The notes under the pieces: model-generated
What the model was told of the DNA's origin: nothing
The model's input: the letters and a program-made list of their open reading frames with translations, nothing else
Database searches by the model: none
Shown here: piece by piece, positions 1-64,000 of the stretch
How the letters are laid out: each line of letters starts with the position of its first letter
How positions within the stretch are numbered: the first letter of the stretch is position 1
From: Burkholderiales bacterium
Lineage (GTDB): Bacteria; Pseudomonadota; Gammaproteobacteria; Burkholderiales; Thiobacteraceae
DNA: 64,000 nucleotides
Assembly (NCBI GenBank): GCA_023511995.1
Contig: JAIMAL010000001.1
Coordinates: 186,001 to 250,000 of the forward strand
Direction of reading: 5' to 3'
Made by a program: the position numbers and the translations under genes

Positions 1-304
1 GCGAGACCTGGTAACCCGCCTCGCACAGGGCGGCAAGCAGCGCCAGGCAATGCTTCTGTGCGAGCGGCTCGCCGCCGGTGACGCACACATAGGGTGTGTC
101 ATAGCGGGCCACCTCCTCCAGCACTGCGCCGAGGGTCAGCGTGCGGCCGCCGGTGAAAGCATATTCGGTGTCGCAATAGGTGCAGCGCAGGGGACAACCG
201 GTGAGCCGCACGAACACCGTGCGCAGCCCGGCGCGGGTGGACTCCCCCTGCAGCGAATGGAAAATCTCCGTCACCCGCAGGGGCAGGGAAAAATCCACCT
301 TCAT
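1..304 (-). CDS. queE: 7-carboxy-7-deazaguanine synthase QueE (partial, 3' end outside window)
   Basis: Radical SAM enzyme that converts 6-carboxy-tetrahydropterin to 7-carboxy-7-deazaguanine in queuosine/preQ0 biosynthesis. The first 101 residues are visible. The N-terminal segment VTEIFHSLQGES matches the QueE start, followed by the Fe-S motif C37-x3-C41-x2-C44 (CPLRCTYC) and the GGEP motif near residues 77-80 that binds SAM. The ATG at 304 overlaps the stop of the upstream CNP1-like gene (ATGA), so the two are translationally coupled. The C-terminal half lies beyond base 1. Queuosine genes such as queC often follow, but none can be seen here. The family call is firm from the motifs. Confidence 0.93.
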   Translation of the reverse strand, partial: MKVDFSLPLRVTEIFHSLQGESTRAGLRTVFVRLTGCPLRCTYCDTEYAFTGGRTLTLGAVLEEVARYDTPYVCVTGGEPLAQKHCLALLAALCEAGYQVS

Positions 305-822
305 GGCGCCTCCGCCCGCGGATGGCGGCCCCGCTTGAGGGCGAAGACGATTTCCGCGGCGTCCCTGGCGATGATTCCGCCGGGACAGAAAAAATCGAAG
401 TAGAGCACATGGTGCTGGCGGTTGCGGTCCTGGTAACGGATGGGGGCCCATTGCGCGTAACGATTGCGGGACCACTCCCCGTTGCGGCCGAAGGCGTAGA
501 TCTTGAATTCCCGCGTGCGGCAGCGGATGCCCTCGAAGGTGATGTTGGTGGCGCCGGCCGGTGAGCGCACGATCAGCGTGTAGCGCACCACGTCGTCCTC
601 CCCGACGGAGAGGGAGGCGGGGTCGATAAAAAAGCGGTTGTCGCTGGCGGCGGAAACGAAAAACGACAGCGCCGCGTCGAGGTCCGGAAACGCCGGTAGC
701 TTGGCCTGCAGCTCCACCCAGGGTTTTTCATTGTCGAATTCGAAGTCGAAATCACCCCACGCCCCCCGCGCGGCAGGCGAGGTGAGGAAGAGGAGGGAAA
801 GGCAAAGCAAAACGGCGCGCAT
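301..822 (-). CDS. CNP1-like family secreted protein
   Basis: A 173-residue protein starting MRAVLLCLSLLFLTSP, a clear Sec signal peptide with cleavage expected after about residue 20 (ARG/AWGDF). The mature part (WVELQAKLPAFPD, a DNRFFIDPASLSVGEDDVVR-type segment, then an ending rich in YQDRNRQHHVLYFDFFCPGG) resembles the CNP1-like family, known mostly from Betaproteobacteria and of unknown function. The start at 822 is preferred over in-frame upstream starts to 1011 because it begins exactly at the signal peptide. Its stop overlaps the queE start. Periplasmic location is inferred from the signal peptide. I know no biochemical role. Confidence 0.82.
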   Translation of the reverse strand: MRAVLLCLSLLFLTSPAARGAWGDFDFEFDNEKPWVELQAKLPAFPDLDAALSFFVSAASDNRFFIDPASLSVGEDDVVRYTLIVRSPAGATNITFEGIRCRTREFKIYAFGRNGEWSRNRYAQWAPIRYQDRNRQHHVLYFDFFCPGGIIARDAAEIVFALKRGRHPRAEAP

Positions 823-1045
823 GGCCCATTCTAACGTGAAACAATGGGAGCGTTTCCCCAGGAGTCGCAAAGCCCCGCGGGGGCCAAGGCGACAGACGCG
901 CAGGAGGCGCAGGCCACGGAGGAAGGGTAAGTCGCCGCAAAGGCGCCCCCGCAGTGGACAGGAACCGGGAACTCGACAGGCTTGCCCGAGCAGGCAGCCC
1001 CTCTTGGACACGGGGCCTTGGATTGCCTTCTCTGCTCCCTGAGCT

Positions 1046-1062
1046 CTGATGCCTGATCCCTG
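1046..1062. repeat. 17-bp dispersed motif, copy 1
   Basis: The minus strand reads CAGGGATCAGGCATCAG immediately after the cfa stop codon. The identical 17-mer occurs on the plus strand between nrdB and nrdA at 61280-61296. Both copies are intergenic. With only two copies in view, chance cannot be excluded. Confidence 0.4.
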
Positions 1063-2268
1063 TCAGCCGTAGACGTGCTCCCTCGTCAGGGGGTAGGGGA
1101 GACGGCCGTCCGGCAGGGGTTTGCCGGCGAGCACCTGGAAGAGGGACATCCAGCCGCGCTCGAAGGCGTGGGCGGAGCCGGCCATGTAAATCTGCCAGAT
1201 GCGGAATTTCTCCTCCCCCACCAGCCGTTTGGCTTCGGCGGCATTGGCTTCCAGTCGTTCCACCCAGTGCCAGAGGGTGCGCGCGTAATGGGGGCGCAGG
1301 CATTCGGCGTCCCAGGTTTCCAGGCCCTGTTCCGAGAGGGCTTCCAGCACTTCGGAGATGTGCACGAGCTCGCCCCCGGGGAAAACGTATTGGTCGATGA
1401 ATTCGCTGATGTCGCTGCCGAGCCCCTTGGCGTGGCGCTGGGCGGCGGTGATGCCATGGTTCATGACCAGGCCGCCGGGTTTGAGCAGGCGATGGATCTT
1501 GGCGAAATATTTGCCCAGATTGGCGCGCCCCACGTGCTCGAACATGCCCACCGAGGCGATCTTGTCGAAGGGTTCCTTCTCCGGCACGTCCCGGTAGTCC
1601 ATGAGGTGCACCTCGACGCGGCCGGCAAGCCCCTGCCGGCTAATCTGTTCCTTCACGTATTCGTACTGGTTTTGGCTGAGGGTGATGCCCGTGGCGTGGA
1701 CGCCGTGACGCTCGGCGGCCCAGAGGATGAGGCCGCCCCAGCCGCAGCCGATGTCGAGGAGGCGTTCCCCTGGTTTCAAGTGGAGCTTGCGGCAGATGTG
1801 TTCCAGCTTCTGTTCCTGCGCCACCTCCAGGGTGTCGTCGGCGGTGCGGAAATAGGCGCAGGAATACACCCGCCGCTTGTCGAGCCACAGGCCGTAAAAA
1901 TCGTTGGAGACGTCGTAGTGGTAGCTGATGTTTTTGCGGTCGGACGGCTTGGAGTGCCGCCACCAGGAAAGGAAGCGGCTGCCTTTCTTGTCCACGCACA
2001 TGACGTCATCGCAAAGGGATTCCCCAAGGCGGATGATGTCGCGCGTGCTGCCGCTAAGGTCGATGTCCCGTTCCACGTAGCTCTTGGCGAGCTTGCCGAG
2101 ACTCGGGTTGGCAAGATGCAGCAGGGCGTTGGGCCGGTTGATGCGCACCGTCACCTTCGGTGTTTGCGCAAGGGCAAGCGACTGGCCGTTCCATAGTTCC
2201 AGCGCCACCGGCAGATTGTGTTTTTTGAGGCGCGTCTCTACCAGCTTGAGCATCTGGCTTTGCAGCAT
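1063..2268 (-). CDS. cfa: Cyclopropane-fatty-acyl-phospholipid synthase
   Basis: A 401-residue SAM-dependent methyltransferase that adds a methylene bridge to unsaturated acyl chains of membrane phospholipids. An N-terminal SCP2-like lipid-binding region (about residues 20-90) is followed by SYHYDVSNDFYGLWLD (115-130), SCAYF (136-140) and the SAM-binding glycine motif DIGCGWGG (about 172-179). GMFEHVG and a C-terminal WHWVERLEAN segment are also typical of Cfa. Length matches the family. It is a single minus-strand gene between the DUF3501 gene and the CNP1-queE pair, with about 100 bases on the upstream side. Cfa usually modifies membranes in stationary phase or acid stress. No promoter was identified with confidence. 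Confidence 0.93.
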   Translation of the reverse strand: MLQSQMLKLVETRLKKHNLPVALELWNGQSLALAQTPKVTVRINRPNALLHLANPSLGKLAKSYVERDIDLSGSTRDIIRLGESLCDDVMCVDKKGSRFLSWWRHSKPSDRKNISYHYDVSNDFYGLWLDKRRVYSCAYFRTADDTLEVAQEQKLEHICRKLHLKPGERLLDIGCGWGGLILWAAERHGVHATGITLSQNQYEYVKEQISRQGLAGRVEVHLMDYRDVPEKEPFDKIASVGMFEHVGRANLGKYFAKIHRLLKPGGLVMNHGITAAQRHAKGLGSDISEFIDQYVFPGGELVHISEVLEALSEQGLETWDAECLRPHYARTLWHWVERLEANAAEAKRLVGEEKFRIWQIYMAGSAHAFERGWMSLFQVLAGKPLPDGRLPYPLTREHVYG

Positions 2269-2367
2269 ACTCCCTCCTCATGGCTCGCCTTGACCGCTAC
2301 GCCAAGTATAACGGCCCCGCCCCTATTCCGTGAGGGGGCGCAAGCCTTCAGGTGCGGCACCGCGTCT

Positions 2368-2952
2368 TCAGGCGAGGTCCTGGGCGATGGAGGCGCGCAC
2401 CGCCTCGGGCAGGGGCTCGACGGCTGCGGTGTATTCCGGATGATCCACCCCCACGCCGATGGCGGCGCCGCTTTTCACCGCGGCGATCATGGCGGGGGTG
2501 AGTTCGAAGCGGAGGAAATGCACGGAGGAGGTTTTCTCTTCGTTTTCCCGCTCCAGGTCTTCGTCGGCGATGGCATAGACCTTGTCGAATCCCGCGACCC
2601 GCACCCAGGTGCGATCCTCGATGCCCTTGAGACGCCGCAGCATGCGCAGGCGTTCTTCGGGGTCGGGGTATTCGATCATCTGCGTGACCTTCCAGTTGGT
2701 GCCGTCGGGAATCAAGGGGTTGTAGGCATCGAGCTCGTCCTGGATGCCTTCCTCCTCGAAGATGCGCTCGGCACGCAGCATTTCCTGCACCTGGTAGCTG
2801 ATGGTGAGGGAGTCCTCGAAGATGAGGGTCATGTGAGGGCCCAGGTGGACGGTGCGGTTTTTCTTGTGGGCCATGACCTTGTCGCGGATTTTCGGCCGCG
2901 CCTTGGCGTACTCTTCCAGGGAAAGCAGGTCGGCTCGGGTCAGTTTCGGCAT
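2368..2952 (-). CDS. DUF3501 family protein
   Basis: A 194-residue protein starting MPKLTRADLLSLEEYAKAR. The pattern HKKNRTVHLGPHMTLIFED, then YQVQEMLRAERI and YNPLIPDGTNWK, is typical of the DUF3501 family. The ATG at 2952 is chosen because a GAGG ribosome-binding site sits just upstream; a longer in-frame form from 2985 would run into the neighbouring gene. It lies 16 bases after the Fe-S oxidoreductase and belongs to the rubrerythrin / Fe-S / DUF3501 cluster, which recurs in several Proteobacteria. The conserved company suggests a role with the oxidoreductase in oxidative-stress or iron metabolism, but no activity is known to me. Confidence 0.85.
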   Translation of the reverse strand: MPKLTRADLLSLEEYAKARPKIRDKVMAHKKNRTVHLGPHMTLIFEDSLTISYQVQEMLRAERIFEEEGIQDELDAYNPLIPDGTNWKVTQMIEYPDPEERLRMLRRLKGIEDRTWVRVAGFDKVYAIADEDLERENEEKTSSVHFLRFELTPAMIAAVKSGAAIGVGVDHPEYTAAVEPLPEAVRASIAQDLA

Positions 2953-2968
2953 GGCGGTATCCTCAGGT

Positions 2969-4300
2969 TCACAGTCCGTAGGCAATGCGCAGCAGGGTGA
3001 GGGGATGGGCCTTCTGCGCCCGCGTCCCTTCGCCCATGCCCTGCATGATGTGGCGGCCGGCGATGGCGCAGTCGGAGGAGACGTAATCGGGACCCGGCTC
3101 GGCCATGGCGCGGAAGACCGGCTTGCCGATCTTCATGGAGTTGGCGAAGAACTCGCTTTTCACCCCCCAGGTGCCGTCATGGCCCGAGCAGCGTTCCACC
3201 ACGTTGATCGTCGTGTCCGGCACGAGCTGAAGTAACTCGCGGGTCTTCTGTCCCATGTTCTGCACCCGCAGATGGCAGGGGATGTGGTAGGAGACCTTGC
3301 CCAGGGGTTTCTTGAAGTCGGTCTTGAGCAGACCATCGAGCCGGCGCAGCACCAGATATTCGAAGGGGTCGAACATCGCTTCCTGCACCGCCTTGACGTC
3401 GGCATCGTCCGGGAACATGAGGGGCAGCTCCTGCTTGTACATCAGCGTGCAGGAAGGCACGGCGGTGAGGATGGCATAGCCCTCCCGCGCCAGTCTGGCA
3501 AGATGCGGAATGTTGGTTTGGGCAAGCTGCGCCACCGCATCCAGATCGCCCAGTTCCAGCTTAGGCATGCCGCAGCAGGCCTCCTTTTCCACCAGGCGCA
3601 CCGGAATCTCGTTGTGCTCCAGGATTTTCAGCAGGTCATGGCCGATGCCCGGTTCGTTGTAGTTGACGTAACAGGTGGCGTAGATGGCCACCTTGCCCGG
3701 GGTGCGCTGGCCGTCTTTGACCGGGAAGTCGTCCCGGGGACGGGCATGGGCGCGGAACCGGGCGGGGCTATATTCGGGCAGCACCCGATCCTTGTGGATG
3801 CCGAGCACGCTGTCCATGACGCGGCGCGCTGGACCGTTGCGGTTGAGGGCGTTGACGGTCTGCACCACCACGGGAATGGTGGCCAGTTTCCCCAGCGCGT
3901 CGGTGGAGGAAAGCAGCTTGTCGCGGAAACGCACCTCGCCCTTGCGGAACTTGATCGCCTTGGCGCGCAGCATGAGGTGGGGAAAATCCACGTTCCACTC
4001 GTGGGGGGGCACGTAGGGGCATTTGGTCATGAAGCAGAGGTCACACAGGTAGCACTGGTCCACGACCTTCCAGTAGTCCTCCTTTTTCACGCCGTCCACC
4101 TCCATGGTGGGCGACGCGTCCACCAGGTCGAAGAGGGTGGGGAAGGCCGTACACAGGCTCACGCAGCGCCGGCAGCCGTGGCAGATGTCATAGACGCGCT
4201 CCAGCTCCTGATAGAGCTTGGCCTCGTCGTAGAAGTCCGGATTCTTCCAGTCGATGGGGTGTCGGGTGGGGGCTTCCAGGCTGCCTTCGCGTACGGTCAT
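2969..4300 (-). CDS. Heterodisulfide-reductase-related Fe-S oxidoreductase (CCG domains)
   Basis: A 443-residue soluble protein with two N-terminal [4Fe-4S] motifs, C40-x2-C43-x2-C46-x3-C50 (CHGCRRCVSLC) and C83-x2-C86-x2-C89-x4-C94-P, followed by two CCG-type cysteine-rich domains (ATCYVNY...KEACCGMP and HIPCHLRV...ERCSGHDGTWG). This is the architecture of GlpC/GlcF/HdrD-like electron-transfer subunits. It sits between the rubrerythrin gene and the DUF3501 gene, so electron delivery to rubrerythrin for peroxide reduction is a reasonable inference. No flavin or membrane segment is present. The physiological electron donor cannot be read from the sequence. Confidence 0.88.
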   Translation of the reverse strand: MTVREGSLEAPTRHPIDWKNPDFYDEAKLYQELERVYDICHGCRRCVSLCTAFPTLFDLVDASPTMEVDGVKKEDYWKVVDQCYLCDLCFMTKCPYVPPHEWNVDFPHLMLRAKAIKFRKGEVRFRDKLLSSTDALGKLATIPVVVQTVNALNRNGPARRVMDSVLGIHKDRVLPEYSPARFRAHARPRDDFPVKDGQRTPGKVAIYATCYVNYNEPGIGHDLLKILEHNEIPVRLVEKEACCGMPKLELGDLDAVAQLAQTNIPHLARLAREGYAILTAVPSCTLMYKQELPLMFPDDADVKAVQEAMFDPFEYLVLRRLDGLLKTDFKKPLGKVSYHIPCHLRVQNMGQKTRELLQLVPDTTINVVERCSGHDGTWGVKSEFFANSMKIGKPVFRAMAEPGPDYVSSDCAIAGRHIMQGMGEGTRAQKAHPLTLLRIAYGL

Positions 4301-4379
4301 GATCGCTCTCTTCGTGTGGGGAAATGTCTGCGGCCAGCTCCCGGGCGGCGCGTTGTCAAGGGGGTATGGCCATCAACAG

Positions 4380-4404
4380 AAGGGCCCGCGTCCTGCGGGC
4401 CCTT
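4380..4404 (-). terminator. Hairpin after the rubrerythrin gene
   Basis: Perfect 10-bp inverted repeat, AAGGGCCCGC at 4380-4389 and GCGGGCCCTT at 4395-4404, with a 5-base loop. On the minus strand it is followed by only a weak T-run. It lies between rubrerythrin and the Fe-S oxidoreductase and could act as a partial terminator or RNA-stabilising stem. Confidence 0.6.
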
Positions 4405-4410
4405 CGGTTG

Positions 4411-4430
4411 ACAGCCCCACAGGGGGCTGT
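4411..4430 (-). terminator. Second hairpin between rubrerythrin and Fe-S gene
   Basis: ACAGCCCC at 4411-4418 pairs with GGGGCTGT at 4423-4430 around a 4-base loop, just 11 bases after the rubrerythrin stop. There is no T-tract, so it more likely protects or attenuates the message than fully terminates it. Confidence 0.45.
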
Positions 4431-4440
4431 CCCCGGGGCT

Positions 4441-4863
4441 TCAGGAGCCCAGGGTGTCGAGGGCCTTCTGGAACCGGTTGGCGTGGGAACGCTCGGCTTT
4501 CGCCAGGGTTTCGAACCAGTCGGCGATTTCGTCGAAGCCTTCCTCACGGGCGGTCTTGGCCATGCCGGGGTACATGTCGGTGTACTCATGGGTCTCGCCC
4601 GCGATGGCCGCCTTCAGGTTGTCGGCGGTGGAGCCAATGGGCAGGCCGGTGGCGGGGTCACCCACCGCTTCCATGTACTCCAGATGGCCATGGGCATGGC
4701 CGGTTTCGCCTTCTGCGGTGGAGCGGAACACGGCGGCCACGTCGTTGTAGCCCTCCACGTCGGCCTTGGCCGCGAAATACAGATAACGGCGGTTGGCCTG
4801 GGATTCACCGGCGAAGGCGTACTTCAGGTTTTCGTAGGTTTTGGAACCTTTCAGGCTGGGCAT
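4441..4863 (-). CDS. Rubrerythrin (diiron peroxidase, no rubredoxin domain)
   Basis: A 140-residue ferritin-like diiron protein that reduces hydrogen peroxide in the cytoplasm. Iron ligands are visible: E20, E53-x2-H56, E90/E93 and E124-x2-H127. The C-terminal rubredoxin domain of classical rubrerythrin is absent, so electrons must come from a separate protein, plausibly the downstream Fe-S oxidoreductase. The ATG at 4863 follows an AAGGAGAG ribosome-binding site; the in-frame start at 4899 has none. A near-consensus promoter and a palindrome lie upstream, indicating a strongly expressed and probably regulated gene. Confident family call. Confidence 0.92.
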
Positions 4864-4902
4864 GTTGCTCTCCTTGGTCAAGAAATGAACACCATTCATC
4901 AG

Positions 4903-4917
4903 TTAGACAAAGTCTAA
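4903..4917. promoter_or_regulatory. Palindromic operator upstream of rubrerythrin
   Basis: TTAGAC-AAA-GTCTAA, a perfect 6+3+6 inverted repeat. It lies just downstream of the -10 box (about +5 to +20 of the predicted transcript), a position typical for a repressor. It does not match a Fur or PerR box that I know. The cognate regulator is unknown. Confidence 0.6.
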
Positions 4918-4928
4918 ACTGTGAACGC

Positions 4929-4957
4929 AGTATAGTTCCGGCGCCGGGCAATGTCAA
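4929..4957 (-). promoter_or_regulatory. Sigma-70 promoter of the rubrerythrin cluster
   Basis: On the minus strand, TTGACA (4952-4957) and TATACT (4929-4934) are separated by exactly 17 bases. The -35 box is perfect and the -10 box is one base off consensus. It lies about 65 bases before the rubrerythrin start. Confidence 0.8.
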
Positions 4958-5008
4958 CGCCGGAACGAAACTTTTCCGGGCAGGCCCCAGGCATGGGCCA
5001 ACCCGTTG

Positions 5009-5344
5009 TCAGAAAAACCTTTTTTCCCCAATGAGGCGCGCTTCGGGCAGCCGTTCCCGGATCCGGGCGGCGACTTCCAGGGTGATGCCGCGCCTCACCC
5101 GCAGGGAGACCCAGAGGAGGTTGCGGGCGAGGTTGAACTCGGCGAAGACCACCTCGGGAACCGGCAGCAGAGCGAGGTGGATGGCTTCGAGGGCGGCGCC
5201 CACCGCTTCCGGCCGGTCCCGAAGGCCCGGCACCCACATGATGAGGTCAGTGAGATACCGGCCCGCCTCGTCCCGGGTGGGCACCCGTTTCCACAGGGGC
5301 TCCGCCGCCGCCCAGGGAGGGGCCCGCCGGGGCCTTGCCGCCAC
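5009..5344 (-). CDS. Hypothetical protein coupled to CBS-domain gene
   Basis: A 111-residue soluble protein of unknown function. It probably starts at the GTG at 5344, one base after the TAA stop of the CBS-domain gene (TAAGGTG), with AAGG overlapping that stop as the ribosome-binding site. The body has normal protein character: YLTDLIMWVPGLRDRPEAV, then HLALLPVPEVVFAEFNLARN and a basic VAARIRERLPEARL helix. No cysteines, signal peptide or membrane segments are visible. The reading frame extends upstream through the CBS gene in another frame, but that part is a shadow. I recognise no family. Tight coupling suggests it works with the CBS protein. Confidence 0.62.
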   Translation of the reverse strand: MAARPRRAPPWAAAEPLWKRVPTRDEAGRYLTDLIMWVPGLRDRPEAVGAALEAIHLALLPVPEVVFAEFNLARNLLWVSLRVRRGITLEVAARIRERLPEARLIGEKRFF

Positions 5345-5345
5345 C

Positions 5346-5942
5346 TTATTTCCCCAGCGCCGCTTCCAGCTCGGCGAAGGTTTCCGCCCGCCGAGCGAGG
5401 GGAATGGGCATGCCCACCTGGCGGGCGATCTGGGTGGAGGAGAAAATCCCCCGCACCTGCTGCCAGCCGCTCGATTCCAGACGCTCCACCACCAAGGCGT
5501 GCTGGCGCCCGCAGGCCTGCAGGGTGGCCACCACGTCCCCCACCCGGGCGCGGAGGACGTCGGCAAGGCTTAACGCATCGAGCTCGTCGTGGGGGGTCAT
5601 GATGTCCCGGACGCGGATGTCCTCCCGCCTGCCGCCATGGCGTTCGATGTGCTGCAGGGGTTTTTCGCCGAGGATGTCGGTGGCGGTGATGAGTCCCAGG
5701 AGGTGATCCTCCCCGTCCACCACGAAAAGCAGACGCACGCCCCGCTGCATCATGTGCTGGTGGGCCTCTTCCAGGGAGACGTCGGGCCCAATGGTGACCG
5801 GCGGCACCACCCGCAGATCGGTCATGACCATGAGGGCGGGGTCGGTCAGTCGCGTCTGCTGATAGGCGTGGCGGTCACTGCGCACCAGTCCCGCCCCGGC
5901 ATCCAGCCGGTGGCGGGGAAGCGGATGGAATTCGCTGAGCAT
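5346..5942 (-). CDS. Paired CBS domain protein
   Basis: A 198-residue protein made almost entirely of a CBS pair (Bateman module), the kind of domain that binds adenine nucleotides. The first CBS (about residues 40-95) contains DLRVVPPVTIGPDVSLEEA and LFVVDGEDHLLGLITATDI; the second (about 110-175) contains VRDIMTPHDELDALSLADV. There is no attached catalytic or membrane domain, so it probably regulates a partner by sensing ATP/AMP. It is followed immediately by the 111-residue unknown gene. The effector and target are not evident. Confidence 0.88.
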   Translation of the reverse strand: MLSEFHPLPRHRLDAGAGLVRSDRHAYQQTRLTDPALMVMTDLRVVPPVTIGPDVSLEEAHQHMMQRGVRLLFVVDGEDHLLGLITATDILGEKPLQHIERHGGRREDIRVRDIMTPHDELDALSLADVLRARVGDVVATLQACGRQHALVVERLESSGWQQVRGIFSSTQIARQVGMPIPLARRAETFAELEAALGK

Positions 5943-6006
5943 GGGTGCTCCTTTCTCCCCGATGGGGCAACGTCACACCCTTCCAGCATAGACGATCACG
6001 GGCAGG

Positions 6007-6528
6007 TCAAAGGCCGGCTTTGGCCGGCCCCGGGTACCGACGCGGCCGCGGCTTGTCCCGCTGGAGATAGGGGGCAAGCTCAGTGAGCGCCAGGCGATAG
6101 ACCTCCCGCTTGAACTCGATCACGCTGTCCAGTGGCACCCAGTAGTCGTGCCAGCGCCAGGCATCGAATTCCGGGTGCTCGGTGGCGCGCAGGGAGACAT
6201 CGCAGTCCCGTCCGATCAGTCGCAGCAAAAACCAGATTTGTTTTTGCCCCTTGTAGGTGCCGCGCCATTCGCGGCGTACCCATTGGGTCGGCACCTCGTA
6301 GCGCAGCCAGTCGCGGGTCCGGCCCAGGATGCGGACATGCTCTGGACGCAGGCCGACCTCCTCGTAAAGCTCGCGGTACATGGCCTGCTCCGGGGTTTCC
6401 CCCCGGCGGATGCCGCCCTGGGGAAACTGCCAGGCGTGTTCCCGGATGCGCTTGCCCCAGAAGACCTCGTCTTTGGCGTTGGCCAGGATGATGCCGACGT
6501 TCGGGCGATAGCCGTCACGGTCGATCAT
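6007..6528 (-). CDS. rppH: RNA pyrophosphohydrolase RppH (Nudix)
   Basis: A 173-residue Nudix hydrolase that removes pyrophosphate from the 5' end of mRNA and so triggers decay. It starts [17 protein letters not shown], diagnostic of RppH, and carries a complete Nudix box at about residues 38-60 ([12 protein letters not shown] followed by REL and EE). WQFPQGG and the later FLLRLIGRD segment also fit. The ATG at 6528 is preceded by GAGG; the in-frame start at 6567 extends beyond the conserved N-terminus and is rejected. Cytoplasmic, stand-alone gene. Confidence 0.93.
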
Positions 6529-6674
6529 TGCCAAATCCTCATTCCAATAATCCCGATTGTTCCACAATTCGTGTGGGGATTAAAGTCGCGTGGAACACGG
6601 GGCCTGCAGGCTCAGACCGGCGGCTTGTGCATTCGTTCGTCCACGGGCTTCCCGTTTCACGTTACCCTTGCCCC

Positions 6675-6915
6675 ATGTAGGGCGAAGACTGGCTCGAAAT
6701 CGACGGTGCCTGGGGCGAGGGGGGCGGGCAGCTTTTGCGCACCGCGGTGGCGCTTGCCGCGGTTTGTCGCAGGCGAATTCGCGTCTTCAACCTTCGCGCC
6801 GCAGCTTTCCCTGCACGCGCAGACGGCCTTGTGGCTCATCGAACGCTTCCTTCCCCTTGAGCGCCGGGAGGATGCGGGAGCCGGCCGCATCTGCCTGACC
6901 TTGCGCCGCCGCTAG
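6675..6915 (+). pseudogene. rtcA: Remnant of RNA 3'-terminal phosphate cyclase (RtcA)
   Basis: The frame beginning at 6675 has a stop codon (TAG) as its second codon, then encodes [20 protein letters not shown], the hallmark N-terminus of RtcA, up to about FNLRA. The sequence then shifts to another frame that reads [17 protein letters not shown] and ends at 6915, matching the RtcA C-terminus. About 260 central residues of a roughly 340-residue enzyme are missing and the two ends are out of frame. This is best read as a gene destroyed by internal deletion plus a start-proximal nonsense mutation. Intact RtcA converts RNA 3'-phosphates to 2',3'-cyclic phosphates. Confidence 0.72.
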
Positions 6916-6922
6916 AGGGGCC

Positions 6923-7927
6923 TCAGGCGCCTTCGCCGCGGAAGGCGCCTTCCAGCTCCGCCCGCAGCAGATCCTCCTTGCCGCGATAGATGGGGGAGAA
7001 GTGGAAGGGGATCACCTGTTTCACACCCGCCGCCCGCGCCAGTTCCCCCGCCTGGCGGGCGGTGAGGTGACAGCGCTCTCTGGCGCGTTCTGCCTTCTCG
7101 TCGAGGAAGGGGCTTTCGATGAAGAGCCAGTCGGCTCCCCGGGCGAGGGCGATGATGCGCTCGGCGTTGTCGCCGTGATACACGGCATCGGTCACGTAAG
7201 CGATTTTCTGGCCCGGTACCACGCGGAAGACCTCCTGCCGCAGCACACCAAGGGGCAGGGTGTGGATGCGGCCGTCCGTCCCCTGGGCGGAAATGGGGCT
7301 GTCATCCGGCCTGCCCTCGATGGCGGCCCGTTTGGCTACGGCCAGCCACGGTCCCGGGGCGAGCCCTTGCTCAAGCAGCCGGTTTTTCCAGACGTTGACG
7401 TGGAGGCTTTCCTCCAGGGCGAAGGCAAGACAGGGCGTGCGGTGATCGAGGAGGGTGGCGCGCACGCGAAAGAGGGGCTCGGCAAGGAGCACGTCGGAGG
7501 GGGGAAGCGCCGTTTCGTTCTCCCGCCGGAAGGCATTCCGGCAGCGGAAGGTGGCGCGGCGGGCGCTTTTGCCCGGCTCCACCTCGGTGACGTGGAGGGT
7601 CAGCGGCGTGGCGTAGTTGTGCACCAGGTTCCAGGTGTAGGCGGCGAGCTTGTGTTCCACCTGGGCAATGAAACCGGGCGGGCCGAAGAGATGCAGGTCC
7701 CGGTCCCGTGCCAGCACAATGCGCAGCAGCCAGTCGAAGCCCATGAAATGGTCCATGTGGGCATGGGAGACGAAGACGTGGGACAGCCGCATCAGCTTGC
7801 GGGGGGCAAGCACCCGGATCTCGCCCAGATCGAAGAGCAGGGCGCGGCGCTCGAAGAGGCAGTCGATGTAGAGCGCCGGATCCCCGAAGGGATCGTTCAC
7901 CAACTGGGGATGGAAGAGGGGACGCAT
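6923..7927 (-). CDS. Ribonuclease Z-like metallo-beta-lactamase-fold hydrolase
   Basis: A 334-residue cytoplasmic MBL-fold protein. The zinc motif HAHMDH is at residues 55-60, followed by FMGFDWLLRI; later ligands are suggested by YVTDAVYHGDNAER and by a C-terminal CHLTARQAG and IPFHFSPIYRG. This resembles the RNase Z / ElaC group that matures tRNA 3' ends, though many members have other substrates. The start at 7927 (MRPLFHPQL) is chosen because upstream in-frame sequence to 8089 is low-complexity and overlaps the divergent malic enzyme gene. It ends 8 bases from the rtcA remnant on the opposite strand. RNA processing is the likely but unproven role. Confidence 0.8.
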   Translation of the reverse strand: MRPLFHPQLVNDPFGDPALYIDCLFERRALLFDLGEIRVLAPRKLMRLSHVFVSHAHMDHFMGFDWLLRIVLARDRDLHLFGPPGFIAQVEHKLAAYTWNLVHNYATPLTLHVTEVEPGKSARRATFRCRNAFRRENETALPPSDVLLAEPLFRVRATLLDHRTPCLAFALEESLHVNVWKNRLLEQGLAPGPWLAVAKRAAIEGRPDDSPISAQGTDGRIHTLPLGVLRQEVFRVVPGQKIAYVTDAVYHGDNAERIIALARGADWLFIESPFLDEKAERARERCHLTARQAGELARAAGVKQVIPFHFSPIYRGKEDLLRAELEGAFRGEGA

Positions 7928-8064
7928 GCTTTGTCCTGGGTTGCGCACCGGCCGCACGGGGCCGCCTGCCGCCGATTGTAGCCGGAGCCTGCAAGTCCCG
8001 GGGTTTTCTGGCCGGGCCCGCCGGCGGCGGCTAAAATGACGCCTTTGTCCATGCGAGTGTTGCC

Positions 8065-9282
8065 ATGAGCAAGTCGGAAGCCCCTTCAAGCCTGCGCGAA
8101 GCCGCGCTGGCCTATCATGCCCTGCCGCGTCCGGGGAAACTTTCCGTCACCCCGACCAAGGCCTGCGCCACCGCTGCCGATCTCACCCTCGCCTACAGCC
8201 CCGGCGTGGCGGAACCGGTGCGGGAGATCGCCCGCGATCCCGATGCCGCCTACCGCTACACCAACAAGGGCAACCTGGTTGCGGTGATTTCCGATGGCAG
8301 CGCCATCCTGGGGTTGGGCAATCTGGGGCCGCTGGCGGCCAAGCCCGTGATGGAGGGCAAGGCGGTGCTGTTCAAGCGCTTCGCCGACATCGATGTCTAT
8401 GACATCGAGGTCAAGGCGCACTCCCCGGCACACTTCATCGAAACGGTGGTGGCCATCGCCCCCACCTTCGGCGGCATCAATCTGGAGGACATCGCTGCAC
8501 CCCACTGTTTCGAGATCGAGAAGGCGCTGGCGGAGCGGCTGGACATCCCTGTCTTCCACGACGACCAGCACGGCACCGCGGTGATCATCTGCGCCGGGCT
8601 CATCAACGCCCTGGAGGTGCAGGGCAAACGGCTTAACGAGGTGCGCATCGTCTGTCTGGGCGCGGGGGCGGCGGGACTGGCCTCCATGAACCTGCTTGTG
8701 GCGATGGGGGCGAGGGCGGAGAACATTCTCGTCGTCGACAGCAAGGGGGTGATCCACAGCGGCCGCACCGATCTCAACCCCTACAAGCGCGCTTTTGCCC
8801 GTGATACCGACAAGCGCACCCTGGCCGAAGCCATGGTGGGGGCGGATGTCTTCGTCGGCGTGTCGGGGCCCAATCTGGTCACTCCCGAAATGGTGCGCAG
8901 CATGGCGGAAAGACCAGTGGTGTTCGCCCTCGCCAACCCCGATCCGGAAATCCGCCCGGAGGCGGCCCACGCCGTGCGCGACGATCTCGTCATGGCCACG
9001 GGCCGTTCCGATTATCCGAACCAGGTGAACAATGTCCTCGGCTTTCCCTTCATCTTCCGCGGGGCGCTGGATGCGCGGGCGAAGCGTATCAGCCGGCCCA
9101 TGCTCATCGCGGCGGTGAAGGCGCTCGCTGATCTCGCGCACGAGCCCGTTCCCACCGAGGTGCTGGCCGCCTACGGCCTGACGTGTCTCAGCTTCGGGCG
9201 CGACTACATCCTGCCCAAGCCCTTCGATCCCCGCCTGATCGAGCGCATCCCCCCGGCGGTGGCGGCCGCCGCTAATGCCTGA
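8065..9282 (+). CDS. NAD(P)-dependent malic enzyme (short form)
   Basis: A 405-residue enzyme for oxidative decarboxylation of malate to pyruvate. The N-terminal malic domain has [28 protein letters not shown] and [11 protein letters not shown]; the NAD-binding domain has [16 protein letters not shown] and [13 protein letters not shown]. It lacks the C-terminal phosphotransacetylase-like domain of MaeB, so it is the short form common in Proteobacteria. Cofactor preference (NAD or NADP) cannot be settled by eye. It heads a plus-strand run, its stop overlapping the start of the first glycosyltransferase by 8 bases, although a metabolic link to that pathway is not obvious. Confidence 0.92.
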
Positions 9283-10951
9283 GGCGATGATTCCCTTCAC
9301 CGCGCGCGGGTCCTTCGCGAAAGCGGCCGAGCAATCGGAGACCAGCAAGCTCGTCCTGCTGCTGGCGCTGGCCGCCGCCTGGCTGATTCCGGGCCTGGTG
9401 GGGCATGATCCGTGGAAGCCCCGCGATGCCGCCACCTTCGGCGTCATCCATGCCATGCTCACGCGGGGAGAGTGGCTCATCCCCACCAATGCCGGGGAAA
9501 TCACCTTAAGCCACGGCCCGCTTTATTTCTGGGTGGCGGCGTTGTCGGCGAAGCTTTTCGCTGGCCTGTTGCCCGTCCATGATGCGGCGCGCCTTGCCAC
9601 CGGCTTTTTTATGGCCCTCGCTTTCCTCGGCATGGGCGTGGCTGGGCGGCTCACCCTGGGACAGGGCATGGGGCGGCCGACGGTGGTGATTCTCCTGGGT
9701 TGCGTGGGCCTGCTCACCAATGGCCACGAGATGCAGCCGGAGGTAGCCGTCCTTGCCGCCTGTGCCGTGGCGCTGGCGGGCTTTGCCCTCATCCTGCGCG
9801 CGCCCCTGTGGGGAGGGCTGGTCCTGGGTCAGGGGTGGGGCATGGCGTTCCTCGCCGGCGGGGTGACGCCGCTTGCCCTCCTCCTCGCCATGGCGCTTCT
9901 GCTTTTCTCCTTTCCCGCCTGGCGCAATCGCGCCTACCTGAAGGGGCTGGGGATGGCGCTTGCTGCCGCTTCCCCCTGGCTTTTTGTCTGGCCGGTTTGG
10001 CTGGCCCGCCATGCACCGGAGGCCCTCGCGCTCTTCTGGCGGGAAAGTGCCCCTCACCTCCATCTGCTCTCGCCCTCTGTCCTCGCCGCGCAGTTGGCCT
10101 GGTATCTGGAGCTTTTGACCTGGTTTGCCTGGCCCGCACTGCCCCTTGCCGCGTGGACCCTGTGGGGCTACCGGCGCAAGCTCCTTGCGGAGCCGCGCTA
10201 CCAGTTGCCCCTCGCCTTCCTCGCGGTGATGCTGGTTTTCCTGGCCACCGTAGGGGAGCGTAACGATACCCTCGCCCTGCCTTTGCTGCTGCCCCTGGCC
10301 TTGCTCGCCGCCGCCGGCATCGATACCCTGCGCCGGGGCGCGGCCAATGCCTTGGGCTGGTTTGGCATCATGGGCTTCGGCGCGGCGGCGATCTTCCTCT
10401 GGGTGGGCTGGTTTGCCCTCGTGACGGGCGTGCCGGCCCGCTTCTCCGCCCACCTGCTGAAGCTGGCGCCGGGCTTCGTGCCCGGCTTCTCCTGGCTGCC
10501 TTTCCTCGTGGCGGTGTTCCTCACCGCCTTTTGGCTGATGCCCCTGCGCCGTTCCTTCCGCTCCGGCCGGCGTGCGGCGGTCCACTGGGCGGCGGGCATC
10601 ACCCTCTTCTGGGGACTGCTTGCGACCCTGTGGCTCCCCTGGCTCGACCACAACCGCAGCTATGCCCGCGTCTTCGCGGAACTTCGGCAGCACCTCCCTG
10701 CGCATTACACCTGCATCGCCGGCGCGGGGCTCAGCCCGGCCCATCGGGCGCTTTTGGATTACCACGCGGGGGTCCTGGTGCGTCCCGTGGAGGATTTCCA
10801 GGGGCTCGAGTGCGATCTTTTCCTGCTGCAATGGGACCCGCGCACCGTCGAAACCCGGCCCGGGCCGGGCTGGGTGATCCTGTGGGAAGGGGGACGCCCC
10901 AATGAGAAGAAAGAGCGCTTCCGCCTGCTCAGGGCAGGAGGAGAGCCATGA
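9275..10951 (+). CDS. GT39-family membrane glycosyltransferase (ArnT-like), first copy
   Basis: A 558-residue polytopic inner-membrane protein with about 11-12 hydrophobic helices. The N-terminal periplasmic loop carries [15 protein letters not shown] and [20 protein letters not shown], the acidic first-loop pattern of GT-C / GT39 enzymes such as ArnT, which use polyprenyl-phosphate sugars as donors. The ATG at 9275 overlaps the malic enzyme stop (another ATG lies at 9287), and its own stop overlaps the next glycosyltransferase start by ATGA. It is coupled to a second GT39 gene and a UbiA-type phosphoribosyltransferase, which together suggest transfer of a lipid-linked pentose. Acceptor unknown. 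Confidence 0.82.
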
Positions 10952-12471
10952 CGGGCGGAAAAGAGGTGAAGGCGGTGAGCGATTTCGGGCGGTTTTTACC
11001 CGCTGCCTTCGTTTTCGCTTTCGCCTTCAAGCTGATCCTTGCCGCCGTCGCCCCCATGTCGGGGGACGAAGCTTATTTCCTCATCTGGGGCCGGCATCCC
11101 GATCTGGGCTTCTACGACCATCCCCCCATGGTGGGATGGCTCGCCTCCCTGCTCCTTCTGTTTTCGGATGCCGAGTGGTGGGTGCGGCTGCCGGCGGTGC
11201 TGGCTTCGCTTTTGGTGGCCTGGGGCATTTACCGGTTGCTGCGCGACACCGACGAGGAGAAAGCCGCGCTGGCCGCGCTCCTCTACCTCGCCGCGCCGGT
11301 GAGCCTGTTCAACGTCCTCCTCACCACCGACACGCCCCTCATCGTTGCCAGCTTCTTTTCCGCGGCCTTCCTCTGGCGCGGCGAGCAGAGCGGGGTACGC
11401 GCCCACTACGTATGGGCAGGGGTGTGGCTGGGGCTTGCGTTCCTGTCCAAGTATTTCGCCGCCCTGCTCCTTCTCGCCTACGGGCTCCTTTGGCTCACCG
11501 GTCCCCGCGATGCCCGGCGCAACCGGAATTTCCTCTGGCTCCTTCTGGCAACGCTGCCTTTCCTTGCCCTCAGCCTGTACTGGAACGCCACCCATTGCTG
11601 GGCGAACATCATGTTCAACGTCTTCAACCGGCATGGCGATGCCGGCTTCGCCCCCTCCCGCCCGCTCCTGTATGCGGCCGCGCTCGTCTATCTTCTGACC
11701 CCGCCCCTTCTTCTCGATCTGTTTCGCTCGCGTAGCCAGCCGGTGGATTCCCCGTCACGGTTTTTCGGCTTGCTTTTCGGCGTGCCCTACGGGGTGTTCG
11801 CCGTGCTGTCTTTGGTCAAGGTGATCGGCCTGCATTGGCTGCTTTCCTTCTACGCCTTCTTTTTCCTCTTCGCCGCGTGGCGGCTCGATGCGGCACGGCT
11901 GCGCCGGGCGTTGCGCTTCATGGTGGGCTTGAGCGGCGTGCATCTGCTCCTCATCGTGCTTTTCGCCCTGCTCCCCCTGGAGACCTTCCAGCGCTGGAGC
12001 AAATACGACGGCATGGTGCTCATGCTGCGCCCGCAGCTCATCCTCGCCGAGCTCAACCCCTTCGCCGATCGCTACGTGTTCGCCACCGATGGTTATTCAG
12101 CGTCCGCCATCATGTCCTACCATGCCCGCCGTGAGTTCATCGTTTTCGGCGAGGCGTCGAGCCATGCGCGTCATGACGATATCATGACCGATTTCCGCGC
12201 CCTCGACGGCAAGAACATCCTCATCCTGCTCAAGAAGGAGCCGGAGTTCGACAAGTTCGGCCCCTACTTCCGCAGTGTGACTTTCCAGGATTTCACCGTG
12301 GCCGGGGCACGCTTTTATCTCGTGCTGGGGCAAGGCTTCGACTATGCCCGCTATCGGCAGCAGGTGTTGCGGGCGGTGAAGGAGAAGTATTACGCCATCC
12401 CCCGTTTCCTGCCCATGGCGCGCTGTTATTTCTGCGAGCGGTATTTCCCGGCCGAAGCTTGTCGCCGCTAG
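10948..12471 (+). CDS. GT39-family membrane glycosyltransferase, second copy
   Basis: A 507-residue polytopic membrane protein of the ArnT/PMT superfamily. The first periplasmic loop has MSGDEAYFLIWGRHPDLGF and YDHPPMVGWLASLLL, the classic GT39 signature with catalytic acidic residues; LLTTDTPLIVASFFSAAFLW and LGLAFLSKYFAALLL follow in the membrane part. A soluble C-terminal region from about residue 350 contains YVFATDGYSASAIMSYHARR. The start overlaps the preceding gene (ATGA), indicating translational coupling. It probably glycosylates a periplasmic acceptor with a polyprenyl-linked sugar. The difference from its neighbour suggests distinct acceptors or successive steps. Confidence 0.84.
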   Translation: MTGGKEVKAVSDFGRFLPAAFVFAFAFKLILAAVAPMSGDEAYFLIWGRHPDLGFYDHPPMVGWLASLLLLFSDAEWWVRLPAVLASLLVAWGIYRLLRDTDEEKAALAALLYLAAPVSLFNVLLTTDTPLIVASFFSAAFLWRGEQSGVRAHYVWAGVWLGLAFLSKYFAALLLLAYGLLWLTGPRDARRNRNFLWLLLATLPFLALSLYWNATHCWANIMFNVFNRHGDAGFAPSRPLLYAAALVYLLTPPLLLDLFRSRSQPVDSPSRFFGLLFGVPYGVFAVLSLVKVIGLHWLLSFYAFFFLFAAWRLDAARLRRALRFMVGLSGVHLLLIVLFALLPLETFQRWSKYDGMVLMLRPQLILAELNPFADRYVFATDGYSASAIMSYHARREFIVFGEASSHARHDDIMTDFRALDGKNILILLKKEPEFDKFGPYFRSVTFQDFTVAGARFYLVLGQGFDYARYRQQVLRAVKEKYYAIPRFLPMARCYFCERYFPAEACRR

Positions 12472-12475
12472 AGCC

Positions 12476-13342
12476 ATGCGTGCTTACGATCTCATCCGGC
12501 TGCTGCGGCCCCGTCAGTGGGTGAAGAACGTTTTCGTCTTCACCGGCCTGTTGTTTTCCCATGCCTGGGGCGATGGGGACCTGGTGCTGCGGGTGGTGGG
12601 GGCGGCGCTGGCTTTCAGTTTCATGGCCAGTGCCATCTATGTCATGAACGACCTGGCCGACCGGGAAGCCGACCGCCGCCATCCCGTCAAACGTCACCGG
12701 CCCCTGGCGAGTGGTGCAGTGAGTGTGCCGGTAGCCCTCGCTGTGGCGGCGCTTTCGGCCACGCTGGCGGCGGCTGTCGCGGCCTGGGTGTCCTCCACCG
12801 TGTTGTGGCTGGTGGCCGCCTACTGCGTGATCAATCTCGCCTACTCCGGCGGTCTCAAGCAGGTGGTGATTCTCGATGTATTCCTCATCGCCGCCGGCTT
12901 CATGTTGCGTATCCTCGCCGGGACGTTGGGCGTGGGCATTGCGCCTTCCCAGTGGCTATTGCTCACCGGGCTTTTCCTCACCCTGTTTCTCGGTTTCGCC
13001 AAGCGGCGGGCGGAATGGGCGGCCTTAGGCGAAGGGCAGGGCAGCCGCAGGGTGCTGGCGCATTATGGACCGGAGCTTCTGGATCACATGCTGTCGGTGG
13101 CGGCGGCCGGCGTGGTGATGAGCTACAGCCTCTACACCGTGAGTCCGGAGACCGTCGCGCGCCACGGCACAAGCCACCTCATCTACACCGTTCCCCTCGT
13201 GCTCTACGGCATCTTCCGCTACATCCACCTGCTGCATCACCGCCAGCGTGGCGAGGACCCCGCCGCGGAGCTTCTCCTCGACCCCCACATGCTTTCCACC
13301 TTCGTCGCCTGGCTGGCCCTCACCCTCTGGTTCATTGCGTAG
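12476..13342 (+). CDS. UbiA-family decaprenyl-phosphate phosphoribosyltransferase
   Basis: A 288-residue integral membrane prenyltransferase homologue. It opens IRLLRPRQWVKNVFVF, typical of decaprenyl-phosphate phosphoribosyltransferase (mycobacterial Rv3806c type). The metal-binding motif NDLADREADRRHP (about residues 58-70) and a second conserved region YSGGLKQVVILDVFLIAAGF follow. The family transfers phosphoribose from PRPP to decaprenyl phosphate, the first committed step to decaprenyl-phospho-arabinose. It starts 4 bases after the second GT39 gene. The DprE1/DprE2-like epimerase genes needed to finish the pathway are not in the window. Convergent with polX. Confidence 0.85.
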   Translation: MRAYDLIRLLRPRQWVKNVFVFTGLLFSHAWGDGDLVLRVVGAALAFSFMASAIYVMNDLADREADRRHPVKRHRPLASGAVSVPVALAVAALSATLAAAVAAWVSSTVLWLVAAYCVINLAYSGGLKQVVILDVFLIAAGFMLRILAGTLGVGIAPSQWLLLTGLFLTLFLGFAKRRAEWAALGEGQGSRRVLAHYGPELLDHMLSVAAAGVVMSYSLYTVSPETVARHGTSHLIYTVPLVLYGIFRYIHLLHHRQRGEDPAAELLLDPHMLSTFVAWLALTLWFIA

Positions 13343-13347
13343 GGGGA

Positions 13348-13387
13348 CCCACGGCATGCCCGCCAGGGGCGTGATCGCCCCGTGGGG
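13348..13387. terminator. Hairpin between convergent genes
   Basis: CCCACGG (13348-13354) pairs with CCGTGGG (13380-13386), and an inner GGGGCG/CGCCCC stem lies within. It sits in the 60-base gap between the convergent UbiA-type gene and polX. There is no T-tract on either strand, so this is only a candidate bidirectional terminator. Confidence 0.4.
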
Positions 13388-13402
13388 CTGATGCGTTCCG
13401 TT

Positions 13403-15130
13403 TCATCCCATGGTTTTCTTCAATATCGGCAGCAGTTCCTTGAGGCTGCGGGTGTTGAGCACGTCCTTCGCTTCCAGCCAGCCGCGGCGGGCCTGGCCCA
13501 CGCCGAAGCGCAGATGGTCGAAGTCGAGCAGGGTGTGGGCGTCGGAATTGATGGACACCAGCACGCCTTCCGCTTTTGCCAACTGACAGTGAATGTCGGT
13601 GAGGTCCAGGCGCTCCGGCTGGGCATTGAGCTCCAGGTAACAACCCCGCTCCCGGGCATGGCGGATGATGCGTTCCATGTCCACGTCCATGGGCGGGCGG
13701 CCGCCGATCTCCCGCCCGCTGGGATGGGCGAGGAGGGTGAAGTGGGGGTGATCCATGGCGCGCAGGATGCGGCGGGTCTGTTGCTCGCGGGGCAGGTTGA
13801 AATGACTGTGGACCGCTGCCACCACCAGGTCAAGCTCCTTGAGCAGGCTGTCGGCGAGATCGAGGGAACCGTCTTCCAAGATGTCCACCTCGATGCCTTT
13901 GAGCAGGCGGATGCCCTTCAGCGTTTCGTTCAGGCGGTCGATCTCCTCCATCTGCTGCATGAGGCGCTTGGCATCGAGGCCATGGGTGACGGCAAGGCGC
14001 GGTGAATGATCGGTGATGGCGAGATACTGCCAGCCGCGGCGGTGCGCCTCTTCCGCCAACTCGCGCAGGGTGTGGCGGCCATCCGACGCCTTGCTGTGCA
14101 CGTGCAGGTCGCCCCGCAGGGCCTTGAGTTCGACAAGCTGCGGCAGGCGCCCGGCGCGCGCCGCCTCGATTTCGCCGCGGTCTTCGCGCAGTTCCGGGGG
14201 GATCCAGGGCAGACCCACGGCCGCGAAGACGGATTCCTCCGTCTCGCCGGCGATGCGCCGTTCGCCGCGGAAGACACCGTATTCGTTGATCTTCAGCCCC
14301 CGTTCCTGACCCAGCTTGCGGATGGCGATGTTGTGGGGCTTGGAGCCGGTGAAATAGTGGAGGGCGGCGCCGAAGCTTTCCTCCGGCACGACCCGCACGT
14401 CCACCTGGATGCCGCTTTTCAGCACCACGCTGGAACGGGTCTCGCCGTGGGAGAGCACGTCGGCGATCTCGTCATAGGCGAGCAGATGGGTCATCACCGG
14501 CGGGCCGCTTGCCGCCGTGACCAGGATGTCGAGATCGCCCACCGTCTCTTTTGCCCGACGGAAGCTGCCCGCCACCACCGCCTGCCGCACGCCCGGCCCC
14601 TTGCGCAGGTGGGCCACCAGGGATTGGGCGTACTGGGTGGCCACGGCGATGGAATAGCGTCGGCTTTGTGAGGCATGGGCGCGAATCGCCTCCAGGATGG
14701 CGCGCTCGGTCTTTTCGCCAAAGCCCGGCAGTTCGCGGATGCGTCCGGCTTCCGCGGCCTTGGCGAGCTGGTCCAGGGTCTCCACCTGCAGGCTGTCGTA
14801 GAGCATCTTCACCCGCTTGGGCCCAAGACCGGGGATGGATAAAAGCTGGGTGATGGTGGGTGGCAGTTGGGCGCGCAGTTCCTCGAGGAAACGGGAACGG
14901 CCGGTGGTGGCGATCTCCTCGATCTTGGCGGCGAGGTCGGCGCCGATACCCGGCAGCTTCGGCAGCTTGCCGCCGCCAGCGAGGATTTCCGCCACTTCGC
15001 GGCCGTATTCGCCGATGGTGCGGGCCGCGTTACGGTAGGCACGCACGCGGAAGGGATTGGCGTCCTGGATTTCCAGGAGGTCCGCGATCTCCTCGAAGAT
15101 GGCGGCGATGTCAGCATTGTGGATGGGCAT
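13403..15130 (-). CDS. polX: DNA polymerase/3'-5' exonuclease PolX
   Basis: A 575-residue X-family DNA polymerase involved in gap-filling DNA repair. Domains in order: N-terminal helix-hairpin-helix (NPFRVRAYRNAARTIGEY and later IPGLGPKRVKMLYD), the pol-beta-like polymerase core with VVAGSFRRAKETVGDLDILV carrying the catalytic aspartates, and a C-terminal PHP phosphoesterase domain starting LRGDLHVHSKASDGRHTLRE with ITDHSP and a final NSDAHT. All metal-binding motifs of the PHP domain look intact, so 3'-5' exonuclease activity is expected. Length fits the bacterial family. It is divergent from the YjfB-like gene. Confidence 0.94.
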   Translation of the reverse strand: MPIHNADIAAIFEEIADLLEIQDANPFRVRAYRNAARTIGEYGREVAEILAGGGKLPKLPGIGADLAAKIEEIATTGRSRFLEELRAQLPPTITQLLSIPGLGPKRVKMLYDSLQVETLDQLAKAAEAGRIRELPGFGEKTERAILEAIRAHASQSRRYSIAVATQYAQSLVAHLRKGPGVRQAVVAGSFRRAKETVGDLDILVTAASGPPVMTHLLAYDEIADVLSHGETRSSVVLKSGIQVDVRVVPEESFGAALHYFTGSKPHNIAIRKLGQERGLKINEYGVFRGERRIAGETEESVFAAVGLPWIPPELREDRGEIEAARAGRLPQLVELKALRGDLHVHSKASDGRHTLRELAEEAHRRGWQYLAITDHSPRLAVTHGLDAKRLMQQMEEIDRLNETLKGIRLLKGIEVDILEDGSLDLADSLLKELDLVVAAVHSHFNLPREQQTRRILRAMDHPHFTLLAHPSGREIGGRPPMDVDMERIIRHARERGCYLELNAQPERLDLTDIHCQLAKAEGVLVSINSDAHTLLDFDHLRFGVGQARRGWLEAKDVLNTRSLKELLPILKKTMG

Positions 15131-15251
15131 GGCTTCAGTCTAGCAGGAGCCGGGGCCGCGGTACGGGGGTGGGCTACGTTCGGGGTTGCGCCCGGGGCTA
15201 CCGCATTCTCCGGCGGGGGACGATAATGGTTTTGTCGCGTGGAGGTGAACC

Positions 15252-15449
15252 ATGGAAGTGTCTTCGTCCATCGTGGGCGGTGCGGTGAGCGATCCGCTGG
15301 CGGCGGAACGCCAGGTGCTGGTGCTGAAGAAGGCCCTGCAGATGGAGGCGGCAAGCGCGTTGGCGCTCCTCAAGGCCGTGCCGCAGCCGCAGCCGGTGGC
15401 GGCCAGCAATCCCCCGCATCTCGGCCAGAACATCGACACCCGCGCCTGA
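15252..15449 (+). CDS. YjfB-like putative motility protein
   Basis: A 65-residue protein beginning MEVSSSIVGGAVSDPLAAER. The pattern LKKALQMEAASALALLK followed by a terminal NPPHLGQNIDTRA matches the YjfB motility family. A strong ribosome-binding site (GGAGGTGA) precedes the ATG. Members are small soluble proteins found mainly in flagellated bacteria, and their function is unknown. No flagellar genes lie nearby in this window. It stands alone between polX and argJ. Confidence 0.8.
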   Translation: MEVSSSIVGGAVSDPLAAERQVLVLKKALQMEAASALALLKAVPQPQPVAASNPPHLGQNIDTRA

Positions 15450-15533
15450 ATCGGCGGGGCCGCGTCGCCTGAGGCGGGTTTCGTGCCGCGCGCCTGAATC
15501 CACTAAAATGGCGGCTTCCCGGAAGGAAGCCCC

Positions 15534-16763
15534 ATGCCCGTCAATTTCACCCCCACTCCCCCCGAAGTCCTGAAGCCCGTTCCCGGCGTACGCCTGGGTG
15601 TGGCCGCCGCCGGCATCAAAAAGCCCGGTCGCAGGGACCTTACCGTCATCTCTCTGGAGCCGGGCAGCCGCGTGGCGGGGGTGTTCACCCGCAACCGTTT
15701 CTGTGCCGCGCCGGTGACCGTCTGTCGCGAACGGCTGGGCGAGGGGCGGCCCATCCGGGCGCTGGTCATCAACACTGGCAATGCCAATGCCGGCACCGGT
15801 GCCCAGGGTCTGGCCGATGCCCGCCGCACCTGTGCCGAGGTGGCGCGGCTACTCGTCTGCCCGGAAGAATCGGTGCTGCCCTTTTCCACCGGCGTCATCC
15901 TGGAGCCGCTGCCCATGGCGCGGCTCCTCGCCGGCTTGCCCCAGGCCGTGGCCGATCTGGCGGCCGATCGCTGGGGGGCGGCCGCGGAAGCCATCATGAC
16001 CACCGACACCGTGCCCAAGGCGATTTCCCGGACCGTCGTCATCGAGGGCAAGCCGGTGACGGTCACCGGCATGGCCAAGGGCTCAGGCATGATCCATCCC
16101 AACATGGCCACCATGCTGGCCTTCATCGCCACCGATGCCGCGGTGGCCCAGCCGGTCCTCGAGCATCTGGTGCGGGAAGCGGCGGATGAATCCTTCAACT
16201 GCATCACCGTCGATGGCGACACTTCCACCAACGACGCCTTCATCCTCATGGCCACCGGCCGGGCGGGACACGGCGAGATCGACAGGCCCGAAGGCCCCGC
16301 CTATGCCGCGCTGCGGGAAGCGGTGACGGAGGTGGCGCGTTTCCTCGCCCAGGCCATCGTGCGGGATGGGGAGGGGGCGACGAAGTTCATGACCATCGAG
16401 GTCAACGGCGGCAAAAACCGTGCGGAGTGCCGGCAGGTGGCCTATGCCATCGCCCGCTCGCCCCTGGTGAAGACGGCATTCTTCGCTTCCGATCCCAACC
16501 TGGGCCGCATCCTCGCCGCCATCGGCTATGCGGGAATCGACGACCTCGAGGTGGAGCGTGTGCGCCTGTATCTGGGCGATGTGCTGGTGGCCGAGCACGG
16601 CGGACGCGCCGCGGGGTATGCGGAAGAAGATGGCGTACGGGTGATGCGCGCCCCGGAGATTCGGGTGCGGGTGGAGCTCGCGCGCGGGGAGGCGTCCGCC
16701 ACCGTGTGGACCTGTGACTTTTCCTACGACTACGTGCGCATCAACGCGGAGTATCGGAGCTGA
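15534..16763 (+). CDS. argJ: Bifunctional glutamate N-acetyltransferase / N-acetylglutamate synthase ArgJ
   Basis: A 409-residue enzyme of the cyclic arginine pathway that transfers acetyl from N-acetylornithine to glutamate. The autocleavage site is visible as [15 protein letters not shown] (cleavage between Ala and Thr gives alpha and beta chains). Other signatures include [35 protein letters not shown] and a terminal [18 protein letters not shown]. Length and motifs match the family, with no sign of damage. Its stop shares one base with the start of the DUF815 ATPase gene (TGATG). Confidence 0.95.
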
Positions 16764-17623
16764 TGCCGCACCTCGAAACCCTGCTTGAGCGCGCGGACAG
16801 GCTGCTTTCGCGCCTGGAGGCCCTGCTGCCCGCCTCGGCCGAGCCGCCCTGGGAGGCGGCGATGGCTTTCCGCTGGCGGGCCACCCCGGTGGGGGGGCGG
16901 CTGGTACCGGTGACCCATCCCCACCGGGTGCGGCTTGCTGATCTCAAGCACATCGACGAACAGAAACGCATCATCGACCGCAACACCCGCCAGTTCGTCG
17001 AAGGCCGGCCCGCCAACAACGTGCTCCTCACCGGCGCGCGGGGCACCGGCAAGAGCTCTCTGGTCAAGGCCGTTTTCCATCAGTACGCGAAACGCGGCCT
17101 GCGCCTCATCGAAATCGACAAGGCGCATCTCGGTGATCTGCCGGAGCTGGTGGAACTCATTCACGACAGGCCGGAACGCTTCATCCTCTTCTGCGATGAT
17201 CTCTCCTTTGCCGCGGAGGAGCCGGGCTATCAGGCACTGAAGGCCATCCTCGACGGCTCGATTGCCTCGGTGGCCGACAACATGCTCGTCTATGCCACCT
17301 CCAACCGCCGCCATCTGATGCCGGAATATTTCGAGGAAAACGCGGCCACCCGCCACGTGGAGGGAGAAGTGCATCCCGCCGAGGCGGTGGAGGAAAAGAT
17401 TTCCCTTTCCGAGCGGTTCGGCATCTGGTTGTCCTTCTATCCCTTCGATCAGGACGAATACCTGCACATCGTGGAACACTGGGTGGGCGTGCTGGGCCGA
17501 CTGCCGGAAGACCGCACCGCCCTGCATCGCGCGGCGCTCAACTGGGCGCTGGGGCGCGGCGCCCGCAGCGGTCGTGTGGCCTGGCAGTTCGCCCGCGACT
17601 GGGTGGGGCAGCAGAAGGCGTGA
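16763..17623 (+). CDS. DUF815-family AAA+ ATPase
   Basis: A 286-residue cytoplasmic ATPase. The Walker A motif GARGTGKSS lies at about residues 91-99, preceded by RPANNVLLT. A Walker-B-like FILFCDDLSFAAEEPGY and a sensor-like YATSNRRHLMPEYFEEN follow. The DUF815 family is widespread and commonly neighbours argJ and the Nudix-ThiE gene in Betaproteobacteria, but its substrate is unknown. The gene is translationally coupled at both ends: TGATG with argJ and GTGA with the next gene. Confidence 0.88.
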   Translation: MPHLETLLERADRLLSRLEALLPASAEPPWEAAMAFRWRATPVGGRLVPVTHPHRVRLADLKHIDEQKRIIDRNTRQFVEGRPANNVLLTGARGTGKSSLVKAVFHQYAKRGLRLIEIDKAHLGDLPELVELIHDRPERFILFCDDLSFAAEEPGYQALKAILDGSIASVADNMLVYATSNRRHLMPEYFEENAATRHVEGEVHPAEAVEEKISLSERFGIWLSFYPFDQDEYLHIVEHWVGVLGRLPEDRTALHRAALNWALGRGARSGRVAWQFARDWVGQQKA

Positions 17624-18555
17624 GTGCGGCCATCGTTCCTGTGGCCGTTGCCGTGCTCATTGCCCGGGATGGCCGTTTTCTCCTTGCCCAGCGGCCCGCG
17701 GGTCGCGCCTATGCCGGGTTCTGGGAGTTTCCGGGGGGCAAGGTGGAAGCGGGCGAATCCCCCCTTGGGGCGCTCGCGCGGGAGCTCGAGGAAGAACTGG
17801 GCATCCATGTGGGGCGCGCCTATCCCTGGCTCACCCGCCTGTTCACCTATCCCCATGCGACCGTGCGTCTCCATTTCTTCCGCGTCACGGACTGGGAAGG
17901 CGAGCCCGTGCCGCGCGAAGGGCAGCGATTCGCCTGGGTGCGGGCGGAAGCGCCGGAGGTCTCGCCCATCCTGCCGGCCAACGGGCCCGTGCTGCGCGCC
18001 CTCACCCTGCCGCCGGTGATGGGGATCAGCCGTGTTGCGGAGCTGGGGGAGGCCACGTTTTTCACCCGCCTGGAGGATGCCCTTGCTGCCGGCCTGCGGC
18101 TCATTCAGGTGCGGGAGCGGGGGCTCACCTCGGCGCAGTTCGCGCGGCTTGTGCGGGCAACCCTCGACCGCGCCCACCGCCATGGCGCGCGCGTGGTGGT
18201 GAATGACGAGCCGGCGGTGGCCGCCCGCTTGGGGGCCGATGGCGTCCATCTCGCCAGCGCCCGCCTGCTGGCGATGGGGCAACGCCCCGACCTCCCCCTC
18301 TGCGGCGCCTCCTGCCACGACCGCAAGGAGCTCGACCATGCCGCGCGCCTTGGCCTCGATTACGTGGTGCTGGGGCCGGTGCTGCCCACCCTGAGCCATC
18401 CCGGCGCCCACACCCTGGGTTGGCAGGGTTTTGCCGCACTCATCGCCGCCTATCCCCTGCCCGTGTACGCCATCGGCGGCATGCGGCCGGAATGCCTGGA
18501 GAAGGCCTGGTCCCACGGCGCCCACGGTATCGCCATGTTGCGGGGGGCATGGTGA
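17620..18555 (+). CDS. Nudix hydrolase fused to thiamine-phosphate-synthase-like domain
   Basis: A 311-residue two-domain protein. The N-terminal MutT-like Nudix domain has LLAQRPAGRAYAGFWEFPGG and a full Nudix box at residues 39-61. From about residue 130 a ThiE/TenI-like TIM-barrel follows, with LIQVRERGLTSAQF, VVVNDEPAVAARLGADGVHL, LDYVVLGPVLPTLSHPGA and YAIGGM. The fusion is known from Beta- and Gammaproteobacteria. The N-terminal part probably cleans 8-oxo-dGTP as MutT does; the role of the ThiE-like part is unclear, since true thiamine phosphate synthase activity has not been assigned to it. A GTG start overlaps the previous stop (GTGA). Confidence 0.9.
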   Translation: MSAAIVPVAVAVLIARDGRFLLAQRPAGRAYAGFWEFPGGKVEAGESPLGALARELEEELGIHVGRAYPWLTRLFTYPHATVRLHFFRVTDWEGEPVPREGQRFAWVRAEAPEVSPILPANGPVLRALTLPPVMGISRVAELGEATFFTRLEDALAAGLRLIQVRERGLTSAQFARLVRATLDRAHRHGARVVVNDEPAVAARLGADGVHLASARLLAMGQRPDLPLCGASCHDRKELDHAARLGLDYVVLGPVLPTLSHPGAHTLGWQGFAALIAAYPLPVYAIGGMRPECLEKAWSHGAHGIAMLRGAW

Positions 18556-18917
18556 GGACCTGGCTGGCAGTACTCGTGCTGGCGGCGTGTACACAAACCC
18601 CGCCGCCGGCCGTCCCCTGCGGGGATCTGGTCGCCGGCTGCCAGGCGGGCAACGTCTCGGTGCGCACGGACCAGCGCCCTTCGGGCCTGGTGCCCTTCAC
18701 CCTCATGGTCACGGCGCCGGGGGCAAAGGAGGTGGTGGCCGAGTTTGTCATGCCCGGGATGGAAATGGGGCTCAACCGCTACCGTCTGCAACAGGTGGGG
18801 GAAGGGCGCTTCAGCGCGCAGGTGATCCTGCCGGTGTGCGTCAGCGGCCGGCGCGACTGGGTGCTGTGGCTTGCGGTGGATGGCCGCCCCGTGGGCTTTG
18901 CCTTTGCCACCGGTTAG
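18549..18917 (+). CDS. Small lipoprotein with YtkA/FixH-like domain
   Basis: A 122-residue predicted lipoprotein: signal peptide with lipobox LVLAAC near residues 10-15, so the mature chain begins at the cysteine and is probably anchored in a membrane facing the periplasm. The mature part carries FVMPGMEMGLNRYRL and FSAQVILPVCVSGRRDW, a pattern like YtkA/FixH-type domains in which the methionines and cysteine may bind copper. It begins inside the 3' end of the Nudix-ThiE gene (ATG at 18549, or GTG at 18552 overlapping as GTGA). Function is inferred from pattern only. Confidence 0.68.
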   Translation: MVRTWLAVLVLAACTQTPPPAVPCGDLVAGCQAGNVSVRTDQRPSGLVPFTLMVTAPGAKEVVAEFVMPGMEMGLNRYRLQQVGEGRFSAQVILPVCVSGRRDWVLWLAVDGRPVGFAFATG

Positions 18918-19000
18918 GGGAAACCACCCAAGGGTTGCCGCGGCCCTCGAGTTGGCCCTCGGCTCCTAAGTAAAGACAACGCGGGCGAACCTGGTGATCC

Positions 19001-19189
19001 TCAGTTCTGCTGCGGGCCCTTGGCCCCTTCCTCTGGCGCTGCTTCCGGCCCGGGGATGCGGTATTGTTCGTTCGCCCATTGGCCCAGGTCGATGAGCTTG
19101 CAGCGCTCGCTGCAGAAGGGGCGGAAGGGATTGGTGGCGTCGAAGGGCGCGGGTTTGCCGCACACCGGACAGTTGACGAGGCGCGTCAT
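19001..19189 (-). CDS. yacG: DNA gyrase inhibitor YacG
   Basis: A 62-residue zinc-binding protein. CPVCGKP and [12 protein letters not shown] give the four cysteine ligands, and [13 protein letters not shown] is typical of YacG. In E. coli this small protein binds GyrB and inhibits gyrase. The ATG at 19189 shares a base with the zapD stop; an in-frame GTG at 19192 is equally possible. It is the last gene of the pilBCD-coaE-zapD cluster. Confidence 0.92.
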
Positions 19190-19941
19190 CACAGGGAACA
19201 GAGCGTGAGTTCGAAGGGAACGTCCAGGTCGCAGGCCTTGGGTCGTTCCGTGCCGTCGAGGGTGGTGAAGCGGATGTTGATGGCGTACTTGTTGGCGCTG
19301 ATCTCGGGAAAGCAGGGCAGGTCATTGAGCATGGTCACCCGCAGCATCTGCGCCACCCGTCCCGACAGCATCTGCTGGTAGGCCCCGTGCGGGGCCGTCT
19401 TCTGCACCGGTTCGCCGCTGTCGCGCAGAATCTGCAGGACGATGTCGATGGCGTTGCACAAGGGCTGGAAGGGCGCCAACCAGCCATAAAGGTCCTGTCG
19501 CCGCACTTCGGCATCCAGATTCAGCCAGTAGTGGTAGGAAGGCAGGTCGAATTCACAGACGCCACCGGGGATCGAGGCCCGCTGCTTGATGCTCATCACC
19601 CATTCGTTGTCCCGCAGATGCTGGCCCAGCTTGCCCGGCATGGCCTGCAATTCGCCGACCGTGCGGTTGATCCTGGTCAGCACCTCATCCAGCGTGTCCT
19701 GCTTGACGCCGGGATTGTTGCGCAGGGGCTCCAGGATGGCCTTCTGGCGTTCCAGCTCCTGGATCAGATCGGATTTGAGATCGCCCCGCGCCACCTGCAG
19801 GGCTTCGAAGAGGGAAAGCAGGGCCGCGTGATGCTCCAGCGCCTCGTCCTGGGCAGCGAAATGTTCGAAACGGGCGAACAAATCCTCCAGGCGCATCAGG
19901 GTCCTGATGCGTTCGTTCAGGGGGTACTCGTACACGATCAC
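19189..19941 (-). CDS. zapD: Cell division protein ZapD
   Basis: A 250-residue cytoplasmic protein that bundles FtsZ protofilaments at the division ring. It begins [20 protein letters not shown], diagnostic for ZapD, and contains [40 protein letters not shown] and [19 protein letters not shown] in the expected order. Length matches the family. The position between coaE and yacG is the common arrangement in Beta- and Gammaproteobacteria. Confidence 0.94.
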
Positions 19942-20002
19942 GGCGAAGGCCCGGCCGGAAAGGGGCTATTCTGGAACAGAAGCCCCGAAAACACAAACCC
20001 GG

Positions 20003-20608
20003 CTAGGGTGCCCCGGCCAGCCGGCGGTAGCGTGCATCCAGGGCGCGCACCGCCTCCTCCAGGTCCGCCACGCTGCCGTTGTTGACGATGACGTCATCGG
20101 CCAGGGCAAGGCGCCTGGCGCGGCTCGCCTGGGCGGCCATGATGGCCTGCACCTCCTCCCGGGAAAGCTGGCTGCGCGCCATGGTGCGGCGGATCTGTTC
20201 CTCTTCCGGGCAATCCACCACCAGCACCCGGTCCACCCGCTCCCGCCAGCCACCCGTCTCCGCGAGCAGCGGCACCACCAGGATCACGTAAGGACCGGTG
20301 GCGGCGGCGAGGGCGCGGTCCACCTCCTGTCGGATGAGGGGGTGCAGCAGCGCTTCCAGGCGGTGGCGCGCGTTTTCGTCGGAAAAAACCAGGCGGCGCA
20401 GGCGGGCGCGGTCGAGCCGGCCCTGGGGGTCGAGGAGCTCCCGCCCGAAGGCCTCCACGATGGCCTGCAAGCCCGGCTGTCCGGGACGGGTGAGGGTATG
20501 GGAGAGCGCATCGGTGTCGATGATGGTGGCGCCCAGCCGGCGGAAGATCTCCGCCACCGTGCTCTTGCCGCTGCCGATGCCGCCGGTGAGGCCGATGACG
20601 TAGGGCAT
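20003..20608 (-). CDS. coaE: Dephospho-CoA kinase
   Basis: A 201-residue kinase catalysing the last step of coenzyme A synthesis, phosphorylation of dephospho-CoA. The P-loop GGIGSGKST is at about residues 9-17, and IIDTDALSHTLTRPG and VLVVDCPEEEQIRRTMAR are typical of CoaE. The start lies directly next to the pilD stop, so the two are likely translated from one message. Location in the pil operon is conserved in related bacteria. Confidence 0.94.
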   Translation of the reverse strand: MPYVIGLTGGIGSGKSTVAEIFRRLGATIIDTDALSHTLTRPGQPGLQAIVEAFGRELLDPQGRLDRARLRRLVFSDENARHRLEALLHPLIRQEVDRALAAATGPYVILVVPLLAETGGWRERVDRVLVVDCPEEEQIRRTMARSQLSREEVQAIMAAQASRARRLALADDVIVNNGSVADLEEAVRALDARYRRLAGAP

Positions 20609-21466
20609 TCAGAAATGCAGATAGAAACGGGCGAGGGCATCGCCCCAATAGAGCGCCGCCAGTCCCCCGCCGGCCAGATACGGCCCGAAGGGGATGGGCG
20701 TGTGGCGTCCCCGGCGGGCGGCGACGATCAGGGTGATGCCCACCGCCGCCCCCACGACCGAGGAGAGGAGCAAAATCGCCGGCAGCTTCTGCCAGCCCAG
20801 CCAGGCGCCCAGTGCCGCGAGGAGTTTGAAATCGCCATAGCCCATGCCTTCCCTGCCGGTCACCAGCTTGAACAGCCAATAGACCGACCACAGGGAGAGA
20901 TAGCCCGCCGCGGCACCGATGACGCTGGAGGAGGGGTCGGTGAACAGACCGCCCACGTTGGCCAGAAGCCCGAGCCAGAGCAGCGGCAGGGTGAGATCGT
21001 CCGGCAGGAGCTGGGTGTCGAGGTCGATGAAGGTGAGGGCGATCAGACCCCAGACCAAAACCAGCGCCAGTCCCCCCTGCCAGCCGAAACCGAAATGCCA
21101 GGCGGTGAAGGCGGACAGCAACGCGGTGAGTCCTTCCACCAGCGGATAGCGCAGACCGATGGGGGCCTTGCAGGCGCGGCAGCGGCCCCGCAGCCAGAGG
21201 AAGCTCAACAAGGGGATGTTTTCCAGAATGCCGAGGCGGTGGCCGCAGTGGGGGCAGGAAGAGGGTGGCCACCAGAGGTCGTAGCGGCCATCGTCAGCGG
21301 CGATGCGGCCCTCGAGCTCTGCGCATTGGCGGCGCCACTCCCGTTCCATCATCTTCGGCAGACGATGGATCACCACGTTGAGGAAACTGCCCACGACCAG
21401 GCCCAGCACCGCGCAGGTGAGGACGTAGGTCCACGGCAGACTGAGGTACAGGGCAGCCGGATTCAT
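20609..21466 (-). CDS. pilD: Type IV prepilin peptidase / N-methyltransferase PilD
   Basis: A 285-residue polytopic inner-membrane aspartyl protease that cleaves the leader of type IV prepilins and methylates the new N-terminus. The N-terminal methylase domain is present with zinc cysteines CPHC and CRAC and the NIPLLSFLWLRGRC segment. The catalytic aspartates lie in FIDLDTQLLPD and GMGYGDFKLLAALG. About eight hydrophobic helices. Part of pilB-pilC-pilD. Confidence 0.94.
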   Translation of the reverse strand: MNPAALYLSLPWTYVLTCAVLGLVVGSFLNVVIHRLPKMMEREWRRQCAELEGRIAADDGRYDLWWPPSSCPHCGHRLGILENIPLLSFLWLRGRCRACKAPIGLRYPLVEGLTALLSAFTAWHFGFGWQGGLALVLVWGLIALTFIDLDTQLLPDDLTLPLLWLGLLANVGGLFTDPSSSVIGAAAGYLSLWSVYWLFKLVTGREGMGYGDFKLLAALGAWLGWQKLPAILLLSSVVGAAVGITLIVAARRGRHTPIPFGPYLAGGGLAALYWGDALARFYLHF

Positions 21467-21630
21467 GCGCCGCCCCGGCCGGGCATGATGCCGCGCTCAC
21501 TTTGGGGCGCGGCGGCCGGAGCAGGGCCCGGCAGGCTTGCCACCCTTTGCCGACGCCGGGCGGAAAGGAGGGCGCTTGAGGCGGGTTTGGCCATGCAGTG
21601 CGAAAAACGCGGGCCGTGGCCGATGCCCCG

Positions 21631-22854
21631 TCAGACGGCCTGCCCCATCTTGAAGATGGGCAGGTACATGGCGATCACCATGCCGCCGATGAGGACGCCG
21701 AGCACCACCATGATGATGGGCTCCATGAGGCTGGAGAGCGCCTCCACCGCCTCGTCCACCTCCCGCTCGTAGTATTCCGCCACCTTGCTCAGCATGGAAT
21801 CCAGGGAGCCGGATTCCTCTCCGATCTGGGTCATCTGCAGGACCATGTTGGGAAACAGTCCGCTGTTCTGCATGGCCACCGTGAGGCTGGTGCCGGTGGC
21901 TACTTCGCTCTGGATGCGCTTGGTGGCCTGGTGGAAGACCCGGTTGCCGGCGGCGCCTGCCACCGAATCCAGCGCATCGACCAAGGGGACGCCGGCGGCG
22001 AACATGGTGGCGAGGGTGCGTGTCCAGCGGGCGATGGCCGCTTTTTCAATCAGCGGGCCGAAGATGGGCAGCTTAAGGAAGAGGCGGTCCATGAAGTCCT
22101 GCATCTTCGTCGAGCGCTTCCAGGCATAGAAAAAGGCCCAGATGCCGCCACCGATGCCGCCAAAGATGGCCCACCAGTATTGGACGAAGAAGTCGGAGAT
22201 GGCGATCACCACCAGTGTGGGAGCCGGCAGGTCGGCGCCGAAGCTCTGGAACAGGTCCTTGAAGGCGGGGATCACGTAGATCATGATCACCGCGGTGATG
22301 ATGAAGGCCACCACGATCACCGCCGCGGGATAGAACATGGCGGACTTGATCTTGCCCTTGATGGCGAGGATCTTCTCCTTGTAGGTGGCCAGCCGGTCGA
22401 GGATGGTGTCGAGGATCCCCGCCTGCTCGGCGGCATTGATCAGGTTACAGTAGAGCTGGTCGAAATACAGCGGATGCTTGGCGAAGGCCTGGGCCATGCT
22501 GCTGCCGGTGGCGATGTCGTTGCGAATGTCCGTGAGCAGTTTCTGCACCGCCGGATTGCTGTGCCCCTTGGCGACGATGTCGAAGGCCTGCAGCAGCGGC
22601 ACCCCCGACTTCATCATGGTGGCAAGCTGCCGGGTGAACATGGTGATGTCCTTCTCGGTGATCTTGCGGCTGCGGCCGAAGGTCCATTGCTTTTTCACCT
22701 TGACCGGGTTGATGCCCTGCCGTCGCAGTTGCGCGGCGACGAACTGGGGCCCCGGCGCGCGCATGTCGCCCTTGAGCTTCTTGCCCTTCTTGTCCACCCC
22801 TTCCCAGATGAAGGTGAATTCCTTGACGGGGGCTGGTCTCCGTGCAACGGCCAT
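21631..22854 (-). CDS. pilC: Type IV pilus inner-membrane platform protein PilC
   Basis: A 407-residue T2SS-F family protein. The N-terminal segment EFTFIWEGVDKKGKKLKGDM is typical. Two repeated T2SF domains follow with FTRQLATMMKSGVPLLQAF and RWTRTLATMFAAGVPLVDAL, together with three membrane helices, the last being IMVVLGVLIGGMVIAMYLPI. PilC forms the platform on which the PilB ATPase acts in the cytoplasmic membrane. It is 11 bases downstream of pilB, and a 164-base gap without a visible gene separates it from pilD. Confidence 0.94.
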   Translation of the reverse strand: MAVARRPAPVKEFTFIWEGVDKKGKKLKGDMRAPGPQFVAAQLRRQGINPVKVKKQWTFGRSRKITEKDITMFTRQLATMMKSGVPLLQAFDIVAKGHSNPAVQKLLTDIRNDIATGSSMAQAFAKHPLYFDQLYCNLINAAEQAGILDTILDRLATYKEKILAIKGKIKSAMFYPAAVIVVAFIITAVIMIYVIPAFKDLFQSFGADLPAPTLVVIAISDFFVQYWWAIFGGIGGGIWAFFYAWKRSTKMQDFMDRLFLKLPIFGPLIEKAAIARWTRTLATMFAAGVPLVDALDSVAGAAGNRVFHQATKRIQSEVATGTSLTVAMQNSGLFPNMVLQMTQIGEESGSLDSMLSKVAEYYEREVDEAVEALSSLMEPIIMVVLGVLIGGMVIAMYLPIFKMGQAV

Positions 22855-22865
22855 GATTTCTCACC

Positions 22866-24593
22866 TCATTCGTTGGTGACGGCTTCCACTTCCTCGAGGG
22901 AAGTGATGCCCGCCTTGACTTTCAGCAGTCCGGATTGACGCAGGTCCTTGACACCCTCGCGCCGCGCCTGATCGGCGATGTCGTGGGCGGTGCCGTTTTT
23001 CATGATGATGCGGCTGATCTCTTCGGAGATGGGCATGACCTGGTAGATGCCCACCCGTCCCTTGTAACCCGTTCCCTTGCAGTGCTCGCAGCCCACGTGG
23101 CGATAGGGTTGCCAGGAACCATCCAGGTCTTCCTCGCGGAAACCGGCGCGAAGCAAAGCTTCCGGCGGAATGTCGGCGGGTTCCTTGCAATGGGGGCAGA
23201 GGCGGCGCGCCAACCGCTGGGCGGTGATGAGGATCACCGAGGAGGCGATGTTGAACGGTGCCACGCCCATGTTGGCCAGGCGCGTCAGCGTCGTCGGGGC
23301 ATCGTTGGTGTGCAGCGTGGACAGCACCAGATGGCCAGTCTGGGCGGCCTTGATGGCGATGTCCGCAGTTTCCAGGTCGCGGATTTCGCCCACCATGATC
23401 ACGTCCGGATCCTGGCGCAGGAAGGCACGTAGCGCAGCGGCGAAGGTGAGGCCGGCCTTCTCGTTCACGTTCACCTGGTTGATGCCCGGCAGATTGATCT
23501 CCGCCGGGTCCTCTGCGGTGGAGATGTTGATGCCCGGCTGGTTGAGGATGTTGAGGCAGGTGTAGAGGGACACCGTCTTGCCACTGCCGGTGGGGCCCGT
23601 CACCAGGATCATGCCGTAGGGCCGGTGGATGGCGGCGAGCAGGGCATCCCGCTGCTCCGGCTCATAGCCCAGGGCATCGATGCCCAGATTGGCGCTGGAG
23701 GGGTCGAGGATACGCATCACCACCTTCTCCCCGTGCAGCGTGGGCAGGGTGCTGACGCGGAAGTCGATGGCCCGGTTCTGGGACAGCTTCATTTTGAAGC
23801 GGCCGTCCTGGGGCACCCGCTTTTCCGAGATGTCCAGGTTGGAAATCACCTTGATGCGGGAGACGATCTTGTCTTTGATCGCCAGCGGCGGCCGCGCCAC
23901 CTCGTAGAGCACTCCATCGAGCCGGTAACGGATGCGGTAGAACTTTTCGAAGGGCTCGAAATGGATGTCGGAAACACCGGAATTGATGGCATCCAGCATG
24001 ACCTTCTGCAGGAATTTCACCACCGGCGCGTCTTCCACCTCGGCGGCGGCTTGCTCCGCGGCCTCAGTGTCGCCCGCGGCCTCCAGCAGGTTCTCCTCGA
24101 CCTCCTCGCCCACCAGCTCGGTGAGCTGCTGGGTCGCCGAAGTCGTGAACTTTTCCAGCGCCTGCCCCAGCTTGTCGTCCTCCACCACGATGGGATCGAC
24201 CTGCATGCCGGTCTGGAAGCGGATGTCATCCAGCACCTGCAGATTGGTGGGATCGGACACGGCGACGAAAAGCCGGGCGCCCCGCTTGAACAGGGGCACC
24301 ACGCGACGCTCCTGCACCATCTTCGCCGGCAGGAGTTCGCCCAGCTCGCGGCGGAGGTGCTCCACATCCACCGCGGCCAGATCGAGCAAGGGATAGCCGA
24401 AAGTCTGGGAAGCGAACTCCGCCACCTCGGCGGCCGTCATCTTGCGCGTCTTCACCAGTTCGGTGACGAAGGTGGAGCTCGCGGCATTGGCCTGCGTCTG
24501 GATGGCTTCCGCATCGGCCTCCTTGAGCCGGCCATGCTGGACCAGGGTGCGCGCCAGGCCCGAGAGTGCGGGGGAAAGGGATGCAGCAGCCAT
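22866..24593 (-). CDS. pilB: Type IV pilus assembly ATPase PilB
   Basis: A 575-residue hexameric ATPase that powers pilus extension. An N-terminal MshEN-type domain (KTRKMTAAEVAEFASQTFGY) leads to the secretion ATPase core with Walker A GPTGSGKTVS, an Asp box around VMRILDPSSANLG, and VGEIRDLETADIAIKAAQTG. A zinc motif is formed by CPHCKEP and CEHCKGTGYKGR. Full length with no damage. It heads the pil cluster. Neither pilin nor the retraction ATPase pilT is in the window. Confidence 0.95.
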   Translation of the reverse strand: MAAASLSPALSGLARTLVQHGRLKEADAEAIQTQANAASSTFVTELVKTRKMTAAEVAEFASQTFGYPLLDLAAVDVEHLRRELGELLPAKMVQERRVVPLFKRGARLFVAVSDPTNLQVLDDIRFQTGMQVDPIVVEDDKLGQALEKFTTSATQQLTELVGEEVEENLLEAAGDTEAAEQAAAEVEDAPVVKFLQKVMLDAINSGVSDIHFEPFEKFYRIRYRLDGVLYEVARPPLAIKDKIVSRIKVISNLDISEKRVPQDGRFKMKLSQNRAIDFRVSTLPTLHGEKVVMRILDPSSANLGIDALGYEPEQRDALLAAIHRPYGMILVTGPTGSGKTVSLYTCLNILNQPGINISTAEDPAEINLPGINQVNVNEKAGLTFAAALRAFLRQDPDVIMVGEIRDLETADIAIKAAQTGHLVLSTLHTNDAPTTLTRLANMGVAPFNIASSVILITAQRLARRLCPHCKEPADIPPEALLRAGFREEDLDGSWQPYRHVGCEHCKGTGYKGRVGIYQVMPISEEISRIIMKNGTAHDIADQARREGVKDLRQSGLLKVKAGITSLEEVEAVTNE

Positions 24594-24652
24594 GGGTCGA
24601 TGCTTCGGCGTTCCTAAGACAATTTCATAAACCCGTTAAATACTGCCCGCGA

Positions 24653-25954
24653 TCAGTTTGTTTGTAAAGGCGATTTTTCCGCCGTCCCCTCTTCCGGCTC
24701 GGGGTGGATGCGCACCACCTTGACCAGCCTGCCCTGGGTCTGCACGATCTCCAGCGGATGGCCGGCGATCTTCAGGCTCACCCCCGCCTCCGGGATGTCC
24801 TGGAAGTGCTCCAAAATCAGGCCGTTCAGGGTGCGCGGCCCGTCGAGGGGGAAGTGGGTCCCCAGTTTGCGGTTGAGCTCCCGCAGGGGCGTGCCGCCAT
24901 CCACCAACCAGCTGCCGTCTGCTTCCTGTTGGAATTCGCCACCGTGACTGGGTGCGGGGCGGGTGAACTCACCGACGATTTCCTCCAGGATGTCCTCCAT
25001 GGTGAGCAGGCCCTGCAACTCTCCATATTCGTCCACCACCAGCCCGACTTTACGCTGGTTTTGCTGAAAGTTTTGTAACTGGGTGAAAAGCGGCGTGCCC
25101 ATCGGGATGAAATACGGCTCGCGCAGGATTTTCTTGAGTCCTTCCGTGGTGACCGGCCCCGAGCGGGCCGCATGCAGCACCTGGCGCACGTGGACGACGC
25201 CGATGACGTTGTTGGGTTCCCCCTGGTAGACGGGCAGAAGGCTGTGGTGGGCCGTGGTGAGCTGCTGCCACACCGCCTCGTCGCCCGCTTCGATATCGAT
25301 GGCCTCGATCTTCCCACGCGGCGTCATGACGTCCTCCACGGTGAGATTCTCCAGATCGAAGAGATTGAGCAGGATGGTCTGGTGGGTGGCGGGCAGATAG
25401 CCACTTGCTTCCAGCACCAGGCTGCGCAGCTCGGCCAGCCCCAGCTTGTCCCGTTCCACGGTGTGGGGACGCAGGTGCAACAGCATAAGGAGGCCGCGCA
25501 CGAAGAGATTCACCACCCACACCGCCGGATAGAGCAGGGTGGAGACCGGGCGCAGCACATAGGCCGCGAAGAAGGCCAGAGGCTCGGGATAGGCGGCGGC
25601 CACCACCTTGGGGGTCACCTCGGCGAACACCAGGATGAGGAAGGTGACGGAAAGGGTCGCCACCGTCACCGCCAGCTCGCTGGAGCCCAGCAGGCGCACC
25701 ACGATCACGGTGACGAGCGATGCCGCGGCGGCGTTGACCAGATTGTTGCCCAGCAGGATCACGCCCAGCAGCTGGTCGGTGCGCGCAAGCAGCCGGCTTG
25801 CGAGGCGTGCCCCGCGATGGCCTTCCCGGACGAGATGTCGCAACCGGTAGCGGTTGAGCGACATCATGCTGGTTTCGGAAAGGGAGAAGAAGGCGGACAG
25901 GCAAAGCAGCACTGCCAGCGCGGCAAGCAGTGCGCTCAAGGGGATGTCATCCAA
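24653..25954 (-). CDS. HlyC/CorC family (CNNM) membrane protein
   Basis: A roughly 433-residue membrane protein. The DUF21/CNNM domain (about residues 1-180) contains FFSLSETSMMSLNRYRLRHL and LLGVILLGNNLVNAAAASLV; a CBS pair follows with VEDVMTPRGKIEAIDIEAG and VVDEYGELQGLLTMEDILEE; the C-terminal CorC_HlyC domain ends near the stop. Members are linked to magnesium/cobalt efflux. The start is uncertain: a TTG at 25954 giving MDDIPLSALL, with GAGG upstream, fits homologues; a TTG at 26014 is the longer option. It lies between pyrC' and pilB on the same strand. Confidence 0.85.
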   Translation of the reverse strand: MDDIPLSALLAALAVLLCLSAFFSLSETSMMSLNRYRLRHLVREGHRGARLASRLLARTDQLLGVILLGNNLVNAAAASLVTVIVVRLLGSSELAVTVATLSVTFLILVFAEVTPKVVAAAYPEPLAFFAAYVLRPVSTLLYPAVWVVNLFVRGLLMLLHLRPHTVERDKLGLAELRSLVLEASGYLPATHQTILLNLFDLENLTVEDVMTPRGKIEAIDIEAGDEAVWQQLTTAHHSLLPVYQGEPNNVIGVVHVRQVLHAARSGPVTTEGLKKILREPYFIPMGTPLFTQLQNFQQNQRKVGLVVDEYGELQGLLTMEDILEEIVGEFTRPAPSHGGEFQQEADGSWLVDGGTPLRELNRKLGTHFPLDGPRTLNGLILEHFQDIPEAGVSLKIAGHPLEIVQTQGRLVKVVRIHPEPEEGTAEKSPLQTN

Positions 25955-26074
25955 GGGATGCAGACCTCGAAGCAGGGTTGGCCCGATTCTGGAAAGGCCT
26001 GTCCCGCCTGTCAAGCTGGTGCGGCCCGGGGCGCGCGCAGGCGGGATAAAGGCGGCGTTCGCCGACGATAGCGG

Positions 26075-27358
26075 TCATGGGCCGCCCTGCTCGAAGACCA
26101 CGTGGCCGTCCATGAGGGTCATGCGCACCCGGCCCGGCAGCGTCTGGCCGAGGAAGGGGGTGTTCTTGCCCTGGCTGCGCAGGGACTGGGGTGTCACCCG
26201 CGTCGTTCCCTCCGGATCGAAGAGGCAGATGTCCGCTGCCGCGCCCACCGCCAGGCGGCCGTGGGGAATGCCCAGGATGCGGGCGGGGATGCTGGTCACG
26301 CGGGCCAGGGCTTCGACCAGGGGCAGGCCCGCTTCCTGCGCCCAGCGCAGGGTGAGGGGCAGCAGGAGTTCCAGGCCGGTGGCACCGGGCTCGGCCTCGC
26401 CGAAGGGCAGCTGTTTGGCGTCGTCATCCACCGGGGTGTGATCGGAGCAGAGGGCATCGATGGTGCCCTCCTTCAGCCCCGCGGCGAGGGCGGCGCGGTC
26501 CTCGCGCCCGCGCAGGGGCGGGGTGAGTCGGCAATGGGTGTCGAACCAGCCGATATCCTCGTCGCACAGGTGCAGATGGTGGATGGAAACGTCGCAGGTC
26601 ACGGGCAGCCCGTCGTGGCGGGCGCGGCGGACCATCTCCACCCCCTGCCGGGTGGACAGCCGGCACAGGTGCACCCGCGCGCCGGTGGCCCGCACCAGCA
26701 GCAGAATGGTGGACAGGGCCACGGTCTCCGCGCAGGCGGGGATGGCGCGCAAACCCAGTCGGCTCGCCACCGCCCCGTCATGGGCCACGCCGTCGCGGGC
26801 GAGGTGGGGATCCTGGGGCCGCAGCCAGATGGGCAGATCGAAAGTGGCGGCATATTCCATGGCCCGCAGCAGCACCTGGGTGTCGGTGAGGGGGGCTTCC
26901 GCCTGGGAAAAGGCGACACAGCCCGCTTCCCGCAGTACGGCCATTTCCGCCAGGCGTTCGCCGGCGAGCTTCTGCGTCAACGCCCCGAGGGGATGGACTC
27001 TCGCCAGGTTCAGGCTGCGGGCGCGGTAGCGCAGCATTTCAATGAGGCCCGGCTCATCCAGCGGGGGATCGGTGTCGGGTGGGCAGGCGAGGCTCGTCAC
27101 CCCACCGGCGGCCGCCGCCTGCAATTCGGACTCCAGGGTGGCCTTGTATTCGAAACCGGGCTCGCGCAGCCGTGCGGAGAGGTCCACGAGGCCTGGACAG
27201 GCGACCAGCCCCGTGGCCTCGATCACCCGGTTGGCATGGAAGCCTTCGGGGGCCGCGCCCAGACCGACGATGTGGCCGGCGGCGATGAAAAGGTCCGCCA
27301 CCCCATCGAAGCCGCTTGCGGGATCGATGACGCGGGCGCCTTTGATGTGGATTTTCAT
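26075..27358 (-). CDS. pyrC: Dihydroorotase-like protein PyrC' (probably non-catalytic)
   Basis: A 427-residue amidohydrolase-fold protein of the type I dihydroorotase family. The usual metal motif HxH before REPG is replaced: the sequence reads [12 protein letters not shown], so both histidines are gone. Later conserved regions ([28 protein letters not shown]) are kept. In Pseudomonas-type organisms such a degenerate DHOase is a structural partner of PyrB and lacks enzyme activity. It overlaps the end of pyrB by ATGA, fitting stoichiometric production of both subunits. A true dihydroorotase must be encoded elsewhere. Confidence 0.88.
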
Positions 27359-28314
27359 GCGCCACCCCCTCCCGCCAGGAGGCTCATGACGGCCATGCGC
27401 ACGGCGATGCCGAAGGTCACCTGGGGCAGAATCACCGCCTGCCGGCCGTCGGCGACGCTGGAATCAATTTCCACACCGCGGTTCATGGGGCCGGGGTGCA
27501 TGACGATGGCATCGGGTTTGGCTGCCTTCAGCTTTTCCGGGGTGAGCCCGTAGTGCTTGAAGTATTCGCCGGCGCTGGGCAGAAGCGGCCCGCGCATGCG
27601 TTCATTCTGCAATCTCAGCATCATCACCACATCCACGTTCTTCAGCCCGCGGGCCATGTCATGGAAAACCGTCACGCCCAGCTCCTCCACCCCTTTTGGC
27701 AGCAGGGTGCGCGGGGCCACCACGCGCAGATCGGGTACACCGAGGATGCGCAGGGCATGGATTTCGGAGCGCGCCACGCGGGAGTGCAGGATGTCGCCGA
27801 CGATGGCGATGGACAGCTGGCGGAAATCCCCCTTGTAGCGGCGAATGGTGAATACGTCGAGCAGACCCTGGGTAGGATGGGCATGGCGGCCATCGCCGGC
27901 ATTGATGACGCGGATGTGGGGCGCCACATGGCGGGCGATGAAATGGGCAGCACCCGATTCCGGGTGACGCACGACGAACATGTCGGCACCCATGGCGGCG
28001 AGGTTGTCCACCGTATCGAGGAGGGTCTCCCCCTTGGTCTGGCTGGAGGTCCCGATGTTGAGATTGACCACGTCGGCGGACAGGCGCTTGGCGGCGATCT
28101 CGAAGGTGGTGCGGGTGCGGGTGGAAGGCTCGAAAAAGAGATTGAAGATCGCCTTGCCCCGCAGTAGCGGGACTTTCTTCACCTCCCGTTCGTTGACGCC
28201 AACGAAGGATTCCGCGGTATCGAGGATGGTGTGGATGAGTTCGGCGGGGAGTCCCTCGATGGTGAGCAGGTGGCGGAGCCTGCCGTTTTCGTCGAGCTGG
28301 GGATTCGGCGCCAT
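27355..28314 (-). CDS. pyrB: Aspartate carbamoyltransferase catalytic subunit
   Basis: A 319-residue enzyme that condenses carbamoyl phosphate with aspartate, the first committed step of pyrimidine synthesis. The carbamoyl-phosphate motif [19 protein letters not shown] is at about residues 59-77. [29 protein letters not shown] and [12 protein letters not shown] complete the active-site signatures. No pyrI regulatory gene follows; the degenerate DHOase does. It starts 10 bases after pyrR. Confidence 0.95.
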
Positions 28315-28324
28315 GGAAAGTGCG

Positions 28325-28837
28325 TCAGTGTCGCTTGTCCAGAAGACTCAGGCTGAGCCGCCCATGGGGATCCCGCGCAAGCTGGATGTGCTGGTGGGGC
28401 GGCAGCGGCAGCACAGCCCCCACGTATTGAGCGCAGATGGGCAGTTCCCGCCCGCCACGGTCGATGAGCACGGCAAGCTCGATGGATGCCGGCCGGCCGA
28501 AATCGAACAACTCGTTCATCGCCGCACGCACGGTGCGCCCGGTGTAGAGCACGTCATCCACCAGGATGATGTGCGCCCCCTCGACGGGGAAATCGATGCT
28601 GGACGGACGCACCTGGGGATGCAACCCCATGCGGCTGAAGTCATCCCGGTAAAAAGCGATGTCCAGCGTGCCCAGGGGAATCTCCGCCCCGAGGAGGGCG
28701 AGGAGTTTCTGTGCCACCCAGGCGCCGCCGGTGTGGATGCCCACCACGGCGCTTTGCGGCGTGAGGTGCCCGGCGATCTCCTCCGCCAGGCGGCGGATCA
28801 GGGCATCGGCCTCAGGCAGCGCGGGCGCGGTGCTCAT
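28325..28837 (-). CDS. pyrR: Bifunctional pyr regulator / uracil phosphoribosyltransferase PyrR
   Basis: A 170-residue type I phosphoribosyltransferase. The PRPP-binding loop is [18 protein letters not shown], preceded by [16 protein letters not shown] and followed by [20 protein letters not shown]. In Gram-positives PyrR controls pyr attenuation; in Proteobacteria its role is less clear. No attenuator hairpin is obvious upstream of it here. The ATG at 28837 has GAGG in front and lies inside the ruvX 3' end. Confidence 0.9.
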
Positions 28838-29243
28838 CGAAAAACCTCTGCAAGATATGGCTTGCCGCCAGCGCATCGGTGGGGGCGGTAACGCCCCCCG
28901 TGGCGCGCCGGTCCTCTTCCGCCGCCACCGAGGTGAGCCGCTCGTCCACCATCACCGCCGGGCGATGAAAGCGCCCCATAAGCTGGCGGGCAAAACGCCG
29001 GCAGCGGATGGCGAAGGCGTGTTCACCGCCATCCAGATGGTGCGGCAGACCCACCACGAAAAGCGCCGGCTGCCATTCCGCCACCAGCGCCGCGATGGCC
29101 GCGAAGCGGGCCTCCTTGCGGCTTGCGGCAAGCGTGGTGAGGGGATGGGCCACGCCCAGGGCGAGCTCGCCCACCGCCACGCCGATCCGCTTTTCGCCAA
29201 AGTCGAAGGCGAGCACCGTGCCACTGGCAGGCATCTTAAGCAT
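28812..29243 (-). CDS. ruvX: Putative pre-16S rRNA nuclease / Holliday junction resolvase YqgF (RuvX)
   Basis: A 143-residue RNase H-fold nuclease. VLAFDFGEKRIGVAVGE at the N-terminus carries the first catalytic aspartate, VGLPHHLDGGEHA lies mid-way, and VDERLTSVAAEE is the C-terminal motif. YqgF matures the 16S rRNA 5' end in E. coli. The ATG at 29243 overlaps the algH stop by 8 bases; an ATG at 29234 is also possible. Member of the conserved algH-ruvX-pyrR-pyrB run. Confidence 0.9.
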   Translation of the reverse strand: MLKMPASGTVLAFDFGEKRIGVAVGELALGVAHPLTTLAASRKEARFAAIAALVAEWQPALFVVGLPHHLDGGEHAFAIRCRRFARQLMGRFHRPAVMVDERLTSVAAEEDRRATGGVTAPTDALAASHILQRFFDEHRARAA

Positions 29244-29796
29244 GGCCCGCGTCCTCGGCGAGGTTGGCGGCGTTGAGCCCCAGAAGCGCCATGGCGGCGT
29301 CGAAGCGCGCTTCCACCGGCAGCTCGAAGAGGATGCTGAGGTCCGCGGGTGCGGTGAGCCAGGCGTTCTGGGCAATTTCGTGTTCCAACTGCCCCGGCGC
29401 CCAGCCGGCATAGCCCAGGGTGATGAAAAACTGCGCCGGCCCCCGCCCTTCGGCGAGGGCTTCGAGCACGTCCCGGGAGGTGGTGAGCCCGATGTCGTTG
29501 CCCACGAGGAGGGTGGCGGCCCAGGGTCCGGCCGGCCGATGGAGGACGAAACCCCGGTCGGTTTGCACCGGCCCGCCGAAGTGGATGGCGCGCTCGGCGA
29601 GTTCCGGCACCTTGAGTTCGATGCCCACCTGTTTGAGCAAGCCACCCAGGGTGAGGTCGAGGGGCCGGTTGATGATCACCCCCAGGGCGCCATGCTCGTT
29701 GTGTTCGCAGAGATAGGTGACCGAGCGGGCGAAATAGGGGTCAGCCATCGCGGGCATGGCGATGAGGAAGTGGTGGGCGAGATGGGTGCCGTCCAT
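29236..29796 (-). CDS. YqgE/AlgH family protein
   Basis: A 186-residue protein of the UPF0301 family. It begins MDGTHLAHHFLIAMPAMADP, followed by SVTYLCEHNEHGALGVIINR and IHFGGPVQTDRGFVLHR, all hallmark segments. AlgH was linked to alginate control in Pseudomonas but the molecular function is unknown. The start at 29796 gives the family N-terminus; the in-frame start at 29814 adds six unconserved residues. First gene of the pyrimidine operon. Confidence 0.92.
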   Translation of the reverse strand: MDGTHLAHHFLIAMPAMADPYFARSVTYLCEHNEHGALGVIINRPLDLTLGGLLKQVGIELKVPELAERAIHFGGPVQTDRGFVLHRPAGPWAATLLVGNDIGLTTSRDVLEALAEGRGPAQFFITLGYAGWAPGQLEHEIAQNAWLTAPADLSILFELPVEARFDAAMALLGLNAANLAEDAGHA

Positions 29797-29918
29797 GGCG
29801 GGATTATCGCACACGCCGGGGGCGGCCGCGCTCTCCCGGCGGAGGTTTTGCGCCCTGCGCCTTTGTGGGAGAATGGCGCGCCGGAAAGTCCCCCTTAACC
29901 CATGGCGAGGAGAAACGC

Positions 29919-30146
29919 ATGTCCACCCAAAATGCCCCCTATGAAGTCCAGGTCGAGGCCGGCCAGGAATACTGGTACTGCGCCTGCGGCAAAAGCAGCA
30001 ACCAGCCCTGGTGTGATGGCTCCCACCAGGGCACCGGGGTGGAGCCCATCCCCTTCACCGCGAAAGAAACCGGCACCGTCTGGCTGTGCGGCTGCCGCAT
30101 GAGCGAAAACCTGCCCTACTGCGACGGCACCCACAATTCTCTCTAA
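29919..30146 (+). CDS. CDGSH iron-sulfur domain protein (two motifs)
   Basis: A 75-residue cytoplasmic protein with two CDGSH-type [2Fe-2S] motifs: CACGKSSNQPWCDGSH (about residues 23-38) and CGCRMSENLPYCDGTH (about 57-72). Each offers the 3-Cys 1-His ligand set of mitoNEET-like proteins. A GGCGAGGAGAAAC ribosome-binding region precedes the ATG at 29919; the longer in-frame start at 29865 lacks family similarity. Divergent from the algH operon. Likely redox or Fe-S transfer role. Confidence 0.92.
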   Translation: MSTQNAPYEVQVEAGQEYWYCACGKSSNQPWCDGSHQGTGVEPIPFTAKETGTVWLCGCRMSENLPYCDGTHNSL

Positions 30147-30226
30147 GCGTGCGGCGCGGGCAGCCCCCTTTGTCGAAGAGGATCGCTGGTCCTTAAAGAG
30201 GCAACTTCCCTGCAAAGGCGGATGAG

Positions 30227-30255
30227 GGCCTCTTCCCCCGGGCGGGGAAGAGGCC
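30227..30255 (+). terminator. Strong hairpin downstream of the CDGSH gene
   Basis: A 12-bp perfect stem, GGCCTCTTCCCC (30227-30238) with GGGGAAGAGGCC (30244-30255), and a 5-base loop. It lies 80 bases after the CDGSH stop and 70 before phr. No T-run follows, so termination is uncertain. Confidence 0.5.
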
Positions 30256-30324
30256 GGCGTTGCAGGCGGCCTCGGCCAGCGGCACCGCATCCCGTCTTTT
30301 CGCGCCCAACCCCTGCAAGACCCC

Positions 30325-31761
30325 ATGGGCGAACGTTTCGACCGCGTGCTGGTGTGGTTTCGCCGCGATCTGCGGGATGAGGACCACGCCGCGCTCTCCC
30401 GCGCCCTACATGACGCGCGGGCGGTGTACTGTGCCTTCGTCTTCGACACCGACATTCTTGAAGCCCTGCCGGATCGCGCCGACCGGCGCGTCGAGTTCAT
30501 CTGGCACTCGGTTGAGGCCCTCGATGCCGCACTCACCGCCCGGGGCGGGGGCCTCATCGTGCGCGTGGGGCGTGCCGCGGAGGTGATCCCGGCGCTGGCG
30601 CAGGCCCTTGCCTGCGACGCAGTGTTCGCCAACCGCGACTACGAACCCGCCGCCCTGGCGCGGGATGCGCAGGTGAAGGCGGCTCTCGAAAGTGTCGGTC
30701 GAAGCTTTCACCTTTTCCGGGACCAGGTGATCTTTGACCCGGAGGAGGTGCGCTCCGCAAGCGGTCGACCCTACCAGGTGTTCACCCCCTTCAGCCGGGC
30801 CTGGCTCAAGCGCCTTGACGAGGCGCACCTTTCGCCCCAGCCCGTGGCGGTGCGGGCCGCGCGCCTTGCGCCGCCGCCGCGGCGGGAGATGCCCTCCCTT
30901 GAGGCCTTGGGCTTTTCCCCCACCGATCTCCTTGCCCTGGGCGTTGCGCCGGGCATGGACGGGGCCCGCGCTACCTGGGACGCCTTCCGGCAGCGGCTTG
31001 CGGACTACGACCGCTTGCGCGACCGGCCCGACCTCGATGCCACTTCCCACCTTTCGGTGCATCTGCGCTTTGGCACGATCTCCGTGCGGGAGCTGGTGCG
31101 CTATGCCCTGCAGGCGGGGGGCGGCGCGCAGGCGTGGCTTGCCGAGCTCATCTGGCGGGAGTTTTTCCAGATGATCCTCTTCTTCCACCCGCAGGTGGTG
31201 AATCATGCTTTCCGCGCCGAGTTCGACGGGCTTCCCTGGCCGGGGACGGACGCGGACTTCGCGAGATGGTGCGAGGGACGCACCGGTTATCCCCTGGTGG
31301 ATGCGGGCATGCGGCAGTTGCGTGCCACCGGTTTCATGCACAACCGGGTGCGCATGGTGGTGGCTTCCTTCCTCAGCAAGCACCTCCTTGTGGACTGGCG
31401 CCGGGGCGAGCGCCATTTCGCGCGCTGGCTGTTGGATTACGAGCTGGCCTCGAACAATGGCAACTGGCAGTGGGCGGCGTCCACCGGGTGCGATGCCCAG
31501 CCGTGGTTTCGTATCTTCAATCCGGTGGCCCAGTCGCGCCGCTACGATCCGGAAGGACGCTACATCCGCCGCTGGGTGCCGGAACTGTCCCGCGTGCCCG
31601 CGCCGGCCATTCATGCGCCTTGGGAGATGAGCCCTTTGGCGCAGGAGGCAAGTGGCTGCCGCATTGGCCGGGATTATCCCGCGCCCTGTGTCGATCACGG
31701 CCACGCCCGGGAACGGGCGCTGGCCTGGTTTCGCGCCCACCGTCATGCTCACGGTGGCTGA
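30325..31761 (+). CDS. phr: Deoxyribodipyrimidine photolyase
   Basis: A 478-residue class I DNA photolyase that repairs cyclobutane pyrimidine dimers with light. The N-terminal antenna domain begins VLVWFRRDLRDEDHAALSRA; the FAD-binding C-terminal domain has TSHLSVHLRFGTISVREL, RTGYPLVDAGMRQLRATGFM and ELASNNGNWQWAASTGCDAQ, followed by YDPEGRYIRRWVPEL. Length and motifs are complete. The antenna pigment cannot be told from the sequence. Convergent with fbp. Confidence 0.95.
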   Translation: MGERFDRVLVWFRRDLRDEDHAALSRALHDARAVYCAFVFDTDILEALPDRADRRVEFIWHSVEALDAALTARGGGLIVRVGRAAEVIPALAQALACDAVFANRDYEPAALARDAQVKAALESVGRSFHLFRDQVIFDPEEVRSASGRPYQVFTPFSRAWLKRLDEAHLSPQPVAVRAARLAPPPRREMPSLEALGFSPTDLLALGVAPGMDGARATWDAFRQRLADYDRLRDRPDLDATSHLSVHLRFGTISVRELVRYALQAGGGAQAWLAELIWREFFQMILFFHPQVVNHAFRAEFDGLPWPGTDADFARWCEGRTGYPLVDAGMRQLRATGFMHNRVRMVVASFLSKHLLVDWRRGERHFARWLLDYELASNNGNWQWAASTGCDAQPWFRIFNPVAQSRRYDPEGRYIRRWVPELSRVPAPAIHAPWEMSPLAQEASGCRIGRDYPAPCVDHGHARERALAWFRAHRHAHGG

Positions 31762-31789
31762 AGGCGCACCTCCCGGCGCGGCCGCTCGA

Positions 31790-32821
31790 TCAGGCGACCT
31801 TTTCCTCCGCTTCCCTGTGATAGGCGACGATGCGCTCCACCTCGTTTTTCGAGCCCAGGATCACCGGCACCCGCTGGTGGATGTGGGTGGGGTTGATTTC
31901 CATGATGCGGGTACGCCCGGTGCTCGCGGCGCCCCCCGCCTGCTCGACAATGAAGCTCATGGGATTGGCCTCATACATCAGGCGCAGCTTGCCGCCCTTT
32001 TCCTTCAGCTTGCTGTCCATGGGATACATGAACACACCGCCGCGGGTGAGGATGCGGTGCACCTCGGCCACCATGGAGGCAATCCAGCGCATGTTGAAAT
32101 CCTTGCCCCGCGGACCCTGGCTGCCCTGGATGCACTCGTCCACGTAGCGGCGGATGGGCGGCTCCCAGAAGCGGTAGTTGGACATGTTGATGGCGAATTC
32201 CCTGGTGTCCTCGGGGATGCGCATGTTCTCGTGGGTGAGCACGAACTCACCCACGTTGGGGTCCAGGGTGAAGCCGTTGACGCCGTGACCGGTGGTGAGC
32301 ACCAGCATGGTGGACGGGCCATAGATGGCGTAACCGGCGCACACCTGCTTCACACCCGGCTGTAGGAAGGCTTCCACCGGGGTGGGACCTTCGACGTTCC
32401 TGTCGCCGGGGCAGCGCAGGATGGAGAAGATGGAGCCCACGGACACGTTCACGTCCATGTTGGAGGAGCCATCGAGGGGGTCGAAGAGCAGCAGATACTT
32501 GCCCCGCGGGTAGCCGGCGGGAATCTGGTAGGGCTCCTCCATTTCTTCGGAGGCCATGGCGGCGAGGTGGCCCGCCCATTCGTTGCGCTTCAGGAAGATT
32601 TCATTGGCGATCACGTCCATCTTTTTCTGCTCTTCCCCCTGGACGTTCTCGGAGCCCGCTGCGCCCAGCACGCCCAGCAGGCCGCCGTGGTTGACGCCAT
32701 TGGAAATCATCTTGATGGCGGTGACGACGTCGTTCAAAAGGCCGGTGAAGTCGCCGGTGGCGCCCGCGACGCGCCGTTGTTCTTCGATCAGAAACTGCGT
32801 CAAAGTGGTGCCGAGGTGCAT
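31790..32821 (-). CDS. fbp: Class I fructose-1,6-bisphosphatase
   Basis: A 343-residue phosphatase converting fructose-1,6-bisphosphate to fructose-6-phosphate in gluconeogenesis and, in autotrophs, the Calvin cycle. The metal-binding motif [20 protein letters not shown] is intact, and [19 protein letters not shown] with [13 protein letters not shown] near the C-terminus is typical. A TATAAT promoter lies about 45 bases upstream. It is divergent from the TonB-dependent receptor. Confidence 0.95.
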
Positions 32822-32862
32822 GGGATGCCTTTCCTGTCCAATTAGAAAATTAGAAACTGCTG

Positions 32863-32890
32863 ATTATAAAGGATTCCCGGGGCGGGACAA
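32863..32890 (-). promoter_or_regulatory. Promoter of fbp
   Basis: On the minus strand, a perfect TATAAT (32863-32868) lies 16 bases from TTGTCC (32885-32890). It precedes the fbp ATG by about 42 bases. Between them, ATTAGAAA occurs twice in tandem (about 32841-32856). Confidence 0.65.
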
Positions 32891-32910
32891 ACTCGCTGCT
32901 GCCCCCAGAC

Positions 32911-32927
32911 TGCGACAACGTGTCGCA
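32911..32927. promoter_or_regulatory. Palindromic operator between fbp and the TonB-dependent receptor
   Basis: TGCGACA-ACG-TGTCGCA, a perfect 7+3+7 inverted repeat. It lies 80 bases before the receptor ATG and about 20 bases upstream of the fbp -35 box, so it could control either gene. It does not resemble a Fur box. Confidence 0.6.
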
Positions 32928-33006
32928 TTCCGGGTGGAGTGGAGGGTGAGTAGCATCGTGTTGCCAGAAAACCATAAAAGCAATTCAAAACCGGAAAGGC
33001 CCCAGC

Positions 33007-35115
33007 ATGGCTGTTCGCTATCCCCTGTTTGTCCTGCTGTTCCCCCTCACCGCCTTCGCCGCCGACACCCTCGACGAAGTCACCGTCACCGGTACCCGCG
33101 AAGGCCAACTGCTGTCTGAGACCCCCGCCAGCGTCAAAGTCATTTCCGGCGAGACGGTGCGCCAGGACAAGCCCAGCCATCCCTCCCAGATCCTCGGCCA
33201 GTCTCCCGGCGTGTGGGTCAATGTCACCGGCGGCGAGGGCCACATGACGGCCATCCGCCAGCCGCTCACCACCAATCCGGTCTATCTCTATCTCGAGGAC
33301 GGCATCCCCACCCGCTCCACCGGCTTTTTCAACCACAACGCCCTGTACGAGATCAACGTGCCCCAGGCCGGCGGCATCGAGGTGACGCGCGGCCCGGGCA
33401 CGGCGCTCTACGGCTCCGATGCCATCGGCGGGGTGGTGAATGTGCTGACGCGGCCGGCGCCGTCGAAGTTCGAGGCCGAGCTCGCCGGCGAGGTGGGCGA
33501 ATACGGCTGGCGGCGGCTCCTGGGCAGCGTCGGCAATACCTGGGGCGAAGACGGCCTGCGCGCCGATCTCAATCTCACCACCACCGACGGCTGGCGCGAG
33601 CACACCGGCTACGACCGGCAAAGCGCGACCCTGCGCTGGGACCGCGCCCTGGGTGCCGATGCGCTGCTCAAGACCGTGCTCACCGCCTCCCGCATCGACC
33701 AGCAGACCGCCGGCAGCTCGGCCCTCATCCGCAGCGACTACGAGAACGCGCCCACGAAGAACTACACCCCCATCTCCTACCGCAAGGTCAGCGCCCTGCG
33801 CCTGTCCAGCGCCTGGGAGCGCGAGGTGGGCGACACCCTGGTGTCCCTCACTCCCTATCTGCGCGACGACAGCATGGAGCTGCTTCCCAACTGGTCGCTT
33901 TCCTATGACCCCACCGTCTACATCACGGCCAACCGTTCCTTCGGTGTCATGGGCAAATGGCGCCGGGATTTCGCGCCCTTTCGCGCGCGCCTGATCGCAG
34001 GCATCGACCTCGACCTGACCCCCGGCAGCCGCGAAGAAAACCGGCTGGCCACGCTCACCACGAGCGGCAACGGTGCGTCGAAGGTCTATGCCGCTTACAC
34101 CGTGGGCACGCGGATCTATGACTACGCCGTGACTTTCATCGGTGTTTCGCCCTATGTACACAGCGAGTTTTCGCCGAGTGAACGCATGCGCGTGAGCGCG
34201 GGTCTGCGCTACGACAATCTGCGCTATCGCTTCGATAATCACCTCTCCGGTGCGGTCGCGGCCAGCACCCGCGAAAACAGCGGCGCGCCGGTCACGCGTT
34301 ACTACGGTCAGGCGGAAGACACCACGGTGCGCTTCACCCATCTGAGCCCCAAGCTGGGCCTGACCTTTGCCGTGTCGCCGCAGACAAGCCTCTTCGCTTC
34401 CTACAACCATGGCTTCCGTGCCCCTTCGGAGGGGCAGCTGTTCCGCCCTGCCGCGCAGACGACCTCCCTGCGCGCGCAGCTTGCGGCGGCTTCGGCGCTG
34501 GGGCTCAAGCCGGTGAAGGCGGACCAGTATGAGGCGGGTGTGCGCGGCAGGAGGGGCTTGCTCGACTACGATCTTTCCGTCTATCGGCTGCAAAAGCGCG
34601 ACGACATCCTGAGCTATCGTGATCCCTTCACCAATGCCACCCAGGTGGTGAACGCGGGCAAGACCCTGCACCGGGGCGTGGAGCTGGGCCTGGGGGCGCC
34701 GCTCGCGCAGACCTGGCGCCTGGATGCGGCGCTCTCCTACGCCCGCCACACCTACGAGACGTGGGTGATTCCGGGCACTGCGGATTACAGCGGCAAGGAA
34801 ATGGAGACCGCGCCCCGTGTCATCGGCAATGTGCGGCTGACCTGGGCACCGGCGCAGGGACAGCGCGTGCAGTTGGAGTGGGTGAAACTGGGGCGCTACT
34901 GGATGGACCAGGCCAACACCCGCCAATACGCCGGCCATGACGTATTCAACCTGCGCGCGAACTGGGCGCTCACCCCTTTGCTGAGCGTCTATGGCAGCGT
35001 GCAGAATCTGCTGGACACGCGCTATGCGGAAAGCGCCTCCGTCTCCTCCGGCGCGGAGGTATTTGCGCCCGGCCTGCCGCGCACCCTCTACGCGGGGATC
35101 GAAGCCAAGTGGTGA
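33007..35115 (+). CDS. TonB-dependent outer-membrane receptor
   Basis: A 702-residue outer-membrane transporter. A signal peptide ends at about FPLTAFA/ADTLDEV; a TonB box (DEVTVTGTR) is at the mature N-terminus. The plug domain (about residues 30-150) has VYLYLEDGIPTRSTGFFNHN and GGIEVTRGPGTALYGSDAIG followed by GVVNVLTRP. The beta-barrel follows, with HGFRAPSEGQLFRP and the terminal strand YAGIEAKW ending in an aromatic residue. The ligand is not evident. The next gene starts inside its stop, and the downstream propeller, thioredoxin and TonB genes form one locus with it, suggesting uptake of a ligand handled by periplasmic partners. Confidence 0.92.
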   Translation: MAVRYPLFVLLFPLTAFAADTLDEVTVTGTREGQLLSETPASVKVISGETVRQDKPSHPSQILGQSPGVWVNVTGGEGHMTAIRQPLTTNPVYLYLEDGIPTRSTGFFNHNALYEINVPQAGGIEVTRGPGTALYGSDAIGGVVNVLTRPAPSKFEAELAGEVGEYGWRRLLGSVGNTWGEDGLRADLNLTTTDGWREHTGYDRQSATLRWDRALGADALLKTVLTASRIDQQTAGSSALIRSDYENAPTKNYTPISYRKVSALRLSSAWEREVGDTLVSLTPYLRDDSMELLPNWSLSYDPTVYITANRSFGVMGKWRRDFAPFRARLIAGIDLDLTPGSREENRLATLTTSGNGASKVYAAYTVGTRIYDYAVTFIGVSPYVHSEFSPSERMRVSAGLRYDNLRYRFDNHLSGAVAASTRENSGAPVTRYYGQAEDTTVRFTHLSPKLGLTFAVSPQTSLFASYNHGFRAPSEGQLFRPAAQTTSLRAQLAAASALGLKPVKADQYEAGVRGRRGLLDYDLSVYRLQKRDDILSYRDPFTNATQVVNAGKTLHRGVELGLGAPLAQTWRLDAALSYARHTYETWVIPGTADYSGKEMETAPRVIGNVRLTWAPAQGQRVQLEWVKLGRYWMDQANTRQYAGHDVFNLRANWALTPLLSVYGSVQNLLDTRYAESASVSSGAEVFAPGLPRTLYAGIEAKW

Positions 35116-36269
35116 GGCGGCTCACCGTTTTCCTGCTGCTTGCCGCCGCGCCCGCGTGGGGGCAGGGGCACCATGGCGCGGACATGCCGCTTGTCGTCTC
35201 GGCGATCTTCGATGACGCGGGCCGGCTGTGGCGGGCGCAGGTGTGGGAGGGCCGGGTCTGGGTGAGCCACTCCGACGACAAGGGCCAAAGCTTCTCCACG
35301 CCGGTGGCCGTCAACGACCAGGCCGAGTCCATCGCCGCCGACGGCGAGAACCGCCCCAAGCTCGCCGTGGCGGGGCAGCGGGTCTATGTCTCCTGGACGC
35401 AGCGTCTCGACAGGCCCTACACCGGCCATGTGCGCTTCGCCCGCTCCCTCGATGGCGGCAGGCACTTTTCCGCGCCCCTCACGGTCAACGACGACCGCGC
35501 GGTGATCAGCCACCGTTTCCACAGCCTGCTCGTGGACGGCAGGGGCCGGATTCACCTGTTCTGGCTGGACAAGCGCGACGCCGCGGCGGCGCAGGCCGCC
35601 GGCCGCCCCTATGCGGGGGCCGCCCTCTACCATGCCGTGTCTGACGATGGCGGCGCGCACTTCTCGCCCAATACGCGCCTTGCCGCCAACAGCTGCGAAT
35701 GCTGCCGGGTGGTGAGCGCCCTCGATACCGACGGCCTGCCCCTGGTGTTCTGGCGCCACATCTTCGGCCGCAATGTGCGCGACCACGCCCTGCTCAAGCT
35801 GGATGGCAGCGCGCCCGTGCGCGTGTCCCACGATGGCTGGGAAGTGGATGCCTGTCCCCATCACGGCCCGGCGCTGGCCGTGGGGGCGGATGGCACGCGG
35901 CATCTGGCCTGGTTCAACGATGGGCCCGAGCGTCACGGGTTGTTCTATGCGCGGATGGATCCGGCGGGCCAGCTGTCGCCGCCGCTGGGCTTCGGCAATT
36001 ACGACGCCCAGGCGGGACATCCCAGCGTGGTGGTGGTAGGGACGAGGGTGTTCCTGGCATGGAAGGAGTTCGACGGCCAGCGCGCGAGCGTGTGGATCAG
36101 GGCCTCACGCGACGGCGGCCGCAGTTGGTACGCGCCGCACCGCCTGATGGACACCGCGGGCGCTTCCGACCATCCCCTGCTGATCAGCGACGGCGCGACG
36201 GCTTATGTGTCGTGGAACACCGCGCAGGAAGGCTATCGCCTGCAAGCCATCGAGGATCCCGCGCCATGA
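35112..36269 (+). CDS. Secreted Asp-box beta-propeller (sialidase-like) protein
   Basis: A 385-residue exported protein: signal peptide LTVFLLLAAAPAWG, then a predicted beta-propeller with four Asp-box-like repeats (SDDKGQSF, SLDGGRHF, SDDGGAHF, SRDGGRSW). No sialidase arginine triad is apparent, so enzymatic sialidase activity is doubtful. Cysteine clusters NSCECCRVV and DACPHHGP may form disulfides or bind metal. A GTG start (35112, or 35109) overlaps the receptor stop. It is followed, with ATGA overlap, by a thioredoxin-like gene that could service its cysteines. Periplasmic or surface-associated partner of the receptor is an inference. Confidence 0.75.
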   Translation: MRRLTVFLLLAAAPAWGQGHHGADMPLVVSAIFDDAGRLWRAQVWEGRVWVSHSDDKGQSFSTPVAVNDQAESIAADGENRPKLAVAGQRVYVSWTQRLDRPYTGHVRFARSLDGGRHFSAPLTVNDDRAVISHRFHSLLVDGRGRIHLFWLDKRDAAAAQAAGRPYAGAALYHAVSDDGGAHFSPNTRLAANSCECCRVVSALDTDGLPLVFWRHIFGRNVRDHALLKLDGSAPVRVSHDGWEVDACPHHGPALAVGADGTRHLAWFNDGPERHGLFYARMDPAGQLSPPLGFGNYDAQAGHPSVVVVGTRVFLAWKEFDGQRASVWIRASRDGGRSWYAPHRLMDTAGASDHPLLISDGATAYVSWNTAQEGYRLQAIEDPAP

Positions 36270-36751
36270 GGCGTCTTCTGCTCGCATGGGCGCTTCTGCT
36301 GGCGGCGTCCGCGCAGGCGGAGGACGCGGCCCTCAAACGCTTCGTGCCCGGCAGCGCCAAGGCCATCATCGAGGCCCGCGCCGGTCGTCCCTTCATCCTG
36401 ACCTTCTGGTCTGTCGACTGCGTGCATTGTCACGCCGAACTGGAACAACTGGCCGCGCTATCGCAGGCGCACCCCGCACTCGAAGTGGTGCTGGTGTCCA
36501 CCGATGGCCCCGAAGCGTCGCGAGAGGTATCGGCAGCGCTGCGACCGTATCGGTTTGCACGCATGGAATCCTGGGTGTTCGCCGATGCTTTCGCCGAACG
36601 CCTGCGTTTCGAGGTTGATCGCCGCTGGCGAGGGGAGTTGCCCCGCACTTACCTGTACCGGCCGGATGGCAGGGCCGAAGCCGTGACCGGGGCCATCGCC
36701 CCGCAGCAGCTCGAGGCATGGCTCGCTTCGGCTGCCGGGGATCGTCCCTGA
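36266..36751 (+). CDS. TlpA-like periplasmic thioredoxin
   Basis: A 161-residue exported protein with signal peptide ending near ASAQAED and a thioredoxin fold. The active-site motif is C52-x2-C55 (FWSVDCVHCHAELEQL), the TlpA/ResA type, followed by VVLVSTDGPEASREV and a C-terminal LPRTYLYRPDGR. It probably reduces or isomerises disulfides in the periplasm. It overlaps the propeller gene by ATGA and precedes tonB by 13 bases. The cysteine-rich propeller is the obvious candidate substrate. Confidence 0.85.
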   Translation: MRRLLLAWALLLAASAQAEDAALKRFVPGSAKAIIEARAGRPFILTFWSVDCVHCHAELEQLAALSQAHPALEVVLVSTDGPEASREVSAALRPYRFARMESWVFADAFAERLRFEVDRRWRGELPRTYLYRPDGRAEAVTGAIAPQQLEAWLASAAGDRP

Positions 36752-36764
36752 ACGGGGGCGAAGG

Positions 36765-37484
36765 ATGAAAATTCCCCGCGAGCCGCTTCCGGCAGCGGTG
36801 AGCTTCCTGGGCTCGGTGCTTTTACACGCCCTGCTTCTTGCCTGGCTGCCACCCCTGAGACCCGCCGCGGTAGAGGCGGCGCCGACAAGCTTTTCACCCC
36901 TCGTGGTGCAGCTCGTGGACAGCGGCAAGACAACCTCCCTGCCGCCGCACTCCGCTCCCACCACGGCAGCAAGGGCCGGGCCCGTGCCCGGGTCGCCGCG
37001 CGCGGTTCCCGTGGCAAAAGTTTTCCCTGCTCCGCTCCCCCAGTCTGCACCCTTGACTTCCGTGCTGGAGGCCACGGCGGCGCCAGCCGCGAAGGAGGCC
37101 GCTCCCACGCCCGCGGCAGCGCTCCCATTGGTGGCTTGGACGCCGGCGACGCGAAAGGAGACGGAGACCGCGATGGAGACCACGCCTCCTGATCTGAGGG
37201 CCGCCTACGCTAGCAATCCGCCGCCTTCCTATCCCCTCGCGGCGCGCCGGCTGGGCCTGGAGGGGCGGGTGGTGCTGTGGGTGGAAATCCGCGCCGACGG
37301 CAGCTGCGGGGAAGTACGGGTGCGGCAGACGGCAGGCCATCCGCTGCTCGATGAGGCTGCGGCAGCCGCGGTGAAGCGCTGGCGCTTCCTCCCCGCGCGG
37401 CACGGTGGTGAGCCCGTCACCACCTGGGCGGAGGTTCCCATCCGCTTCCGCCTCACTGGCTCGTCAACTGATCCTGACGGGTGA
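36765..37484 (+). CDS. Energy transducer TonB
   Basis: A 239-residue inner-membrane protein. One N-terminal helix (SFLGSVLLHALLLAWL, about residues 14-30), a Pro/Ala-rich periplasmic linker, and a C-terminal TonB domain beginning near PPSYPLAARRLGLEGRVVLW with DGSCGEVRVRQTAGHPLLDE and AVKRWRFLPARHGG. It couples the proton-motive force to the receptor in the same locus. No exbB or exbD genes are nearby. Its last 32 bases overlap the 3' end of the convergent TonB-like gene. Confidence 0.9.
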   Translation: MKIPREPLPAAVSFLGSVLLHALLLAWLPPLRPAAVEAAPTSFSPLVVQLVDSGKTTSLPPHSAPTTAARAGPVPGSPRAVPVAKVFPAPLPQSAPLTSVLEATAAPAAKEAAPTPAAALPLVAWTPATRKETETAMETTPPDLRAAYASNPPPSYPLAARRLGLEGRVVLWVEIRADGSCGEVRVRQTAGHPLLDEAAAAAVKRWRFLPARHGGEPVTTWAEVPIRFRLTGSSTDPDG

Positions 37485-38334
37485 AGGTCCAAGTGCGGGT
37501 GATGGCGAGGATGTCGGTGTCCCTGCGCACGTTTTCCGGGAAGGGGGCGAAGGGCGCGGCAAGCTTGACGATGCGGATCGCCGCTTCGTCCAGGATGGGG
37601 GAGCCGGAGGAGCGGTCCAGATCGATTCTTTCCACGCTGCCGTCGCTGCGGATGTGCACGGTGAGCAGCAGGCTGCCGTAGATTTTCTTCCGCCGCGCTT
37701 CCTCCGGATAGTTGAGATTGCCCACCCGCTCCACCTTCAGCCGCCAGTCCTCCACGTACTGGGCGAAGCGGTATTCCTCGGTGCGCGCCCCGACGAAGCG
37801 GCGTTTGGGCCGTTCCTGATAGGCCTGATAGTCCTTTTCGATCTGGGCCTGCAGGCGGGCAAGCTGCAGGCTCTGGGTGATGAGATCCTGGCCCGCCGAC
37901 CGCGCCGTCTCCGCGGTGGACTCCGCGGGCGGACTGGGTGGAGGCTCATTGCGGGTGGCGCGCACCTGGGCGAGGAGGCGGGTCGCCTCCCGTTCCAGTT
38001 CCTTCACCCGTTCCTCCCGCCGCTTGAGCTCCGGCTGCGGGTCTTCCTGGCCCACCGCGGGCAGCGGCGAGGTGGCACGCAGCCGGCGGTCGGTGTTGCC
38101 TCCCCCTTCCAGATTGGCCTGGGCGAGGAGACGGGCGTCGCTGGGGCGTTGCGGCGAGCGGGCATTGACCAGCACCACCTCCAGCGCCGGGCGCGCTTTT
38201 TCCATGCTGCGGGGCGGCGGCACGAAATGGAGGCTGAGCACGGCGGCATGGAGTAGCGCCGATAGCGTCATGGTGATCGCAATCGGCGGCAGATTGCCAA
38301 AGGGGCTGCGCACAGAGGAAAGGCGAAGGTTCAC
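37453..38334 (-). CDS. TonB/TolA-like protein with coiled-coil linker
   Basis: A 293-residue protein with an N-terminal membrane helix (MTLSALLHAAVLSLHFVPP, about residues 21-39), a charged helical linker (LKRREERVKELEREATRLL, then LARLQAQIEKDYQAYQERP), and a C-terminal TonB domain (NYPEEARRKKIYGSLLLTV, DGSVERIDLDRSSGSPILDE). It resembles proteins that pair with a TonB system or TolA. The start may be at 38334 or at the methionine just before the helix. It is convergent with, and overlaps, the TonB gene above. Confidence 0.85.
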   Translation of the reverse strand: MNLRLSSVRSPFGNLPPIAITMTLSALLHAAVLSLHFVPPPRSMEKARPALEVVLVNARSPQRPSDARLLAQANLEGGGNTDRRLRATSPLPAVGQEDPQPELKRREERVKELEREATRLLAQVRATRNEPPPSPPAESTAETARSAGQDLITQSLQLARLQAQIEKDYQAYQERPKRRFVGARTEEYRFAQYVEDWRLKVERVGNLNYPEEARRKKIYGSLLLTVHIRSDGSVERIDLDRSSGSPILDEAAIRIVKLAAPFAPFPENVRRDTDILAITRTWTFTRQDQLTSQ

Positions 38335-38394
38335 GCGAGTGTCGAAGGATCGGTGGAGAACGGCCTCCTCAGCGCATTGTAACGGTTTGCAGCA

Positions 38395-40230
38395 CTACGG
38401 GGTGACCACTTCCCGGAAGGGACAGACGACCTCCAGGGTGAGGAGGTCCACGCTGCGGATGGCAAGCCGCACGCGGGTACCAGGCTCCAGCGCAGGCAGG
38501 GCGACGGCCTTGTTCACCAGCGGCAGCGTATCGAAGCGCACCAGGTTTTCCCGGATCACGGTGGCGGTGGCTTCGGTGAGGTTTTCCTGCAGCAGATAGC
38601 GAAGGGTCCAGTAGCGTTCCATGTGGCGCTGGAATTCGTTATAGGCCTCGTAGGCGGTCTCGAAATCGCGCGCAATGGCCTGCAACGCTTCTCTGCAGTA
38701 GGGGGGAGGCTCCCCGCGCAGATGGGCGATTAGTTGTCGCTGGTTGACGAGGTCCACGTAACGGCGCAAGGGGGAGCTCGTCCAGGTGTAGTGGCTCACC
38801 CCCAACCCCTGGTGGGGCAGGGGCTCGGTGGTCATCAGGGTTTTGCCGTTGGTCTGGGCGCGGTAGAGGGCGGCGAGCTTCTGTTCCGCCAGCAGTTGGC
38901 CGAGGCGGCTGTTGACCAGGATCATCATCTCCGCCACCACCTTGTCGATGGGGGTACCCCGTTGCCGATGCAGGATGCGCACCGTCTCGCCCTCGACGCG
39001 GAAGGTGTACTCCGGCACCAGGCTGCGGCCGCGGTCCTTGCCGCCGCGTTTTTCCTCCAGGTGCTCGGCGAAGTGCCACAGCCACTCCAGTTCCGCCCGG
39101 TAGCGGTAATCCGCCTCCTGGCCGATGGTGTCCCGGTTGAACAGGGGCTCCAGGGTCTCATGGCGCAGGTTGGCGACGATGGGCACCTTTTCGATCCGCA
39201 TTTCCATGGCCGTGATTTCGTAATCCGGTCCCACGGTGAAATAGGTGGAAAAAGCGGGACAGGCAGCGCCTTCGCGCAGGGTGTAGGCGGCCACCGCTTC
39301 GTCCGGCAGCATGGTGATCTTGTCGCCGGGCATATAGACGGTGGAAAGCCGCCGGCGGGCGATGGCATCCAGTTCGGCGCCCACAGTCACGCCGAGCGCC
39401 GGACAGGCGATGTGGATACCCACCCGGGTTCGGCCATCGGGCAGGGGGGTGAGGGAGAGGGCATCATCGATTTCCGTGGTCGTCTCGTCATCGATGCTGA
39501 AGGCCGCCACCTCCGCCAGCGGCAGATCGTCCGGCACTTCCACTGGCGGCAGCGGCGGAAAACCACGCCCCTCGGGGAACCACTCCAGCAGGAAGCGGTT
39601 GAGATGGTAGTCACGGCTTGAGGGAATCGCGCCGCATTTTTCCAGCAGGTGGGGAATGGAAAGATTGGTGGCGGCGGCAGCCTGTTCCAGCGCCTTGGTC
39701 TCCAGCGCGCCTTTTTCCGGCGCATAGAGGAGGCGCTGCAACGCGGGACGGAATGCCTCCGGCAGGCGAAAGGCGGTGAGCTCGGCCACCCACTGGGCGA
39801 GCTGCTCCGCCTGCCGGCGCTTGCGTTCTTCGCTGGCCAATGCCGCCTTCAGGGCATCCTCCGGTGCCGGTTTGTAACGGCCGCGTCCTTTGCGATAGAA
39901 GTACATGGGCGCGCCTTGGAGCTTGAGGAGCAGGGCGGCCGCTTCCACCGCGTTGGGCTCATGGCCGAAATATTCCCGTGCCAGGTCCCGGTAATCGAAT
40001 TCCTCCGTGCCCGCCGCCTGCCAGAGGAAATCCAGATCCATCTCGTCGGCAAGCTTCTGCGCCGTTTCCATGAAACCGTTCAGTGCCGGCTCGCCAAAAC
40101 GGATGAGCACGTCGGCTGCCTTGATCTTGGCACGCCGGCCGTGCTGGGCTTCGATGTGCAGGGAGGTGCCGTTGTCGGCGAGGATGGTGCCCACCCGGAA
40201 GTGGCCATCCTCGAAATAAAAGGCGTACAT
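38395..40230 (-). CDS. RNB-domain ribonuclease (RNase II family)
   Basis: A 611-residue exoribonuclease of the RNase II/R superfamily. The catalytic RNB domain starts at about residue 235 with FSIDDETTTEIDDALSL (metal-binding aspartates) and ends before residue 560 with HYTWTSSPLRRYVDLVNQRQ. The N-terminal half (MYAFYFEDGHFRVGTILAD onward) differs from E. coli RNase II and matches a shorter proteobacterial subgroup. A C-terminal S1-like region (VRLAIRSVDLLTLEV) is present. Cytoplasmic 3'-5' RNA degradation is expected. Confidence 0.9.
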   Translation of the reverse strand: MYAFYFEDGHFRVGTILADNGTSLHIEAQHGRRAKIKAADVLIRFGEPALNGFMETAQKLADEMDLDFLWQAAGTEEFDYRDLAREYFGHEPNAVEAAALLLKLQGAPMYFYRKGRGRYKPAPEDALKAALASEERKRRQAEQLAQWVAELTAFRLPEAFRPALQRLLYAPEKGALETKALEQAAAATNLSIPHLLEKCGAIPSSRDYHLNRFLLEWFPEGRGFPPLPPVEVPDDLPLAEVAAFSIDDETTTEIDDALSLTPLPDGRTRVGIHIACPALGVTVGAELDAIARRRLSTVYMPGDKITMLPDEAVAAYTLREGAACPAFSTYFTVGPDYEITAMEMRIEKVPIVANLRHETLEPLFNRDTIGQEADYRYRAELEWLWHFAEHLEEKRGGKDRGRSLVPEYTFRVEGETVRILHRQRGTPIDKVVAEMMILVNSRLGQLLAEQKLAALYRAQTNGKTLMTTEPLPHQGLGVSHYTWTSSPLRRYVDLVNQRQLIAHLRGEPPPYCREALQAIARDFETAYEAYNEFQRHMERYWTLRYLLQENLTEATATVIRENLVRFDTLPLVNKAVALPALEPGTRVRLAIRSVDLLTLEVVCPFREVVTP

Positions 40231-40283
40231 GGGGCAAACCGCGGCGAAAGGGGCGCAAGTTTACCGTAAGGGGAGAATCGCGA

Positions 40284-41093
40284 CTAGCCGCGATGGAGGA
40301 GCATTTCCAGCACGGTCTTGGTGCCCACGTAGGCGAGCAGCAGGGTGAAGAAACCGGCCAGGCTCAGAATCAGCGCCGTGCGCCCGCGCCAGCCATAGAC
40401 ACGCCGGCCGACAAGGAGGGCACCATAGAAGAGCCAGGACAACGTCGCGAACACCGTCTTGTGCTGGGTGAAATAGGCAAAGGAAAAGGGCCGGCCGAAC
40501 AATTCCTCGGAAAAGAGCATGCCGCTTACCAGGGTGAGGGTGAGCAGCAGAAAGCCGGCGCCAATCAGACGGAACAGCAACTGTTCCATGGTCATGAGGG
40601 GGGGTAGCCCGGCGAGTGGGGAAGGCTGCCGGGTATGCAGCCGCTTTTCGGCGAAGGCCATGACGATGCCGTGCAGGGCGGCGATGGTGAACAGGGCATA
40701 GGCGAGAAAGGCTGCAGCGAAGTGGGCGTGAAAGAGGGCATAACCGCCATAGGGCACGACGTGGCTGTCCCGCAGCAGAAGGGGCGCGAGCGCCCCCACG
40801 GCGGCGATGGGCAGCACCACCGGCGTGAGGGCCCGCAGGTGATAGCGCACGCTGCTTGCTCCATAGAGGACCAGGGTGACCCAGGTGATGACGGAAATGG
40901 CATTACCAAGACCGATGTTCACCCCCTGCGCGGTGAAGATGGACACGTAAAGGAGCAGACCGTGCAGCAACAGGGGGGCTGGCAAAAGCCACTCGACGCC
41001 GGGCCCGCCCTCGGCACTGGCGCGACGCCGGCAGTACCAGGCCAAGGCCCCGTAAAGCAGCGCGGTGAGGAGGGAAAGAAGGGTGAGAGGCAT
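40284..41093 (-). CDS. CcsA/YpjD-family inner-membrane protein
   Basis: A 269-residue protein with about eight hydrophobic helices, starting MPLTLLSLLTALLYGALAWY. Segments YGGYALFHAHFAAAFLAYAL and FAYFTQHKTVFATLSWLFYG carry the histidines typical of the CcsA/HemX fold used for cytochrome c assembly. The location next to ffh marks it as the YpjD type, whose function is unproven. The start at 41093 removes a non-hydrophobic N-terminal extension that would overlap the ffh promoter. Confidence 0.85.
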   Translation of the reverse strand: MPLTLLSLLTALLYGALAWYCRRRASAEGGPGVEWLLPAPLLLHGLLLYVSIFTAQGVNIGLGNAISVITWVTLVLYGASSVRYHLRALTPVVLPIAAVGALAPLLLRDSHVVPYGGYALFHAHFAAAFLAYALFTIAALHGIVMAFAEKRLHTRQPSPLAGLPPLMTMEQLLFRLIGAGFLLLTLTLVSGMLFSEELFGRPFSFAYFTQHKTVFATLSWLFYGALLVGRRVYGWRGRTALILSLAGFFTLLLAYVGTKTVLEMLLHRG

Positions 41094-41170
41094 CAGGTGT
41101 AGAATGGCATTTTCCGGCGCTTGATCCCCGGGGATTATAGCCCAGCCTTTCCTTTGCCTGACTTCATTCC

Positions 41171-42514
41171 ATGCTCGACACACTGACCAGCCGATTGTCC
41201 GGTCTCATCCGGAACCTCCGCGGTCAGGCCCGCCTGACCGAGGACAACATCGCCGATGCCCTGCGCGAGGTCCGCATGGCCTTGCTGGAGGCGGATGTGG
41301 CGCTGCCGGTGGTGAAGGATTTCATCGCCCACGTCAAGGCGCGCGCGCTGGGGCGGGAGGTGATGGCGTCGCTGACGCCTGGCCAGGCCCTGATCCAGGT
41401 AGTGCACGAGGAACTCACCCGCCTCATGGGGGGCAGCCATGCCGCCCTCAATCTCGCCACCACCCCGCCGGCGGTGATTCTGCTCGCCGGTCTGCAGGGC
41501 TCGGGCAAGACCACGACTGCCGCCAAACTGGCGCGCCTGCTCAAGGAACAGAAAAAGAAAGTCCTTCTTGCCAGCTGTGACGTCTATCGGCCGGCGGCCA
41601 TCGAGCAGTTGCGTCAGCTCGCCCGCGCCCTGGAGGTGGATTTCTTCGAGTCACCCGCCGGAGCGGGTCCACTCGCCATTGCCTCGGCGGCGCTCGATTA
41701 TGGGCGGAGACACTACCACGACGTGCTCATCGTGGATACCGCGGGGCGGCTTGCCATCGACCAGGAGATGATGGAGGAGATCCGCGCCCTTCACGCGGCG
41801 CTCAACCCCATCGAAACCCTCTTCGTGGTGGATGCCATGCAGGGGCAGGATGCCATCAACGTGGCGCGGGCCTTCAACGAGGCCCTGCCGCTCACCGGCA
41901 TCGTGCTCACCAAGCTGGATGGGGATGCGCGGGGCGGGGCGGCGCTGTCGGTGGTGAGTGTCACCGGCAAGCCCATCAAATTCGTCGGTGTATCGGAAAA
42001 GCCCACGGGCCTTGAGCCCTTCCATCCGGAACGCATGGCTTCCCGGGTATTGGGCATGGGCGATGTGCTCTCCCTCATCGAGGCGGCGCGGCGCCAGGTT
42101 GATGAGGCGGAGGCGGCGAAGCTCGCTCGAAAACTCAAGACCGGCAAGGGCTTCGACCTCGAGGATTTCCGCGACCAACTGCGGCAGATGCAAAAAATGG
42201 GGGGGCTCGCCGCGCTGCTGGACAAGCTGCCGGGTGAGCTTGCCCACGCGGCCAGGGGGCAGGCCATCGATGATCGCCTCCTGCGCCGGGTGGAGGGCAT
42301 CATCAATTCCATGACCCCGGAGGAGCGCGCCAATCCTGCCATCATCAAGGCCTCCCGCAAACGGCGCATCGCCGCCGGCGCCGGGGTGCAGGTGCAGGAG
42401 GTCAACCGCCTGCTCAAGCAGTTCGAGGACATGCAGAAGATGATGAAGTCCCTGAGGCGGGGGGGCTTCGCCAAGATGCTGCGGGGCATGAAAGGCATCC
42501 TGCCCGGTTTGTGA
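41171..42514 (+). CDS. ffh: Signal recognition particle protein Ffh
   Basis: A 447-residue GTPase that targets nascent inner-membrane proteins with 4.5S RNA and FtsY. The N domain (LTSRLSGLIRNLRGQARLTE), the G domain with GLQGSGKTTTAAKLA (P-loop), VLLASCDVYRPAAIEQLRQL, VDTAGRL and TKLDGDARGGAALS, and the methionine-rich M domain (FRDQLRQMQKMGG, MTPEERANPAIIKASRKRR) are complete. Divergent from ypjD. Confidence 0.96.
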   Translation: MLDTLTSRLSGLIRNLRGQARLTEDNIADALREVRMALLEADVALPVVKDFIAHVKARALGREVMASLTPGQALIQVVHEELTRLMGGSHAALNLATTPPAVILLAGLQGSGKTTTAAKLARLLKEQKKKVLLASCDVYRPAAIEQLRQLARALEVDFFESPAGAGPLAIASAALDYGRRHYHDVLIVDTAGRLAIDQEMMEEIRALHAALNPIETLFVVDAMQGQDAINVARAFNEALPLTGIVLTKLDGDARGGAALSVVSVTGKPIKFVGVSEKPTGLEPFHPERMASRVLGMGDVLSLIEAARRQVDEAEAAKLARKLKTGKGFDLEDFRDQLRQMQKMGGLAALLDKLPGELAHAARGQAIDDRLLRRVEGIINSMTPEERANPAIIKASRKRRIAAGAGVQVQEVNRLLKQFEDMQKMMKSLRRGGFAKMLRGMKGILPGL

Positions 42515-42542
42515 GGATCCTTGTTGCGGCTGCCGCCGGAAA

Positions 42543-42559
42543 GGTTTCGAGACGAAACC
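42543..42559. terminator. Short hairpin after ffh
   Basis: GGTTTCG-AGA-CGAAACC, a perfect 7-bp stem in the gap between convergent ffh and the PA2778-type gene. There is no T-run. Confidence 0.4.
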
Positions 42560-42591
42560 ATCTCCTCGCGGCGCACAAGACCCCGCAAGCC

Positions 42592-43596
42592 TCAAGTCCC
42601 GGGGGTGGGATCCCTATGGCGTTCCTGTCTGCGTTTCCTGCCGTCGGGGGCGGGGGCCTGCGGCGCAAGCGCAGCCTCGATGCGGCGCAGGGTCTCCGCG
42701 GCCTGCGGGTTGCCCGGGGAAAGGGCAATGGCCTGCCTTGCCGCTTCCAGTGCCTCGCGCCAACGCTTCTGTTCCATGAGGGCCCAGGCCAGGTTGTTGT
42801 GGGCCGTCCATTCACCGGGATGGTCGAGGCTTGCCTGGCGGAAGGCGGCTTCCGCCCCCCGCCAATCCCCCCGTGCCGCCGCGGTGTTGCCCAGCCCCAT
42901 CCTGGCCAGGAAATTCCCCGGCCAGCGGGCAAGCGCGGTACGGTAGGCGGTCTGCGCCGCTTCCACTTCACCGGCCTGCTCCAAGGCCACCGCCGCCGCC
43001 ACATAGACGCTTTCCCGGGCCGTGGCGGGCAGGCGGTCGGGGGGCAATGCCAGCATGGCCCAATAGCCACTGCGTGCCCAGGTGTGCTCGAAGGTGGCAA
43101 GGGGCATCACTTCCCGGGCGGTAAGCCCGGAGCGCAGGAGGAGGGTTTCCTGGGGCAGGTCATAGCCGATGGCCACGGCGTAGTGCCACAGGGGCAGTGC
43201 CGCCAGGCCAAGATTCTGCAGCACGATCACGGGATGGCCTGCCGCCAGCTCGGTCAGCAGATCGGCAAGAGACGGTGCCAGGGGATAGGCGAGCAGCCCC
43301 TGGCGGCGGGTGGCGGCGAGCATTTCCACCTGGAGACTGCCTTCCCGCGCCGGCAGATACACCTGCGGTGTGAGCGCTTCGGGCGTGACCGGCCGCCCGG
43401 CGAAGGCCATGGCCATGGCCAGGGAGGCCGGGCCGCATTGATGGCTTTCCTGGGGGAAGAAGGGCACGGCGGTGAGTTCCACCCGCGGCGGCAGCGCCGG
43501 CGCGGCCTGCCGCAGCGCATCGAGTTGCGGTGTGCCGGCGCAGCCGGCGAGCAGCAGCAAAAGCAACAGGCCCGCGCCGAGGCGGGCCTTCGCCAT
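42592..43596 (-). CDS. PA2778-family cysteine peptidase lipoprotein with TPR domain
   Basis: A 334-residue predicted lipoprotein: signal peptide with lipobox LLLAGC. A C39-like peptidase domain follows, with catalytic cysteine in PQESHQCGPASLAMAMAF and histidine in PLWHYAVAIGYD; then TPR repeats from about residue 215 (AAVALEQAGEVEAAQTAYR, GLGNTAAARGDWRGAEAAFR, NNLAWALMEQKRWREALEAA). The PA2778 family is always seen with a PA2779-type gene, which lies just upstream here. Substrate is unknown. ATG at 43596 preferred; a TTG at 43611 is possible. Confidence 0.85.
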   Translation of the reverse strand: MAKARLGAGLLLLLLLAGCAGTPQLDALRQAAPALPPRVELTAVPFFPQESHQCGPASLAMAMAFAGRPVTPEALTPQVYLPAREGSLQVEMLAATRRQGLLAYPLAPSLADLLTELAAGHPVIVLQNLGLAALPLWHYAVAIGYDLPQETLLLRSGLTAREVMPLATFEHTWARSGYWAMLALPPDRLPATARESVYVAAAVALEQAGEVEAAQTAYRTALARWPGNFLARMGLGNTAAARGDWRGAEAAFRQASLDHPGEWTAHNNLAWALMEQKRWREALEAARQAIALSPGNPQAAETLRRIEAALAPQAPAPDGRKRRQERHRDPTPGT

Positions 43597-43611
43597 GGGA
43601 AAGCGGTCCAA

Positions 43612-44001
43612 TCAGCGCACCGGCCGCGTGAAGGGGAAGACCTTGGTGAAGCCCAGGATGTCGGTGACGAGGAGGACGAGGAAGAGGAACACGATCACCC
43701 CCAGCACATCGCCACCCGCCGGGACCTCGTCCAGCTTGCCGGCGATCAGGGCCACTTCCTCGTCGGTGAGCGCGGCGACCCGCTTTTTGGCTTCGTTCAT
43801 GTCCACGCCGCGGGCTTCCAGGGCGGCGCGCACTTCGGCACGGTCGAGCAATTCGGCCACGCGCTGCCGGTCATTGGCCTGCTCGCGGACGATGTCGCCG
43901 GTGGTCACCAGGCCCGCCTGGGCGGTTTGCAGGGGCAGGGTGATGAGCAGCATGACGGCAAGGGCGAAACGGCTGGTAAGGCGCAGGAAACGGCTGTTCA
44001 T
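43612..44001 (-). CDS. PA2779-family protein
   Basis: A 129-residue exported protein: signal-like N-terminus RFALAVMLLITLPLQTAQAG, a helical mid-region (REQANDRQRVAELLDRAEVR, LEARGVDMNEAKKRVAALTD) and a C-terminal membrane helix (DVLGVIVFLFLVLLVTDILG). The arrangement, including the C-terminal helix, fits the PA2779 family, partner of the PA2778 peptidase directly downstream. The ATG at 44001 has AAGGAG upstream. The helical part could be the peptidase substrate or anchor. Confidence 0.85.
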   Translation of the reverse strand: MNSRFLRLTSRFALAVMLLITLPLQTAQAGLVTTGDIVREQANDRQRVAELLDRAEVRAALEARGVDMNEAKKRVAALTDEEVALIAGKLDEVPAGGDVLGVIVFLFLVLLVTDILGFTKVFPFTRPVR

Positions 44002-44079
44002 GATGGCTCCTTTTCTGGGTTGGAAGACAGGCTTGTTGCAAAGCAAGGCCAGTTTAACCTCAAATGACGCGAAGCGTTT

Positions 44080-44120
44080 TCTCCTCCCTCCCGCCCCTGT
44101 GGGAGAGGGCAGGGGTTAAG
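44080..44120. repeat. Possible REP-like element
   Basis: Stretch of CTCCTCCCTCCC and GCCCCTGTGGGAGAGGGC followed by AGGGG. CCCCTG and CAGGGG pair, and the CTCCC/GGGAG tracts can extend the stem. Similar G/C-rich stem motifs are often dispersed in proteobacterial intergenic regions. Only one copy is in this window. Confidence 0.35.
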
Positions 44121-44242
44121 GCAACGATCCTGGCGAATCGCCGTTTAATCGCTGGGGGCGGCGGGGTGCCATGATCGTCGGGGTGAACGGAAGTTTAAGG
44201 GCTGCCCGCGGCCTTCCCCATTACCGCTTGTTCATCGCCGGC

Positions 44243-44656
44243 TCAGTGCAGGGGGGAGAGGCTGCGTGCGAGTTGCGCCACGAGCTCCGGCTCCATGTCC
44301 AGGCCCAGCTCGTCACCGGGATTGATGACGATGCCGAAGCCCGGTTCCATCCGCTCCAGCACCCAGCGGAATTCCGTGAGCAGTCCGCCGCGGAATTCCG
44401 GGTAATTTTCGAGGAAGGGTTTGGCCCGCTCGGGGCTGGTGAACAGCACCAACACCGCGGGGCCCTCCGCATCCTGCACCACCAGCGGCGTGGCGCGGGT
44501 GGAACGCTGGATGCCGCCGGGCGCCGTGTCGTCCTTCACCGGCATGAACACCTGCGCCTCCACGAGCTGTCTCATGAAGGTTTCGCTGTCGGTCTCGCCG
44601 GTCTGGGCGGCGTAGAGCTGGCGTTCCAGTTCGTTCCTGAGATCGGCTTCATCCAT
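44243..44656 (-). CDS. SseB-like domain protein
   Basis: A 137-residue soluble protein. LYAAQTGETDSETFMRQLVE, VFMPVKDDTAPGGIQRST, then LVVQDAEGPAVLVLFTSPER and GFGIVINPGDELGLDMEPEL fit the SseB N-terminal domain. SseB-type domains occur in secretion-associated and in nucleotide- or immunity-linked proteins, so the name does not fix a function. It follows a membrane protein with a winged-helix tail and a related three-helix membrane protein by short gaps. Confidence 0.78.
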   Translation of the reverse strand: MDEADLRNELERQLYAAQTGETDSETFMRQLVEAQVFMPVKDDTAPGGIQRSTRATPLVVQDAEGPAVLVLFTSPERAKPFLENYPEFRGGLLTEFRWVLERMEPGFGIVINPGDELGLDMEPELVAQLARSLSPLH

Positions 44657-44673
44657 GGCTTTTCTCCGGGCGC

Positions 44674-45288
44674 TCACGCATGCTGCTCGCTCCCTACTTC
44701 GCCCAGCAGCCGGGCACCCGTGGGCGACAGGCACAGGTGCATCACGTTCTTTTCATCGGTGGTGAGTTCCACGAGCCCCATCTCCCGCAGCAGGGCAAGG
44801 CGGGCGTTGACGACTTCCTTCGCCGGCGGCTTGGCGCTGAGGGTGGTCAGGTTGTCGTAGACGGAGCCGCCACGCGCCACTGCCTGCATGATTTCCAGGT
44901 CACCGGGGGATAGACCGACGCGAAAGAATTCCTCCACGGTGCGGGGTGGGCTCACCGGGGCGCGGGCCGCCCGCTGCAGCAGGCGGTTGGCCACCGCCTC
45001 GAAGAGGCGGCGGGAGAGCAGCACATAGAGGAGACAGAAACCGGCGAAGACGAACACGGCAAGGGGCCGCGTGCGGCCGAATTCGAGGAGATTGCTCGAG
45101 GTCATGTTGAGGAAGAGGGGCACGGTGAGGGCGGCGACGATGCCGAGGATCACGTATTTGACGAGCTCCCGGCTGCTCGTGGCTTGCGCGAGGAAGAAAT
45201 TGGCCACACCGGCCAGCACGCCGGCGCTCACCATGACGGTGAAGACGACCACCATGTAGGCATCGAACAGGTTGGCGGTGTTTTCCAT
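44674..45288 (-). CDS. Three-TM protein with C-terminal winged-helix domain
   Basis: A 204-residue protein. Three membrane helices (about residues 10-35, 44-62 and 75-92) contain VKYVILGIVAALTVPLFLNM and LAVFVFAGFCLLYVLLSRR. From about residue 115 a soluble domain reads SPGDLEIMQAVARGGSVYD and NARLALLREMGLVELTTDEK, the shape of a winged-helix DNA-binding or protein-interaction module. The membrane part closely matches the next gene upstream. It resembles proteins annotated as YEATS-associated helix-containing, a recollection I could not verify. Possibly a membrane-tethered sensor or regulator. Confidence 0.65.
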   Translation of the reverse strand: MENTANLFDAYMVVVFTVMVSAGVLAGVANFFLAQATSSRELVKYVILGIVAALTVPLFLNMTSSNLLEFGRTRPLAVFVFAGFCLLYVLLSRRLFEAVANRLLQRAARAPVSPPRTVEEFFRVGLSPGDLEIMQAVARGGSVYDNLTTLSAKPPAKEVVNARLALLREMGLVELTTDEKNVMHLCLSPTGARLLGEVGSEQHA

Positions 45289-45297
45289 GGCGCCCTC

Positions 45298-45669
45298 TCA
45301 GTCCTGTCCGCCACCGACCGCGGCGCGCAGGCGGTCCGAGAGGTTATCCAGAAGCCGCCGTGAGAAAAGCACGAACAGGAGGCAGAAACCGGCGAAGACG
45401 AAGAGATCGATGGGCCGCGACTTGGCCATGGCCAGGAGATCGCTGGAGATCATGTTGAGGAAAAGGGGCACGGTGAAGGCGGCGACCACACCTAGCACGA
45501 CGTGGCGCAAAAGCGCCTTGAGGGCGAAGCCCGCCGCCCGTTCGCTGAGGAAATAATTGGCGATGCCGCCCAGCACCCCGGTGGACAGCATGATGCCCAA
45601 CAACAGCAGAAGATAGCTTTCCAGCATGATGCCGCCGGTCACCATCTGGGTCGATCCCTGCAACTCCAT
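45298..45669 (-). CDS. Three-TM membrane protein, paralogue of the downstream gene
   Basis: A 123-residue membrane protein with three predicted helices (about residues 15-40, 57-75 and 88-107). HVVLGVVAAFTVPLFLNMIS and IDLFVFAGFCLLFVLFSRRL align directly with the membrane part of the neighbour, so the two arose by duplication. It lacks the winged-helix tail. The ATG at 45669 has GGAGGA upstream. The genes are 9 bases apart. Function unknown. Confidence 0.68.
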   Translation of the reverse strand: MELQGSTQMVTGGIMLESYLLLLLGIMLSTGVLGGIANYFLSERAAGFALKALLRHVVLGVVAAFTVPLFLNMISSDLLAMAKSRPIDLFVFAGFCLLFVLFSRRLLDNLSDRLRAAVGGGQD

Positions 45670-45708
45670 GGTCCTCCTCCTTGTTGTTTTTGCTTGGGGC
45701 ACCGTGCC

Positions 45709-46875
45709 TCATGGTGCAAGCCGGGTCTCCACCAGGGTGACCCAGTAGGCGGCACCGATGGGCAGCAGCGCGTCGTTGAAATCGTAGCGCGGATTGTGCA
45801 GGGTGCAACCGCCCGTGCCGGGACCATTGCCCAGCCAGACATAGCAGCCCGGTTTTTCCTGCAGCATGTAGGCGAAATCCTCGGCGCCCATGGAGGGCGG
45901 CAGATCAGCCCGTACCTGTTCTTCCCCCACCAGTTGCGCGGCCACCTGGCGGCAGAATTCCGCCTCCCGCGGGTCGTTCACGGTGGCGGGATATCCGCGC
46001 CGATAAAACACCTGCGCCTCCATGCCATGGGCCTGGGCAATCCCCATGGCAAGCCGCTTAAGGTTGCTTTCCACCTCCTGCTGCACCTCCGTCCGCAGGG
46101 TGCGCACCGTGCCGCCCAGCTTCGCTTCCGGAGGGATGACATTGTAGGCCTCGCCGGCGTGGAAACGGGTCACGCTCACCACCACGGCATCCAGGGGATC
46201 GGTGCTGCGGCTGACGATGGATTGCAGGGCCTCTACCAGCGCGGCAGCGGCGACGATGGGATCCCGTCCCTGGTGGGGCATGGCGGCATGGGCACCCTGC
46301 CCGCGCAGGACGATGTCGAACTGGTCCGTGCCCGCCATCACCGGCCCCCGGTGTACGGCGAACTGGCCCAGGGCAAGGCCCGGCCAGTTGTGCAGGCCGT
46401 ACACCGCCTCCATGGGGAAGCGGGTGAACAGGCCGTCTTCGATCATGGCGCGGGCGCCGCCCTCGCCTTCCTCGGCGGGCTGGAAGATGAAATACACCGT
46501 GCCGTCGAAGCGGCGGCTGCCCGCCAGGTATTCGGCGGCCGCCAGCAGCATGGTGGTGTGGCCATCGTGGCCGCAGGCGTGCATGCGGCCGGCATGACGG
46601 GAACGGTGGGGAAAGGTGTTTTCCTCCTCGATGGGCAGGGCGTCCATGTCCGCCCGCAGGCCGATGGCACGGCGGCTGTGGCCGGCGCGCAGCACGCCCA
46701 CCACGCCGGTGCCGGCCAGTCCGCGATGGACTTCCACCCCCGCCTTTTCCAGAAAGCGGGCAACGACGTCGCTGGTGCGGTGTTCCTCGAAGGCGAGCTC
46801 CGGGTGGGCGTGCAGATCATGGCGCAGCGCCGCCAGACGGGGCAGCTCGGACTGGAAGCGGGAAAGGACGGACAT
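45709..46875 (-). CDS. M20-family amidohydrolase (hippurate hydrolase-like)
   Basis: A 388-residue zinc/manganese peptidase-fold enzyme. RHDLHAHPELAFEEHRTSD at the N-terminus, HACGHDGHTTMLLAAAEYL with metal ligands, FIFQPAEEGEGGARAMIEDG and MGAEDFAYMLQEKPGCYVW match N-acyl-amino-acid hydrolases of the M20D group. Exact substrate unknown. The ATG at 46875 (MSVLSRF) starts the conserved region; in-frame sequence to 46980 is not family-like. It lies upstream of the three-TM genes on the same strand. Confidence 0.88.
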   Translation of the reverse strand: MSVLSRFQSELPRLAALRHDLHAHPELAFEEHRTSDVVARFLEKAGVEVHRGLAGTGVVGVLRAGHSRRAIGLRADMDALPIEEENTFPHRSRHAGRMHACGHDGHTTMLLAAAEYLAGSRRFDGTVYFIFQPAEEGEGGARAMIEDGLFTRFPMEAVYGLHNWPGLALGQFAVHRGPVMAGTDQFDIVLRGQGAHAAMPHQGRDPIVAAAALVEALQSIVSRSTDPLDAVVVSVTRFHAGEAYNVIPPEAKLGGTVRTLRTEVQQEVESNLKRLAMGIAQAHGMEAQVFYRRGYPATVNDPREAEFCRQVAAQLVGEEQVRADLPPSMGAEDFAYMLQEKPGCYVWLGNGPGTGGCTLHNPRYDFNDALLPIGAAYWVTLVETRLAP

Positions 46876-46915
46876 AAGCGCTCCTGGTGGGGCTCCACAG
46901 ATTATGCCACGCGCC

Positions 46916-49015
46916 TTACACCCCTTTGGCGCCGCTCCTGCCGGTGGCGCGCGGGGGCCGTCGCCGCCCTTCCGGCGCAAGTCCCGTGCCCGGCGGCTGC
47001 CAGGCGGGGACGAGATGATGTTTGCCGTTGCCGATGAGATCGGCGCGACCCATGCGTTTCAACGCCTCCCGCAAAAGCGGCCAGTTCTCCGGGTCATGGT
47101 AGCGGAGGAAGGCCTTGTGCAGCCGCCGGATGCGGCCTTCGCGCACCACCTTCACCTTCTGCGCATGCCGCAGTCCGCGCAGGGGATTGAGCCCGGTGTG
47201 GTACATGGTAGTGGCCAGCGCCATGGGCGTTGGCAGGAAGGTCTGCACCTGATCGAGGCGGAAGCCGTTCCGCTTCAGCCACAGGGCGAGCTTCAGCATG
47301 TCCTCGTCGGTGGTGCCGGGATGGGCGGCGATGAAGTAGGGAATGAGGTATTGCTCCTTGCCGGCCTCACGGGAAAAGCGGTCGAAGAGCTGCTTGAATT
47401 TCTCGTAGCTGCCGATACCGGGTTTCATCATGTGGGCAAGGGGGCCCGGTTCCGTGTGTTCCGGCGCAATCTTGAGGTAACCGCCGACATGGTGCTGCGT
47501 AAGCTCCCGGATGTATTCCGGCGAGCGCACGGCGAGGTCGTAGCGGATGCCGGAGCCGATGAGCACCTTTTTCACGCCGGGAATGGCGCGTGCCTTGCGG
47601 TAGAGGGCGATGAGGGGGCTGTGATCGGTGTTGAGGTTGCCACACACGTCCGGATAGACGCAGGACAGCCGCCGGCAGGCGGCCTCGATCTCCCGGCTTT
47701 TGCAGGCCATGCGGTACATGTTGGCGGTCGGTCCGCCCAGATCGGAAATGACCCCGGTGAAGCCCGGCGTCCGGTCGCGGATGTCTTCGATCTCGCGCAG
47801 GATGGACGCCTCGGAGCGGCTCTGGATGATGCGTCCCTCGTGCTCGGTGATGGAGCAGAAGGTGCAACCGCCGAAGCAGCCGCGCATGATGGTGACGGAA
47901 AAGCGGATCATCTCCCACGCCGGAATCCGCGCCTCCCCATAGGCCGGATGCGGCCGCCGCGCATAGGGCAGGCCATAGACGTAATCCATCTCTTCGGTGC
48001 TCAGGGGCAGCGGTGGCGGATTGAGCCAGACGTCCCGCTCCCCGTGGCCCTGCACGAGGGCGCGCGCATTGCCGGGGTTGGATTCCAGGTGCAGCACCCG
48101 CGAGGCATGGGCGTAGAGCACGGGGTCGCTGGCCACCTGCTCGAAGGCGGGCAGGCGGATCACCGTCCTCGAGCGGTCCGCCCCGGCCCGGGGACGTTCC
48201 AGGCGCACCACGTGGGTGGACGGGGCTTCGCAGGCCACTGGCGGTTCCGCGGCATAGGGATTGACGGGGGGCATCAGCGGCCCTGGTGTGTCCACCCGGG
48301 TGGAATCGATTTCCACCCACTCTGGCCCGGGCCGCCAGCCCCGCGGGCGCAGAAAGGCCGTGCCGCGGATGTCGGTGATGGCGCCGATGGGCTCGCCCTT
48401 CGCCAGCCGATGGGTGAGCTCCACCAGCGCCCGTTCCGCATTGCCGTAGATCAGCATGTCCGCCTTGGCGTCCACCAGGGCCGAGCGGCGCACCTTGTCC
48501 GACCAGTAGTCGTAGTGGGCGATGCGGCGCAGGCTCGCCTCGATGCCGCCGAGGAGGATGGGGACATCCGGATAGGCCTCGCGGCAACGCTGGGCATAGA
48601 CCAGCACCGCGCGGTCGGGACGCCGGTTGGGCTCGCCATTGGGGGTATAGGCGTCGTCGGAACGGATGCGCCGGTCCGAGGTGTAGCGGTTGACCATCGA
48701 ATCCATGTTGCCGGCGGTGACGCCGAAATAGAGATTGGGCCGGCCCAGGGCGCGGAATGGCTCGGCGGAATGCCAGTCCGGCTGGGCGATGATGCCCACG
48801 CGGAACCCCTGGGCCTCCAACAGCCGGCCCACCAGCGCCATGCCGAAGCTGGGATGGTCGATGTAGGCATCGCCCGTCACCAGGATCACATCGCAGGAAT
48901 CCCAGCCTAGGGCGTCCATCTCGGCCCGGCTCATGGGCAGGAATGGGGCGGTGCCGAAGCGCCGGGCCCAGTAGGGGCGGTAACGCATGAGGGGCTTGGG
49001 GGCTGAAACGTTCAT
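46916..49015 (-). CDS. YgiQ-family radical SAM protein
   Basis: A 699-residue radical SAM protein of the YgiQ type, function unknown. The N-terminal portion has [20 protein letters not shown] and [20 protein letters not shown]. The [4Fe-4S] motif C-x3-C-x2-C lies in [18 protein letters not shown]. The C-terminal DUF3362-like part has [20 protein letters not shown] and [19 protein letters not shown]. Length is normal. It is divergent from the HPF-type gene. Confidence 0.93.
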
Positions 49016-49238
49016 GGCTCCATTCTACCCGGGGCGTTTTTGCGCCGGGACTTGGCGTGGCTGGCCTTGGGCGAGGCGCATCACGGGAACCCCTTTTGGC
49101 CCCGGAGGCTGCGGGCGTTTTTGAGCCCATCCCCGCCTTGAGGTTCCCGCCGGTGGCGCGAAGCCTCCCGGGGGCGGCCGATGGTAAACTTGCAGCTTTG
49201 CGCCATCATTCCAAGACTTAAACTCCAAGGGAGCCATC

Positions 49239-49775
49239 ATGCAACTTCCCCTGCAAGTCACTTTCCGCGACGTGCCCCACTCCGATGCCATCGAGGCCGC
49301 GATCCGGGAAAAGGCGGAAAAACTCGACCGCTTCTACGACCGCATCATGGCGGTGCGGGCCGTGGTGGGCACCATCCAGCGCCATCATCATCAGGGCAAG
49401 CTCTACAACATCCGTCTCGACATCACCGTGCCGGGGGGCGAGATCGTCATCAACCGTGACAAGGCGGAAGACATCTACGTGGCGATCCGGGACGCCTTCG
49501 ACGCCGCCCGGCGCAAGCTCGAGGATTTCGCGCGCAAGCAGCGGGGCGAGGTGAAGACCCACGAGGTGGAGAGCCGCGGGCGCATTGCCCGCCTCTTCCC
49601 CGAGGAAGGCTATGGCTTCATCGAGACCGCGACCGGCGAGGAGCTTTATTTCCACCGCTTCAATGTGGTGCACCCGGATTTCGAACACCTGCGGGTGGGG
49701 GACGAGGTGACCTTTCTCGTCGAAACCGCCGACGAGGGGTTGCAGGCGAACCGCGTCACCGTCCACCGGGCCTGA
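49239..49775 (+). CDS. HPF/RaiA ribosome-associated protein with cold-shock domain
   Basis: A 178-residue protein. The N-terminal S30AE/HPF domain (about residues 1-105) begins MQLPLQVTFRDVPHSDAIEA; the C-terminal region (about 113-178) is a cold-shock-like OB fold, RGRIARLFPEEGYGFIETAT with LYFHRFNVV. The domain pair suggests ribosome binding plus RNA binding, perhaps hibernation or stress tuning. AAGGGAG lies upstream of the ATG. The usual RpoN neighbourhood of hpf is absent. Confidence 0.88.
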   Translation: MQLPLQVTFRDVPHSDAIEAAIREKAEKLDRFYDRIMAVRAVVGTIQRHHHQGKLYNIRLDITVPGGEIVINRDKAEDIYVAIRDAFDAARRKLEDFARKQRGEVKTHEVESRGRIARLFPEEGYGFIETATGEELYFHRFNVVHPDFEHLRVGDEVTFLVETADEGLQANRVTVHRA

Positions 49776-49794
49776 GTCACCTGGGCCGTGTCCG

Positions 49795-50451
49795 TCAGCG
49801 GGGATCCATCCCGGCGGGGGATCGCCGCGCCAGGGGTTCCAGCGCCTTGGCCTGCCGGGGGCTGAGGCTGCGCCCCGGCCATGGCAGGAAGGCGGGCACC
49901 TGCCGGCGGTAGCGCCGGTAGGCTTCCCCGTAGCGGGCGATGAGCTTGTTCTCCTCCAGGCGGCTGCCCACCACGAGGTAGAGGGTGAGGCTTGCGGCGG
50001 TGACGAGCCAGGCCGCATCCATGTCCCGTGTCCAAAGAAAGAGCAGCCCCAGCGCATACCAGGGATGACGCACATGGCGGTGCAGGGGGGAGAGGGTGAA
50101 GGCCTCCGCCTCGGCGTCGGGGCCCACGCGGTCGCGCCACTGGCGCAGGCCCAGGAAGGTGGCGCCGTCATACCAGCGCAGGCTGACGGCGAACCCTCCC
50201 ACCGCCAGGAGCGCCCCCGCCCATTCCACCGGCGCGGGGACGTCCCACAGCAAGGGGCCCCGGAAGCGCCAGGTGAGGGCCAGTGGGGGCAACAGCAACA
50301 CGGTGGCGATCAGGTTATAGGCGAGGCGGTAGGCGGGCAGGAAGGGGGGATAGTGCTTTGCCACCCAGCCCTTGACCCTGAGGCTTGCGGCAAGGGAATG
50401 CAACGCGCCGTAGGCAAGCCAGGCCAGGGCGATGATGATGAGTTCTCCCAT
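49795..50451 (-). CDS. Isoprenylcysteine methyltransferase-like membrane protein
   Basis: A 218-residue membrane protein with about five hydrophobic helices, starting MGELIIIALAWLAYGALHS. The C-terminal signature LHRHVRHPWYALGLLFLW, then LEENKLIARYGEAYRRYRRQ and VPAFLPWPG is that of the ICMT / NnrU-like family. Such proteins use SAM or heme-related cofactors; the substrate is unknown. The start lies one base from the ABC transporter stop, so they are probably cotranscribed. Confidence 0.8.
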   Translation of the reverse strand: MGELIIIALAWLAYGALHSLAASLRVKGWVAKHYPPFLPAYRLAYNLIATVLLLPPLALTWRFRGPLLWDVPAPVEWAGALLAVGGFAVSLRWYDGATFLGLRQWRDRVGPDAEAEAFTLSPLHRHVRHPWYALGLLFLWTRDMDAAWLVTAASLTLYLVVGSRLEENKLIARYGEAYRRYRRQVPAFLPWPGRSLSPRQAKALEPLARRSPAGMDPR

Positions 50452-50452
50452 G

Positions 50453-52234
50453 TCAATGCTGCAGCGCTCCATACAGGCGCGCATACAATCCATCGCGCCG
50501 GATGAGCTGCTCGTGGGCGCCTTCCTCCACGATCTGACCGTTCTCGAAGACCAGGGCGCGGTCCGCCTGTTTCACCGCTGAGAGACGATGGGCGATGATC
50601 AGGGTGGTACGCCCTTCCAGGAAATCGGCCAGGGCGGCGTGCACGCGGGCTTCCGTTTCCGCATCGAGGGCGGAAGTCGCCTCGTCGAGGATGACCACCT
50701 GCGGCTCGGACAAGACCAGTCTGGCGATGGCCAGGCGCTGACGCTGGCCACCGGACAAACGCACGCCCTGGCGCCCGATGAGGGTGTCGAGGCCCTTCGG
50801 CATGGCGCGCACGGTGTCGGCAAGCTGGGCGATTTCCAGCGCCCGCCACAGCTGGTCGTCGGTGAGTTCCCGCCCCAAGGTGAGATTCATGCGCACCGTC
50901 TCGTTGAAGAGCGCAGGATGCTGCAGCACCGTGCCCACGTGGGAGCGCACCACGTCGAGACCGATTTCCTCGATGGGGACGCCGTCGAAGCGCACCGTTC
51001 CCGACTGGGGGGTGTAAAGCCCCAGGATCACCTGCACCAGGGTGGACTTGCCCCCACCGGAAGCCCCCACCAGGGCCACCTTTTCCCCGGGCGCAATGGA
51101 CAGGGACACGCCGTTCAACACCGGTGTATCGCCGTAGCTGAAATAAACATCCTCCACCGCCAGGCTCACTGTGCGCTTGCCCCGAAAAGGGTTTTTGAGA
51201 TGGGGATATTCCGGCTCCTCCTGCAACCGCAGCAGCTTGTTCACCCGTGACAGGGCGGCCTTGGCACCGTAATAGGCATACTGGATGCCCAGGATCTCCT
51301 GTACCGGGCCCATCATGAACCAGAGGTAGCCGAACACCGCCATCATCTGGCCGATGGAAAGACCCGAGAAGAGCACCATGAACATGGCGAGTGCCCGGAA
51401 GACATCGAAACCGAAGAGGAAGACGAGGAAGGACAGCCGTCCCGCCGCATCGGATTTCCAGGAAAAGGCTGCCGTGTGGGTGCGTATCCCCCGCGCCCGA
51501 TCGATGACCTGGGCGATGTAATGGCGTTCCCGGTTCAGGGCCCGGATCTGGTGGATGGCATCCAGGGTCTCGGTGAGGGATTGCTGGAACAGTTCAAACG
51601 CGCTGTTCTCGCGTTTCTTGAGCTCCTTCACCCTTTTGCCCAGGACCATGGTGAAGTAGATGACCGCAGGGTTGAGGAGCAGAATGAACAGGGCAAGCTT
51701 CCAGTGCATCCACAGCAGCACCACCGCCGTGCCGATGATGGACAGCACGGCCACCACGAACTTGGAGATGGACACGCCGATGAAGTTGTCCACTGCATCC
51801 AGGTCCTTCACCAGGTGGGAGGCCACGGTGCCGCTGCCCAGGGTTTCGTATTCGGCAAGGGCGATGCGGGACAGGCGCAAAAGGAGCTGCTCCCGCATGC
51901 GATAGACCACATCCTTGGCGATGAGCACGAACTCGCGGGCCTGCCACACCCCGAGCACGAGGGCGGTCAGACGCAACAGCAGGGTCAAAAGCAGGGCGGC
52001 GAGGATGTAGAGCACCGGCCCATGCCACGCCGCGGGGGTGAGCCGGTCGATCATTTCCACCATGGGACCCGGCTTCTGCAGCAGGACCTCATCCACCATC
52101 AGCGGCATGAGCAGGGGAACGGGGACGCTGGCCAGGGCCCCACCGATGGCCACGGCGTGGGCGATGAGGAGGGATCGGCGGTGTTCCCGCAGCAGGGCGA
52201 GGATGGAAGACCAGGTGAAGCCGCGACGGGGCAT
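50453..52234 (-). CDS. ABC exporter with fused permease and ATPase
   Basis: A 593-residue half-transporter. Six membrane helices in the N-terminal part (for example LLIAHAVAIGGALASVPVPL) precede the ATPase domain with Walker A GASGGGKSTLV, signature LSGGQRQRLAIARLVLSEP and Walker B VVILDEATSALDAE. It is of the MsbA/multidrug exporter class. Substrate unknown. It is 2 bases from the cyclophilin gene upstream and 1 base from the ICMT-like gene downstream. Confidence 0.92.
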   Translation of the reverse strand: MPRRGFTWSSILALLREHRRSLLIAHAVAIGGALASVPVPLLMPLMVDEVLLQKPGPMVEMIDRLTPAAWHGPVLYILAALLLTLLLRLTALVLGVWQAREFVLIAKDVVYRMREQLLLRLSRIALAEYETLGSGTVASHLVKDLDAVDNFIGVSISKFVVAVLSIIGTAVVLLWMHWKLALFILLLNPAVIYFTMVLGKRVKELKKRENSAFELFQQSLTETLDAIHQIRALNRERHYIAQVIDRARGIRTHTAAFSWKSDAAGRLSFLVFLFGFDVFRALAMFMVLFSGLSIGQMMAVFGYLWFMMGPVQEILGIQYAYYGAKAALSRVNKLLRLQEEPEYPHLKNPFRGKRTVSLAVEDVYFSYGDTPVLNGVSLSIAPGEKVALVGASGGGKSTLVQVILGLYTPQSGTVRFDGVPIEEIGLDVVRSHVGTVLQHPALFNETVRMNLTLGRELTDDQLWRALEIAQLADTVRAMPKGLDTLIGRQGVRLSGGQRQRLAIARLVLSEPQVVILDEATSALDAETEARVHAALADFLEGRTTLIIAHRLSAVKQADRALVFENGQIVEEGAHEQLIRRDGLYARLYGALQH

Positions 52235-52236
52235 GG

Positions 52237-52803
52237 TTACTGGACTCTGCGCATATCCTCGATGACGACCATCTGCTGCGGCACGTCGGCGGGGAAGGGG
52301 CCGCCGGCGCCGGTGGGCAGCCGGGCGATGCGATCGACGACCTCTTCGCCGCGGATCACCCGCCCGAACACGGCATAACCCCAGCCGCGCACCGTTGGCG
52401 CCGTGTAGTTGAGGAAATCGTTGTCCCGCACATTGATAAAGAACTGTCCCGTTGCCGAATGGGGTTCCATGGTGCGCGCCATGGCCACCGTGTAACGTTC
52501 GTTGCGCAAACCGTTGTTGGCTTCGTTGGGAATGGGCGGGCCGGTGGGCTTTTCCCGGAAACGGGTGTCGAATCCACCCCCCTGGATCATGAAGCCGGCG
52601 ATGACCCGGTGAAAAATCGTGCCCTTGTAATGGCCGCTCTCCACATAGCGGAGGAAATTCTCCACCGTCTTGGGCGCCTTATCGGGGTAGAGTTCGATGA
52701 CCACCGTGCCCAGGTTCGTCTGCATTTCCACCACCGGCGGCGAGGCGTGCGCAGCCGGGGCCATCAGGAGGGCAAGGAGAAGGAAAACCAGGGTTCGCAT
52801 CAT
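52237..52803 (-). CDS. Periplasmic cyclophilin-type peptidyl-prolyl isomerase
   Basis: A 188-residue exported PPIase: signal peptide [18 protein letters not shown], then the cyclophilin fold with [37 protein letters not shown] and [18 protein letters not shown]. Similar to PpiA. The ATG at 52803 is used, with GGGAGA upstream; adjacent ATG and TTG codons are alternatives. It starts the run with the ABC exporter. Confidence 0.93.
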
Positions 52804-53059
52804 GGACAATCTCCCAGCGTAAAGGCCCTATTGTAGGGAGGCGCCACTGCGGGCGCGAGCCTTGCCCTGGCAATTTTCCGGCCATGTTCTATTCAGTGTG
52901 AATGTAAAACCCACCTGGAAACGCTTCCTTCACTGGGAGCGCTTTGGCAGGGGCAGCGGCGTGGCGGCTGCCTGGGTTGACGGGGGGATTCCATCGCCCC
53001 CGGGGAAGCGGTGCCGGGATCGGCTTGCCTGCGTGCACGGGGTGCGTGAGGAGAAGGTG

Positions 53060-53551
53060 GTGTACCGATTTCGTCTCTTGACCTTGTTGTGTCTTCTGAC
53101 TTCCACCCAGGCGTGGGCCGATCCGCCGCCCGGTTATCCCTTCTTGCCGTTCGACGAGGGCGTCGTGCGGGCGCGTAAGGAGAACAAGCCGCTGTTTATC
53201 TACTTTGGTCGCTTCGGTTGTGCATGGTGCGATGAGGTCAACAAGAAGACCTTTGTCGATCCCCAACTGAAGTCGCTGCTCACCCGCCACTACGTGCTGG
53301 TCTATGTGGATGCGGAAAGCGGAAAACGACTGCGTCTGCCCAGTGGGGAGCGGATCACGGAGGCGGACCTGGGCGTGCGCTGGCGGGCCTTTGCCACGCC
53401 CCTTTTCCTCTACATGCTGCCAGACGGGACGGAGCTTGTGCGCGTCCCGGGCATCCAGACGGTGGAGGATTTCCTCCACTATGACCGCTACGTCCGCGAA
53501 GGGCACTACCGCAGCCAGACCCTGACCGAATTTCTGCGGGCAGCACCATGA
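53060..53551 (+). CDS. Periplasmic thioredoxin-like protein (SoxW-type)
   Basis: A 163-residue exported thioredoxin-fold protein. Signal peptide FRLLTLLCLLTSTQAWA; active site C-x2-C in FGRFGCAWCDEVNKKTF (about residues 51-67); a long YVDAESGKRLRLPSGERITE insertion and TPLFLYMLPDGTELVR before the C-terminus. It resembles SoxW/DsbD-C-type thioredoxins. The GTG at 53060 is chosen because GAGGAG precedes it and the signal peptide starts there. It overlaps the following propeller gene by ATGA, the same partnership as at 35-37 kb. Confidence 0.82.
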   Translation: MYRFRLLTLLCLLTSTQAWADPPPGYPFLPFDEGVVRARKENKPLFIYFGRFGCAWCDEVNKKTFVDPQLKSLLTRHYVLVYVDAESGKRLRLPSGERITEADLGVRWRAFATPLFLYMLPDGTELVRVPGIQTVEDFLHYDRYVREGHYRSQTLTEFLRAAP

Positions 53552-54735
53552 GCCGCTGGCTCGTCTTCCTGGTGGGCTTATCGGGTTTTGCCCACGCCAC
53601 CTGGCAATTCGATGCAGTCGTCGACGTGGTGGGTGGGCCGCCCCGTTTCTTTCACGTGGAATCCGCTGGGCGCAAAAACATTGCCATTTCCGGTGACTGG
53701 GTGGCGGTCGTCTACGCGGAGGATGAGGCGGGCGTGAGCCGTTGCCATCTCGCGTTGAAGAAAAGAGGGAACCCGGGCTTCCAAGCCCCCCTGCGTCTGA
53801 GCGGCGATGGCGAGTGTGCGGAGCCCACGGTCCAGGCACTCGGAGCAGGTGACTTCCTCCTCGGCTGGCAGGAGGCTGACCGTGTTTGGCTGCGGCAATT
53901 GCGGGGCGGACGGTTGACTCCCGCTCGGCTGCTGGCACGGGCAGCCGCCACCCAGGTGAGCCTTGGTTTCCACGCTGAAACCGGCGCCTTCGCCACATGG
54001 AGTGAACACGACGGCAAAGCCTGGCGCATCCGTGTCGCCGCCCTGGACCGCCACGGACGCCTTCGCCGCAGTCGGTTCGTGGATGCCGTCTCCGCGGCGG
54101 ACCAGAACTATCCCAGCCTGGCGGTGTTGGCGGAAAACCGCTTGGTGGTGGCGTGGGAGGACCGGCGGGCGGGGCACACGCGACTTTACTACGCCGTTTC
54201 CCGTGACGCGGGGAGACATTTTTCCACGGCCCTTCCCCTCAACGAATCCGACTGGCCCGGCCAGAGCCTGGGGTTCGGGCGGGGAACCGGGGTGATGCGG
54301 GTCGCGCTTTCCCCTTGGGCGCAGGGGGTGGCCGCAGTGTGGGCGGACAAGCGCGATTTCCGCTCAGGGTATGACGTCTATGCCGCTTTTGCGCCGCTGC
54401 CGGCGCTGCGTTTCGGCCGCAACGAAAAAGTGCAGGACCCCTTCGGTGACAACATCGCCCAATGGCATCCCGCCATTGCCACCACGGGGGACGGCCAGGT
54501 GGCCGTGGTCTGGGAGGACGACCGTGACGGTACCCCCGACATCTGGTTGTCCTGGAGGACGCCGCAGGGTTGGAGCGATGATCTCGCCGTGCCCGGCGCT
54601 TCCGGTGCGGGGGTGCAATCCGACCCCAGTGTGGCCTTCGACGAGGCGGGCAACCTGCATCTCGTGTGGCTCGCCAAACCCGATCTCAATGCGCCGGCAC
54701 GGCTTCGTTATGTCAGCGGCCGCCGGCTGCGTTGA
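53548..54735 (+). CDS. Secreted beta-propeller (sialidase-like) protein
   Basis: A 395-residue exported protein: signal peptide LVFLVGLSGFAHA then propeller-like repeats such as YPSLAVLAENRLVVAWEDRR, LYYAVSRDAGRHFSTALPLN, WHPAIATTGDGQVAVVWEDD and DPSVAFDEAGNLHLVWLAKP. One clear Asp-box (SRDAGRHF). Only two cysteines are obvious (SRCHLAL and DGECAEP). It lacks sialidase catalytic motifs as far as I can see. Translationally coupled to the thioredoxin gene upstream. Confidence 0.75.
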   Translation: MSRWLVFLVGLSGFAHATWQFDAVVDVVGGPPRFFHVESAGRKNIAISGDWVAVVYAEDEAGVSRCHLALKKRGNPGFQAPLRLSGDGECAEPTVQALGAGDFLLGWQEADRVWLRQLRGGRLTPARLLARAAATQVSLGFHAETGAFATWSEHDGKAWRIRVAALDRHGRLRRSRFVDAVSAADQNYPSLAVLAENRLVVAWEDRRAGHTRLYYAVSRDAGRHFSTALPLNESDWPGQSLGFGRGTGVMRVALSPWAQGVAAVWADKRDFRSGYDVYAAFAPLPALRFGRNEKVQDPFGDNIAQWHPAIATTGDGQVAVVWEDDRDGTPDIWLSWRTPQGWSDDLAVPGASGAGVQSDPSVAFDEAGNLHLVWLAKPDLNAPARLRYVSGRRLR

Positions 54736-54888
54736 ACCTCCCGCACTGCGCCATCGCGGTGCACGCTGCGCCACAAGGGTGCAACAGTGGCGGCTTATGC
54801 TGCGTCCCATGGCGGAAAAATGCTATCCAATGGCCGGCACGCCTCTTGCATCGGGGAAAGGAGACCGCGTTCCGGCGGGGAGGTGTCC

Positions 54889-55089
54889 ATGAAGGGGAAG
54901 AGATTCGATGCCCTGGGTGAGCCCGCGCGCTGCCCGGAATGTGAGGCGCTGGCGGAACAGCTCCGCCGGCTGGAGGTGCTGGCCTGGCGGGAAGTCTTCG
55001 TTCCCATGAACTGCCGGGAGGGCAGACGGCCGCCCCCAGCGGGCGAGCCCTACGTCTTCTTTCCCACCGCCATCGATCAATGGCCGTGA
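54889..55089 (+). CDS. Small hypothetical protein with CPEC motif
   Basis: A 66-residue protein starting MKGKRFDALGEPARCPECEA. A strong GGGGAGG ribosome-binding site precedes the ATG. The CPEC motif and a helical ALAEQLRRLEVLAWRE stretch are the only features; a third cysteine lies in PMNCREG. No family recognised. Its last 13 bases overlap the end of a convergent small gene. Confidence 0.5.
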   Translation: MKGKRFDALGEPARCPECEALAEQLRRLEVLAWREVFVPMNCREGRRPPPAGEPYVFFPTAIDQWP

Positions 55090-55256
55090 GGGTGGCCGCC
55101 GGCCGCACCGCCTTCGCGGCGCATCCGCCCCTTCTCGAGGATGCGTGCCTTCAGACCATAGTCGGCCGACACGCCTGCCTGGTTGAAGAAGTCTGCCGGG
55201 GTGCCGATTCCGAGTTCCCGGTGAGTCCTTAAAAAAATTTCCAATAAAGCTTGCAT
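55077..55256 (-). CDS. Small hypothetical protein (59 aa)
   Basis: A 59-residue reading frame starting MQALLEIFLRTHRELGIGTP, with helical then basic character (ADYGLKARILEKGRMRRE) and a glycine/histidine tail ending GGHPHGH. GGAGG and GGGGGCGG runs lie upstream of the ATG, and a possible promoter (TTGAAC, 16 bases, TATGGG) further up. Codon use is like that of the neighbours. No family recognised; the terminal histidines might bind metal. Confidence 0.5.
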   Translation of the reverse strand: MQALLEIFLRTHRELGIGTPADFFNQAGVSADYGLKARILEKGRMRREGGAAGGHPHGH

Positions 55257-55329
55257 CCGCCCCCTGCCTCCCCCATACTGGCGGAAGCGAGATGTTCAAG
55301 CAGTGTGTTGGCTCGTTGGGCTGTGCCTC

Positions 55330-55459
55330 ATTCTTGAACCCAGATTTGCCATTAGGGCGCGCCCAGGCCGGGATGGCCCAGCGAGGCGGAGGCCATTCGA
55401 CTTGCCGAAACGCCAAGCGAAGGCACGGGCCGCTCTAATGACAAATCTGGGTTGAATTC
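55330..55459. mobile_element. MITE-like inverted-repeat element
   Basis: Terminal inverted repeats at 55334-55355 and 55435-55456 match over 22 bases with two mismatches (left arm TTGAACCCAGATTTGCCATT; right arm in reverse TTCAACCCAGATTTGTCATT). They flank an 80-base GC-rich core without a gene. ATTC lies directly outside each end (55330-55333 and 55456-55459), a possible 4-bp target duplication. No transposase. It sits upstream of cspA. Confidence 0.5.
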
Positions 55460-55544
55460 GGTACCTGTTCGTCGGCTTCTCCGTCTTGATCCTCGTCCCC
55501 TGGGCTTGCGCCCATTTTCAAACTTGTTTTCAGGAAATACAGAC

Positions 55545-55748
55545 ATGGCAACGGGTACAGTCAAATGGTTCAACGACGCCAAAGGTTTTGGCTTCATCAC
55601 TCCGGATGGGGGTGGCGACGATCTCTTCGCCCACTTCTCCGCCATCCAGGGTAGCGGTTTCAAAACCTTGGCGGAAAACCAGCGGGTCACTTTCGACGTG
55701 ACCGAAGGCCCGAAGGGCAAACAGGCATCCAACATCCGTCCTGCGTAA
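55545..55748 (+). CDS. cspA: Cold-shock protein
   Basis: A 67-residue CspA-family protein. [20 protein letters not shown] carries RNP1, and [10 protein letters not shown] carries RNP2. Binds single-stranded RNA/DNA as an RNA chaperone. The ATG at 55545 gives the standard length; an in-frame upstream start at 55452 adds no conserved sequence. A Rho-independent terminator follows at 55766-55800. Confidence 0.95.
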
Positions 55749-55765
55749 GCGGCGGTTTACCGATC

Positions 55766-55800
55766 CGGAAAAGGCCCGGGCGACCGGGCTTTTTCCTTTT
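55766..55800 (+). terminator. Rho-independent terminator of cspA
   Basis: AAAAGGCCCGG-GCGA-CCGGGCTTTTT forms a GC-rich stem with a T-tract, 18 bases after the cspA stop and before infA. Confidence 0.8.
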
Positions 55801-55829
55801 CATGGGCGCACCGCCCGCAGGAGGCAGAC

Positions 55830-56099
55830 ATGGCAAAGGAAGAACTCATCGAACTCACGGGCACCGTCACCGAAGTGCTGCCGGATACGCGTTTTCGCGT
55901 GTTGCTGGAAAACGGCGTGGACGTGGTGGCCTACGCCTCGGGTAAGATGCGCAAGTTCCGCATTCGCATTCTCGAGGGCGACCGGGTGACGGTGGAAATG
56001 TCACCCTATGATCTCACCAAGGCGCGCATCAGTTTCCGCCACAAGGACGAGCGACCGGCGGCGCCCCTCCCGCGCCCCGCCTCCTTCCGCCGCCGCTGA
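55830..56099 (+). CDS. infA: Translation initiation factor IF-1
   Basis: An 89-residue S1-like OB-fold protein. [40 protein letters not shown], then [20 protein letters not shown] and ARISFRHKD are IF-1 hallmarks. It is longer than the 72-residue canonical form, with a proline- and arginine-rich tail ([14 protein letters not shown]), typical of the second IF-1 gene of Betaproteobacteria. It follows cspA after a terminator. AGGAGG lies upstream. Confidence 0.9.
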
Positions 56100-56259
56100 C
56101 GGGACACGTTTTCCAGCCAAGGTACACTTCCGGTTGGAGTGGGGGCGGGAAGGGAACCCGGCTCCCGGGAATCTGCTCTATAAATACGAAGGGCGCCGCC
56201 CTTGCGTCCTTTTCACCGAGCGAAAATCCCAACCCCGCAGAAAGAGAGAGGAGATCATC

Positions 56260-56763
56260 ATGCGCCAACGTCTTTGCCTGATCTTTGCTGCTTCCGCCCT
56301 CCTGGTTGTCTCCGCCCAGGCGGCCGATCTGCCGGTGGCGGTGAAGATTCCCCGCCTCACCGTGGAGGCCTCGGAAAAGCTCGCCCGGGCGACGCTGGAG
56401 GCCTGCCGCAAGCAGGGGATCCAGATTGCGGTGACGGTGGTGGATCGCAGCGGGGACCCCATGGTGGTGCTGCGGGATACTCTGGCGCCGCGCCTGACGC
56501 TGGAGGTGAGCCGGCAGAAGGCCTATACCGCAGTGAACTTCAATGCGTCCACCGGTAGCATGGCGGGACGCTTCACCCATCCCTTCTCCGTGGGCAAGGT
56601 GGAGGGGCTCGTCTTCTCCGCGGGCGGCCTGCCCATCGAGGCGGCAGGCAACATCGTCGGCGCCGTGGGCGTGTCGGGCGCGCCCACCGGGGAACAGGAC
56701 GAGGCCTGCGCCAAGGCGGGGCTTAACGCCATCGCCATGGACCTGGAGACGGCTGCGCTGTGA
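56260..56763 (+). CDS. GlcG/HbpS-family exported protein
   Basis: A 167-residue exported protein. Signal peptide LCLIFAASALLVVSAQAAD; mature part with LARATLEACRKQGIQIAVTV, SGDPMVVLRD, RQKAYTAVNFNASTGSMAGR and GGLPIEAAGNIVGAVGVSGA. This is the GlcG/HbpS fold (DUF336), some of whose members bind heme or corrinoid-like ligands. AGGAGA lies upstream of the ATG. Followed at 44 bases by a MerB-like gene. Confidence 0.87.
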   Translation: MRQRLCLIFAASALLVVSAQAADLPVAVKIPRLTVEASEKLARATLEACRKQGIQIAVTVVDRSGDPMVVLRDTLAPRLTLEVSRQKAYTAVNFNASTGSMAGRFTHPFSVGKVEGLVFSAGGLPIEAAGNIVGAVGVSGAPTGEQDEACAKAGLNAIAMDLETAAL

Positions 56764-56806
56764 GGGGGCAACCGCGGGTGTGGCCGCCCGCCAGAGGGAG
56801 AGCGGC

Positions 56807-57448
56807 GTGAGTGCAACGGTCACGGCCCCGGCCGATCCCCAGCGCGTGCTGGCGGCGCTGGCCGCCCTGCACCGGGCCTGGCCGCTGGAACGCCGCATCC
56901 GCGAGGGCGCCTGTGAGACGACGCGGGAGACCTATCTTGCCGTCCTCATGCGCTGGCTGCAGACGGGGGCCCCGCCCACGGCCGATGGCTTCGACAGGGA
57001 GGCCCTGGATGAGCTCACCGCCCTCGATGTCCTCTTTCCCCGCGATGGCCGGCTGGCCTGTCCCCCTTTCGCCGTGGGTCCTGCGGACATTCGCGTGCAT
57101 TTCCCCCATGAGACGGTGCATGCGTTTTCCGCCCTCGACGCCCTGGCACTGCCGCGGCTTCTCGGCATGGCGGGCACGATAGAAGCCACCTGCGCCGTGA
57201 CTGGGCAGACACTGCGTTTCGTCGTTACCGAGTCCGGCAGCCCCCGTGCGGAGGACCTGGGTGCGGCCCGGGTGGTGCTGCGCAAGCTTGCCGATGAGGT
57301 CAACCGGTACGTTTTCGATCTGGCGCCGGGCATCCGCTTCGTCAAGCCGCAGGCGGGCGAGGCGCTGCGGCAGACCCTTTCGCTAGCGGAAGCGGTGGCG
57401 GTGGCCAACGCCTTCTATGCCTTCCAGCGGGCCATGCTGCGCGGTTGA
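56807..57448 (+). CDS. MerB-like (organomercurial lyase fold) protein lacking key cysteines
   Basis: A 213-residue protein from a GTG start with GGAGAG upstream. The central segment HAFSALDALALPRLLGMAG, then ATCAVTGQTLRFVV parallels the MerB active-site region. The first catalytic cysteine of MerB is replaced by S108; the aspartate (D111) and the structural cysteine (C129) remain. The second catalytic cysteine has no counterpart (VFDLAPG region). Mercury-carbon bond cleavage is therefore unlikely. No mer genes are adjacent. It follows the GlcG/HbpS-like gene; function unknown. Confidence 0.65.
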   Translation: MSATVTAPADPQRVLAALAALHRAWPLERRIREGACETTRETYLAVLMRWLQTGAPPTADGFDREALDELTALDVLFPRDGRLACPPFAVGPADIRVHFPHETVHAFSALDALALPRLLGMAGTIEATCAVTGQTLRFVVTESGSPRAEDLGAARVVLRKLADEVNRYVFDLAPGIRFVKPQAGEALRQTLSLAEAVAVANAFYAFQRAMLRG

Positions 57449-57453
57449 TGGGG

Positions 57454-58095
57454 CTAGCGGCCGGGCTTGCGGGCGCGCACCCAGACATAGAAATAGCGCG
57501 GTTCCTCGTCCATGAAGCGCTCGATGATGGCCGAATAGGAACGGCTTTCCCCCGGAATCATTTCCGCCCGGTCGCTGATGTCCCCCGATCCCACCTGCAC
57601 GCCCCGCTGATCGAAGACGAACACCCGCACCTCCGGACGCAGCAGGCTGTCGCTCATGTTTTCCAGGACGGCGCGGTATTCATAGCGGGTCTGGCCATTC
57701 TGGCGCAGCACGGTGAAGACGATATTTTTCACATAGCCGGTGTTGACCGGGATGACCGTGTCGGGGATCAGTTCCTTGAGATGCGGCAGCCGGCCGCGGG
57801 TGAGGTGGGCAAGTTCCTCGCGGGCTTTCTTGAGCTCGGGCTCGAGGCGTTCCAGCTTCTGCCGGGCCTCAAAGAGCTCACGGGCCAGCGCGCCGTTCTC
57901 CGCCGACAGCCGGTCGATTTCGAAGCCTGCCATCACTGACACCGCAAGCAGCAGAAGCAGGGACACGGCAAGGGCGATGCCCAGCAGCAGCCGCTGGCTG
58001 TGCCGCCGGGACTGGCGCGCGGCATGAAGCGCCTGGCGCCGCGACGCAGCGGTATGCTCCTGGCTGGCCACCTGTGGGGAGGCGGGTTCGGCCAT
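57454..58095 (-). CDS. Membrane-anchored coiled-coil protein of unknown function
   Basis: A 213-residue protein with one N-terminal membrane helix (LLLGIALAVSLLLLLAVSVM, about residues 35-55), a coiled coil (ENGALARELFEARQKLERLE then LKKAREELAHL), and a periplasmic beta-rich C-terminus (YRAVLENMSDSLLRPEVRVF and VFDQRGVQVGSGDISDR). Type II topology predicted. No family recognised. The ATG at 58095 follows the conserved-looking start MAEPASPQ. Confidence 0.7.
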   Translation of the reverse strand: MAEPASPQVASQEHTAASRRQALHAARQSRRHSQRLLLGIALAVSLLLLLAVSVMAGFEIDRLSAENGALARELFEARQKLERLEPELKKAREELAHLTRGRLPHLKELIPDTVIPVNTGYVKNIVFTVLRQNGQTRYEYRAVLENMSDSLLRPEVRVFVFDQRGVQVGSGDISDRAEMIPGESRSYSAIIERFMDEEPRYFYVWVRARKPGR

Positions 58096-58152
58096 GGTGA
58101 CCGGCACGCGGTGGGGACAGACGGGGATTGCCCCGTGCCCCACCGACCCGAT

Positions 58153-58356
58153 TCAGTCCTGCTTGCAGGTGGAAATCTTGAACGGCACGTAAATCGGGCA
58201 CCAGCCGATGATGCTGGTGACGAGGAAGGCAATGGCGATGATGCCAAGAATGATCGCCAACGTGCCGCTGATCTGTCCGGTGAAATACAGGACGGCGATG
58301 ATGGCGGCGATGATGAGACGGATGATGCGGTCTGCGTTACCCATGTTCTTTTTCAT
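58153..58356 (-). CDS. YgaP-like DUF2892 membrane protein
   Basis: A 67-residue membrane protein beginning MKKNMGNADRIIRLIIAAII, with two helices and a C-terminal CPIYVPFKISTCKQD. This is the DUF2892 family, found alone or fused to rhodanese domains in YgaP. AAGGAGAGC precedes the ATG. It is 57 bases before the coiled-coil gene. Confidence 0.88.
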   Translation of the reverse strand: MKKNMGNADRIIRLIIAAIIAVLYFTGQISGTLAIILGIIAIAFLVTSIIGWCPIYVPFKISTCKQD

Positions 58357-58412
58357 GATGCTCTCCTTGGTCGAGGACGAAACGTCAAGATCGATATTCT
58401 CGCAGAAGTCTG

Positions 58413-58511
58413 CTACAGCCAGGTTTCCACGAGCCAAACGAGGGCGGCGATGCCCCCGATGCACAGCAGACAGGCGGCGGCAAGCCGCCACCAGGGGAAA
58501 GCGCCACGCAT
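58413..58511 (-). CDS. Possible small single-helix membrane protein (32 aa)
   Basis: A 32-residue reading frame: MRGAFPWWRLAAACLLCIGG then IAALVWLVETWL. One hydrophobic helix with a positive N-terminus, as in small regulatory membrane proteins. AAGGAA lies upstream of the ATG. It sits 57 bases before the DUF2892 gene on the same strand. Too short for firm proof. Confidence 0.4.
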   Translation of the reverse strand: MRGAFPWWRLAAACLLCIGGIAALVWLVETWL

Positions 58512-58703
58512 CCATTTTCCTTGCAGGAAGCCCCTCGGGCTGCTACAGCATAGAACATTCCGGCCCACAATTCGACCACCCCGTGTGCGCCCTGGTGCGC
58601 CAGGATGCCGGTCTGGATTGGCGGGCCAGGCAGCGGGCCGAGCCGCTCCGGCTCAACCCGGGTTCCCCGCGCATGCTGCGGCCAACCATGGAAGGGTGAG
58701 GTC

Positions 58704-59003
58704 ATGTACAGGATTTTTCTTTGCACCGCTTTCCTGGCAGCGCTTCCCAGTGCCGGTTTTGCGGCCGGCGAGGCGATTCCACCCGCCGCGCCGGGTGTGG
58801 CGGCGAAAGAGGCGCAGGTGCCGGAACCGCCGCGCCCCTACCGCTCCCGGCGGGAGATCGAGGAGGACATCCGGGCGCTGGAAGCGCGCCGCGCCGATCT
58901 GCTCGCCCGCTACGCGCCGGCCCATCCCGACGTGCGGGCCGTGGAGCGGCGCCTTGCCATCCTGCGTGCCCAGCTCCGGCTGTTGGACGAGCCGGCGCGG
59001 TGA
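58704..59003 (+). CDS. Small exported protein with helical tail
   Basis: A 99-residue protein. Signal peptide MYRIFLCTAFLAALPSAGFA, a proline-rich linker, and a C-terminal helix (SRREIEEDIRALEARRADLL, then RYAPAHPDVRAVERRLAILR). The HPDVRAVERR motif recalls the periplasmic helices of Wzz-type chain-length proteins, but no membrane anchor follows. Function unknown. Confidence 0.6.
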   Translation: MYRIFLCTAFLAALPSAGFAAGEAIPPAAPGVAAKEAQVPEPPRPYRSRREIEEDIRALEARRADLLARYAPAHPDVRAVERRLAILRAQLRLLDEPAR

Positions 59004-59076
59004 GGGTGCGGGCCATATGTCTGCGCCGTCATCCGTGTCGTCCTGCGGCTGTGACTTCAGTGGTTTTCCCGGTTGA

Positions 59077-59146
59077 GTCCGACGCCTCTGAGGTGCGAGG
59101 GGCAGTGGCGGCAAACCGGTCCCATCTGGTGAAGGTGGCGTCGGAC
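59077..59146. other. Long-loop inverted repeat, possible structured RNA
   Basis: GTCCGACGCC (59077-59086) pairs perfectly with GGCGTCGGAC (59137-59146). The 50-base interior holds a smaller ACCGG/TCTGGT stem. It lies in the 214-base gap between two convergent genes. It might be a bidirectional terminator or a small structured RNA. Confidence 0.35.
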
Positions 59147-59217
59147 CGCGCGGGCTGAAGGGGGGAAAGTCCCCAGAAGACAGCCGCACACCGAACATGG
59201 TGCTGCAGAAGAATCGA

Positions 59218-60027
59218 TCAGGTTGCCTCCTGCGGCCGGTTTTCCGGCCAGGCGGAGGCATCGATGGTTTCCCGATAGGCATGCCAGGTGGCGTGTCCGA
59301 TTACCGGCAGCAGCACGACGAAGCCAAGGGTGGCGGTGGCGAAGCCCAGGATGACGGCTGCGACGATGATGAGGCCCCACAGGAGCAGGGGGCCCTTGTT
59401 GCGCAATACGGCGTTGACGCTGGTGAGCACGGCGGTGATGGCATCTACCCGGCGATCCAGCAGCATCGGCAGGGAAAAGGCGGTGGCGGCGAAAACGATG
59501 GCGGCGAACACTGCCCCCACCAGGCTGCCCACGCCGAGGAAAGTCGCCAGCGCGGCCAGGCGGACCTCTCCTTCGGTGGGAAAGAACACATGCACCATCG
59601 CGGCAGCCCGTGCCCACAGCAGCAGGATGATGAGGAGAACCATGCCCAGCACGAGGAGCTCCCGGATATGTTCCCTGCCTTCCCGCAGGCAGTAACCCAG
59701 CACCGGCTGCTGGCCGCGGGCAAGCTGGCGGCTGATGGAATACAGCCCCACGGCGAGCACCGGGCCAACAAAAACGAAGCCCGTCGCCAGGCCCAGATAG
59801 AGGGCGAGGAGGCCGAAACGCCAGGTGGCAAGCAGAATGAGGAGACTCAGGGCGGTGAGCACAGCCCCGTAGGTGAGACTTATGGGCAGCGCCTGCCGGA
59901 AATCCCGCCAGCCCTGGAGGAGCCAGCGCAGGGCCGCGCTCCACTCGAGAGAGCGGCAGGGGGCGACGAAGGGCAGGTTTTCCGGCGGCAGATTCCCCGC
60001 AGATGGGGGCGTGGCGAGCGTGGACAT
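59218..60027 (-). CDS. DUF2189 family membrane protein
   Basis: A 269-residue inner-membrane protein with about six helices. SLEWSAALRWLLQGWRDF then ALPISLTYGAVLTALSLLIL is the family start; GLYSISRQLARGQQPVLGYC and LPVIGHATWHAYRETIDAS near the C-terminus are also typical. Function unknown. The start at 60027 is used because upstream in-frame sequence is not conserved. Confidence 0.88.
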   Translation of the reverse strand: MSTLATPPSAGNLPPENLPFVAPCRSLEWSAALRWLLQGWRDFRQALPISLTYGAVLTALSLLILLATWRFGLLALYLGLATGFVFVGPVLAVGLYSISRQLARGQQPVLGYCLREGREHIRELLVLGMVLLIILLLWARAAAMVHVFFPTEGEVRLAALATFLGVGSLVGAVFAAIVFAATAFSLPMLLDRRVDAITAVLTSVNAVLRNKGPLLLWGLIIVAAVILGFATATLGFVVLLPVIGHATWHAYRETIDASAWPENRPQEAT

Positions 60028-60102
60028 GTTTTCCTCCCTCTTCGGATGTCCGCAGGCGGCCTGTTGTTTTATAGACCGTGGAGGGGGAGGAAGCCAAGGC
60101 AC

Positions 60103-60127
60103 AAAAAAGGCCGGGGGCAACCCGGCC
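60103..60127 (-). terminator. Rho-independent terminator of nrdB
   Basis: On the minus strand, GGCCGGG and CCCGGCC form a stem followed directly by TTTTTT, 22 bases after the nrdB stop. Confidence 0.85.
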
Positions 60128-60148
60128 GCGTGGGTTGTGGATGTCCGA

Positions 60149-61261
60149 TCAGTCCCAGCTCAGGGTACCGCCGGTCTGGTACTCGATCACCCGTGTTTCG
60201 AAGAAGTTCTTCTCCTTCTTGAGGTCGATCATCTCCGCCATCCAGGGGAAGGGGTTGGTGGCGCCGGGATAGAGCTCGTCCAGACCGATCTGCTGGCAGC
60301 GGCGGTTGGCGATGAAGCGCAGATATTCCTTGAACATGGGCGCGTTCAAACCCAGCACCCCGCGGGGCATGGTGTCTTCGGCATAGGCGTATTCCAGTTC
60401 CACGCCCTTCCTGATCAGGCCGCGGATTTCCTCGCGGAATTCCGGCGTCCACAGTTGCGGGTTTTCCATCTTGATCTGGTTGATGAGGTCGATGCCGAAG
60501 TTGCAGTGCATGGACTCATCGCGCAGGATGTACTGGTATTGCTCGGCGGCACCTGTCATCTTGTTCTGCCGGCCGAGGGCGAGGATTTGCACGAAGCCCA
60601 CATAGAAGAAGAGACCCTCCATGATGCAGGCGAAGACGATCAGGCTCTTCAAGAGCTTCTGGTCGTTTTCCGGTGTTCCCGTCTTGAAGGCGGGATCGGT
60701 GAGGGTGTCGATGAAGGGGATCAGGAATTCATCCTTGGCGCGGATGCAGGGCACCTCATGGTAGGCGTTGAAGATTTCGCCCTCATCCAACCCCAGGCTT
60801 TCCACGATGTACTGGTAGGCATGGGTGTGGATGGCTTCCTCGAAGGCCTGCCGCAGCAGAAACTGGCGACATTCGGGGGCGGTGATGTGGCGATAGGTGC
60901 CGAGCACGATGTTGTTGGCGGCGAGGCTGTCGGCGGTGACGAAGAAGCCGAGGTTGCGCTTGACAATGAGGCGCTCGTCCTCGGTGAGGCCATTGGGATC
61001 CTTCCACTGGGCAATGTCGCGCCCCATGTTGATTTCCTGGGGCATCCAATGGTTGGCACAGGCGGCGAGGTATTTCTCCCAGGCCCATTTGTATTTGAAG
61101 GGAACGAGCTGGTTGACATCGGCGGCACCATTGATGACGCGCTTGTCCTCCACCCGCACGCGGCGGTATTTGATGTCGGTGAAATCCGGCTCCGGTTCGC
61201 GCGCCGGATAAGCGGCCATGCCGCGGGCCAGGGGGGAGAAGTCCTCTTCGAAACTGAGCAT
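60149..61261 (-). CDS. nrdB: Ribonucleoside-diphosphate reductase subunit beta (class Ia)
   Basis: A 370-residue diiron-tyrosyl radical subunit. [20 protein letters not shown] and [20 protein letters not shown] supply iron ligands, [20 protein letters not shown] lies before them, and the C-terminus ([14 protein letters not shown]) is the tail that docks on NrdA. Converts ribonucleotides to deoxyribonucleotides with NrdA. It lies 61 bases after nrdA and ends at a good terminator. Confidence 0.96.
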
Positions 61262-61279
61262 GGTTCCGGTCTCCTACGT

Positions 61280-61296
61280 CAGGGATCAGGCATCAG
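61280..61296. repeat. 17-bp dispersed motif, copy 2
   Basis: CAGGGATCAGGCATCAG, identical to the motif following cfa at 1046-1062 (other strand). Here the core AGGGATCAG is repeated again directly downstream. It lies between nrdA and nrdB. Confidence 0.4.
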
Positions 61297-61322
61297 GGAT
61301 CAGCAATGATGACTTTTGGTTT

Positions 61323-64000
61323 TTACTGGCAGGCTTCGCACTCCTCGAAGCCGGGGTCGCCGGGGCGGAGGGTGCAGGCGCGCCCCCCCACTTCCGGTTC
61401 GGGCAGCCTTCCCGCGAGCATGGGCGCCCCTGCGGCCACGGCGCCAAGACCGGTGGCTGCGGCTTGGCCCATGCCACCCTGCGCCGGTACGGCGTTGAGT
61501 TCGCCCCCTTTGCCCGTGGATTTTTCCGCTGAGGTGGCGGCCAGCGTGCGCAGGTAATAGGTGGTTTTCAGGCCGCGGATCCACGCCAGCTTGTAGATCT
61601 CGTCCAACTTCCTGCCGGATGCGCCCGCCATGTAGATGTTGAGGGACTGTGCCTGGTCGATCCACTTCTGCCGTCTGGCGGCGGCCTCGATGAGCCAGCG
61701 CGGATCGATTTCAAAGGAAGTGGCGTAGAGGTGGCGCAGCTCCGGCGGCACGCGGTCGATTCTGGCCAGTGAGCCATCGAAGTATTTGAGATCGCCCACC
61801 ATCACCTCATCCCACAGACCCAGTTTCTTCAGGTCGGCGACGAGATATTTGTTGACTACGGTGAATTCACCGGACAGATTGGATTTCACGTAGAGGTTCT
61901 GGTAGGTGGGCTCGATGGAGGCGGACACCCCCACGATGTTGGCGATGGTGGCGGTGGGGGCGATGGCCAGGCAGTTGGAATTGCGCATGCCCACCTTGCG
62001 GATGCGCTCACGCAGCGCATTCCAGTCGAGGGTCTCGGAATCGTCGTATTCCAGCCAGCCGCCGCGTTCCTCGGCCAGGAGTTTGAGGCTGTCCTTGGGC
62101 AGAATGCCCCGGTCCCACAGCGAGCCGCTGAAGGTGCTGTAGCGGCCCCGCTCCTCTGCGAGCTCCGTGGAAGCCCAGTAGGCGTAATAGGCGACCGCCT
62201 CCATGGAGCGATCGGCGAACTCGACCGCCTCGGCGGAGCCGTAGGGAATGCGCAGCTCATACAGCGCATCCTGGAAGCCCATGATGCCGAGACCCACCGG
62301 CCGGTGCTTGAGGTTGGACGTGCGCGCCTTGCCCACGGCGTAATAGTTGATGTCGATCACATTGTCCAGCATGCGCATCGCCGTGCGGATGGTCTTCTTC
62401 AGTTTGGCGTGGTCGATGCCGCCGTCCTTCAGATGGTTGACGAGGTTGACCGACCCCAGGTTGCACACGGCGATCTCGGTATCCGAGGTGTTCAGCGTAA
62501 TTTCCGTGCACAGGTTGGAAGAGTGCACCACCCCGACGTGCTGCTGCGGGCTGCGGATGTTGCAGGGATCCTTGAAGGTGATCCAGGGGTGGCCCGTTTC
62601 AAAGAGCATGCTGAGCATCTTGCGCCACAATTGCACAGCAGAAATTCGGCGGAAGTTTTTGATTTCGCCGCGCGCGGCCTTCTCCTCGTAGGCCACGTAG
62701 GCCCGCTCGAATTCGCGCCCGTACTTATCGTGTAAATCGGGCACTTCGTTGGGGGAAAAGAGGGTCCACTCGCCGTTTTCCATCACCCGTTTCATGAACA
62801 GATCGGGAATCCAGTTGGCGGTGTTCATGTCATGGGTGCGGCGGCGATCATCCCCCGTGTTCTTGCGCAGCTCGAGAAATTCCTCGATGTCGAGGTGCCA
62901 GGTCTCCAGGTAGGAACACACCGCACCTTTGCGTTTGCCACCCTGGTTCACCGCCACTGCGGTGTCGTTCACCACCTTGAGGAAGGGGATCACGCCCTGG
63001 GATTTGCCATTGGTGCCCTTGATGTGGGAACCCAGCGCACGCACAGGAGTCCAGTCGTTGCCCAGGCCCCCGGCAAACTTCTGCAGCATGGCGTTCTCCT
63101 TGATCGCCTGGTAGATGCCCTCCAGGTCGTCGGAGACGGTGGTGAGATAGCAGGAGGAAAGCTGCGGATGGCGCGTGCCCGAGTTGAACAGGGTCGGCGT
63201 CGAGCTCATGAAATCGAACTTGGACAGCACGTCGTAAAACTCGATGGCGCGTGCCTCGCGGTCGATTTCGTTGAGGGCAAGGCCCATGGCCACCCGCATG
63301 AAGAAAATCTGCGGCAGCTCGATGCGCCTTTCGTTGATGTGCAGGAAATAGCGGTCGTAGAGGGTCTGCAACCCAAGGTAACCAAACTGCAGGTCACGCG
63401 AGGCATCCAGCGCTGCGCCCAGTTTCTCAAGATCGAACTGGGCAAGCCGCTCATCGAGCAATTCCGCCTCCACCCCTTTGCGGATGAAGCGGGGGAAATA
63501 TTCCGCATAGCGCGTGGCCATTTCCGCCTGCGAGACGTCCTCGCCGAGCACCTCGTAACGGATGCTGTTGAGCAACAGGCGGGCCGCCACCTGGGAATAG
63601 GCCGGGTCCTTTTCGATCATGGAGCGGGCGGCGAGGACGGTGCACTTGCGCACCTCCTCCATGCGCACGCCATCATAGAGGTCGCGCATCACCGCTTCCA
63701 TCACCGCCTGGGGTGAGACCTGATTGCCGAGGCCGGCGCAGGAGGCCTCGATCAGATCCTGCAGACGTTGCACGTCCAGGGGATGGCTCGCGCCGTTTTC
63801 CACCACGTTGATGGTGGCGGCGCGCGGTGCCTGCTGTTTCGCGGCGGCGCGTTCCTGTGCCCGCTTTTCCCGGTAGAGCACATAGGCCCGGGCCACGTCG
63901 TGCTCGCCGGAGCGCATCAGGGCCAGTTCCACCTGGTCCTGGATATCCTCGATGTGGAAGGTGCCGCCGTTGGGCTGACGGCGCATCAGGGCGTTCACCA
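61323..64000 (-). CDS. nrdA: Ribonucleoside-diphosphate reductase subunit alpha (class Ia; 5' end outside window)
   Basis: At least 891 residues of the catalytic subunit. The N-terminus is cut by the window edge; an ATP-cone ([20 protein letters not shown] and a second cone to about residue 150) marks allosteric activity control. Active-site cysteines appear in [29 protein letters not shown] and [10 protein letters not shown]. The radical-transfer tyrosines are in [11 protein letters not shown]. The C-terminal redox pair is FEECEACQ. A Gly/Ala-rich linker precedes it. nrdB follows, with a 61-base gap. Confidence 0.96.

Follow-up and report, generated by a model that had tools for sequence, protein, structure and literature searches.

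A receptor–propeller–thioredoxin–TonB operon as a candidate for bacterial copper acquisition

What might a TonB-dependent receptor take up when its gene is followed directly by those of a cysteine-bearing propeller, a thioredoxin and a TonB? This question is raised by an operon in a 64,000-nucleotide stretch of DNA (hereafter, the window) from a Burkholderiales bacterium of the Thiobacteraceae (GCA_023511995.1, contig JAIMAL010000001.1, positions 186,001 to 250,000). The original prediction held that the propeller may capture a ligand or metal for the receptor, with the thioredoxin keeping its redox state. Herein, we analyzed the operon, its relatives and the systems that resemble it.

The operon and its proteins

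The four genes lie in a row on the plus strand, and the coordinates bear out the predicted overlaps of the first three at GTGA and ATGA. The first gene (33007..35115) encodes a 702 aa receptor of the TonB-dependent transporter superfamily, with both the Plug and TonB_dep_Rec domains above cut-off (PF07715, 56.8 bits; PF00593, 154 bits). The propeller ORF (35109..36269, 386 aa) starts with GTG at 35109, and its GTGA overlap with the receptor stop arises from another GTG at 35112. Its junction with the TlpA-like gene (36266..36751, 161 aa) is an ATGA overlap, and tonB (36765..37484, 239 aa; TonB_C 82.5 bits against a cut-off of 24.6) begins 13 bp past the end of the TlpA-like gene. Convergent with tonB, and missed originally, a minus-strand gene (37453..38334) encodes a second TonB_C-domain protein of 293 aa (62.9 bits) and overlaps the 3′ end of tonB by 32 bases; it is also found in the same-genus relative L031, and whether it belongs to the system is uncertain. 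The prediction that exbB and exbD are absent holds for the locus, where neither was seen, but not for the genome, whose contig C4 carries an ExbB/ExbD-type pair. A further pair on contig C14 was read as TolQ/TolR.

Signal peptides were recognized by eye in both the propeller and the TlpA-like protein. The propeller contains the four Asp-boxes (residues 55, 113, 178, and 333) and the two clusters, NSCECCRVV and DACPHHGP, that had been described; four Asp-boxes occurred in 0 of 20000 shuffles of its sequence, and the two clusters hold its complete cysteine set (C196, C198, C199, and C249). The three cysteines of the CECC motif (C196, E197, C198, and C199; codons at 35694..35705, plus strand) were kept in 50 of 50 aligned relatives. 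In the CPHHG motif (residues 249–253; codons at 35853..35867, plus strand), C249 was kept in 49 of the 50 rows, the remaining one being gapped, H251 in 46 and H252 in 47.

The Pfam family BNR_2 scored 31.1 bits on the propeller, narrowly below the cut-off of 31.4. A structure prediction built on two sequences reached a pLDDT of 78.9 and a pTM of 0.81, and four other runs scored 44–56. The model and the four Asp-boxes together point to a seven-bladed Asp-box propeller, whose top fold match was the PLL lectins (Z 31.3, rmsd 2.6, 303 aligned residues), likewise described as seven-bladed in an excerpt of PMC6943638. As read from the strand order, the modeled fold suggests that the Cys/His motifs come together in one site at the channel mouth. 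No copper protein was recognized among the 50 VIA-align fold matches listed for the model.

The TlpA-like protein has a CVHC active site, and C52, C55, and P126 were invariant in 15 of 15 sequences. It is a TlpA/ResA thioredoxin by its CxxC and conserved proline (presumably the cis-proline), with profile matches to ResA (3.6e-8) and TlpA 1jfu (4e-5). The Pfam family AhpC-TSA scored 25.0 bits, narrowly below its cut-off of 26. By eye, the protein looks soluble.

Gene order and copper genes among relatives

Synteny was counted by profiles on stop-to-stop frames in 50 propeller loci, comprising 49 genomes with a strong propeller match and L001, while 16 weak-match genomes were left out. In 44 of the 50 loci, the gene directly upstream of the propeller encodes a TonB-dependent receptor, in 44 the one directly downstream is TlpA-like, and 40 loci have both neighbors, which contradicts the possibility, raised with the original prediction, that propellers mostly lack such neighbors. 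The receptor–propeller–thioredoxin set occurs in many proteobacteria and is followed in the window by TonB. The idea of a dedicated TonB tells part of the story: TonB, ExbB or ExbD genes were found within 9 kb of the propeller in 15 of the 50 loci, and exbB with exbD in 11. A viral collection yielded 31 pattern-matching stretches, none of them a propeller relative.

Copper genes recurred beside the propeller. PCuAC lay within 10 kb of it in 10 of 49 genomes (0.28 genes expected) and an over-cut-off DUF2946/CruR in 13 of 49 (0.14 genes expected), the expected numbers and Poisson values being derived from rounded genome sizes and with the genomes treated as independent, though they are not. For DUF2946, 31 of 47 rows were over cut-off and used, and the 16 under it were dropped. 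The genomes with PCuAC or an over-cut-off CruR near the propeller numbered 13 of 49, five from one genus and two from another. FecCD permeases served as the control, and 0 of 53 such genes lay within 10 kb of the propeller; since the family also includes B12 permeases, this control is not purely iron. YcnI and CopCD were added to the gene set in L098 and two further loci, and an OprC-family copper receptor gene was located 5.5 kb away in L034.

A further 17 distant loci comprised ten from genomes, of which two were second copies in kept genomes, four from plasmids, and three further weak ones. Relatives from 12 of the 16 weak-match genomes (all but G002, G219, G435, and G510) were inspected, among these loci or separately. 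CxCC was kept in all 17 propellers, and the second motif was CPVNG instead of CPHHG in eight. Seven had CopC, multicopper-oxidase, PCuAC or heavy-metal P-ATPase genes nearby. Two truncated propeller relatives had no CxCC.

The window's receptor was 51%–83% identical to six of seven aligned relatives and 39% identical to that of L001. Of 44 receptors found with a propeller, 22, which make up the window's clade, have both plug histidines H79 and H110, and the other 22 have no such pair. Only three of the 22 loci with the window's histidine pair carried a copper marker. In L040, the gene order was cruR-PCuAC-receptor-propeller-TlpA, with a receptor of the same clade 61% identical to the window's; in L044, it was cruR-receptor-propeller-TlpA, again with a receptor of this clade (50% identical); and in L117, also of this clade, a P-type ATPase with a heavy-metal-binding domain was near the propeller. 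That domain was rejected as an extra copper marker for the clade, being near the propeller in one of 21 searched clade genomes. The window itself has no adjacent copper gene and no cruR pattern in 27000–44000, and DUF2946 had no match in the whole genome. The genome does have four COX1-family matches, Sco, and PCuAC.

Proposed function and competing readings

Copper is proposed as the ligand from the copper genes that neighbor the propeller in relatives, rather than from anything in the window itself. We consider it probable that the operon serves copper acquisition, with the propeller accepting or reducing the incoming copper and its own thioredoxin keeping it reduced. Powered by TonB, the receptor would import copper across the outer membrane, most likely bound in a Cu(II)-chelate. 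Once in the periplasm, the metal would be taken by the propeller at the predicted channel-mouth site, formed by CxCC, CPHHG, and nearby histidines, and electrons would flow from the TlpA-like thioredoxin to the propeller cysteines, much as Bradyrhizobium TlpA reduces ScoI and CoxB. The thioredoxin may also pay for the reduction of Cu(II) to Cu(I). The copper would then be passed on to the general chaperones (PCuAC and Sco) and to haem-copper oxidases. The original interpretation is supported in part: its picture of a metal-capturing propeller working with the thioredoxin and the receptor fits the evidence, with copper named from the neighbors of relatives and with copper binding and the redox role standing as putative.

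One alternative keeps copper uptake and makes the propeller an enzyme on the copper carrier, that is, a lyase, hydrolase or reductase of an unknown chelator, whose catalytic thiols TlpA would reset. Lyases, hydrolases, and CylK, an alkylating enzyme, are among the fold neighbors of the model besides lectins, many polar residues are invariant in the propellers (D154, R216, and R224 in 50 of 50; D225 in 49 of 50), and one propeller type is common to several receptor kinds. However, the nearest folds by Z are sugar-binding lectins, the conservation of both cysteines and histidines fits a metal site, and no catalytic signature was recognized by a non-systematic inspection. We regard an enzymatic role as unlikely.

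Copper tolerance or sensing, with the propeller scavenging excess periplasmic copper, is quite improbable. It draws on plasmids of Sulfitobacter and Pseudosulfitobacter, where distant propellers lie among genes for a copper oxidase, a copper-binding protein, and a P-type ATPase. The close family, however, accompanies an outer-membrane receptor and has cruR leaders in 13 of 49 genomes; in Bordetella, such leaders switch off the uptake operon under copper excess (PMC9426467).

The receptor could also import a non-copper ligand, such as a PQQ-like redox cofactor, which the propeller and thioredoxin would process. The best solved full-length profile relatives of the receptor are YncD/PqqU (5.7e-51), and copper markers are rare beside the window's receptor clade, as counted above. 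In E. coli, the propeller gene yncE adjoins yncD. Against these points stand the copper context of the propeller family and the PqqU model NF041535, whose cut-off is 1200 bits and on which the receptor scored 113.1; membership in PqqU was rejected. We give this reading little credence. Uptake of iron siderophores, with the redox pair as an accessory, appears highly improbable: many TonB receptors carry siderophores, and TIGR01783 was the best NCBIfam match of the receptor (161.8 bits, below the cut-off of 223.5), but no FecCD gene, in a family that also covers B12 permeases, was near the propeller. Sialidase or sugar uptake was rejected, as that database name stems from the Asp-box repeats; an incidental look at the loci of the relatives brought up no genes for sugar use.

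Returning to copper acquisition, the CxCC/CPxxG propellers could be periplasmic copper carriers or Cu(II) reductases of a new class, based on a seven-bladed fold, many with their own thioredoxin as the electron source, fed by several kinds of TonB receptor and filling the gap that separates outer-membrane import from PCuAC/Sco. We find this generalization plausible but would stop short of calling it probable. No periplasmic protein is known to us that accepts copper from a TonB receptor, and a propeller–thioredoxin pair behind a receptor, with a conserved Cys–His set, is a concrete candidate for such an acceptor. It would give a function to copper-locus proteins annotated as "sialidase family protein". 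According to an excerpt of PMC12914433, bacterial copper acquisition is poorly characterized compared with defense against excess.

Comparison with known systems

The E. coli pair yncD (PqqU)/yncE shares with the window the adjacency of receptor and propeller genes, and YncE aligns to the propeller model over 283 residues (Z 23.9, rmsd 2.9). Unlike YncD, the window's receptor is far under the PqqU cut-off, and the E. coli pair is not known to have a thioredoxin partner.

The original statement that no described system has this exact set agrees with our literature searches, although copper-specific TonB-receptor operons have already been described in excerpts of PMC12914433 and PMC9426467. The window's receptor reaches the threshold of no known family of copper receptors. 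OprC (TIGR01778) and, in an excerpt of PMC12617631, TccA are likewise copper-importing TonB receptors, and an OprC-family gene is found beside one propeller relative, but OprC membership was rejected for the window's receptor (42.6 bits against a cut-off of 472.45). In Bordetella pertussis, cruR-crtA-bp2921 (CrtA, PDB 9RVQ/9RVX) provides a TonB-dependent copper receptor, often under the copper-responsive leader cruR, and operons of this type sometimes include TonB/ExbBD and PCuAC (excerpts of PMC12914433). The window's receptor is only distantly similar, and CrtA membership was also rejected: phmmer against 9rvq gave 53.7 bits (1.3e-13) and a partial alignment in two parts, which does not span the region of the invariant ligand-site His358 of CrtA. 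The partner of CrtA is a PepSY_TM protein, and neither propeller, sialidase and BNR nor TlpA and thioredoxin are mentioned in the main text of PMC12914433.

For the archaeon Nitrososphaera viennensis, sialidase-family and DsbD genes appear in a figure of clusters that are upregulated when copper is limiting (an excerpt of PMC7785015). That sialidase-family gene may be a relative of the window's propeller gene, and the excerpt names no TonB receptor.

L098 and two sister loci, which read receptor-propeller-TlpA-PCuAC-YcnI-CopCD, resemble the copper-starvation operon pcuABCDE of Bradyrhizobium japonicum; the excerpted review, however, calls PcuA PCuAC-like and names no propeller or TlpA in the operon. 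The redox step has a precedent in Bradyrhizobium TlpA, a periplasmic thioredoxin that reduces the cysteines of ScoI and CoxB ahead of copper loading (an excerpt of PMC6696091). That TlpA is membrane-anchored, as given in the excerpt, whereas the window's protein looks soluble, and the gene neighbor of the latter is the propeller rather than Sco or CoxB. Set beside these systems, the propeller–thioredoxin pair appears to represent a step in copper handling that has not been described before.

Gene order and its conservation

The four-gene row proposed in the original prediction was confirmed: all four genes are on the plus strand, with the receptor (33007–35115) first, then the Asp-box propeller (35109–36269), the TlpA-like thioredoxin (36266–36751), and TonB (36765–37484). 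As had been claimed, the receptor stop and propeller start overlap in GTGA at 35112–35115, with a GTG three bases before it also possible as the propeller start, and the propeller stop and thioredoxin start overlap in ATGA at 36266–36269; the TonB gene begins 13 bases past the thioredoxin gene. A second TonB-like (TonB_C) gene lies on the minus strand at 37453–38334, convergent with the operon tonB and overlapping its 3′ end by 32 bases, and a similar arrangement was seen in a same-genus relative (L031).

Of 150 genomes from the order, 21 contained a propeller relative at an E-value of 1e-10 or lower; with the family alignment and a limit of 1e-15, the numbers were 30 of 369 genomes for the class and 17 of 398 for the phylum, the window's genome being included in each count. 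The 50 loci compared came from 49 genomes with strong propeller matches and the Muproteobacteria contig L001. In 44 of the 50 loci, the gene immediately upstream of the propeller, in the same orientation and less than 600 bases away, encodes a TonB-dependent receptor; a TlpA-like gene was directly downstream in 44, and both were present in 40, covering 31 genera with L001 counted as one. Six loci had no directly upstream same-strand receptor (G681, G292, G380, G404, G284, and G177); in G292 a receptor adjoins the propeller but on the opposite strand, and in G380 it lies 695 bases upstream, beyond the limit. TlpA was likewise absent downstream in six loci: G122, G380, and G464 reach a contig edge, only 881 bases remain in G404, and no TlpA-like gene was found beside the propeller in G220 and G346. 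TonB, ExbB, or ExbD genes occurred within 9 kb in 15 of the 50 loci, with ExbB and ExbD together in 11.

The CxxC cysteines and P126 of the thioredoxin were invariant (15/15), and its solved relatives include ResA and TlpA. The window receptor passed no curated ligand family. Plug histidines H79 and H110, shared by the window's receptor clade, co-occurred in the same 22 of the 44 receptors found beside propellers. The remaining 22 were of different kinds, suggesting that the propeller–TlpA pair stays constant while the receptor is exchangeable.

Several loci showed further features. In nine of the 50 (L107, L113, L117, L118, L112, L035, L043, L104, and L001), a RegB/RegA-like redox two-component pair, a possible regulator, was no more than 9 kb from the propeller; one more (L033) had RegB without RegA. 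A Fer4_5-type polyferredoxin match, which could be a membrane electron donor, was within 9 kb in four (L032, L033, L043, and L110). Within the L001 receptor (4389–6845), a stretch of ~75 residues is repeated almost identically, which may be an assembly artefact. The L039 receptor (9677–11800) and a second propeller copy in L045 (7007–8177) are broken across two reading frames, by either natural decay or sequencing error.

Conserved residues and predicted fold of the propeller

The four Asp-boxes of the original prediction were found in the propeller, a number reached in 0 of 20,000 shuffles, and its two cysteine motifs, CECC (C196, E197, C198, C199) and CPHHG (residues 249–253), hold all cysteines of the protein, exactly four. 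C196, C198, and C199 were present in all 50 aligned propellers and C249 in 49 (one row gapped); the histidines H251, H252, H265, H135, and H304 were present in 46, 47, 49, 38, and 38, respectively. Among 17 more distant relatives, CxCC was kept in all and CPxxG in 15 (six CPH, two of them CPHCG; eight CPVNG; one CPETG), and seven were near CopC, multicopper-oxidase, PCuAC, or heavy-metal P-ATPase genes.

The structure model, built from two sequences, was a propeller with a mean pLDDT of 78.9 and a pTM of 0.81; four other runs scored 44–56. VIA-align matched it best to PLL lectins (Z 31.3, rmsd 2.6, 303 residues); CylK, glycoside hydrolases, and lyases ranked lower. Foldseek placed a PL25 lyase and sialidases on top. 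First-strand positions of propeller blades are at one end of the channel. Because, in the model's strand list, successive blades carry H135, CECC, CPHHG, H304, and D354-H355 at their first strand or immediately ahead of it, this strand order suggests that the cysteine and histidine motifs may form one common site. Elsewhere in the window, a 395-residue secreted-looking protein (53548–54735, plus strand) contains the Asp-box-like sequence SRDAGRHF and matches no Pfam family at E 0.01; it is possibly another propeller, one that lacks the cysteine motifs.

Copper genes around the relatives

The copper chaperone PCuAC (52 genes in 37 genomes) was encoded no more than 10 kb from the propeller in 10 genomes, against 0.28 genes expected by chance, and DUF2946 (31 genes over the cut-off in 17 genomes) in 13, against 0.14 expected; FecCD-family permeases, the control (53 genes in 37 genomes), were never that close. 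Because five genomes share one genus and two another, the independent cases amount to five genera for PCuAC and eight for DUF2946. DUF2946 is CruR; in Bordetella pertussis, the CruR peptide is reported to sense copper while still nascent and, when copper is in excess, to turn off the genes downstream, and cruR operons are listed there with PCuAC, YcnI, CopC, and AhpC_TSA genes (PMC9426467).

A pattern search revealed short frames with CxxC and then R(A/G)PP close to their end upstream of several relatives' receptors. Two of these frames, from loci of the window's receptor clade, proved to be DUF2946: L040 (receptor 61% identical to the window's; cruR-PCuAC-receptor-propeller-TlpA) and L044 (50% identical; cruR-receptor-propeller-TlpA), the latter outside the 13 genomes and not picked up by the genome search for DUF2946. 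In L034, an OprC-type copper receptor was near the propeller (804 bits vs a cut-off of 472). In L049 and L050, a truncated propeller relative lacking CxCC is oriented divergently from an operon of cruR, receptor, and PepSY-like genes that resembles the CrtA type, the PepSY name being assigned from reading the sequence.

The window's receptor clade itself is poor in copper markers. Only three of the 22 loci with the histidine pair had one (L040, L044, and L117, the last with a P-type ATPase bearing a heavy-metal-binding domain), and when 21 genomes of this clade were searched for that domain, it was near the propeller in one. Elsewhere, the window's genome encodes Sco, a single PCuAC, and four COX1-family matches, and no DUF2946 gene was found in it. 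Thus, copper is assigned to the window by kinship to copper-context relatives and not by its own neighbors, and we infer it as the ligand on that basis.

A putative copper route and known systems

Most likely, copper would enter via the TonB-dependent receptor and be captured by the propeller at the cysteine-histidine site, where the TlpA-like thioredoxin may keep the thiols reduced or donate electrons for Cu(II) reduction, before being passed on to chaperones and oxidases; each transfer step is putative. Copper TonB receptors and operons have been described in earlier reports (PMC12914433; PMC12617631). A literature search that covered few subscription papers found none linking a sialidase-like/BNR propeller and TlpA to copper uptake. 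The nearest report concerns archaeal gene clusters upregulated when copper is limiting, with a sialidase-family gene and a DsbD gene among those given in a figure legend (PMC7785015). Three relatives (L098, L139, and L140) additionally carry YcnI and CopCD downstream, a gene content resembling the Bradyrhizobium copper-starvation operon pcuABCDE as it is described in other papers. For the proposed mechanism, the closest tested precedent is Bradyrhizobium TlpA, which is reported to reduce ScoI and CoxB ahead of metal loading (PMC6696091).
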